Source: Acinetobacter bereziniae
GTDB taxonomy: Bacteria > Pseudomonadota > Gammaproteobacteria > Pseudomonadales > Moraxellaceae
Direction of reading: 5' to 3'
Assembly (NCBI GenBank): GCA_009912575.1
Contig: WNDP01000029.1
Span: forward strand, 1 to 36,810
DNA: 36,810 bases
Each line of letters opens with the position of its first letter. Positions within the stretch are counted from its first letter, which is position 1. Made by a program: the position numbers and the translations under genes. Positions 1 to 36,810 of the stretch are shown here, one piece after another. The notes under the pieces are model-generated. The model was not told the DNA's origin, ran no database searches, and saw only the letters and a program-made list of their open reading frames with translations.

Positions 1-111
1 CAAATCTGTGGATTGTTCTGCTGGAGATAGAAATTGACCATGACCTGTTTCTTGTAGATATGAGTTCATCAAATGCTGTAAAGCAATTTTATTTGTGATT
101 GATCTCATCAT
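1..111 (-). CDS. Siderophore synthetase, IucA/IucC-like (partial, N-terminus only)
   Basis: Thirty-seven open codons run from a double ATG at 111-106 off the left edge of the window. The N-terminus contains NKIALQHLMNSYLQETG, which resembles the leading helix of IucA/IucC-type NRPS-independent siderophore synthetases (a pattern like FLNCYLRE is common there). Those enzymes condense citrate or a similar acid with an amine in siderophore assembly in the cytoplasm. A Fur-box-like sequence lies about 65 bp upstream, which supports an iron-regulated role. The Shine-Dalgarno signal is weak. With only 37 residues visible, the family call rests on a short resemblance plus the Fur site and could be wrong. 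Confidence 0.5.
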   Translation of the reverse strand, partial: MMRSITNKIALQHLMNSYLQETGHGQFLSPAEQSTDL

Positions 112-536
112 GTTTACTCTGTGGAGGGATAAGTAGCTACAAAGAATATCCACGCTTAATTTCAAATATAAATGATAATGATTATTACTTACATTCAATA
201 ATAAAAAATTACTTCAGCTTAACAACTCTTAATTTCTTTCACACAGTAAAAAAATTCAAATCACGCAAAATAAAAGCTTCAACTCAGATTTTTTTGATAA
301 TTTTTTCAATAAAAGACTGAATTAAATAGATTTATCCTAATTAGAATCAATCTAGACACAATTATTTTATAATGATGAATAGACTAAAATGTGCACCTCT
401 GCATACTTTCTTCTAACTTCTTAGTCCAATGAATAGCGGTAACATTGAGCAGAAACTTATAAGCGACTGTAATTTTTTAATAAGCTTTTATAAAAATTGA
501 ATTGCATTGAGCTTCAGCAGTCAGTTAGCAATAATC
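112..536. other. Gene-poor stretch with promoter region and a possible decayed reading frame
   Basis: This AT-rich stretch holds the Fur-like site at 174-192 and no convincing intact gene. On the minus strand about 30 codons ending at TAG (384-386) stay open and read like protein (for example LLNVTAIHWTKKLEE), with no start codon or ribosome binding site. It could be a gene scrap left by the neighbouring IS3 insertion. I do not recognise it. Confidence 0.3.
174..192. promoter_or_regulatory. Fur-box-like operator
   Basis: The 19 bases GATAATGATTATTACTTAC match the classical Fur consensus GATAATGATAATCATTATC best in the left half. The site lies about 65 bp upstream of the partial siderophore synthetase start, where a Fur-repressed promoter would be. 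The match is seen directly; binding is inferred. Confidence 0.55.
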
Positions 537-668
537 TTATTTTGTTCGGTGATAGCAGGTCGGACTAAGTTGAAATATGAAGCAGGTTTTGCTCACTGAA
601 ATCTTAAATAGTTCAAAGGCTCGCTGAGCAAGAGATTTACGTTGTGCAGGCTTTATAACTTCTTTAAC
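537..668 (-). pseudogene. IS3-family OrfB, N-terminal remnant
   Basis: In the -1 frame relative to OrfA the minus strand reads VKEVIKPAQRKSLAQRAFEL and continues to a Cys-Tyr-His motif. This is the usual start of an IS3-family integrase-type OrfB, which is normally about 280 residues. Similarity stops at about position 540 and a stop codon follows at 537-539, so the rve/DDE domain is missing. The element was truncated by deletion or by another insertion. Confidence 0.75.
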
Positions 669-919
669 AGTGCATCCTGAAGAATATCTGCTTTAAGGAG
701 CTCGTCAGCATACATACGCTTCAGACGTGCATTTTCAGCTGCTAATTCTTGAAGTCGTGTCATGATTAATATATCCATAGCTGCATATTTCGCTTTCCAC
801 TTGTAAAATGTAGCTGAACTCATCCCATATTCTCGACATACGTTAGGCACAGGTGTTCCTGATTCAGCTTGTTTTAAAATACTCATGATTAAGCTGTCTG
901 AATATTGATATGTTTTCAT
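653..919 (-). CDS. IS3-family transposase OrfA (HTH, Tnp_1 type)
   Basis: This 88-residue protein has the Tnp_1/HTH_Tnp helix-turn-helix layout of IS3-family OrfA. The N-terminal recognition region carries VCREYGMSSATFYKWKAKY (about residues 27-45), and a leucine-rich coiled coil (LQELAAENARLKRMYADELL) follows. An AGGTG ribosome binding site precedes the ATG. In intact elements OrfA is joined to OrfB by a -1 frameshift near its end. Here OrfB begins in the -1 frame in the expected place but is cut short, so the element cannot transpose by itself. Family call is firm; the exact IS name is not assigned. Confidence 0.85.
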   Translation of the reverse strand: MKTYQYSDSLIMSILKQAESGTPVPNVCREYGMSSATFYKWKAKYAAMDILIMTRLQELAAENARLKRMYADELLKADILQDALLKKL

Positions 920-1189
920 AAAAAATCACCTAAACAGCATTATTCGATTTTCTATTTAGAATTCAATTATTTTATGGGAGTATTACCATGATAAAATCAT
1001 TGAATTTAAGCTATTAGGCAACATCGGCTTTATAAAAATTTTCTTGGAAAACCTCACTCATCTTCTAATTAAATCGATTTGAATCTTAGTTTTGTTCACG
1101 ACAAATAATCAAACATACTTTCAAGCTGATTAAAATATTTTCAAACAGCATGAAGGAATCAACAAAAAAGATTTCCTATTGCAGTTCTA

Positions 1190-1218
1190 AAAAAATACCA
1201 GTCATAACGACTGGTATT
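1190..1218 (-). terminator. Rho-independent terminator after phnX
   Basis: On the minus strand a 10-bp perfect stem (AATACCAGTC with GACTGGTATT, arms 1209-1218 and 1194-1203) with a 5-nt loop is followed by a run of T. It begins about 10 bp past the phnX stop codon and closes the phnW-phnX unit. Confidence 0.9.
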
Positions 1219-1227
1219 CGTCATCTA

Positions 1228-2043
1228 TTAAGGCTTTTCACCATTTGCTAAACGCTGTTCAATCGCATCCAATACCGCAGGTAAGTCAGCTACACTATCA
1301 ATTACATAATGTGCGCCTGAAGCATTCATTTTTATGTATGCTTTTTCTTTTAAATTTGCTTGTTCAGAAGCTGAAAGTGCAGACCACTCTTCGAAGCTTA
1401 ACCCTACTTCATTACCACTGACGGCCAATCCCACAGTCCAACAACCACCATTTAAACCTTCTTCGATACCGACCACTGTGTCATCTACTTTCACCACAGT
1501 TTTAATATCTAAGACATCAAGTTCGATTAAGTTTTTCCATAACATTTCAGGATATGGACGACCATATTTCACATCGCTGGCTGTAATAATACAGTCAGGC
1601 ACATAACCTTGCTCAGCAGCAGCATGCACCAATTGACCAATCATCATCGAAGCATAACCAGTATTACTGCCAATTTTTGCACCACGGGCACGAATATCAG
1701 CAAATGCCTCTAATGCCCCCGGAATCAATTTTGAGCAGTTTGGGATACTCTTCAATTGGTATGGAATAAAATCCTGATATAAACGATTAATATCCCCTAA
1801 AGTCACTTCTGCACCATGTGCCTGTTTCCACGCATCTGCAACACGTGGCATTTTCAAAACTGCCGCAATGTGATCGCGTTTTTCCAAACCCATTGGTGCT
1901 CGTGCTTCTTCAATCGAAATTTCAACATTATTATCTGCAAATAAAGCCATAAATGCCAAAATTGGGGCACGTGAACCAAAATCTACTGTTGTACCTGCCC
2001 AATCAAAAACGACGGCTTGTAATGCTGAAGTTGAAGTGTTCAT
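1228..2043 (-). CDS. phnX: Phosphonoacetaldehyde hydrolase (phosphonatase)
   Basis: This cytoplasmic HAD-superfamily enzyme cleaves the C-P bond of phosphonoacetaldehyde to give acetaldehyde and phosphate. The nucleophile motif DWAGTTVD is at residues 14-21 (Asp14). The cap motif MGLEKRDH at 51-58 holds Lys55, matching the Schiff-base lysine of characterised phosphonatases. The length of 271 residues is normal. It follows phnW on the same strand after a 193-bp gap that contains a palindromic repeat, and a strong terminator follows it. PhnW makes its substrate, so the pair forms the classical AEP degradation route. Control probably comes from the operator upstream of phnW. Confidence 0.95.
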   Translation of the reverse strand: MNTSTSALQAVVFDWAGTTVDFGSRAPILAFMALFADNNVEISIEEARAPMGLEKRDHIAAVLKMPRVADAWKQAHGAEVTLGDINRLYQDFIPYQLKSIPNCSKLIPGALEAFADIRARGAKIGSNTGYASMMIGQLVHAAAEQGYVPDCIITASDVKYGRPYPEMLWKNLIELDVLDIKTVVKVDDTVVGIEEGLNGGCWTVGLAVSGNEVGLSFEEWSALSASEQANLKEKAYIKMNASGAHYVIDSVADLPAVLDAIEQRLANGEKP

Positions 2044-2130
2044 AAATTTGTCCTATTCATTTCTCAAAGTTAAAAATAGCTGTCTTGCGTAAGTTGAGTT
2101 TTGCGTAATATTTAATTTCTAATGGAAGTC

Positions 2131-2200
2131 ACCGCTCCTTTTAAAAGGAGAGCTAGGGAGAGGATTTATAATCTCCCCCATCCTGACCTTCTCCCTGAGC
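2131..2200. repeat. Palindromic intergenic repeat unit
   Basis: The gap between phnW and phnX holds a 16-bp perfect palindrome CTCCTTTTAAAAGGAG (2135-2150), followed by a second GGGAG/CTCCC inverted pair. Purine-rich GGGAG/CTCCC intergenic repeats of this style recur in Acinetobacter genomes, so this is probably a REP or MITE-like unit. It may form RNA hairpins that change phnX expression relative to phnW. Only one copy was seen in this window. Confidence 0.5.
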
Positions 2201-2236
2201 CATAAATGGCATAAGAAAAGCATCTGTAAATTCCAA

Positions 2237-3370
2237 TCAATTACGATAGTGCTCAATCGCTGTTAAAAGTCGTTCAATATCATCTAAATAAATCTCTCCG
2301 ATATTGCCGATACGGAAGCAATTTAAGTCGGTGACTTTGCCGGGATAGATTACAAACCCTGCTTGTTTCAGGTTTTCATACAAGGATTGAAAACTAAAAT
2401 CGGCTTCATTTGGATACAAAAATGTCGTGATTATTGGCGATTGTGGTGCGTCTTGATCTAAGACCATTCCAAAACCAAGCGCTTGCATACCTGTGGCTAA
2501 ACGTTGTTGATTATTGAAATAACGTTTATAACGTGCGGTTACTCCGCCTTCTTGTTCTAATTCTAAAAGCGCTTGATAAAAAGCACTCACCACATGAGTG
2601 GGCGAAGTAAAACGCCATTTACCATTATGCTGTTCCATGGTGTTCCATTGGTCGTATAGGTCTAAACTGACTGAACAAGCCAAGCCTTTGCACGCTTGTA
2701 ATTGCTCACGTTTTGCCAAAATAAAACCAAAACCTGGTACACCTTGGATGCATTTATTGGCACTTGAAATCAAGAAATCAATTTCAAGCTCTGCAATGTC
2801 CATTGGTACACCACCAAAAGAACTCATCGCATCGACAATCCATACTTTGTTTTTGGCTTTGACAATGCGTCCAATCGCTTGAATTGGATTTAATAATCCT
2901 GTGGTGGTTTCGCAATGCACACATGCAACATGAGTAATATTGTCATCTTGAAGTGCTTTTTCGATATCAGCCAGTTGAGGGATTTGCATTTCAGGGTAGC
3001 GTAATTCCACCACATCAATTTTCAAACATCGAGCCATTTGCACCATGCGTGCGCCATATGCTCCGTTATTGATAATTAAAATTTTGCCATCTTGTGGAAT
3101 CGCAGAACCTAATACTGCTTCTACAGAGAAACTCCCACTGCCTTGCATCAACACAGCACTATAATGTTCAGGTTTCGTCGTTGCCAATGCCACCAAACGA
3201 CTGCGGATTTCCTGAACCAATGCGTTATATTCTTTATCCCAAGTACACCAATCACGTTGCATCACACGGCGCACATTTTTCGAGGTAGACAATGGTCCTG
3301 GTGTCAACAGTAAGTATCTATTTTCAATATCGTTTTCAACTGTGTTTGCAAGTTCAATTTGTGCGTTCAT
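2237..3370 (-). CDS. phnW: 2-aminoethylphosphonate--pyruvate transaminase
   Basis: PhnW is a PLP-dependent class V aminotransferase that converts AEP and pyruvate to phosphonoacetaldehyde and L-alanine. The N-terminus shows the family hallmark [10 protein letters not shown] (21-30). The cofactor lysine is in [10 protein letters not shown] (201-210), so Lys206, and Asp180 in [11 protein letters not shown] should hold the pyridine nitrogen. The length of 377 is close to the usual 365-370. An AGG ribosome binding site precedes the ATG. The palindrome at 3409-3428 and a TATACT -10-like hexamer (3404-3399) lie just upstream, so phnW heads its own repressible unit with phnX downstream. Confidence 0.95.
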
Positions 3371-3408
3371 TTCGCCTAACCTTTGTTCAATTTCATAGAG
3401 TATAAATA

Positions 3409-3428
3409 AATCTGGTTTAAACCAGATT
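3409..3428. promoter_or_regulatory. Operator palindrome upstream of phnW
   Basis: This is the perfect 20-bp palindrome AATCTGGTTTAAACCAGATT. The same 20 bases occur once more in the window, at 8781-8800. The core GTTTAAAC fits the GT-N-TA-N-AC pattern described for operators of HutC-type GntR regulators, the class encoded at 8820-9554. It ends 39 bp upstream of the phnW start, next to a TATACT -10-like hexamer, where a bound repressor would block transcription. The stop codon of the upstream FAD gene (3427-3429) overlaps its end. Confidence 0.8.
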
Positions 3429-4581
3429 ACAAAATATAATTTTCTAACATTTCTTTCATAAATCCTGCACCTGTGGTCATGCCTTTGCCTGCAATCGCAC
3501 TGACAAGGAAAATATTGGTTTCAGCTTCCATCACACATGCCAATTCCGTGGGATGGGTCAGATAGTAACCATTCCAACGAGATTCAATTTCAGGTAGTTC
3601 TATGCCAATATTTTCTTTGCAATATTGCAAAATAAATTGGTTAATTTCTTCACGTTGATTAAATTGAGGTATGTCTTCAATCGGATAATATTCATGGCTA
3701 TCGCCCAAAATAATTTGTCCGAATTCATTTTGTTTAATCAGTATATGAATACCGTATTTTTCAACTAAACCGATTTGCGATTCATTGCGTAAATCTTGAT
3801 GACTAGGGCAAATCTCAAAAGCGGGATAACGAGAAATCGACAATCCAGAATAAATCGAAGCTTTGAGATTGACTTTTAGCGGTTTGGTTAATGCCATTTG
3901 TAAAGTACAACGCAATAAACCTTTTTGTTGTAAGAGCTCTGGATACAACAATTGTGTCTCTTCACCATGACAAATCATGACTTTATTTGCGGTAAATGTT
4001 TGACCTGATGCCAAGCGAATATACGCCATGCCTTGGTTAAATTGCGTCAGTACCACAGAAGCATTGCAATGAATTTGTACACCAAGTTTTTCGGCATATT
4101 TCAACAAGCGCAGTCCCACCAAATGTGGCTCAACTGAATAATCTTCATGAAACACCATACCGCCACGTAGCGCAGTTTCAGGGTTTAAATAAGCATATTG
4201 ATCAAACAGTTGCTGCTTAGATAATAGACTTACAGGAATCTGATAATCAGCTGCAACTTGAGCAAACTCGTTTAATACTTGCCATTCAAGTTCAGTATTC
4301 GCGAGATACAGGCCATTTCGCTGTTGAAATGAAATATCGTTTTGTACCTGAATCCGTTGATAAAATTCACGGGTTGCCAAAGCATATTCACGCCATTTCG
4401 CATCAGGACGGCTTAGCGTCGAAGTTCCAACCATGCCAAAGTTACGCCGTGTCGCACCTATAGGTTGTGCATATTTTTCAAAGACTTGTACCTTTAAGCC
4501 TTGTTCTGCCGCTTGGATCGCAGCTGATAATCCTAAAATGCCTGCACCAACAATAATTAAATCAAATTGCGCTGTATTCAT
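3427..4581 (-). CDS. FAD-dependent amine oxidoreductase of the AEP cluster
   Basis: This is a DAO-fold flavoprotein of 384 residues counted from ATG 4581. The N-terminal Rossmann motif [20 protein letters not shown] binds FAD. The sequence resembles the oxidoreductase group repeatedly found beside phnW and phnX (TIGR03364, from memory). Such enzymes oxidise C-N bonds. From memory, related ones in phosphonate clusters turn N-methylated AEP into phosphonoacetaldehyde, so a role in widening substrate range is plausible but unproven here. The reading frame extends 15 codons upstream to a TTG; the ATG is preferred because the FAD motif begins right after it and a GGTGG-like site precedes it. It follows the permease gene after about 110 bp. 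Confidence 0.8.
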
Positions 4582-4694
4582 TGTCTTTTCCACCTTGTCT
4601 CCCTTTTTTGGACGCAAAATCCCCAACGCCTAAAAGAAAGCATTCAATTCAAATGGTTTAGTTAATTAAAAAGATTGACTCAAAAATCAATTTA

Positions 4695-6410
4695 TTATGA
4701 ATGTGTTTGCTCACGCCAACGTTGTGCCGACGCCATCATTTTTCGAGTGAATAACCAATGCACCAACTTGACTGCACACGAGGTGAGTAGAATCAAAATA
4801 CTCATCGCCACAGCTGCCACGGTATCACCTGCATCATCCATATTCAGCACAGCCACCGATGCCAAATTGGTATCAGGTGAATAAAGGAAAATCGCAGCTG
4901 AAACAGTAGTCATGGCATTGACAAATAAATACACCAACACATCACACAGTGCAGGAAAGGTTAAAGGCAAATATACTTTGCGAAACATTGTCCAATGTGA
5001 AGATCCTAAACTTTGTGCAGCATGATCAAGTTGATTCGGGATCTGTTGAATCGCATGCGTTAAGGTCAAATGTGGCACAGTGTAATAATGAATAATGGTT
5101 GAAATCACCAACAGCGTCATCGTACCGTAAATGAAAGACACAGGATTTTGCAGTGCGTTAAAGAACAAGATATAAGCAATACCCAATACCAAGCCTGGCA
5201 CAGCCAAAGGCAATAACACCAAGACTTTTACATAGTTTTTAAGTAAAGGATGTGCTTTAAAACGGGTACTAAATAAGGCAATAATGAAAATTATTATCGT
5301 ACCGAAAACTGTACTGAACAGTGCCAATTTGATTGAGTTAAAATAACTTGACCAACCACCACCATCCACATATTCAAAACGATAATGATTTAAGGTCATA
5401 GACAAATCATAGGGCCAATAGCGAATGAATGATGCGAGAATCGCAGTCACAATAATCAGTAAAATACCGCCTGAAATCACCCCACAAAATACAGTTAATG
5501 CTTTTTCAATTCGAGGATTGGCACGCAAACGATAAGGCTGAATTTGAAAATTTTGATAGCGTTCCTGATGACGACTTTGGTATCGATCAAAAATGAATGC
5601 CAACACCGCAGGACAGAGCAACAAAATCGAAATGACGGCACCCATGTTCATATTTTGTTGACCAATGATCTGCTTATACACATCCAACGCCATCATATTG
5701 AATGAGCCACCAATCACTTTGGGAATCCCGAAATCGGTAATGACATAAGTAAATGCCACCAGACAGGCACTGACTAAACCATAACGAATCGCAGGAAAAG
5801 TCACTGCCCAATGGGTTTGTAGTGTGTTTTTTCCTAAAGCATGAGAAGCTTCAATCAAATGTTGATCAATATGGCGAAATGCACCCATCATCAACATGAC
5901 CATGGCAGGAAATAGCCAAAAGCAATAACTGATCAAAATGCCGAGTGGACCATAAATTTCCACCTCGCCCATCATGCCCTTAAAAACACCTTGCTGACCA
6001 AACAAATACACCAAAGCCAATGAAGGCAAAAGTGAAGGTGCAAGAATTGGTAAAAATGCCACGGTTTTAAAGAAAGCTTTGCCTCGAATATTGCAATTGA
6101 TCAATGCAAAAGCATACACACTTGCCAAGCTCACTGTAATCAACATAGCTGTAATAGCAATCCACATCGAATTAAAAATCGATGAGATTAAGGCAGGATT
6201 GGAAAAATAAGCTGTAAAGTTATCCAAACCGACAAATTGATGCTGTTCATTTAAAAATGCGCTTTGCATCAATAAGATTAAGGGTACAATCAAACTCAAG
6301 GTAAATAGAATTGCTGCGACAAACAACACCGCACTTGAACGCAATGAATAACGAAAACGATGTGCAGTTTGACTATTTAATAAAGCATCTGCGGCAGATT
6401 GATTTAACAT
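4695..6410 (-). CDS. AEP ABC transporter, fused double permease (PhnU2 type)
   Basis: This 571-residue inner-membrane protein holds two binding-protein-dependent permease domains in one chain. The first spans roughly residues 30-275 and the second roughly 310-560, each with about six hydrophobic segments. Both carry an EAA-type loop that contacts the ATPase: EASHALGKNTLQTHW in the first and HAAQSLGSSHWTMFRK in the second. Most importers of this class use two separate permeases; the fused form matches the putative AEP permease family TIGR03262. The start ATG overlaps the end of the ATPase gene by 7 nt, indicating translational coupling. The substrate is inferred from neighbouring phnW and phnX. 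Confidence 0.85.
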   Translation of the reverse strand: MLNQSAADALLNSQTAHRFRYSLRSSAVLFVAAILFTLSLIVPLILLMQSAFLNEQHQFVGLDNFTAYFSNPALISSIFNSMWIAITAMLITVSLASVYAFALINCNIRGKAFFKTVAFLPILAPSLLPSLALVYLFGQQGVFKGMMGEVEIYGPLGILISYCFWLFPAMVMLMMGAFRHIDQHLIEASHALGKNTLQTHWAVTFPAIRYGLVSACLVAFTYVITDFGIPKVIGGSFNMMALDVYKQIIGQQNMNMGAVISILLLCPAVLAFIFDRYQSRHQERYQNFQIQPYRLRANPRIEKALTVFCGVISGGILLIIVTAILASFIRYWPYDLSMTLNHYRFEYVDGGGWSSYFNSIKLALFSTVFGTIIIFIIALFSTRFKAHPLLKNYVKVLVLLPLAVPGLVLGIAYILFFNALQNPVSFIYGTMTLLVISTIIHYYTVPHLTLTHAIQQIPNQLDHAAQSLGSSHWTMFRKVYLPLTFPALCDVLVYLFVNAMTTVSAAIFLYSPDTNLASVAVLNMDDAGDTVAAVAMSILILLTSCAVKLVHWLFTRKMMASAQRWREQTHS

Positions 6411-7597
6411 CTCGCATGCCCTCGTGAATCAAACACATGTAAGTCACGAATCGGTACTTGCAGATACATTTCATCTTGTACCACCACTAAATGTTGATGA
6501 TCCACATCAACTTGCAACATATTGTCATCTGCCTGATCTTGGTTTTTCACAACGCAGAATAAACGACGTTTTGCACCTAAAAACTCTGTATTGACAATAT
6601 TTACAGCTAAATTTAAATATTCAGTAGAGGATTCATTTCCAGCAACTAATTTGACATTTTCAGGTCGAAAAGCAATTTCATAATGTTCATCTTGGACAAA
6701 GCTTAAATGTGGAAATTCAATAATGGATTGCTCATTCATTTTCAAACGATGCGTATCGACCGCCACCGTCTGTATAAAATTCATCGAACCAATAAACTCT
6801 GCTACAAAACGAGTTTGCGGTTTGTAATAAATATTATGTGGCGTATCGAGTTGTTCAATCACACCTTTATTCATCACCGCCACACGGTCAGAAATACTTA
6901 AAGCCTCTTCCTGATCATGCGTAACCATGATCGCAGGCAAATTTAATTGACATTGAATGGTACGAATTTTTTGGCGGAGATTTAAACGTACCAACGCATC
7001 CAAAGCTGACAATGGTTCATCCAACAATAAAATATCAGGATTGGGCGCAATCGCACGGGCTAAAGCCACACGCTGTTGCTGACCACCTGACAATTGATTG
7101 GGATATTTTTCTGAGATATTGGGCAATTCAACTAAGTTTAATAATTCATTGATACGTAATTGAATATCTTGCACTGACCAATGTTTTTTATGCAAACCAA
7201 ATGCAATATTTTCCGCCACAGTTAAGTTTGGAAATAGTGCATAGTTTTGGAAAACAATGCCGCATTTACGTTTTGCAGTATTAAAATGGGTAATATCAAT
7301 TTGTTGTTTAATCACTTTGCCATAATCAGGCTGTTCAAGCCCAGCAATGATGCGTAGCAATGTTGTTTTACCACAACCTGATGGACCTAAAAAGCTAACA
7401 AACTCACCTGCTTTCAAGTCAAGATTAATGTGTTCCAAGACACGGCTTGAACCAAAAGATTTTTGAATGTCCATCACTTCAAGCACTGTTTTTGATTCTG
7501 CCATTTTAAACGTTCTTAAAGTTGAGAGCAGATGCCCTGCCGAATTTGGCATGACCTGCCCTGTCCTACTATTTTGTAAATGCGATGGAATTTGCAT
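6404..7597 (-). CDS. AEP ABC transporter, ATP-binding protein (PhnT2 type)
   Basis: This cytoplasmic ATPase energises AEP import. Walker A is GPSGCGKTT, the signature is LSGGQQQRVALARA, Walker B is ILLLDEP, and the switch histidine is in VTHDQEEA. A C-terminal TOBE-like region covers about residues 290-390. The length of 397 includes about 30 residues ahead of the conserved LEVMDIQKSFGS strand. ATG 7597 has the best ribosome binding site (CTAGGTGCAGT before it); ATG 7552 and ATG 7504 would give more typical lengths, so the start is uncertain. It is co-oriented with the binding protein (71 bp gap) and overlaps the permease gene. Confidence 0.88.
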   Translation of the reverse strand: MQIPSHLQNSRTGQVMPNSAGHLLSTLRTFKMAESKTVLEVMDIQKSFGSSRVLEHINLDLKAGEFVSFLGPSGCGKTTLLRIIAGLEQPDYGKVIKQQIDITHFNTAKRKCGIVFQNYALFPNLTVAENIAFGLHKKHWSVQDIQLRINELLNLVELPNISEKYPNQLSGGQQQRVALARAIAPNPDILLLDEPLSALDALVRLNLRQKIRTIQCQLNLPAIMVTHDQEEALSISDRVAVMNKGVIEQLDTPHNIYYKPQTRFVAEFIGSMNFIQTVAVDTHRLKMNEQSIIEFPHLSFVQDEHYEIAFRPENVKLVAGNESSTEYLNLAVNIVNTEFLGAKRRLFCVVKNQDQADDNMLQVDVDHQHLVVVQDEMYLQVPIRDLHVFDSRGHARC

Positions 7598-7667
7598 ACT
7601 GCACCTAGTTTTTAATCGTTAATTTTGAATAACTGATTCTGAATAGCTTGTTGTGTACATGATTCAA

Positions 7668-8711
7668 TTACTTTTCAAATTTTGCTGACCATTGTTTTAG
7701 AATTGATTCACGCTGCTCAGCTGCCCAATAAAAATCATTCTTCACCAATTGCTGCGCAAGATTTTTTGGGAAATCTTGGTTTTTGCTGTGAACATTTTGA
7801 TGTGCCACCATTGAAAAGTTTTGTGCATAAGCTTCATTGGCAGCTTGGCTAACGCTCCAATCAATAAACTTTTCTGCACTGCTTAATTTTTTCGTACCTT
7901 TGACAATGGCTGAGGCTTCCATTTCCCAACCTAGCCCCTCTTTCGGATAAACAATTTCTAAAGGTGCGCCACGTGATTTCAGCTTAAAGCCCGGATAACC
8001 AAACGAAATTCCGATGACCGTTTCACCTTGTGCCGCCATCTTGCAAGGCTTCGAGCCTGAATGCACATATTGAGAAATATTTTTATCGAGTGCCTGCATA
8101 TATTGCCAAGCTTTTTTTTCACCAAAAATCTGTATCCATGCAGTCACATCCAAATAGCCTGTACCACTCGATGCAGGATTTGGCATCACGATTAAGCCTT
8201 TATAAATTGGTTTAGTCAGGTCTTGCCAGGTTTGCGGAATCGGTAATTTTTTCTTTTCCAATTCAACGGTATTGACACAAACAGCCGACTCCCAAGCAGT
8301 CATACCTGTCCATGTTGGAATGTCTTTTTGACTATAAAAATCGGTTTTAAGCTGTTCGACATGCTTCGGGCTATACGGTTGCAATAAGTCTTTTTTTTCC
8401 ATAACCAATAAACTGGTCAAAGCAAGTCCCATCACCACATCGGCTTGTGGATTCTTTTGTTCTGCTAATAATTTTGCGGTGATCACACCTGTCGAATCAC
8501 GCACCCATTTTACTTTTAATTCAGGATGCGCTTTACGTAATTCCCACTGATAACGCTTTAATTGATCTGCTTCAACTGCGGTATAGACCGTGATTTGTTC
8601 AGCATCATTCGAGGTTGAAGACGTGGTGCATGCCGTGCTGACACAAGCAAATAAAATACTCGTGCCCATAGCGAAGAGCTTTTTTTGCTGCTGTTTTAGA
8701 TACGGGCTCAT
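7668..8711 (-). CDS. AEP ABC transporter, substrate-binding lipoprotein (PhnS2 type)
   Basis: This 347-residue extracytoplasmic binding protein of the iron/AEP group begins with a lipoprotein-like signal. A basic start is followed by a hydrophobic stretch and Cys28 in VSTACTT; the lipobox is not ideal because Ser sits at -3. The mature part starts ITVYTAVEADQLKRYQ and contains DSTGVITAKLLAEQ and NPASSGTGYLD, typical of this type 2 periplasmic-binding fold. It is the first gene of the transport operon, with AGGAA before the ATG and the operator palindrome about 70 bp upstream. Binding of AEP is inferred from the cluster. Confidence 0.85.
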   Translation of the reverse strand: MSPYLKQQQKKLFAMGTSILFACVSTACTTSSTSNDAEQITVYTAVEADQLKRYQWELRKAHPELKVKWVRDSTGVITAKLLAEQKNPQADVVMGLALTSLLVMEKKDLLQPYSPKHVEQLKTDFYSQKDIPTWTGMTAWESAVCVNTVELEKKKLPIPQTWQDLTKPIYKGLIVMPNPASSGTGYLDVTAWIQIFGEKKAWQYMQALDKNISQYVHSGSKPCKMAAQGETVIGISFGYPGFKLKSRGAPLEIVYPKEGLGWEMEASAIVKGTKKLSSAEKFIDWSVSQAANEAYAQNFSMVAHQNVHSKNQDFPKNLAQQLVKNDFYWAAEQRESILKQWSAKFEK

Positions 8712-8775
8712 TATGACATTCCTAACGAATGCTGCTTCTTGATAGCCTGTATTTCAACAAAAGTTTATGACAATT

Positions 8776-8805
8776 TAATTAATCTGGTTTAAACCAGATT
8801 AATTA
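8776..8805. promoter_or_regulatory. Operator palindrome upstream of the AEP transporter operon
   Basis: The same 20-bp core as at 3409-3428 (here 8781-8800) is extended by matching flanks to a 30-bp perfect palindrome. It lies in the gap between the GntR gene and the binding-protein gene, about 65 bp before the latter's start. The core GTTTAAAC matches the HutC-type GntR half-site rule. Binding by the adjacent regulator is inferred. Confidence 0.85.
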
Positions 8806-8819
8806 TTTTTAATTCTTTA

Positions 8820-9554
8820 TCATGATGCTTCAAAATGCAAATCGAGTACATCATGTAACCAATATTCTTGGTCAACATCGGTAATTACTCCATTTTGATC
8901 GCAGTTGGTACGGCAAATATATAAACCCATACTACCAACATTGACATGCAAAGCTTTGGCTTGTTGTTCTGACAATACTGTTGGATAGAGATTAATATGC
9001 GCTCGAGTCAATTGCCGTTGATAGTACTCTGCCATCAAAGTTGTAATAGAACCTTCTAATTGTTGTTCTAAAAATTGAGGAAATAAACTTGCATTGATAC
9101 GTAAATGTTCAACTACCGCAGGACGACCATTGATACTACGACGTCGCCACATCGAATAAATATCATCACCCACCGAAATTTTTAAATGTGCTGCATCCCA
9201 GGAGGTCGCTTGAACCAATTCCGCAGAAATCAATTCTGTACTTGGTACACCCCCTTGCTCAGTCACATATTGGTTAAAACTTTTGGTCGATTGTGGACAG
9301 TAAATAATTCGTGGCGCACGAACAAACCAACCACGGCGATCTAAGCGATAAATGAGACCATCCATTTCCAAAGCCAATAATGCCTCTCGAACTGCGACAC
9401 GTGTGGTATCAAATTGTTCCATTAACACACGCTCTGAAGCGAGTTTAGTATTGGCGCTCCATTGCCCTGATTCGATCTCGTGGGCAATAACATCTCGAAT
9501 GGCAATATATTTGGGAATACGTGGAGAAGTCATTTCTTGAACAGGCATACACAT
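8820..9554 (-). CDS. GntR-family (HutC type) regulator of AEP use, PhnR-like
   Basis: This 244-residue regulator has an N-terminal winged helix (about residues 14-82; LASERVLMEQFDTTRVAVRE is the helix-turn-helix) and a C-terminal UTRA-type ligand domain (SMWRRRSINGRPAVVEHLRI). That layout defines the HutC subfamily, whose operators follow GT-N-TA-N-AC. Two perfect matching palindromes lie upstream of the two downstream AEP units. It likely represses them and lets go when AEP or a breakdown product binds; activation is also possible. ATG at 9554, 9548 and 9533 are all possible starts, with no clear ribosome binding site. No operator copy was seen before its own gene. Confidence 0.88.
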   Translation of the reverse strand: MCMPVQEMTSPRIPKYIAIRDVIAHEIESGQWSANTKLASERVLMEQFDTTRVAVREALLALEMDGLIYRLDRRGWFVRAPRIIYCPQSTKSFNQYVTEQGGVPSTELISAELVQATSWDAAHLKISVGDDIYSMWRRRSINGRPAVVEHLRINASLFPQFLEQQLEGSITTLMAEYYQRQLTRAHINLYPTVLSEQQAKALHVNVGSMGLYICRTNCDQNGVITDVDQEYWLHDVLDLHFEAS

Positions 9555-9967
9555 TTATTTTGTGAAAATTTCTTCTAATATACTCAAATATCATGTCTAA
9601 GCGATGACATTTTTCTAAAAGAATCACTTATTTGTTTTGTTTGGCATCTCCATCTTTGAATGATCCATATCCTTCATCGAAGAAGGACTTGGTGTTCTAC
9701 TCATTCGTTCAACTCAAAATAGGGATTTTCCGAACAATTTGATTTTTTTCTATAAAAAAGAAATCTAATGTTCAGTTTAATGCTACATCAATTAGCAAAA
9801 TTATTGCATTAAAAGACGGAACTAAAAAAATTAGGCATTATCATTCATACAAAAATACACTGACATTTAAAAACATAAAAAATTTTAATATCATTTTAAA
9901 ATATACAATTCATATAAAAACTTCATAGTATTTCAATTATTTTTTTGATTTTAAAGGAATTTAACGA
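9555..9967. other. Intergenic region between the GntR regulator and the DUF4189 gene
   Basis: This holds the promoter regions of two divergent genes and is very AT-rich on the right. The only coding-like piece is the Met-rich mini reading frame at 9624-9704. No palindrome like those of the AEP operators was found here. Confidence 0.5.
9624..9704 (-). CDS. Possible 26-residue Met/His-rich mini-protein or gene remnant
   Basis: ATG 9704 to TGA 9624-9626 encodes 26 residues including SSMKDMDHSKMEMP. Met-Asp-His-Ser-Lys-Met motifs of this kind are found in copper-resistance proteins of the CopA/CopB type. There is no obvious ribosome binding site and an in-frame stop lies 4 codons upstream, so this may be the tail of a lost copper gene rather than a working gene. 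It lies 69 bp upstream of the GntR gene on the same strand. Confidence 0.25.
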   Translation of the reverse strand: MSRTPSPSSMKDMDHSKMEMPNKTNK

Positions 9968-10504
9968 ATGATATTATCAAATAATCAGTTTTTTAACTTA
10001 TCCATTTTCTTTACTCTAATTATTTTTTTTATTATTGAGAATGCACATGCCGAAGGGAATTGTCCTTCTGGCTATTATCCAATCGGTGGGCAAGGTGTTC
10101 AAGGCTGTGCACCAATTTCAAGTGGAGGCAGTGGAGGTTATTCGAATCAATATCCAGCTTTGAATCCTTTACCTGAAACATTATGGGGCGCGATTGCAGA
10201 AGATAAAAGTAACGGACTAAAGGGCCGGCCAATTGGCTTTACAAGAAATTTTAAATCTAAAGATGAAGCACAAGCGAAAGCCATGAAAGCATGTCAGCAA
10301 GATGGTGGACAAAAATGCCAAATTTCTCAAACATATTCTAGTCGCTGTGTAGCTGTAGCAGATCCAATTAAAGATGGTCAAATATCAAAAATCTTGCTTG
10401 CATTCTCAGAGGAGCAGGCTAAAAAAGGTGCATTAGTATTTTGTTTAAGTGAAAATTTAGAGCCTTGTCGTATTGTATACTCTGGCTGTAGTCTAGGAGA
10501 CTAG
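9968..10504 (+). CDS. Secreted DUF4189 domain protein
   Basis: This 178-residue protein starts with a long hydrophobic signal peptide ending ENAHA, with cleavage likely before EGNCPSG. A Gly/Ser-rich linker (SSGGSGGYSN) follows, then a DUF4189 domain beginning LWGAIAEDKSNG (about residue 71), with the typical pattern of alanine-rich helix and paired cysteines (KAMKACQQDGGQKC, RCVAVAD). Nine cysteines after the signal suggest disulfides in the periplasm or outside the cell. AAAGGA precedes the ATG. The gene stands alone. The function of DUF4189 is not known to me. Confidence 0.8.
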   Translation: MILSNNQFFNLSIFFTLIIFFIIENAHAEGNCPSGYYPIGGQGVQGCAPISSGGSGGYSNQYPALNPLPETLWGAIAEDKSNGLKGRPIGFTRNFKSKDEAQAKAMKACQQDGGQKCQISQTYSSRCVAVADPIKDGQISKILLAFSEEQAKKGALVFCLSENLEPCRIVYSGCSLGD

Positions 10505-10644
10505 TACTAACAAAAAAATTTAAATGATCCTATTGCAAATCAAGACTTAATCGTTCTTAATCGGCAGACAGACAGAAATTTGTGTTCTTTAAACACACTT
10601 TAGACTTCAAATCATCCAATGGTTTTTTACAAAATCTATTTCCA

Positions 10645-10854
10645 TTATTTTTGCATATCAACTCGCTTTACGAGTATTGCATTCAATACAAAATTTATAA
10701 ATTCAAGGGAGGCCAATTGATTCCATTTTTCAATTCCAATGTCATTTCCCTGAAGTTCCAATAAAGCACCTAAAACCTACAGCCCATACTCGAACACCGA
10801 TTGAGTTAATGTTGGTACTCTCTGGATAAATTTTGAGGACTGCAAATAAAATCT
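10645..10854 (-). pseudogene. Decayed C-terminal gene fragment with internal TAG
   Basis: On the minus strand about 70 codons read like a globular protein tail (FIQRVPTLTQSVFEYGL, one TAG, then VLGALLELQGNDIGIEKWNQ and on to VDMQK and a stop at 10645-10647). There is no start codon in the visible frame. The sense of the frame continues across the TAG, which suggests a nonsense mutation in an old gene fragment. I do not recognise the family. Confidence 0.35.
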
Positions 10855-10877
10855 CTAAAAACATTAAAAGATGAAAA

Positions 10878-11054
10878 ATGGAAAATATGAATCATACAAA
10901 TGCTAGAGCACAACGCTCAAGACTAATGGATAAGGCTATTTTAGACCAACCTGTCGAAGCAACTCGTAAAGACAAAGAATCCGTTGTCATTATCAGTAAA
11001 TCACCTTTTGAAGCTTACAAAAGGGCTAAGTTCGATCAAAACCTTACAAAGTAA
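10878..11054 (+). CDS. Phd/YefM-family antitoxin, orphan
   Basis: A 58-residue protein runs from ATG 10878 to TAA 11052-11054. The N-terminus has NHTNARAQRSRLMDKAI, followed by PVEATRKDKESVVIISKSPF and AYKRA. This order (small N-terminal beta/alpha unit, a basic strand after about 25 residues, a VVIIS strand, then a short helix) is the Phd/YefM antitoxin fold, which represses its own promoter and neutralises a RelE/YoeB or Doc toxin. The usual length is 75-90 residues, so the C-terminal toxin-binding tail looks shortened. No RelE-like or Fic/Doc-like toxin follows in the next 270 bp. It is probably a solitary or decayed antitoxin. Confidence 0.6.
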   Translation: MENMNHTNARAQRSRLMDKAILDQPVEATRKDKESVVIISKSPFEAYKRAKFDQNLTK

Positions 11055-11322
11055 TTAGAGTAATGAATTGGGCAGTAACAAAAGTGATTTTTATTCTAGC
11101 GATGTAAGAACTTATTTAAAGAATAATTTCAGCAGTTTGGTTAAACTGTTGAAATTATTAAATCCCCATGAAAATAAATTATTTAAAAAGATCATCGCTT
11201 CAATATTGTACTAATCTGTAATTGACTTTGAATACGAATAAAATAGATACTAATTCGTATATTTGCAGATGTGTTTGCTTGCAAATGTCACATTCAAGTA
11301 TTGTGGTGCAGGGATCGTACTT

Positions 11323-12114
11323 ATGAAGTCTACAATCAGAATTAATGACATTTCTGTCTCTCATGGGGAACATACCCATGATTTTGCCCAAATACTATTT
11401 GGTGAACGAGGAAACGTCATCTGTGAACTAGAACATGGGGCCTTTAAATTAAAACAATCGAATGCCCTATTCTTACCATCAGATTGTCAACATCTTTATA
11501 CAGGTAAAGATACAGAGAGTAGATTAATTGTCGTTGATATACCTTTAAACGATCCCACCCTAAATTCTATTTGCTTGTCTGCTGGCCTTGATCTAAAACA
11601 ACTAATCAATGAACAAGCCCTATTTAATAATATTAGTGACTTCTCTAGAGGAGTGCTTACCTCTGTTGCCCAACAAGGGAGCAACTGGAATTACCACCAT
11701 GAGTTCGTGAAGCAACAAACTGCCATTCTCCTTTTGACAGATTTTCTCAAAAATCAAATTGATGAGAGCATCTTGAGAGAAAATTGCCGGTTAATTAAAA
11801 AAGAGCAAATCGATCAAATCATTGATAGAAGGCTTACTGCACCGCCCACTGGTGAAGAATTGGCAAAAATTCTTAATATGAGTGTAAGCACGATGATTGC
11901 CAAATTTAATCAAAACCTTGGAATGCCACCTAATAAATACATTATGAAAAGAAGAATGGAATGGGCTAAATATTATATTGAAATATGCCATTTCAGTTTG
12001 TCTAGAGTCACTTATGAACTAGGTTTTTCAAATCAACCATCTTTCACAAGAGCTTTCAATCGTTATTATGGCTTCAGTCCAAAACAGATGAAAAAAACCT
12101 CTATTGTAAATTAA
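11323..12114 (+). CDS. AraC-family regulator, likely of the hydroxyproline cluster
   Basis: This 263-residue regulator has an N-terminal cupin-like ligand domain (HGEHTHDFAQILFGERG supplies the usual His/Gln pattern) and a C-terminal AraC DNA-binding domain with two helix-turn-helix units (GEELAKILNMSVSTMIAKF and SRVTYELGFSNQPSFTRAF). ATG 11323 is chosen because AGGGA lies in front of it; the frame is open 20 codons further to 11263 but with no ribosome binding site. It is convergent with the symporter and shares a bidirectional terminator with it. Its position next to transporter, reductase and dehydratase genes suggests it controls them; the inducer could be a hydroxyproline. Confidence 0.85.
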   Translation: MKSTIRINDISVSHGEHTHDFAQILFGERGNVICELEHGAFKLKQSNALFLPSDCQHLYTGKDTESRLIVVDIPLNDPTLNSICLSAGLDLKQLINEQALFNNISDFSRGVLTSVAQQGSNWNYHHEFVKQQTAILLLTDFLKNQIDESILRENCRLIKKEQIDQIIDRRLTAPPTGEELAKILNMSVSTMIAKFNQNLGMPPNKYIMKRRMEWAKYYIEICHFSLSRVTYELGFSNQPSFTRAFNRYYGFSPKQMKKTSIVN

Positions 12115-12126
12115 TAGAGGTTTTTT
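12092..12126. terminator. Bidirectional terminator between AraC gene and symporter
   Basis: A 14-bp perfect stem (12092-12105 with 12113-12126; core CCTCTATT/AATAGAGG) with a 7-nt loop is flanked by A and T runs on the two sides. It overlaps the AraC stop codon and lies 26 bp from the end of the convergent symporter gene, so it can stop transcription from both directions. Confidence 0.9.
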
Positions 12127-12151
12127 AATTAAAGTCTTTTAGTTTTAAAAA

Positions 12152-13387
12152 TTAAGCGATATTTGTAACATTTTCGGTCTTGGCCTCTTCACCCTTTTCT
12201 ACCACAGCTGTTCCAATTAGATCACCCGTGATATTACATACAGTATGTCCCATATCTAGCAATGGTGATAATGCTGCAATGATTGGTAGTAACGTTAACG
12301 GGAAACCAAGAGTCGTTAACATAATCGATGCCATAATAATATCTGCTCCTTTCACTCCTCCCGTCCCAGCCGCTAAAAAGACTCCTAGGAAGATAGTCGT
12401 AGCAAGGAAATCAATCGTAATATCTACACCATGAACATTGGCTGCAAATATTGCAATAACACCTAAAACAACAGACATACCATTCATATTTACAGTAGCG
12501 CCTAGAGGAATGGTAAAGCCAAAGATTTTCTCAGAAATACCCAATTTTTCGCGCGCAATTTGCATTGTTGTAGGTAATGTTGCGCTACTAGACGTGGTAC
12601 TCGCCCCCATCAGCATTGCTGGGCTAATCGCTTTATAGAATGCAATCGGGCGATAGCGTGTAAATAAAGCAATGATAATTGGATAAACCACTAACATTAC
12701 TATGGCAATACCAGTGACATCTGCCAAAATATAGCGTAAACCTTGCAGTAAGAACTCCCCGCCAAATTTTGAGGTAGCTGTCGCCATTAATGCAAAAATA
12801 CCATAAGGTGCAAATGAGATAACAATCTCAGCCATCTTGATACTTAGGTCTGCGCCTACATTAAATAGGTCTACGAGTTTTTTCCCACGCTCACCCAATG
12901 CAATAAGTGCAATACCCATTACAATAGCAAAAATGATGATTTGTAGGATGTTTCCGTTAGACATTGATTCAATGATATTTTTTGGGAACCAATTGACAAT
13001 ATTCTCTACAAAATTAAAGCTGAACTGTTTATGTACTGCTAAACTACTTACAGCTTCTTTGATATGGGTAGTTTCTTGTTTTCCAGGTGCAAAAAATAAT
13101 GCAGCAGTCACACCTAAAACAGTAGCTAAAAAGCCTGTGACTATATAGAAACATACGGCTTTAACACCAATAGTTCTCAGTTTCTCAATATTCTCAAGTT
13201 TCGTCATACCAGAAACTAAACTGAAAAATACCACTGGAACGATAATAGCCTGTAATGACCTCAAGAATATATTACCGACTGGGCTTAAAAATTCAGTTTT
13301 TTCACCGAAGGTAAAACCTACTATAATTCCTAAAATCACGCCGATTAAGATCTTTAGATACAATTTTTGATTCTTCCACCAATTCAT
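12152..13387 (-). CDS. DAACS/SLC1-family cation symporter, non-acidic substrate predicted
   Basis: This 411-residue inner-membrane transporter belongs to the dicarboxylate/amino acid:cation symporter family (GltP/GltPh fold). Visible landmarks are the serine-rich HP1 tip (SSSATLPTT, about 266-274), TM7 motif NMNGM (300-304), HP2 GTGGVKGAD and TM8 DMGHTVCNITGD (378-389). In aspartate transporters TM7 reads NMDGT and TM8 reads DMGRTxxNxxGD. Here the side-chain contacts Thr314 and Arg397 (GltPh numbering) are Met304 and His381, and the sodium ligand Asp312 is Asn302. That argues against glutamate or aspartate and fits a neutral imino acid. AAGGA precedes the ATG. It is divergent from the hydroxyproline enzymes at 13662. 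Confidence 0.9.
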   Translation of the reverse strand: MNWWKNQKLYLKILIGVILGIIVGFTFGEKTEFLSPVGNIFLRSLQAIIVPVVFFSLVSGMTKLENIEKLRTIGVKAVCFYIVTGFLATVLGVTAALFFAPGKQETTHIKEAVSSLAVHKQFSFNFVENIVNWFPKNIIESMSNGNILQIIIFAIVMGIALIALGERGKKLVDLFNVGADLSIKMAEIVISFAPYGIFALMATATSKFGGEFLLQGLRYILADVTGIAIVMLVVYPIIIALFTRYRPIAFYKAISPAMLMGASTTSSSATLPTTMQIAREKLGISEKIFGFTIPLGATVNMNGMSVVLGVIAIFAANVHGVDITIDFLATTIFLGVFLAAGTGGVKGADIIMASIMLTTLGFPLTLLPIIAALSPLLDMGHTVCNITGDLIGTAVVEKGEEAKTENVTNIA

Positions 13388-13661
13388 CTTCTTTCCTTAA
13401 AATGAATATTTCTTATAACTCTAAGAAATAGGTTTTATTCAACAACAGTGGAAATTTCAGTTTCCAGATCACATCCCCTGTTGACCATAATTCATCTTAA
13501 GATTTGGCTGTTCCGTAGTATTATCAAAAATTCTTTATTTTTTACCATTTCTTTTAAGGTTTATATTTTTGAAATAATTGCTAAAAAAAGCCTAATAATT
13601 GGTAAGAACCAGCGCACTCATTTAATGCAAGATTGTGAAAAATGAGTAAAGGAGTATCAAA

Positions 13662-14624
13662 ATGAGTGCAATATATGAACCTGATAATTTAAGCGATTTA
13701 TTACCTTGGGATAAATTAATTCAAGCTTTAGATGATGTATTTCGTAAAGATATTTGTTGCCCTATACGACATCACCATGAAGTAAAAGTTCCTAACACTG
13801 ATGCAGCTACCCTTCTATTAATGCCAGCATGGATTGAAGGAGAATATTTAGGTGTTAAACAAGTTAATGTTTTCCCTGGTAACTCAAAGTTAGGAAAACC
13901 AGGGCTAAATAGTCACTATTTACTTAGTTCAGCAGCAACAGGGGATTTATTAGCTCGCTTTGACGGTAATATCATTACGGCTCGCCGTACCGCTGCTGCT
14001 TCTGCTCTAAGTGCAAAATATCTTTCTCGAAAAGATAGCAAACATCTTTTAATGGTTGGTGCGGGCCGTGTTGCACGGAATGTTGTGCCAGCAATTCTGA
14101 GTGTAAGAAACATTGAAACTGTAGAAATTTGGGACATTACACCAGCAAATGCTGATTTATTCGTAGAGGAATTAAAAGCTGTAGGCGTAAATGCTACAAG
14201 AGTTGAATTCAAGCAATTAGAAGAAGCAGTTAAAAGAGCAGATATTGTGAGTTGTGCTACTTTAAGTACTGAACCCCTCATCTTAGGTGACTGGGTACAA
14301 GAAGGTACGCATATAGATTTAATCGGAAGCTTTACACCAACTATGCGAGAAGCAGATAATCTACTCATGAAAAAGGCACGTATCTTTGCTGACTTTAAAG
14401 AAGCTGCTTTACATGAAACTGGTGACTTTATTACACCTATTGAAAAAGGTGTCATAACAGAAGATTCTATCTTAGGTGATTTTATTTCACTTAGTCGTAA
14501 TCAAAAGATTGGAAGAAAAGCTCTCAATCTTCCAGAGAATTGTATAACTGTTTTTAAAGCTGTGGGTTCATCTATTGAAGACTTAGCAGCTGCAACACTA
14601 GCTTATAATCAAGTAAAAGCGTAA
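13662..14624 (+). CDS. Delta-1-pyrroline-2-carboxylate reductase / ornithine cyclodeaminase family (LhpI-like)
   Basis: This 320-residue cytoplasmic NAD(P)-dependent enzyme is of the OCD/mu-crystallin family. The Rossmann motif is LLMVGAGRVARNVVPA (about 129-144), preceded by the family stretch ITARRTAAASALSAKYL. AGGAG lies 7 nt before the ATG. It is followed after 11 bp by the dehydratase gene. In bacterial trans-3-hydroxy-L-proline breakdown an OCD-like protein reduces delta-1-pyrroline-2-carboxylate to L-proline (LhpI of Azospirillum), and the neighbour makes that substrate. True ornithine cyclodeaminase activity is a weaker alternative because no arginine or ornithine genes are nearby. 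Confidence 0.82.
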   Translation: MSAIYEPDNLSDLLPWDKLIQALDDVFRKDICCPIRHHHEVKVPNTDAATLLLMPAWIEGEYLGVKQVNVFPGNSKLGKPGLNSHYLLSSAATGDLLARFDGNIITARRTAAASALSAKYLSRKDSKHLLMVGAGRVARNVVPAILSVRNIETVEIWDITPANADLFVEELKAVGVNATRVEFKQLEEAVKRADIVSCATLSTEPLILGDWVQEGTHIDLIGSFTPTMREADNLLMKKARIFADFKEAALHETGDFITPIEKGVITEDSILGDFISLSRNQKIGRKALNLPENCITVFKAVGSSIEDLAAATLAYNQVKA

Positions 14625-14635
14625 TTGGTGAAGTA

Positions 14636-15634
14636 ATGGAAAATTATCCAAACATTGACGTTGTTGACATGCATACCGGTGGTGAACCTCTTCGTATTAT
14701 TACAAAGGGTTATCCAACGATTGAAGGTCATACGATTCTAGAAAAAAGAAGATTCGTTACCCAACATCTTGATCATTTAAGAAAATTTTTAATGTTCGAA
14801 CCACGTGGCCATAAAGAAATGTATGGAGCCCTTTTGGTTGAACCTAGTTTGCCAAATGCCGATTTAGCCGTTCTTTTCATGCATAACGAAGGCTACAGCA
14901 CTATGTGCGGTCATGCTGTCATTGCTTTAGGGCGCTTTGCACATGATGAAGGAATTGTTGAACGCCAATTCCCTAAAACAACTGTGAATATTGAATGTCC
15001 TTGTGGTTTAGTACAAGTCGAAGTTAATTCAACCACATATGAAACTTCTTTTATTAGTGTTCCAGCATTTGCCTTATTACTTGATCAAGAAATTGACTTA
15101 GAAAATGGACAAAAAATTAAAGTTGATGTCAGTTATGGCGGTGCTTTTTACGCTCTCGTAGAAGACCATGTGTTGGGTCTTGATATTGAGAAAGATAGTG
15201 TTGAAAAACTGACGCATGCAGCTGACGCTGTTACCCAAAAAGCAAAATCGCAGCTTAAATTGACTCACCCTGATAGCAATGACTTAGCATTCTTATATGG
15301 AACGATTATTACAGATAGCAATCTACCTTTGAAGAAACCATCAAAAAATATATGTATCTTTGCAGATGCTCAAGTTGATCGTAGTCCAACTGGATCTGGT
15401 GTTACCGCCCGTATGGCTCAAGCCTACGCAAGAGGTATTTATCAGATCGGTGAAGAAGCGAACTTTAAAAGTATTGTAAATTCAGAATTTAGAGCAGAGG
15501 TACATTCTATTGCTGATTTAGAAGAACTAAATGCAGTTCACGTCAAAGTCTCTGGTAAAGGTTTTTACACTGGTCGCTCAAGTTTTATTTATGACGAAGG
15601 TGATGAATTAGGCAAAGGCTTCTTATGTAGATAA
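14636..15634 (+). CDS. Trans-3-hydroxy-L-proline dehydratase (proline racemase family)
   Basis: This 332-residue cytoplasmic enzyme opens with the family motif DMHTGGEPLRI. The first catalytic site is MCGHA with Cys91. The second site, which is SPCGTG in proline and 4-hydroxyproline epimerases/racemases, reads DRSPTGSG with Thr252. The Cys/Thr pair is the known signature of trans-3-hydroxy-L-proline dehydratase (human L3HYPDH, bacterial LhpH), which removes water to give delta-1-pyrroline-2-carboxylate. GGTGA lies before the ATG. It is the second gene of an operon with the reductase that would use its product. Racemase activity is unlikely without the second cysteine. Confidence 0.9.
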   Translation: MENYPNIDVVDMHTGGEPLRIITKGYPTIEGHTILEKRRFVTQHLDHLRKFLMFEPRGHKEMYGALLVEPSLPNADLAVLFMHNEGYSTMCGHAVIALGRFAHDEGIVERQFPKTTVNIECPCGLVQVEVNSTTYETSFISVPAFALLLDQEIDLENGQKIKVDVSYGGAFYALVEDHVLGLDIEKDSVEKLTHAADAVTQKAKSQLKLTHPDSNDLAFLYGTIITDSNLPLKKPSKNICIFADAQVDRSPTGSGVTARMAQAYARGIYQIGEEANFKSIVNSEFRAEVHSIADLEELNAVHVKVSGKGFYTGRSSFIYDEGDELGKGFLCR

Positions 15635-15668
15635 ATGCAATTTTAAAGATTTAAACTTTCTACTAAAT

Positions 15669-15700
15669 GAGCTACTTATATTTCTATAAGTAGCTCTTTG
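15669..15700 (+). terminator. Probable terminator after the dehydratase gene
   Basis: A 12-bp perfect stem (GAGCTACTTATA with TATAAGTAGCTC, 15669-15680 and 15685-15696) with a 4-nt loop is followed by TTTGTTC. It starts 34 bp after the stop codon. The right arm lies inside the integrase remnant, so the hairpin spans an old insertion junction. Confidence 0.75.
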
Positions 15701-15792
15701 TTCATTTTATCAATTGCTCGTGCAGATAATGCCACCGTTCTTTTGCTGTTTATTCCTCCATTCAGCTCAGGATTGTTTTTTATTAATTCGCC
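15676..15792 (-). pseudogene. Integrase N-terminal remnant, copy A
   Basis: The minus strand is open for 38 codons, reading NNPELNGGINSKRTVALSAR and on to MNKELLIEI and a stop. About 100 bp of this are nearly identical to 27425-27526, where the next sequence is a P4-type integrase (DUF4102) fragment. It is therefore read as the N-terminal leader of the same integrase, cut off after MNKELLIEI. It lies against the 3' end of the hydroxyproline operon. No start codon is visible. Confidence 0.55.
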
Positions 15793-15819
15793 TCAATTTG
15801 CTAACCGGAGGACTAGATT

Positions 15820-16193
15820 GATTCTGTCTATACCGATGGAGCCTATGATACAAAATCCTGCCGACAGGTAGTCTCAGATCGTCAAGCGCATTCGGTGATT
15901 CTCTCAAGGAAGAATGCCAAAGTATAGATAGATAATCTATTAGTTCTATTTAACGTTATCCACTACTCAATACAATAAAGCATTTAAGTGGGATGATATG
16001 GAAAAAGTTGTCGGGCTATCATCGAAGAAGTTTAGTTGAAAATAAGATGCACTGCATTAAATTACTCGGCAATAAGCCCAGTGCTAGGAAATTCCAAAAA
16101 CAGGTCAATGAAATTCATGCGCGTGTAGCAGTATTGAATAAATTTATTGAATTAGGCAGACCTAATACCCTGTTTCTGCCTTTAACTTGGTAG
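15820..16193 (+). pseudogene. IS5-family transposase, decayed C-terminal part (copy A)
   Basis: From 15829 the frame reads YTDGAYDTKSCRQVVSDRQA and RKNAK, a typical DDE catalytic stretch of IS5-family transposases, then meets a TAG near 15926. From 15993 another frame reads IWKKLSGYHRRSLVENKMHC and continues through VNEIHARVAVLNKFIELGRP to a stop at 16193. The 65 bases between them are degenerate. The N-terminal half is missing. The C-terminal part matches the remnant at 26948-27105 closely. This is a dead copy with frameshift, stops and truncation. Confidence 0.8.
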
Positions 16194-16460
16194 GAGTAGG
16201 TGAAATCGGCCTTTGAAATGTTTGTGTAATAAAGTCAGTTTCCACTTGAAAATCTAATCGCAACTTAAAGTTAAGAATTTTACTAGTTTACCTTTTAATG
16301 CATTAATATTTTTAAATTACTTGTCTTCAATAAATTTAAGTTATGGTAATGATGTCCCTATATTTTCATAACCTCTTTTCCCTTTTACATAAAATCCAAC
16401 AATAACATGAACATGATTAAAATGTTGATTTTATAAAATATCTCCAATAGTATTCTGATT

Positions 16461-17102
16461 ATGAATACTGAAACCCCGAAGAAAACTCGACCTAGAGGCC
16501 GCCCCTCTCGTACGCCCAAACAGATTGAAGAAAGTCGTCAATTAATTGTTGCATCGGCCAAGGAACTTTTTTTGTCAGAAGGTTATCAAGGGGTAACTAT
16601 GAGGAAAATTGCGGCCAAATCAGAATGTTTACCTGCTACTTTGTATGCAATATTTCCCAATAAGAGAACTATTCTTTATCATTTATGGGATACTATTTTT
16701 ATACAGCTTTTTGATTATCTTTATTCAACATATCAACAAAGCAGTCAAGAAAATCGTTTGTACAATCTCTGTGTTGGTTTTGTTGATTTTTGGCTTAATC
16801 ATCCTGAAGATTACACAGCTATTTTTACCATAGACGATCGTATTCCTAATCAAATGGAAGATAATTTCGTTGTTAATTTCAATATTACTCAGCGTTTTGA
16901 TATTTTTATAAGTGCAATCATAGAAGCACAATCTTTTGGGCAAATCTCAGCTGGTGATCCTAATGAAATCAATAATATTATATTATGCTGTATCCAAGGA
17001 ATAACTTTTAATCTTATTACAATTCCTGAATATCCTTGGGGTGAACCAAGCCGTCTTAAAACAGAAACTATAAGAGTAATGTTGATAGGACTAAAAAATT
17101 AA
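16461..17102 (+). CDS. TetR-family transcriptional regulator
   Basis: This 213-residue protein has a basic, Pro/Arg-rich N-terminus (TRPRGRPSRTPKQ) and a TetR helix-turn-helix at about 45-75 (VTMRKIAAKSECLPATLYAIF, then PNKRTILYHLWD). The C-terminal half is a helical ligand domain of the WHG/TetR_C type. There is no strong ribosome binding site before ATG 16461. It lies next to IS5 debris on one side and is convergent with tpgA on the other, so the target is not evident from context. It could regulate the adhesin locus or a distant gene. Confidence 0.85.
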   Translation: MNTETPKKTRPRGRPSRTPKQIEESRQLIVASAKELFLSEGYQGVTMRKIAAKSECLPATLYAIFPNKRTILYHLWDTIFIQLFDYLYSTYQQSSQENRLYNLCVGFVDFWLNHPEDYTAIFTIDDRIPNQMEDNFVVNFNITQRFDIFISAIIEAQSFGQISAGDPNEINNIILCCIQGITFNLITIPEYPWGEPSRLKTETIRVMLIGLKN

Positions 17103-17117
17103 ATGGCACAAAATTAC

Positions 17118-17161
17118 AGAGTCAATAAACATAGTTCAAAGTAACCATGTTTATTGACTCT
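17118..17161. terminator. Hairpin between convergent TetR and tpgA genes
   Basis: A 15-bp perfect stem (AGAGTCAATAAACAT with ATGTTTATTGACTCT) with a 14-nt loop fills the gap between two convergent genes. There is no long T run on either side, so it may end transcription weakly or protect mRNA 3' ends. Confidence 0.6.
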
Positions 17162-17167
17162 AGGATA

Positions 17168-18013
17168 TTAATCCGAACTTGTAATCGTTTCCTCAATAAA
17201 GCCATCTACTTCAATAACAACACGACGATTAGGTGCTAGACAGGCAATTAGCTCAGCTCTTGCGAGATTGCTGCTACACTGAACAACTGGATTTTCTGGT
17301 CCTTTGCCCATTGCAGCTAGAAGTCCGTTATTAACGCCATTAAAAGTAAAATACTCTTTTATGAGTTCAGCCCTGTCTTTAGAAAGTTTTTGATTATATT
17401 CATGTGAACCTAGAATGTCAGTATACCCGAAAATTCGAATTGAATTGATTTCTCTAAATTTTTTCAATTCTAACAATAAGGTATCTAAATCATGTTTCCC
17501 TTTTGGATTCAAGCCTTGTAGATCTTTTTTATCGAATACAAATAAAGCATCCGCTCCTAAAGTGTAACGTTTAACTGATACTTTTTCCTTAGGCTCTTCA
17601 ATAGGTTTACTTGGTGGTGGGCAAACTGCATCCTTAGGATGTATCGGATTCCAGTAAAAACTACTTGCAAACATTTTTTGATCAAATAATACCTTAAATT
17701 GGCAAGTCGTTATATCGTTTTCTCCCTGCCCAGGGGTAGTGAAGTGGAATAAATAATTCCATTCTCTTGGTCTCCAACCATCATCATATTGTGGTCGACC
17801 AATTAACTCGTATAGTTGATCTTTGGTCATACCTTGTCGAACCTGACTCAAACTTTGTAAGTTTGGAAATGTTCCTAGGTTCTTATTAAACACTACTTCA
17901 TCAGCTTTGTGCCATTTTGGATTATCTGTTGTACCTTCTTTAGTAATTAGTGTACCAGTAGAGCATCCACTTACAGCTCCAGCAAATAAGCACATCATAA
18001 GTAATTTTTTCAT
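17168..18013 (-). CDS. tpgA: TpgA-like lipoprotein: BamE-like plus OmpA-C domain, adhesin partner
   Basis: This 281-residue lipoprotein has lipobox VSGC (Cys17). A SmpA/OmlA (BamE-like) region follows at about 50-125 (LSQVRQGMTKDQLYELIGRP), then an OmpA C-terminal peptidoglycan-binding domain at about 160-275 (IRIFGYTDILGSHEYNQKLS and KDRAELIKEYF). This domain order matches TpgA of Acinetobacter sp. Tol 5, which sits downstream of the trimeric autotransporter AtaA and helps anchor its fibre. Here too it lies directly downstream of the adhesin on the same strand, after about 105 bp. Role: tether between outer membrane adhesin and peptidoglycan. Confidence 0.85.
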   Translation of the reverse strand: MKKLLMMCLFAGAVSGCSTGTLITKEGTTDNPKWHKADEVVFNKNLGTFPNLQSLSQVRQGMTKDQLYELIGRPQYDDGWRPREWNYLFHFTTPGQGENDITTCQFKVLFDQKMFASSFYWNPIHPKDAVCPPPSKPIEEPKEKVSVKRYTLGADALFVFDKKDLQGLNPKGKHDLDTLLLELKKFREINSIRIFGYTDILGSHEYNQKLSKDRAELIKEYFTFNGVNNGLLAAMGKGPENPVVQCSSNLARAELIACLAPNRRVVIEVDGFIEETITSSD

Positions 18014-19634
18014 ATCGTAATTCCCGCAAATTTTTTGATGAATAATTAAAAATTAGGTAATTCAGAGAAATATTCAGGCACATCAAAAGATCAATGTGTC
18101 TGATATTCCTTTAAGCATTTACCATTGGATTCCTGCGCCTACAGTTCCTCCAAAATCACCACGGGAATTACCACTTCCACTCACTTTGTAGACCCATTTA
18201 CCATTATCTGAAATTGAAGACATACCTATTGCATATCCAGTTTCACCACGATAAGTACCACCACTGATTGCCATCATACTTTTACCTGGAATGTATGCTT
18301 GAGGCAAACCAGCTGTTGCAAGTGCTTGAGCATTACCTGCGTTTGCACGATTTTCTACATCATCTATACGCTTGTTGGTTGTATAAAATGCTTGCTCAAG
18401 TTGATTACTTACGTTCGTCACCTTTTGGTCTAATGAAGTTAGTGCATCACCAACATTATTATGAGAGCCATTTCCAACGTTATAAGTAGGACCAGTATTA
18501 GTCTCATAATTAGCACCGCCACCTAGATAATTATAAATATTGGTATTACTTGCATTAAGCTGAGAGCCATTAATTGCATCTTTAGAAGTTGAACTAATTA
18601 CACCATCAGCAACATTGGTAACTTTATTTCCACCAGCATTTATACCAGCCTGATCAATTGTTACACTTCCTACATTAATTTTATCGGTAGTTATACTGCT
18701 TGAAGTGACTGTATCAAACTTAACATCCTTACTTGTTGCAACTTGATAATTGGTACTTCCATCAGTGTTCTTACTCATTGCAACTGTAATATTATCACCA
18801 GCAGTTACTGTTGTTTTAGCTGCTGTCGCAGCTGCAGTTGCGTTCTGAGCAACTTGCTGAAGTTGATCTTCAGTCGCTGCTTGTCCAGATACGATATCTT
18901 CTGGATTCCAAGTAGTATTGGTTAACCCATTAACTGTACCTGCCTCTCCATTAATATTAACTTTTCCAGCAGTAATATTACCTTTTGATCCATCAATCAA
19001 TACATCTCCCGCTTGAATGGTTCCGGCATTACCATCTATTGATACGGCATTATCGCCTAAGCCAATTTTGATTTGATCAGACAAACTCACCTTAATGTCA
19101 TTACCTGAGTTTGTTACCAATACACCATTATCAGAATTACCATTTATGTTTACAGTTTGTCCTAGTTTAACTGTACTTGTAGCATTTGAACCTGAATCAG
19201 TACTTACATTCCAACCTTGATTAGCATTAATCACCTGATTATTTACATGCTTAATCGCATCATCAACATTATTTTGCCCAGTTCCACCAATATTATTCCA
19301 AGTAATTTGGTTATTAACATAGGTTGAATTACCTCCAAATAGCTGGGTTACATTGTTTCCGATTGCATGAAGCTGACTACCATTAATTGCATCTTTAGAA
19401 TCTACACTAATCAATCCATCAACAACATCTGTTACTTTTTTACCTCCAGCACTTATTCCATCTTTAGTTATGCTTGGACCATTTGTGATAACAACACCAT
19501 CGGTAGAAATCGTTGTATCGCCAACTGTAACTTTATTAAAGTCGACTTCATCAGCAGTAGCCACGGTATATACAGTTTGACCATCTGCTCCCGTAGTTGA
19601 GGTTACTTTTATATTTTTACCCTCTTCTACTCCT

Positions 19635-20696
19635 GTCTTAGACGCTGCTGCTGTTTGATCGACATAGGTTTTATTAGTAATGTGATTACCATCTGTAATC
19701 GGTCCTGTGTAATAGCTACCACTGTTGTTTACAGTAAAGCTATTGCCTAACTGTGTAGTCCCTGCAACAGTTAAATCTGTCGTATTAACTGTGTTAAAAG
19801 TTACATCTGCTGCTGTACCAACTGTAATACTGCCATCTGCATTGGCAGATAATTCAACATTATCACCAGTAACAAAGTTAACTTTGTTATCGTTCTGGTC
19901 TACAGTCTTAATATCTACGCCATCAATCTGTGTCACGACACTTTGTAATGCAGTATCTGCTTTGACTAAGCTGTCTTTAGTACCTTGGCTTAAGTCAATC
20001 GCATAATCAGTGATGTTATTGGCATCTTTCGCACCAGCAACGACATTAACCCCACTCGATCCAGCACTTACACTCGCTCCATCTGCATTCACGGTATAAA
20101 TCGTTTGACCATTCGCACCAGTTGTAGAAGTTACATTCGCTACATTCGTTCCACCCGCAACTTCAGTCTTAGACGCTGCTGCTGTTTGATCGACATAAGT
20201 TTTATTGGTAATGTGATTACCATCTGTAATCGGTCCTGTGTAATAGCTACCACTGTTGTTTACAGTAAAGTTATTGCCTAACTGCGTAGTCCCTGCAACA
20301 GTTAGATCTGTCGTATTAACTGTGTTAAAGGTTACATCTGCTGCTGTACCAACTGTAATACTGCCATCTGCATTGGCAGATAATTCAACATTATCACCAG
20401 TAACAAAGTTAACTTTGTTATCGTTCTGGTCTACAGTCTTAACATCCACGCCATCAATCTGTGTCACGACACTTTGTAATGCAGTGTCTGCTTTGACTAA
20501 GCTGTCTTTAGTACCTTGGCTTAAGTCAATCGCATAGTCAGTGATGTTATTGGCATCTTTCGTACCAGCAACAACATTAACGCCACTCGATCCAGCACTT
20601 ACACTCGCTCCATCTGCATTCACTGTATAAATCGTTTGACCATTCGCACCAGTTGTAGAAGTTACATTCGCTACATTAGTTCCACCCGCAACTTCA
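19635..20696 (-). repeat. 531-bp in-frame tandem duplication in the adhesin stalk
   Basis: Two direct copies, 19635-20165 and 20166-20696, have a period of exactly 531 bp (177 codons) and differ at only a few positions. Each encodes the block from KTEVAGGTNVANVTST to NHITNKTYVDQTAAAS. Because the period is a multiple of three, copy-number change would lengthen or shorten the fibre without breaking the frame. The left edge of each copy begins at GTCTTAGACGCT on the + strand, and a third partial start of that motif lies at 20697. Confidence 0.95.
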
Positions 20697-20750
20697 GTCT
20701 TAGACGCTAAAATTGCATCATGAATAGTATTTTGACCAGTATTACCAATA

Positions 20751-20773
20751 TTAGTCATTGCAAATTGAGCCAT
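20751..20773 (-). other. Frameshift site in the adhesin gene
   Basis: The two adhesin frames overlap here. The upstream frame reads NPNGSICND then stops; the downstream frame reads from GCAATGACTAATATTGG as [11 protein letters not shown]. Removing one T from ATTTGCA would give [15 protein letters not shown], a smooth adhesin sequence. The distance from true start to true stop (22616 to 18119) is not a multiple of three. The cause is a 1-nt insertion or a sequencing error; there is no long homopolymer here. Confidence 0.85.
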
Positions 20774-22616
20774 TAGGATTTAGAACAGCATTACCACCAA
20801 GTGTTGTTTCAATACTATTAGCAAAATTGCCTAAAACTGAGTTTGTTGCATGTAATTGACTACCATTAATTGCATCTGTACTTAGAGCTGAAATCTCACC
20901 AGAACCAACATTTTTAATTTGACGCTCTCTGCCTACTGCTCCAATTGAAACCTGCATACCAACATCAGACACTTGTCCAGCAAAATCACCATAAGTTAGT
21001 CCATTTAGCGTAGCTGAAGATTGTTGAGTAGCATTAGTATTGGTATCAGAAAGTGCTCCCAATGCGACAGAATTATTTTTATTTGCTAAAGCAGCACCCA
21101 AAGCCACAGATAAATTACCAGTGGCGCGAGACAAACTGCCAACAGCTGTTGAAAGACCACCAGATGCCAAAGATGAATTACCTGCAGCAATAGAACCAGA
21201 ACCAGAAGCTGTAGAAAATGTACCTAACGCTGAAGCATTTTGACCTGATGAATTAGCCCCAACACCAAGTGCTGTACTTTGTGTGTTTGATGCTGTCGCT
21301 GACCACCCTACCGCTGTTGCACCCAAACCAGTGGCTTGTGTTAAATGGCCTATAGAGATTGTTTGTTCTGCTGTAGCTTCCGAATTAGTACCTATAGAAA
21401 CAGCACGAGTTCCAGAAACAGTATTTTCCCTACCAATAGCAACCCCACCTTCACCACTTACGGTATTATAATTTCCTAATACACTAGAATTTAGAGAAGT
21501 TGCTGTATTTTCATTACCCAATACTATTGCATTATCACTACTCACAGTGTTGGTATTCCCTACAACTCGAACACCAATAATTTCTCCATTGAGAATATTA
21601 TTGTTACCAAACACTCCTGTCTCATGAGCATCAATGGTTCCATTATTATTACCTAGACTATATGTACCCGTTCCAGTGATTGTTGTTGGATCACCAATAG
21701 CACCTGAGCCTTGTCCAGTTACAACATTTCCAGTACCTATACTAATAGTATCTTTTGCGGCAGCCTGAGCTCCAGTACCAATTGCTATACCATTTTCACC
21801 TGCCGCAATTGACTCCGTACCAACCGCAATTGCAGAAGTGCTTGTAGCTTTTGAACTTGCTCCCATGGCAACTGATTGTCTACCTGAAGCAACAGTGCTT
21901 ATAGTAGAGGCATCATTTCCTCTACCAGCACCAACAGCCAGAGATTCAAAACCACTTGCAGTTGTATTACTACCTATTGCTGTAGCACCACCTGCATTTG
22001 CAACCGTTTGCCTCGCTCCAATTGCTGTGCTATTTGTACCTGTTGACTGTGCCCGCCTACCGATAGCAATCGAACTATTACCTAGAGCTTGTGCATACCC
22101 CCCTAAAGCTATTCCAAAGTTTTGAGAAACACCTGTAGCAGAGTTATATCCAATTGCAATGGAACCTGCCGTATCAGTTTTCGCATTTGTACCGATAGCA
22201 ATCTGTGAACCACCATTCAATGGTGTACCATCAGCCACAACAGATGCAACATTCCCTGTTTGTGCACCAGATCCAAAACTAATATTGTTTACCCCATTTG
22301 CAGTTGCAGCTTTTCCAATTGCAATTGCATTAGTTGCCAAAGATTTAGAGTTAACTCCAATTGCTACTGTATCAGCTTGACATGCTTGTGCATCTTGCCC
22401 AATACCAATTTTAGTATTCGTGTCTGCACAACTATCCGCGCCTGCAACGGAATAAGCATTAGTATTGAAGGAAAGTAAGCTGACTCCTGAAATCAATACG
22501 AAAATTGAAGCACTAGCTTTTATTGAAGATTTCTTACCTGAAGATTTTGCAAGTTCTGAAACTGCAACCCAAGCACCTAATGAACTATTCCACAATAGTC
22601 TATAAATATGATTCAT
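20751..22616 (-). pseudogene. Trimeric autotransporter adhesin, signal peptide and head (5' part of a frameshifted gene)
   Basis: This 621-codon frame starts at ATG 22616, which has AAAGGAG before it; upstream codons to 22658 lack a ribosome binding site. It opens with an extended signal peptide region ([20 protein letters not shown], then [10 protein letters not shown]), typical of type V secretion, and a hydrophobic core ending near NTNAYS. Then come many left-handed YadA-head repeats with the AIG/ALG pattern at 13-16-residue spacing (for example [23 protein letters not shown]). A neck motif ([12 protein letters not shown]) follows, after which the frame hits TGACTAA-derived stop 20751. As sequenced the product would lack the anchor and stay non-functional. 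Confidence 0.9.
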
Positions 22617-22893
22617 ATCTATTACTCCTTTTAAAAAATTATGAGATATACATCGCATTAAATAAAAATAAAGTGACGCATATCTTTATTTTTATTTTAG
22701 TGAACACGGTAACTAAAAACAATTGTTTTGAATAAATGCGTTCATTAAAATATGAATACTTAATAAAACGCGTTAATTTAATTAAGAAAAAACTCTTAGA
22801 TGTATGTAACTAAATGTAAATATAATTTTTTAATTGGGTATAAAAGCTTAAATTACCTATAATTACTTTTATGTATCTATACTCATTGAATCA

Positions 22894-23943
22894 TTAAAAT
22901 CTATACCCGATACCTAAGTAAGTCGTTATGGGGTTAATGTCTATCTTAGATTCAGCATAAATTAATTCATTACCAGTATATTTATCAGTTACATAAACTT
23001 TTGCCTTACTTTTCATTGGGATATATGAAACTGAACTCACGGCAAACCACTTCTGATTAATGTCATATGTTGCACCCAATGTGAAAACTGGTGCAAATGA
23101 ATCAGTTGTTTTGACTTTTACTACAGGAGAAGCAGATGATATTTTTCCATCTAAAGCGCCCCTAGCCTTTTCATCCAAAATATTCTGAATCATATGACCA
23201 GCAGCAATTAAATCCGATTCGATACCCGAATTAAGCTTAAGGTTGTTGAAATATCCATATGCTAGACCAGCGCCTACATAGGGGCGGAATTTATCTCTTC
23301 CTGTTTTTCCAAATTGGTAATGTAGTTCTACTACAGGTAGCCATGCGCGGACCGAAGATGCTTTTTGACCTTGTGCTAAATCTGTAATTTGAATGTTCTT
23401 ATTTAAATCAATATTACCAAGAGCTGTTTGATTTATCGCTCTTAACGGCGCATAAATCTGACCTTTCCCCTTTATATCTACGGTAGGAGGAATACCACCT
23501 TTGAACTCTATCGATACATTATCTGTAAAATGGTAATTAAACATGACAGCCAATGTATCGCTATCAGCTGTTTTTAATCCTGTTCCTTCATTAGACCAGT
23601 TCGATAAACTGTTAATTGTAGCTACTCCAGACAAATTACTAGGCACCGTGTCTGGCAATTCATCGAGAGCACTATAAAGCTCTGGATTTGATTTCCTTAC
23701 GGCAACATCTAATACTTTATCTTTTGATACTTCACCAATACCATAATTACCACCATTAACAGCAGTATTTACCAAAAATGCGTTAGGTTTTCCTTGCGAT
23801 GTAGTATGTAACCAGCCTGCTGAAACTGAAAATCGGTTAAACCCCTCATCACTTCTTAAGCTAAAATAAGAAGAGTTTGCATAGCTATTCACTGGTAGAA
23901 CCACCAAAGTAAAAGCAATATGTATCAATAACTTATTATTCAT
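22894..23943 (-). CDS. OmpW-family outer membrane protein (long form)
   Basis: This 349-residue protein has a signal peptide ending NSYA and closes with GIGYRF, the aromatic ending of outer membrane beta barrels. OmpW landmarks are FSVSAGWLHT near the N-terminus, FNYHFTDNVSIEFKGGIPPT in the middle, and FRPYVGAGLAYGYF. The family is usually about 200-230 residues; here extra sequence sits between strands (about 55-125 and 235-275), likely long outer loops. OmpW proteins form small barrels for hydrophobic or small solutes. It lies upstream of the adhesin on the same strand with a 277-bp gap, so co-transcription is uncertain. Confidence 0.8.
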   Translation of the reverse strand: MNNKLLIHIAFTLVVLPVNSYANSSYFSLRSDEGFNRFSVSAGWLHTTSQGKPNAFLVNTAVNGGNYGIGEVSKDKVLDVAVRKSNPELYSALDELPDTVPSNLSGVATINSLSNWSNEGTGLKTADSDTLAVMFNYHFTDNVSIEFKGGIPPTVDIKGKGQIYAPLRAINQTALGNIDLNKNIQITDLAQGQKASSVRAWLPVVELHYQFGKTGRDKFRPYVGAGLAYGYFNNLKLNSGIESDLIAAGHMIQNILDEKARGALDGKISSASPVVKVKTTDSFAPVFTLGATYDINQKWFAVSSVSYIPMKSKAKVYVTDKYTGNELIYAESKIDINPITTYLGIGYRF

Positions 23944-24048
23944 CTGTAACGTCCTGTTAAAAATCTAAAACCCTTTTAGATTTTGATTAAATTAATTGAA
24001 CTATTTGAAATTAAAATCATAAAAAATAGAAATGATTTTGAATTAAAT

Positions 24049-25527
24049 TTATTCTTTAAAGTTTAAAGAAGGCCTTTGAAATCCGTCTGTATATTTAGCC
24101 AAAAGTTCAGCAAATTTAATGGTTACTTTATCAGCAAAAGGCTGAGCCATAATTTGAATATTGACAGGAAGATTATCTTCAGAAAGACCAATTGGTGCAG
24201 AGGTTGCAGGTAGGCCCATTACTGTTGCAGTTGAAATCCACTTAAACAATTCTAAATAATAACGTTTTTGCTGGTTTACATTTAATGTACGAAACAATAA
24301 AGGTTCTTTATGATCATGTTCAAACGCTAAAGTCATGATTGGTGGACATAAGATGACATCGTATTCTGAGAAAATTTTAAGACATTCTTGTTTTATCTGT
24401 AGCGACTCTTCGTATTTTCCAATCCACTTAGCATGACTAAGATTGGCACCTTGAGTGAAGTTATGTAATAAAGGAGGAACACCTGATGTACCATTTAACA
24501 GTTTAAGAAGAGGTGTAGATACTGACATACTTAGTCTACTGAGCTTACTATCTGCAAATGTCATTTGACTAACTAGTCTAGAAGCATAAGACCCATATAT
24601 TTTATCAAAATCCCAATTTTTAGGTCGGCCCACATCAACTTTAACATTTGCCATTTTTAAGATTTCTAACAGCTCTTCATATTTTTTCTTTATACGAAAG
24701 TCGATTGGACAAGATTCATCATCCATCCAAAATAGTACTTTAAATTCCTGAATAGTTTTCTTTTCAGATTCTTTAAGATGAAAAACCCTAAATTCATCAG
24801 TATCTGGTTCTATCAAAATATCCAACATTAGGCTTAAATCACGTGCTGAACGTGCCATCGGTCCAATAACAGCTAAATCAGGTTGAGATAGCTCTTCTTC
24901 AGAATTTAGAATATGACCATTGAAGTCGACAATACCATATGTTGATTTATGACCATACACACCGCAAAAATGTGATGGAGTGCGAATCGAACCACCAATA
25001 TCACTCCCAAGTTCAATCGATGTAAATCCCGATGCGAGTGCCGCAGCGGAACCTCCAGATGAGCCGCCTGTTGTGAGTGCCAAATTCCATGGATTATTTG
25101 ACGTACCATAAAATTGGTTATAGGTTTGAATATCTGCACATTTAAATGGTACGTTAGTTTTGGCAAATGGGATGACCCCAGCAGAAACTAATTTATCCAC
25201 TGAAACAGCATTTCTATTTGGAAAATAATGTTGAAATTCAGGATTACCATCTGTACATGGCATTCCTTTTACTTTAAAGGCATCTTTAATTGTCATTGGT
25301 ATACCATGCAGTCTACCTAATGGACGCTGATCTTTTACAGCAAGATCAGCCTGATCAGCTAAAACTCTAGCATTGTCATAATCAAATGCGATGCAACTGT
25401 TGATATGTTTATCAAACTTTTCGATTTGTTGAATATGCGCCTCAAGTAAATCCCTGCTACTGAGTTTTTCGTCTCGAATTAATTGTGATAAATTTGTAGC
25501 GTCATTATAAATAATATCTTTTGACAT
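24049..25527 (-). CDS. Amidase signature family hydrolase
   Basis: This 492-residue enzyme of the amidase signature family cleaves a C-N amide bond in the cytoplasm. The catalytic triad is visible: Lys81 in MTIKDAF, cis-Ser156 in TTGGSSGGSAAA and nucleophile Ser180 in GSDIGGSIRTP. The spacings of 75 and 24 residues equal those of fatty acid amide hydrolase (142-217-241). The substrate cannot be told; GatA is unlikely because no gatB or gatC is nearby. It is divergent from the AraC-type gene at 25642 with a 114-bp gap, which suggests that regulator controls it. Confidence 0.88.
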   Translation of the reverse strand: MSKDIIYNDATNLSQLIRDEKLSSRDLLEAHIQQIEKFDKHINSCIAFDYDNARVLADQADLAVKDQRPLGRLHGIPMTIKDAFKVKGMPCTDGNPEFQHYFPNRNAVSVDKLVSAGVIPFAKTNVPFKCADIQTYNQFYGTSNNPWNLALTTGGSSGGSAAALASGFTSIELGSDIGGSIRTPSHFCGVYGHKSTYGIVDFNGHILNSEEELSQPDLAVIGPMARSARDLSLMLDILIEPDTDEFRVFHLKESEKKTIQEFKVLFWMDDESCPIDFRIKKKYEELLEILKMANVKVDVGRPKNWDFDKIYGSYASRLVSQMTFADSKLSRLSMSVSTPLLKLLNGTSGVPPLLHNFTQGANLSHAKWIGKYEESLQIKQECLKIFSEYDVILCPPIMTLAFEHDHKEPLLFRTLNVNQQKRYYLELFKWISTATVMGLPATSAPIGLSEDNLPVNIQIMAQPFADKVTIKFAELLAKYTDGFQRPSLNFKE

Positions 25528-25641
25528 CTCATTTGCTCTGTAATTATCTCAATTAATTGTGTGAGTAAATGGATTAATAGTGAAGCTCAGGATTGGACAG
25601 TGAAACTGTCATTTTCGGACAAAAAATAAAAGGCTAAAGAA

Positions 25642-26574
25642 ATGTTGATACCATCAATATTGTTCGACACTTATATAGACTATGCTCAGGAAAAAAACAT
25701 AGATATATCAAAAGTTTTTTATAGTGAACATATACAAAATAGTCCTGTAGACATAACACTATATATAAGACTTATTGAGCTAATAAAAACTCAATTACCA
25801 CAGAATGATGTTGGATTCGATATTGGTTGGCGCTTTACTCCTCAATTATTTGAACCTATAGGTCCTGCCATACTTTCCGCTAAAAATTTAGAATTGGGAC
25901 TAAATACTTTATTAAAATATTGGAATGTCTTTTGCATTGGTTTAAAAATGCACATGGAAAGGAATAAAAGTACAGTAGATTTAAATCTTCAAACAAACTT
26001 CCCCCTCGAGGAGGAGTATGAAAATATTATTTTAAAATCAGTAGTGATCTGTTTTTACAAACTTCTTATACAGATGTATCCTTTTGAAAAAAAAGATATA
26101 ATTATTCAATTTAAAGACAAGTTAATTTTAGATAACCCACATGATATGGTAATTCAGTATGAATCACCTAACTGGAAAATTTCATTCCCTATTAAATTAC
26201 TTTCTGAAAAAAGTTTCTGCGCAAATGTGCTTAGTTTTAACCGCGCAATAACCCAATGTGAAGCAATTTCAAACTTGTACGTGAATAATGATGATTTAGA
26301 TAATTTTTTAAAACAAACTTTAAACGAAATGGCCCATAAAGAATCTATTTCAACTAAGACAATTTACAGACAATTAAAACGGCACGGTCAGAGCTTTCAA
26401 AAATTACAGCAAAGTATGAAATATACTAAATCTTTAAAATTACTAAATGATAAAACTCTTTCCATAGAGCAAATCGCAACAATACTTGGATACCAAGATC
26501 CATCAAACTTTACTCGAGCTTTTAAGCGATGGGCTCATGTATCACCAAGTAAATATCGGAAACAACATATGTAG
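25642..26574 (+). CDS. AraC-family regulator (OruR/arabinose-binding-like N-terminus)
   Basis: This 310-residue regulator has an N-terminal domain of the type seen in OruR/ArgR-like AraC proteins (about residues 15-190; DVGFDIGWRFTPQLFEPIGP) and a C-terminal AraC helix-turn-helix domain (STKTIYRQLKRHGQSFQKL, then IEQIATILGYQDPSNFTRAF). It is divergent from the amidase gene. Proteins with this layout usually activate a neighbouring catabolic gene when its substrate is present, so the amidase is the likely target. The start at 25642 has only a weak AAAGAA-type ribosome binding site. Confidence 0.85.
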   Translation: MLIPSILFDTYIDYAQEKNIDISKVFYSEHIQNSPVDITLYIRLIELIKTQLPQNDVGFDIGWRFTPQLFEPIGPAILSAKNLELGLNTLLKYWNVFCIGLKMHMERNKSTVDLNLQTNFPLEEEYENIILKSVVICFYKLLIQMYPFEKKDIIIQFKDKLILDNPHDMVIQYESPNWKISFPIKLLSEKSFCANVLSFNRAITQCEAISNLYVNNDDLDNFLKQTLNEMAHKESISTKTIYRQLKRHGQSFQKLQQSMKYTKSLKLLNDKTLSIEQIATILGYQDPSNFTRAFKRWAHVSPSKYRKQHM

Positions 26575-26799
26575 CATTTCTATCACTAATTGGATAATTT
26601 AATTGTATTAAACTGAGTTCTATTTATAAGAAGATTTAGATCATCATGACTTATTCGATAGCGTATCATCACACAAACACACTCCATTCTGTAAGACATT
26701 GGATTATATAATTAAATCCAAAAAAAGCCTTGACCGGACTTGACAATAATTAATGGTATCAAGTTCATACGTTTTATAAATATTCTTTTCAGAAAGTTT

Positions 26800-26832
26800 T
26801 ACAAAAACCAATCTATTTCAAATAAATTGGTT
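26800..26832 (-). terminator. Terminator of a truncated minus-strand gene
   Basis: On the minus strand AACCAAT...ATTGGTT (arms 26826-26832 and 26806-26812, with further pairing inside) is followed by TTTTTG. It lies about 50 bp downstream of the stop of the gene fragment at 26881-26947, as a native terminator would. Confidence 0.65.
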
Positions 26833-26880
26833 GTATGAACATTTCTATACTCTATGAAAGTATAGTCAATTTTTGAATAA

Positions 26881-26947
26881 TTAGACTTCTAAACGCTTTC
26901 TTGCCGCTAAATATTCATTTTCAAGGCGATTAACTAATTCATCTACT
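26881..26947 (-). pseudogene. C-terminal scrap of a gene cut by the IS5 remnant
   Basis: About 22 codons on the minus strand read VDELVNRLENEYLAARKRLE V and a TAA at 26881-26883. The frame is charged and helical like a real protein tail, and a terminator follows. The upstream part of the gene has been replaced by the IS5-family remnant beginning near 26948. Family unknown. Confidence 0.4.
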
Positions 26948-27105
26948 GAAGTTTGGTCAAAACTAAGATGCATTGCATCAAATTATTAGGCGATAAACTC
27001 AGTGCTAGGAACTTTCAAAGCCAAGTCAATGAGGTACATGCCCGTATAGCTATTTTAAATAAATTTACAGAATTAGGCCGACCTCATACTCAAGTTGTCA
27101 CTTAA
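26948..27105 (+). pseudogene. IS5-family transposase C-terminal remnant (copy B)
   Basis: The frame reads SLVKTKMHCIKLLGDKLSAR and NFQSQVNEVHARIAILNKFT, then ELGRPHTQVVT and a stop at 27103-27105. This is the C-terminal end of an IS5-family transposase and is closely similar to 16020-16180. The remaining element is absent; a stop codon (TGA) lies at its left edge. Only about 50 residues are left. Confidence 0.8.
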
Positions 27106-27116
27106 ATTTGAGGCGC

Positions 27117-27526
27117 CTAGGAGAACTTTGCCTTTAAATCCTTTAGGCAACAAAGACGCCTCGGATTGCTTTTCTTTTTTTTTAACACATGCTTTTCTGC
27201 TTTTCTCTCTGTTGCTGGACATACCCCTTGTAATCTTAATGACTTCAAACGCTGAAGTTCAATGCGAGCCTCAGCAAGTGGCATATCGGGATAACTCTCC
27301 AATGTAATTTTTTTTAAAGAATTATCTATCGGAATTCCTTTATAACGATAAACAAAGCTTTTCAATCCAGCCTTACAGCAAACTACTCTCAAATCTGAAT
27401 ATTCACAGATATCAATCTTTACAGTAGCTCTTTGTTCATTTTATTAATAGCGCAAACAGATAGTGCCACCGTTCTTTTGCTGTTTATTCCTCCATTCAGT
27501 TCAGGATTGTTTTTTATTAATTTGCC
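27117..27526 (-). pseudogene. P4-type integrase (DUF4102) remnant, copy B
   Basis: On the minus strand one frame (27526-27419) reads NNPELNGGINSKRTVALSVC and ends MNKELL stop. In the next frame KIDICEYSDLRVVCCKAGLK follows at once, then KKITLESYPDMPLAEARIEL and QRLKSLRLQG. The second part is the DUF4102 arm-binding domain of tyrosine recombinases that integrate islands and P4-like phages. A 1-nt deletion after MNKELL explains the frame change. The catalytic domain is missing after about residue 130 (stop at 27117). Confidence 0.75.
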
Positions 27527-27725
27527 TCAATTTGCTAAGATGAGGTTTATGAGAAATTGAGCTGATCACCTCGCCTTTGTTGATTTTATTTCAACAACTC
27601 CAAGTACACTTCAAGGTATACTTTATCTTTGAGTAGCTCAGATTTACTCAGAAAAATTGCATTTGGTTAGACAGCCAGGCTTCTTTTTAAATTTATTTTT
27701 TCTTAAATTCAGGGATTTCATATAC
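27527..27725. other. Region upstream of mutS
   Basis: This is the remaining leader between the integrase remnant and mutS. It should contain the mutS promoter; no tRNA gene or att-like direct repeat was recognised near the integrase fragment. Confidence 0.4.
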
Positions 27726-30380
27726 ATGAATAACACAGAAATAACGGCTGACTTATCTTCTCACACCCCAATGATGCAACAATATTTAAAAGTAAAAATG
27801 CAGCATCCACATTCGTTAATGTTCTATCGCATGGGCGACTTTTATGAACTTTTCTTTGATGATGCAAAAAAAGCAGCCAAACTTCTGGGGATTACTCTCA
27901 CGCATCGCGGAAAAGCCAATGGTGAACCTATTCCAATGGCAGGCGTACCTTATCATGCCGCTGAAGGCTATTTGGCTCGTTTAGTCAAAAAAGGCGAAGC
28001 GGTGGTGATCTGTGAGCAAATTGGAGAAGTTACAGGAAAAGGTCCTGTTGAACGTGGTGTGGTTCGGATCATTACCCCTGGAACACTGACTGACGATGCT
28101 TTATTGACAGCAACACAATCTTCCAATCTTGTTGCGCTATGCTTTCAGCAAAATCAAATCGGTATCGCCTTACTTGATTTGAGTGCTGGTATTTTTAAAG
28201 TTCAACAGCAAGATTTTAAATCAGAAAATTTAGCAATTGAACTGGCGCGGTTAATGCCAAGTGAGATATTGGTTGATGAAGATATTGTCGATCCAAATAT
28301 TATTGAGCAAATAAAAAAGCAAATTGAGTGTCCAATCACCAAACGCCCAAATGTTGATTTCAATTTAAATAATGCACAAAAGACCTTATGTGATCAGTTT
28401 GCTGTTTCCACACTTTCTGGCTTTGGCATTGATCATTTACCGTTGGCTAAAGCCGCAGCGGCTGCATTGCTTCATTATGCGAAAGAAACCCAAAAAACGG
28501 CTTTACCGCATATTCGTTCAATTAAGTTAGAACAAAGTTCAGATTTTATTGCGCTGGATCCAGTCACTCGTCGCAACCTAGAAATTATAGATCCATTATT
28601 TGAGCATGGGACATCACTATTTAGCCTGATCAATGATTGCCAAACAGCTATGGGCAGTCGTCTGCTTGCTCGGACGCTGATGCAGCCTATCCAAGATACA
28701 CAAATTCTGGATTCACGCTTAGATGCAACAGATACTTTACTCAAAGGTTATCATGAAGCGCCTGTCCGTTTAGTGCTCAAAGAAATTGGAGACATTGAGC
28801 GTGTTTTAAGCCGAGTCGCTCTCGGTAGTGCACGTCCTCGTGATTTGGTACAACTGCGTCAAGCATGCGCCCAAATTCCTTTTTTAAGACATGCCATTCA
28901 ACCCATTCTTGATACCAATCAATCAAAACTAATCGAGCAATTAAATGAAGAGTTAGGTGACTTTAATGGATTACATCAACGCTTGATGTCAGCCATTGTT
29001 GAACACCCTCCTGTTTTATTACGTGATGGAAATGTCATTGCAGAAGGCTTTGATACCGAATTAGATGAACTTCGTAAAATCCGTGATCATGCTGGGCAAT
29101 TTTTGATTGATCTGGAAATTAAAGAACGTGAAACAACCGGTATCAATACCTTAAAAATTGGCTATAACCGTGTGAGTGGCTACTACATTGAACTAACACG
29201 TGCTCAGGCAGAACAAGCACCTGAACATTATATACGTTGTCAAACGTTGAAAAATGCTGAACGTTACATTACCCCAGAGTTAAAATCTTTTGAAGATAAA
29301 GTGCTTTCCAGTGAATCTCGAGCATTGGCTAGAGAAAAGCTACTCTTTGAATTGTTATTAGACGAATTAAGAGCAGACATTGCCAATTTGCAAATGATGA
29401 GTGCATCCATTGCACATATTGACCTATTGGCTAACTTTGCGCATCAAGCCCGCTTAAACAATTGGAATCGACCAGAATACAGTCCTGAAATCGGCATAAA
29501 AATTACTGCTGGTCGCCATCCTGTGGTTGAATCATTAAGTAAAACGCCATTTACACCGAACGATACTCAACTCGATTTTAATCATCGTATGGCGATCATT
29601 ACTGGACCAAATATGGGGGGTAAATCGACCTTTATGCGTCAAACCGCATTGATCAGTCTACTTGCCTATTGCGGTAGTTTTGTTCCTGCAAAAGCTGCAA
29701 AACTAGGGCCTATAGATCGTATCTTTACCCGTATTGGTTCTGCAGATGATTTGTCTACAGGTAAATCTACCTTTATGGTTGAAATGACCGAGACCTCTCA
29801 AATTTTGCACCATGCCACCAATCAGTCTTTAGTCCTGATGGATGAGGTTGGTCGGGGTACAAGTACTTATGATGGTTTGTCACTGGCTTGGGCATGTGTA
29901 CTCGACTTAACCAAACGCATCAAATGCTTGTGTTTATTCGCAACCCATTATTTCGAATTAACGGAATTATCAAAAGAAGTTGCAATTGATAACTATCACG
30001 TTACTGCTAAAGAGTTAAATGGCAATTTGATTTTATTGCATAAGGTACAACAAGGTCCTGCCAGTCAAAGCCATGGTTTACAAGTCGCAAAACTTGCAGG
30101 GATTCCAGCTGGAGTAATAAAAGAAGCCCAAAAGCGTTTAAAGATTTTAGAGAAGCAACAACAGCAACAGTTGCAATCTGTTGTTCAAAATGACTTATTC
30201 GCAGATGTTAGCAATCCTTTAGCTGAAACATTGGAGCAGATTATTGAAATAGAAAAAGTCATTGAGATCATTAAACCCTCTCCAGTGCTCGATACTTTAG
30301 CAAATATTGACCTAGATGATTTAACTCCACGTCAAGCGCTTGAGCAATTATATGCACTGAAAGCAGCTTTAAAATCCTAA
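27726..30380 (+). CDS. mutS: DNA mismatch repair protein MutS
   Basis: MutS recognises mismatches and small loops and recruits MutL. The N-terminal Phe-X-Glu mismatch-reading motif is GDFYEL with Phe39 and Glu41. The ATPase domain has Walker [14 protein letters not shown] (about 624-636) and Walker B region [15 protein letters not shown], followed by [11 protein letters not shown]. Counted from ATG 27726 the length is 884 residues, as expected. The frame is open 23 codons further to a TTG at 27657, but that part is hydrophobic and not MutS-like; AGGGA lies 10 nt before the ATG. The gene looks intact, so mismatch repair should work. Confidence 0.97.
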
Positions 30381-30389
30381 GATAATATT

Positions 30390-30422
30390 CCAGAACCTGT
30401 TTATTATCCAAGCAGGTTCTGG
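30390..30422 (+). terminator. Hairpin after mutS
   Basis: A 10-bp perfect stem (CCAGAACCTG with CAGGTTCTGG) lies 10 bp past the mutS stop codon. The T run behind it is poor, so termination may be partial. Confidence 0.6.
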
Positions 30423-30523
30423 ATGTACTTATTTGATATAACACAAATATAAGTACATAATTTTTTAAGATAAAATTATTAAAAATATTCAAAGACAGTA
30501 AAATCAAGATCTCCTTTAGACCA

Positions 30524-31045
30524 TTGCATTACTCTGAAATTGATCTAATTTGGCAACAGATTGATCGAAAAGAGTTAATCACACATATGTATTTACAACA
30601 CAGTCGACAGTTACAACTTATTGATTGTTTTTATGATGTTCAGTCTTGGGATCACCATCATCTAGAAAATGACCCACCATTAATCAAACATCTTTACCAG
30701 CAAGGGGCTCTTTGCATAGGGGCATTTAACCCATCAAATCAACTCATCGCAGTTCAGGTTGTATCAAATCAAAAAATTACCAATTATCCTCAAGCGAAGC
30801 TATTGCAATATTTTTATGTAGATGCTCATCATCAAGGCTATGGCATTGGCAGCCAATTGATGCGAACGGTGATTACATCAGCAAAAAAATTAGGTGCAAA
30901 ACAACTCTATATTTCAGCAACACCCACTCAACGCACAGTCGATTTTTATCTCAACCAAGGTGCCAGACTTTTAGAGAAGCCAGATCAACAACTCTGGTCT
31001 TTAGAGCCGGAAGATATTCATTTAATCTATCATCTCAGCGAATAA
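30524..31045 (+). CDS. GNAT-family N-acetyltransferase
   Basis: This 173-residue protein has the GNAT acetyl-CoA core. Strand beta4 LLQYFYVDAHHQG leads into the pyrophosphate loop QGYGIGSQLM (about 105-114), and a C-terminal YLNQGARLLEK strand-turn closes the fold. The acceptor substrate is unknown. The most upstream usable start is a TTG at 30524; no ATG or good ribosome binding site precedes the conserved part, so the start is uncertain. It lies between mutS and fdxA on the same strand. Confidence 0.8.
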   Translation: MHYSEIDLIWQQIDRKELITHMYLQHSRQLQLIDCFYDVQSWDHHHLENDPPLIKHLYQQGALCIGAFNPSNQLIAVQVVSNQKITNYPQAKLLQYFYVDAHHQGYGIGSQLMRTVITSAKKLGAKQLYISATPTQRTVDFYLNQGARLLEKPDQQLWSLEPEDIHLIYHLSE

Positions 31046-31384
31046 TCCATAGAGAGAAATAGAGTCAACGATCATTCAGTCTAAACAGACAGCATGTTCG
31101 GTTTATTTTTCAAGCAATGAAATGATTTTTGTATTTTTTCAATATTACAGTTATGCCCTATTTTTAATATGCTTAGCATTTTTTAAACTATGTGATCTCA
31201 ATAATTATTACTTATATTCATATAAATGAGAACTAAATCACAAAATCAACCACCTTACTATAAAAAAAATTGATTTAGCAGGTTCTTCTATATTAAATAT
31301 CAATAAAAGCAATTGTTACTTTGTCGCGTTTTCCCTAAAATACACCATTATTAATTAGAACCATATTTTTAGGTAGCTGACGCC
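31046..31384. other. Intergenic region before fdxA
   Basis: AT-rich and without coding potential that I can support. It should contain the fdxA promoter close to its right end; no operator or repeat was recognised. Confidence 0.5.
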
Positions 31385-31708
31385 ATGACCTTTGTTGTCA
31401 CTGAAAATTGTATCAAGTGTAAATATCAAGACTGCGTAGAAGTATGTCCAGTAGACTGTTTTTATGAAGGTCCAAATTTTCTAGTCATTAGCCCAGACGA
31501 ATGTATCGACTGTGCGCTATGTGAACCAGAGTGCCCTGCGAATGCAATTTTCTCAGAAGATGAATTACCTGAAGGTCAAGAAGTCTTTATTGAATTAAAC
31601 GCTGAACTTGCACAGAAATGGCCGAACATTACTCAAATTGGCGATCAACCTGAAGATCGTGAAGAGTGGAATGGTAAAGCTGATAAATTACAGTACTTAG
31701 AAAAATAA
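31385..31708 (+). CDS. fdxA: Ferredoxin FdxA (7Fe-8S)
   Basis: This 107-residue cytoplasmic electron carrier has two cluster motifs. The first is C9, C12, C17, C21 and C25 in [19 protein letters not shown], and the second is C40-x2-C43-x2-C46-x3-C50 in [15 protein letters not shown]. The extended spacing in the first motif and the C-terminal tail fit the Azotobacter-type 7Fe ferredoxins with one 3Fe-4S and one 4Fe-4S cluster. AGGT lies before the ATG, and a clear terminator follows. Its partner enzyme is not indicated here. Confidence 0.95.
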
Positions 31709-31720
31709 GTATTGAATAAA

Positions 31721-31746
31721 AAGATCAGCTTAGGCTGATTTTTTTG
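31721..31746 (+). terminator. Rho-independent terminator after fdxA
   Basis: A short stem (ATCAGC with GCTGAT, loop TTAG) is followed by seven T residues, 13 bp after the fdxA stop codon. Confidence 0.85.
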
Positions 31747-31847
31747 CATTTAAATATGTAATTTATACATATTTTTGCAATTTATTCATAATACGACCTC
31801 CAAACTAGACTAAAATACTCCGTTACTTGCTTTAGCTAATATTGAGA

Positions 31848-32567
31848 ATGAAATTTATTTTGAAAGGTTTACTTGCTGTCGGTGTTACTACAGTGATTCT
31901 GGCTGGATGTACATCTTCTCCTCAAAAGAATCCAACAATTAGCACACCACATGGTCAACGTATTTACATCCCTGAAGAAAAAATTACGATTGAGCGACCA
32001 ATTCCACAGAAAACCATGCCCGCCTCTTATCGTCAATGGTTAATGAACGGCGATAATCAGTCTCATGCACGTAGTTATGAACGTTTTCTTGAACAAAACA
32101 ATGCTGGAAACATTATCCCAAGTTTTGAATTGTTTAAAACTGCACGGGATTGGGACAAGTGTGGTAAATCTGAATATATGATTCCAAGCCGTGAGCTTTG
32201 GAATAATCAATTACCTACATTAAAAGTATTTAAATATTTAGTTGCTTCTAAAGTTTTAACAGACTTTACAGTTACTTCAGTTTATCGTGACCTACCATTG
32301 AATCAATGCGCTGGTGGTGCTGGCTCTTCACGCCATTTATTCAATTCAGCGATTGATTTTCGTATTGGCCCTGAAAATCCTCAACCTGAAGATTATGCTT
32401 ATATCGAGCATACCAAATTTAAACTTTGTCAATTTTGGTCACAGTATGGTCAAAGTCTCAATATGGGCTTGGGTCTATATGCTTCAGGCCAAATCCATAT
32501 TGATACTCAAGGTTATCGTACTTGGGGGCCTGACTTGACCCGTAATAGCTCAATGTGTAATTTTTAA
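31848..32567 (+). CDS. Peptidase M15-like lipoprotein (D-Ala-D-Ala carboxypeptidase fold)
   Basis: This 239-residue lipoprotein (from ATG 31848) has lipobox LAGC with Cys21. The C-terminal half resembles the M15 zinc peptidase fold: VTSVYRDLPLNQCAGGAGSS, then RHLFNSAIDF with a His and Asp that fit zinc ligands, and QIHIDTQGYRTWG with the last His. Such enzymes trim peptidoglycan peptides or act as binding proteins. The frame is open to TTG 31842, two codons earlier; the ATG is preferred. A strong bidirectional hairpin follows. The catalytic call is by motif only. Confidence 0.75.
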   Translation: MKFILKGLLAVGVTTVILAGCTSSPQKNPTISTPHGQRIYIPEEKITIERPIPQKTMPASYRQWLMNGDNQSHARSYERFLEQNNAGNIIPSFELFKTARDWDKCGKSEYMIPSRELWNNQLPTLKVFKYLVASKVLTDFTVTSVYRDLPLNQCAGGAGSSRHLFNSAIDFRIGPENPQPEDYAYIEHTKFKLCQFWSQYGQSLNMGLGLYASGQIHIDTQGYRTWGPDLTRNSSMCNF

Positions 32568-32655
32568 GTCAAGTTTCAATTTAAAAGAGATTATATTCTT
32601 GGGTCTGAGTTTTTTGACAGGTTGACTTTATTTCAGATCAAAATACTTTAAATAA

Positions 32656-32686
32656 AAAATGCCCAATGAGTTTCATTGGGCATTTT
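32656..32686. terminator. Bidirectional terminator between the M15-like gene and ddc
   Basis: A 13-bp perfect stem (AAAATGCCCAATG with CATTGGGCATTTT) and a 5-nt loop lie between two convergent genes, with A and T runs on the two sides. Confidence 0.9.
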
Positions 32687-32730
32687 GAAATAAACAAAGT
32701 CTATTTCACTTCAATCGACACAGTTTAAAC

Positions 32731-34263
32731 TTAGTCAATTGCAGGCGTATATGTACCATCAGCGATTGCTGCTTTAATACGATCTGCTTCTTCCAATACC
32801 AAAGCAAGAAGATTCTTCACGTTGTCTAAAGTCGCAACCGGACTTAAAGTAGTCATTTTCAGAGATTGAACCTGTCCCACTTTAGTCACACCAATATTGG
32901 CTTCACCACGTGCAAATAATTCATCTGCAACGTTTTGATTCAATGTATCCAATAATTCCACAGGATAATTCTCTGGAACTACACGGAACAGTACCGATGC
33001 AAATTGTGGATCAATCAGCATTTCCAAACCAACAGTAGCATTGATGTAATCTGCAACTTCGCGAGTAAGCTTAACGCCATGATCAATCATTGAACCATAA
33101 AGCTCTTCACCTAGGTTTTCAATCGTCATCCACAACTTTAACGCATCAAAACGACGTGTAGTTTGTAGAGATTTAGACACCAAGTTCGGTACACCATGCT
33201 CTTCATCATAAGCAGAATTTAAATATTCAGCTTCATAATGCATGAAACGATAGTTCGCTTCATCTTTCAACAAGAACGCACCACATGAAATACTTTGGAA
33301 ATAGTGCTTATGGAAGTCCAAGGTAATCGAATCAGACAATTCAATGCCATCAAGCATTGAACGGTAATCATTTGATAAGATCAGTGCACCACCCCATGCT
33401 GCGTCGATATGCATCCACGCGCCATACTTATTGGTGATTTCACGGATTTTTTTCAATGGATCAATTGCACCCGCATCGGTTGTCCCAGCAGTCGCAACAA
33501 CACAAGCAACAATTTTGCCTTCAGCCTGTAAATGCGCCATGGTTTTTTCAAGCGCATCGACATCCATCTGTGCATTTTCATTGACAGGTACAGTCACAAC
33601 TGACTGAAAGCCCATGCCCATCATCGCCATGTTCTTTTGAACAGAGAAATGCGCATTTTCAGAGCAAATCACTTTGACATTACGCATCGCTTCGTTTGGA
33701 ACACCGTCACGTTGAACAGACCAAGGACGACCATCCTCATCTTTCCAATTCTTAGCAATACACCAGTCACGTGCCAACAGTACACCCATCAAGTTAGACT
33801 GTGTACCGCCTGAAGTGAACACCCCAGCTTGACCTACACCATAACCTACTTTCTGACGTAACCAATCGATCAATTGAACTTCCATCAATGAGCCTGCTGG
33901 GCTTTGATCCCAAGAGTCCATTGACTGGTTTGTGGCATTAATCAACACTTCAGCAATTTGACTGGTCACCATTGTTGGGCAGTGCAAATGTGCTAAAGAA
34001 TGTGGGTGATGTACTTTTAAACTTTTGTTCAGGAAAAGCTCAACCATACGCTCAAGCGACTGGTGAAGCCCTAAACCTTCTTTAGACGGTGCAAAAGAAA
34101 TCGCTTCACGCAATTCTTTGATGCTTCCGCCTGTGTACATTTTATCGTTTTGCAACCATGCTGCGACTGCTTTAGTCGCCTCAGCCATTGCTGACTCATA
34201 GTCAGCAATGGATTGAGCATCATTGCAGAGTAAGGCTTTACGATGTTCTGCAAAATCTACCAT
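32731..34263 (-). CDS. ddc: L-2,4-diaminobutyrate decarboxylase
   Basis: This 510-residue PLP-dependent group II decarboxylase converts L-2,4-diaminobutyrate to 1,3-diaminopropane and CO2. The cofactor lysine is Lys319 in [10 protein letters not shown], and Asp287/Ala289 in HIDAAWGG hold the ring. Early motifs [13 protein letters not shown] and [12 protein letters not shown] are typical. It follows dat after only 3 bp, so the two are co-transcribed and probably translationally coupled. The dat-ddc pair was first described in Acinetobacter baumannii. 1,3-Diaminopropane is the main polyamine of the genus. Confidence 0.95.
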
Positions 34264-34266
34264 GAA

Positions 34267-35640
34267 TTAAGCGCCTCGAACTGCAACAAGAGCTTCCGCA
34301 ACGGCTTTCTTAAAGCGCGCAATTGCATCTTCACACTCTTCTTGAGTAATGATCAACGGACAAAGTAAACGGATCACCGTACCACTACGACCGCCTTTTT
34401 CTAACAATAGTTTATTGTTAAAACATGCTGTTTGAATTGCAGCTGCCAATTGTGAATCAGCAGGAAGCGAACCCATATGATCCGCTTGCTTACGCTCGTC
34501 CACAATTTCAACACCGATCATCAAACCGCGACCACGAACATTACCAATACATGGGAATTCTTGAGCTAATTTTTTCAATTCAGCCTGTAAGAAATCACCA
34601 CGTTCTTGTGCATTTTTCGCAAGATTTTGCTCTTTGATGGTTTTGATGGTTGCAAGACCTGTGCCCATAGCAAGTTGATTACCACGGAAAGTCCCTGTAT
34701 GACCTGCTGGCTGCCAAGCATCAAACTTACGTTTAATCCCTAATACAGCCAGTGGAAGACTACCACCTACTGCTTTTGACATCACCACAACATCAGGCTC
34801 AATACCTGCATGTTCAAAGGCAAACATTTTACCTGAACGTGCAAAGCCCGCTTGAACTTCGTCTAAAATCAATACGATATTATGACGCTCAGTCACTTCA
34901 CGGATTTTTTGCAACCATTTTGCAGGCGCAGACACAACACCACCTTCACCTTGAATCGCTTCAAGGATTACAGCAGCAGGTTTTGTTACACCGCTTTCGA
35001 CATCTTCAATGAAGTTCTCGAAATAATAGGTAAGGGCATCTACACCTGCTTCACCGCCAATCCCCAATGGACAACGATATTCATGCGGATATGGCATAAA
35101 TTGTACGCCTGGCATTAAGCCATTCACCGCATTTTTAGCAGATAAGTTACCTGCCATCGCTAGTGCACCATGTGTCATACCATGGTAACCACCAGAGAAA
35201 CTGATCACAGTACTGCGACCAGTATATGTTTTTGCCAACTTAATCGCTGCTTCTGTACCATCTGCACCAGATGGGCCACAGAACTGTAAACAATACTCTT
35301 CTTTTCCACCAGGGAGTTGTTCAAGTAGTGCTTCAGTAAAAGCATCTTTTAAAGGCGTTGTTAAATCTAAAGTATGTAAAGGTAGACCACTTGCTAAAGT
35401 GTCTTGAATACTTTTAATCACCGCAGGATGGTTATGGCCTAAAGCCAATGTTCCTGCCCCAGCTAAACAATCGAGGTACTTTGTACCTTCAACATCGGTA
35501 ACCCAACAACCATGTGCTTCCGCTATCGCTAACGGTAATTTACGTGGATAACTACGAACATTCGATTCCATCTGACTTTGGCGAGTCAAGTAGTATTCGT
35601 TTGTGGAAGTGGCAGCAGGATTTACAGAAGTAACGCTCAT
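34267..35640 (-). CDS. dat: L-2,4-diaminobutyrate--2-oxoglutarate 4-aminotransferase
   Basis: This 457-residue class III PLP aminotransferase makes L-2,4-diaminobutyrate from aspartate semialdehyde with glutamate as amino donor. The cofactor lysine is Lys289 in [13 protein letters not shown], Asp260 in [15 protein letters not shown] pairs with the pyridine nitrogen, and the phosphate is bound by the [16 protein letters not shown] loop (122-137). The product feeds Ddc, encoded directly downstream. The length is normal for the family. The promoter should lie in the 500-bp region upstream. Confidence 0.95.
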
Positions 35641-36141
35641 ATCGAATTACCATCTCTGATATGGGTTGAAAGAAATAAGTCGGGTGACTTGTGGTCCTTT
35701 GACTCGGTGCTTTATAGAAATCTAGTTAGAGAGCTTTTAATATTCATAACTAGGAGCGCGATAATACAGTTTTTTACAAGAAAATAAATATCTTTTATGT
35801 ACTTATCAACTCTCCATTTATCGAAAAAAACATTTAGCTCAATCCAGTTCAAGTATTATTATCATACTATGTGACAAAGCAAAGAAAAGTAGTGAATTAA
35901 AATCACTTTCTTGATGCATGCTGAACTTATATACACTTAAGGTTCTGCAAAGCGATAAGCGATTCATTTTTAAAATATTTTAGATATAACAATTTTGCAA
36001 TTTTAATGTAAATTATTACAAATGCACCACAAAATCCGCCACAGTTTTTCCACAAACTGCCTTTATCATCAAAAATAGATTCACTTTATACAATATATCT
36101 TTGGGTCATAAAATTTAATCAAACAATTTCTAGGATGACTT
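35641..36141. other. Intergenic region between dat and the SIMPL gene
   Basis: This holds divergent promoters of dat and the SIMPL-domain gene. It is AT-rich. I see no gene, strong palindrome or RNA structure in it. Confidence 0.5.
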
Positions 36142-36642
36142 ATGCGTTATTTAGCCTTAACCACTTTACTCTTAGGTACGACACTGAGCACAATGACTAT
36201 GGCAGCTGATAATGATCCGCTAAACTACAATATTGTAAATGTGCAAGCAGATGCGACACGTCAAGTGTCTAATGATGAAATGCATGCTGTACTGTTTATT
36301 GAAAAAACCAACAAACAACCTGCTGAGCTTTCTTCACAAATCACCCAATTAATGAACCAAGCTATTGCGATCTCTAAAAAATACCCACAAGTTAAAGTTG
36401 AAACAGGCTCACAAACCACCTATCCAGTTTATGACAATGACAGTCAAAAATTAAAAGATTGGCGTGGACGTGCAGAAATCCAAATCGAAAGTAAGGATTT
36501 TAAAGCGGCGAGCCAATTAATTAATGAATTGCAAAATAGCTTCCAAACTCAGTCTATTAATTTCACAGTTTCTGATGAACAACGTAAGAAAGTTGAAAAT
36601 GAACCGTACCGGGTTTTTCGGAGAGATTTTTATTTAAGTTAG
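36142..36642 (+). pseudogene. SIMPL-domain (DUF541) periplasmic protein, truncated by an IS
   Basis: The gene starts at ATG 36142 with AGGA 6 nt before it and a signal peptide ending TMTMA. The following part (VQADATRQVSNDEMHAVLFI) and the central TYPVYDNDSQKLKDWRGRAE fit SIMPL/DUF541 proteins, which are normally about 230-250 residues. After residue 153 (QRKKVENE) the frame enters the end of an IS3-family element and adds about 12 foreign residues (YRVFRRDFYLS). The C-terminal third is lost, so this copy is probably not functional. The native 3' part should lie beyond the IS. Confidence 0.85.
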
Positions 36643-36810
36643 GCCACCTGACCTAACGGGCTCATCTTATCATAGTACATTGCTTCAAATTCAAATGGTG
36701 ATACATAACCTAGAGCACTATGTACACGCTTTTTATTGAACCAATCCACCCAGTTTAATGTCGCAAGTTGTACATCTACCAAACCTTGCCAATCTGCTTT
36801 TAGATATTCA
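36600..36810 (-). mobile_element. IS3-family insertion sequence, right-hand part (runs off the window)
   Basis: The element begins at TGAACCGTACCGGGTTTTTC (36600-36619), which looks like an IS3-family terminal inverted repeat starting with TG. It interrupts the SIMPL-domain gene. The interior reads as an IS3-family OrfB on the minus strand. The other end and the target duplication are outside the window. Confidence 0.85.
36639..36810 (-). CDS. IS3-family transposase OrfB, C-terminal end (partial)
   Basis: The minus strand reads LATLNWVDWFNKKRVHSALG, then YVSPFEFEAMYY and ends GQVA with stop 36639-36641. The WVDWFNxxRxHxALGYxSP pattern is the C-terminal signature of IS3-family integrase-type transposases. 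The rest lies beyond the right edge. It is intact as far as can be seen. The remnant at 537-668 holds only an N-terminal OrfB piece, so the two cannot be compared directly here. Confidence 0.9.
   Translation of the reverse strand, partial: EYLKADWQGLVDVQLATLNWVDWFNKKRVHSALGYVSPFEFEAMYYDKMSPLGQVA

Follow-up and report, generated by a model that had tools for sequence, protein, structure and literature searches.

Two palindromes beside aminoethylphosphonate genes of Acinetobacter bereziniae are probable operators of the GntR-type regulator PhnR

Aminoethylphosphonate (AEP) is a natural phosphorus compound. In Acinetobacter bereziniae, two copies of one palindrome stand among the genes for its uptake and breakdown. 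Which protein reads them, and to what effect? We analyzed the whole stretch of DNA, 36,810 nt in length (the window). The 20-bp palindrome AATCTGGTTTAAACCAGATT occurs exactly at 3409-3428 and 8781-8800. A scan of the whole window located no further copy with up to three mismatches, in agreement with the first-pass annotation, in which no other copy had been noticed there. The chance expectation is 0.01 per shuffled window, and two copies appeared in 0/100 shuffles. The exact 20-mer is found only at these two places in the 5.16-Mb draft genome; at three mismatches there are three more places, compared to one for the reversed control. The window also contains two further perfect 20-bp palindromes of unlike sequence, at 19870-19889 and 20401-20420.

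The genes and elements of the AEP block are:

1228..2043, minus strand: phnX, phosphonoacetaldehyde hydrolase (TIGR01422, 343.8 bits, cut-off 220)
2237..3370, minus strand: phnW, AEP-pyruvate transaminase (TIGR02326, 576.5 bits, cut-off 400.8)
3399..3404, minus strand: putative −10 hexamer TATACT of the phnW promoter, 5-10 nt past the operator (from conservation)
3409..3428, no strand: putative operator W before phnW, 20-bp perfect palindrome overlapping the pbfD stop codon (window scan and relatives)
3427..4581 (ORF 3427-4626), minus strand: pbfD-like FAD oxidoreductase, assigned by its family as an N-methyl-AEP oxidase (TIGR03364, 298.9 bits, cut-off 285.1)
4695..6410, minus strand: phnU, ABC permease (TIGR03262, 649.3 bits, cut-off 593.25)
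6404..7510, minus strand: phnT, ABC ATPase (TIGR03265, 419.7 bits, under the cut-off of 457.7)
7668..8711, minus strand: phnS, AEP ABC transporter binding protein (TIGR03261, 476.4 bits, cut-off 392.75)
8766..8773, minus strand: conserved (T/C)TGTCA(T/C)A block lying 8-15 nt beyond operator S, possibly a −35-like element or half a Pho box
8776..8805, no strand: putative operator S before phnS, 30-bp perfect palindrome with its core at 8781-8800 (window scan and conservation)
8820..9554, minus strand: phnR, GntR/HutC-type regulator of 244 aa (PF00392 and UTRA)

The phnT start was picked within the ORF at 6404-7597, and relatives align from there. PbfD1 of A. baumannii is described as oxidizing N-methyl-AEP (PMC10590968). 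The block is best explained as an uptake and N-methyl-AEP oxidase unit, phnSTU-pbfD, and an AEP breakdown unit, phnWX, both predicted PhnR targets. At its right-hand end (3427-3428), the phnW copy runs into the pbfD stop codon. As first described, the palindrome at the transporter is perfect over 30 bp, whereas that at phnW stops at 20 bp.

We consider it highly probable that the palindromes are operators of the adjoining PhnR, which would control both units. This reading draws on sequence, conservation, placement, co-occurrence, family and predicted fold. From these we infer the dimer, its DNA contacts, binding, repression, the inducer and the promoter positions.

Co-occurrence was analyzed in 150 Acinetobacter genomes, 31 with PhnR and 119 without. 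The 20-mer with at most one mismatch is found in 30/31 and 0/119, respectively (Fisher p 1e-30, a statistic that ignores the kinship of the genomes; the counts are not independent events). A phnW gene (E ≤ 1e-100) is present in 30/150 genomes, exactly the PhnR set less G145. The first-pass annotation had left it to a search of relatives whether the 20-mer follows phosphonate genes or is common genome-wide without such a link. The copies track PhnR and stand at phnW and transport genes; a common, unlinked sequence is not what was found. Stray two-mismatch copies (in six genomes lacking PhnR and at four places in genomes with it), a four-mismatch place before phnR in G123 and a misread frame (L217) were left out of the counts.

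An operator (at most four mismatches) precedes the first transport gene in 31/31 PhnR-containing genomes. In G141 it is degenerate, with four mismatches. Operator W is found in 27 of the 30 PhnR-containing genomes that carry phnW, and is absent in three in which phnW lies 20-34 nt behind pbfD (tblastn bounds). Two genomes with an inverted phnS have a third operator in front of it. As this third copy and the lack of W where phnW abuts pbfD show, the operators head transcription units. Placement and co-occurrence thus support the earlier claim that the palindromes lie upstream of the units of the AEP block. The same pattern is observed in five further genomes, with operator W in 4/5; two of the five had already been examined under other names. 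Operator columns have 0.97-0.99 identity, compared to 0.54-0.65 in the left flank and 0.74-0.79 in the near right flank.

The protein itself has the GntR/HutC architecture, with PF00392 (50.7 bits) and the UTRA domain PF07702 (107.5 bits) over their cut-offs. A HutC-type GntR gene does adjoin one palindrome, as the first reading had it. The predicted fold resembles NagR, DasR and PhnF (Foldseek, E 1e-18 or better). Members of the PhnR family TIGR03337 are encoded with, and control, AEP transport and phosphonatase genes; such genes adjoin phnR here, and their control by it is predicted. The protein scores 230.2 bits against this family, under the curated cut-off of 296.75. A class-wide PhnR search gave 2/369 genomes, one of them this genome, and the order was therefore searched in its place; there, 6/390 genomes searched have a TIGR03337 match over the cut-off. 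Arg42 and Arg52 align with NagR Arg38 and Arg48, the readers of G-5 and G-4, and Arg137 and Arg139 with the NagR phosphate-binding pair Arg133/Arg135.

HutC-type operators are described with GT-N4-AC spacing and the consensus NyGTMTAKACNy (PMC4494728). The palindromes had been proposed to follow this rule. Their core, GT-TTAA-AC, has the HutC spacing and is a predicted PhnR site, but its centre departs at both the M and K positions. The centre GTMTAKAC is typical and non-defining; T is found at −2 in 116/118 half-sites of Acinetobacter genomes with Ala54. The wing glycine is likewise described as typical and non-defining in the subfamily (PMC4918961). It is Gly69 in NagR and is replaced by Arg73 in 69/69 PhnR-family proteins aligned. 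The TTAA centre, the Arg73 wing, the family cut-off and the sigma-70 and terminator scans were counted against the PhnR-operator reading.

Conserved elements accompany both operators. Across 27 W promoters, hexamer positions 1 (T), 2 (A) and 6 (T) are each conserved in at least 95%. The (T/C)TGTCA(T/C)A block follows the operator at a distance of 8-9 nt in the window and in 19 named Acinetobacter loci, with columns at 75-95% in the 31-genome alignment. It matches, as one half, Pho-box-like repeats before PhoB-like (named by eye) and PstS-like genes (the latter with TIGR02136 at 159 bits, under its cut-off). A second half at the 11-bp period was not found after operator S. A sigma-70 scan of the window listed no promoter at either operator (25 in total, compared to 30.3 in shuffles).

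In our proposed mechanism, a PhnR dimer would occupy each palindrome when inducer is lacking. Arg42 and Arg52 of each subunit would read G-5 and G-4 in the CTGGT half-site, and the arginine-rich wing R73-R74-G75-W76 would reach the AAT flank. At phnW, the operator would lie over the −35/spacer region, just upstream of the conserved TATA(C/T)T-like −10 box, and bound PhnR would block RNA polymerase. At phnS, the operator would be just upstream of the conserved promoter-like block, and PhnR most likely represses there too. We propose repression more firmly for W than for S, where the promoter is placed only tentatively. Arg137/Arg139 of the UTRA domain would bind a phosphonate inducer (AEP, N-methyl-AEP or phosphonoacetaldehyde), turning on both units.

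The geometry at S also bears on an unlikely variant, in which PhnR on the palindromes would act as an activator of one promoter, probably that of phnS. Operator S stops 7-8 nt short of the conserved (C/T)TGTCA block, upstream of it and not over it. Operator W directly precedes the −10-like box, unlike S, and S is the more strictly conserved operator. However, NagR and DasR, its characterized HutC-type relatives, act as repressors according to the literature, and one operator serves both geometries.

The first-pass annotation had taken the extended and plain palindromes to mean unequal affinity and an ordered induction of uptake and degradation. S operators are indeed exact in 28/31 compared to 11/27 for W, where a C as the outermost base accounts for most departures. 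This would fit unequal constraint and is silent on affinity or induction order. All 5 bp of the extension are found on both sides in 7/31 S operators and 0/27 W operators, and 18/31 S operators have none at all. In addition, the right flank is kept without a palindromic partner and belongs to the promoter-like block. Unequal affinity with ordered induction is therefore unsupported, and we rate it as quite improbable. The 30-bp extension was rejected as a conserved device, being complete in 7/31 S operators only.

Related sites elsewhere in the genome were also considered. The sequence TGGTNTANACCA occurs at 16 places, compared to 9 for its reversed control. Six have a TTTAAA centre, among them operators S and W. 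The remaining four comprise the intergenic L226 and three places within ORFs. One of these three, L235, falls at the 3' end of the ORF that contains it, some 15 nt short of the next one; its flanks differ from the 20-mer, and it may be an additional PhnR target. Five of the ten places with other centres were inspected; four are within ORFs and one (L232) is between convergent ORFs.

L226 resembles a terminator: its hairpin shares the 12-bp core and is followed by T7. An intrinsic terminator would have a GC-rich hairpin with a T tract behind it on the transcribed strand. A terminator scan lists both palindromes as terminator-like, 8776-8805 on the plus strand with T5 and 3409-3428 on the minus strand with the tail TATTTATACT (12 matches in the window, compared to 6.6 in shuffles). 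That they are terminators or intergenic RNA hairpins is nevertheless very improbable. At S, the T tract is on the untranscribed strand, and the transcribed strand has none after the palindrome. At W, the scan accepts the tail, yet this tail contains the −10-like box kept in relatives. In G000, G064, G087 and G093, the distance from the start of operator S to phnS is always 89 nt, whereas its distance from the end of the phnR coding match is 23, 664, 303 and 415 nt, respectively. The copy before the inverted phnS in two genomes also argues against termination, and the window has no Rfam match at the gathering threshold. A terminator or RNA element was rejected on the T-tract strand, placement and Rfam evidence. 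It is hardly credible that another regulator, such as HutC, reads the palindromes: the GT-N4-AC rule is common to HutC-type proteins, but copies with at most one mismatch track PhnR, and the only other UTRA regulator found in the genome adjoins a urocanase-like ORF and, at the position reading G-5, carries Ser-Glu-Ser in place of Ser-Glu-Arg (ORF and residues by eye).

With PhnR as the preferred reader, its relatives outside Acinetobacter can be compared. Among 38 order-level PhnR-family loci, CTGGTNTANACCAG with at most one mismatch occurs anywhere in the locus in 19/19 with phnS or phnW and in 5/19 without; the reversed control found 2 and 0 loci, respectively. In named records, such sites are found at phnW and/or phnS of Klebsiella, Salmonella, Plesiomonas and Vibrio parahaemolyticus. 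No site with at most one mismatch was found near the phn genes of Vibrio sp. HDW18, which counts against the PhnR-operator explanation. The Salmonella and Klebsiella PhnR (TIGR03337; phnRSTUV-phnWX) is likewise next to AEP genes, with sites of the CTGGTNTANACCAG type (0-1 mismatch) at phnW and phnS. It has about 37% identity to the window PhnR, which scores under the family cut-off. Residue 54 of that relative is Thr, and the centres of its operators are CTAT, CTAC and, in a site with one base off, ATAG.

NagR (YvoA) of Bacillus subtilis and DasR of Streptomyces share GntR and UTRA domains, fold and GntR/HutC class with PhnR, and have dre operators. NagR, crystallized with the palindrome GTGGTCTAGACCAC (PMC4333415), recognizes a GGT half-site with an Arg pair matching that of PhnR. 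Both differ in their amino-sugar regulon, CTAG centre and G at −7. The PhnR operator is longer, with its AAT flank, and perfect here, whereas native Bacillus dre sites are imperfect palindromes. PhnF of Mycobacterium smegmatis is described as a GntR-family repressor of a phosphorus-compound transporter with two binding sequences; unlike PhnR, it acts on the phosphate transport genes phnDCE, and its own gene is divergent from them (PMC7866108). Its structure (3f8m) is a fold match to PhnR at 20% identity. AepR of Pseudomonas putida BIRD-1, described for substrate-dependent phnWX control and proposed for AEP transporters too (PMC9311074), is LysR-type, a family unrelated to PhnR.

The operator centre sets Acinetobacter apart. 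Its operators have T/A at −2/+2 in place of the (A/C)TA(G/T) of the HutC rule. Residue 54 in the recognition helix is Ala in Acinetobacter PhnR, compared to Thr in 38/38 order-level relatives. A half-and-half centre, ATAA, is seen in one genome of a sister branch, whose PhnR has Met54. In the rest of the Acinetobacter sampled, residue 54 is Ala and nearly every half-site has TTAA. This suggests that residue 54 and the operator centre co-evolved in Acinetobacter; it is suggested rather than proven because there is a single change in a single clade. Among residues up to 90, positions 61, 79 and 88 likewise separate Acinetobacter from the rest, and Ala54 is the most plausible, not the sole, candidate. 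PhnR Thr54 corresponds to NagR Thr50, which contacts the DNA backbone. Tentatively, and at somewhat less than even chances, specificity may have changed jointly and stepwise, from an ancestral Thr54 with (A/C)TA(T/G) through Met54 with ATAA to Ala54 with TTAA. Loss of Thr may give indirect read-out of TTTAAA and insulation from other HutC-type operators.

A literature search found no description of a PhnR binding site among the matches listed. A 2023 review (PMC10574752) discusses LysR-type regulators for these operons, and the search listed no mention of GntR in it. Our analysis provides an explicit predicted operator for the GntR-type PhnR regulon. The motif allows prediction of AEP and N-methyl-AEP regulons across Gammaproteobacteria. 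The arrangement is of a familiar kind, but both the site and one residue of the protein binding it seem to have changed jointly in Acinetobacter. If the change of Thr54 with the centre is true, it would provide a compact case of joint change in a regulator and its operators, of which an intermediate survives.

Every gene in the aminoethylphosphonate (AEP) block is encoded on the minus strand, and the layout is phnR, operator S, phnS, phnT, phnU, the FAD oxidoreductase gene pbfD, operator W, phnW and phnX. The elements central to this analysis are:

8820-9554, minus strand: phnR, GntR/HutC-type regulator
8781-8800: core of operator S, before phnS
3409-3428: operator W, before phnW

The first-pass annotation had noticed two copies, and no other, of one 20-bp palindrome in the window and had taken them to mark the regulon of a GntR regulator. 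Sequence search confirmed AATCTGGTTTAAACCAGATT at both sites. No third place was found in the window at up to 3 mismatches, and shuffled windows give 0.01 such matches each. The 5.16-Mb draft genome contains just these two exact copies. The copy at 8781-8800 forms the centre of a longer perfect palindrome of 30 bp (8776-8805). Another perfect 20-bp palindrome, TAACAAAGTTAACTTTGTTA, occurs in two identical copies, at 19870-19889 and 20401-20420, both within a repetitive adhesin-like ORF. Elsewhere in the genome, a hairpin resembling a terminator, with a T7 tail (L226 site 1501, G000:C55:3205) holds the same 12-bp core, TGGTTTAAACCA, and is either a chance match or a palindrome and terminator coinciding. 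TGGTTTAAACCA also occurs at an ORF 3' end (L235 site 2234, G000:C325), about 15 nt ahead of the next ORF start, with flanks unlike those of the operator 20-mer.

The FAD enzyme falls in TIGR03364. A. baumannii PbfD1, from a cluster of this kind, oxidises N-methyl-AEP (PMC10590968). The block therefore serves AEP, and N-methyl-AEP probably as well. In A. seifertii (L046, 15493-16278) and in genome G100 (L094, 7288-8073), pbfD matched as two pieces about 785 bases apart.

Among 150 Acinetobacter genomes, 31 have PhnR (E <= 1e-40) and 37 have the 20-mer when 2 mismatches are allowed. With at most 1 mismatch, the 20-mer is present in 30/31 genomes with PhnR versus 0/119 without it (co-occurrence, Fisher p 1e-30, uncorrected for relatedness of the genomes). 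The exception, G145, has a copy with 2 mismatches. Single 2-mismatch places were found in each of six genomes lacking PhnR, and four with PhnR each have one stray such place. phnW (E <= 1e-100) is found in 30/150 genomes, the PhnR set minus G145.

Operator placement was examined at up to 4 mismatches, with distances taken between tblastn bounds. An operator precedes the first transport gene in 31/31 genomes with PhnR; 28 of these are exact, and those in G107, G145 and G141 have 1, 2 and 4 mismatches. An operator precedes phnW in 27 of the 30 genomes having this gene. In the other three, G001, G090 and G107, phnW follows pbfD after just 20, 34 and 20 nt and is therefore probably no separate unit. 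In G048 and G105, phnS is inverted and preceded by a third operator, after which a similar block follows. The distance from the phnR match to the start of operator S is 664, 303 and 415 nt in G064, G087 and G093, versus 23 in the window, yet in all four the operator starts 89 nt before phnS. In these three related genomes the stretches from phnR to operator S (L134 3277-3940, L133 3136-3438 and L135 3180-3594) are longer, unequal and without a clear gene. A wider search (36 genomes with PhnR among 176) added five genomes, two of which were already in other sets (G908, named locus L049; G923, plasmid record L210). Operator S is exact in 5/5 and W is present in 4/5, missing where phnW abuts pbfD. 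The 135-kb plasmid p12SAAs474 of a lake Acinetobacter (G923, NZ_CP127913.1) carries the full phnR-phnSTU-pbfD-phnWX block with both operators at 9480-17623. Overall, the prediction that the palindromes are PhnR operators is strongly supported.

PhnR (244 residues) combines a winged helix of the GntR type with a UTRA domain, and is 98% identical to that of A. guillouiae, to which the genome is close. An AlphaFold model built from a 14-sequence alignment (mean pLDDT 85, pTM 0.68) matched NagR, DasR and PhnF in Foldseek. Because it scores 230.2 bits against TIGR03337, under the cut-off of 296.75, the protein is PhnR-like by family score and named PhnR by context. Arg42 and Arg52 correspond in the alignment to NagR Arg38 and Arg48, which read G-5 and G-4 (PMC4333415 section 14); both guanines are present in every half-site of the window palindromes. 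Arg137 and Arg139, kept in 69/69 aligned PhnR-family proteins, are the aligned counterparts of Arg133/Arg135, the pair that binds phosphate in NagR (PMC4918961 section 8). Unlike NagR, which has Gly69 in the wing, the family has Arg73 in 69/69 proteins. Together with a conserved AAT operator flank, this suggests an arginine wing in the A+T-rich minor groove.

The HutC rule GTMTAKAC, as stated in PMC4494728, predicts A or C at -2. At order-level AEP loci, A or C is found in 70/78 half-sites of 39 sites (A 49, C 21, T 5, G 3). In 30 Acinetobacter genomes (G145 excluded), T is found in 116/118 half-sites of 59 sites; the search for these allowed 4 mismatches and would not have missed a two-base change confined to the centre. 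Residue 54, the third of the recognition helix (which starts at residue 52 in the model), is Ala in the 30 Acinetobacter proteins and in the five further genomes, Thr in 38/38 others and, by eye, in 8 readable named non-Acinetobacter relatives. NagR has Thr50 at this position. Since Thr50 is listed as a backbone and not a base contact (PMC4918961), any effect of residue 54 would probably be indirect read-out. Residues 61, 79 and 88 separate the same groups. In G145, residue 54 is Met and the operator reads GTATAAAC, half old and half new. The tree places G145 as the sister group of the remaining Acinetobacter rows (both nodes 100/99; long-branch warnings lie elsewhere in the tree). The proposed co-change is a single event in a single clade. 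The diverged G145 locus (L089, 5390-14587) has its operator before phnS. No match to phnW, phnX or pbfD was found in its 19 kb; neighbours, named by eye, are a class-III aminotransferase-like ORF, an EamA-like transporter and a porin-like ORF.

Column identity is 0.99 in operator S (29 distinct rows of 31) and 0.97 in W (27 rows), falling to 0.54 and 0.65 in the left flanks and 0.79 and 0.74 in the 20 bases on the right. Downstream of W, at +5 to +10, stands a hexamer whose positions 1, 2 and 6 are T, A and T, respectively, each conserved in 95% or more of the 27 rows. Its likeness to a -10 box would place W over the -35/spacer region. (C/T)TGTCA(T/C)A is found at +8 or +9 after S in 19 named Acinetobacter loci and the window (8766-8773, minus strand), and a similar block follows the third operators. 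This block is a candidate -35, half Pho box or other element. It is similar to one half of the Pho-box-like repeats upstream of PhoB-like (L193) and PstS-like (L252) genes, and a link to phosphate starvation control is possible. A sigma-70 scan of the window listed no promoter at S or W. S is the stricter operator (exact in 28/31, versus 11/27 for W). The 30-bp extension had been proposed to set different affinities and ordered induction; being complete in only 7/31 S and 0/27 W operators, it gives that argument no conserved basis.

In the order, TIGR03337 matches (E <= 1e-45) occur in 50/390 genomes. We sampled 38 loci from 35 genomes, part of all matches. CTGGTNTANACCAG, with at most 1 mismatch anywhere in the locus, was found in 19/19 loci with phnS or phnW versus 5/19 without (p 2e-6); its reversed control was found in 2/19 and 0/19. 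Half of the sampled matches (19/38; within L156-L188) lie away from phnS and phnW, so the family model is probably broad enough to include regulators acting in other pathways. Ten named records were fetched among 37 plasmid-collection matches. phn genes are annotated in eight; one other is unannotated and one lacks AEP genes. Seven of the eight have a site with at most 1 mismatch near a block gene, including two Klebsiella records with identical sites; Vibrio sp. HDW18 is the only one with no such site near its block genes. The Novosphingobium site is near a DUF5690 gene ahead of the FAD enzyme and phnX.

We found no PhnR operator in the open-licence papers searched, though supplements (e.g. 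of PMC4494728) and regulon databases may hold the motif; the available portions of a Salmonella paper discussing PhnR (PMC5351497), of PMC10574752 and of PMC9311074 describe none. The sites in order-level AEP loci and named plasmid records indicate that this type of operator extends beyond Acinetobacter and probably predates the genus. The system is of a known kind, of which the Acinetobacter regulator and operator are a lineage-specific variant.
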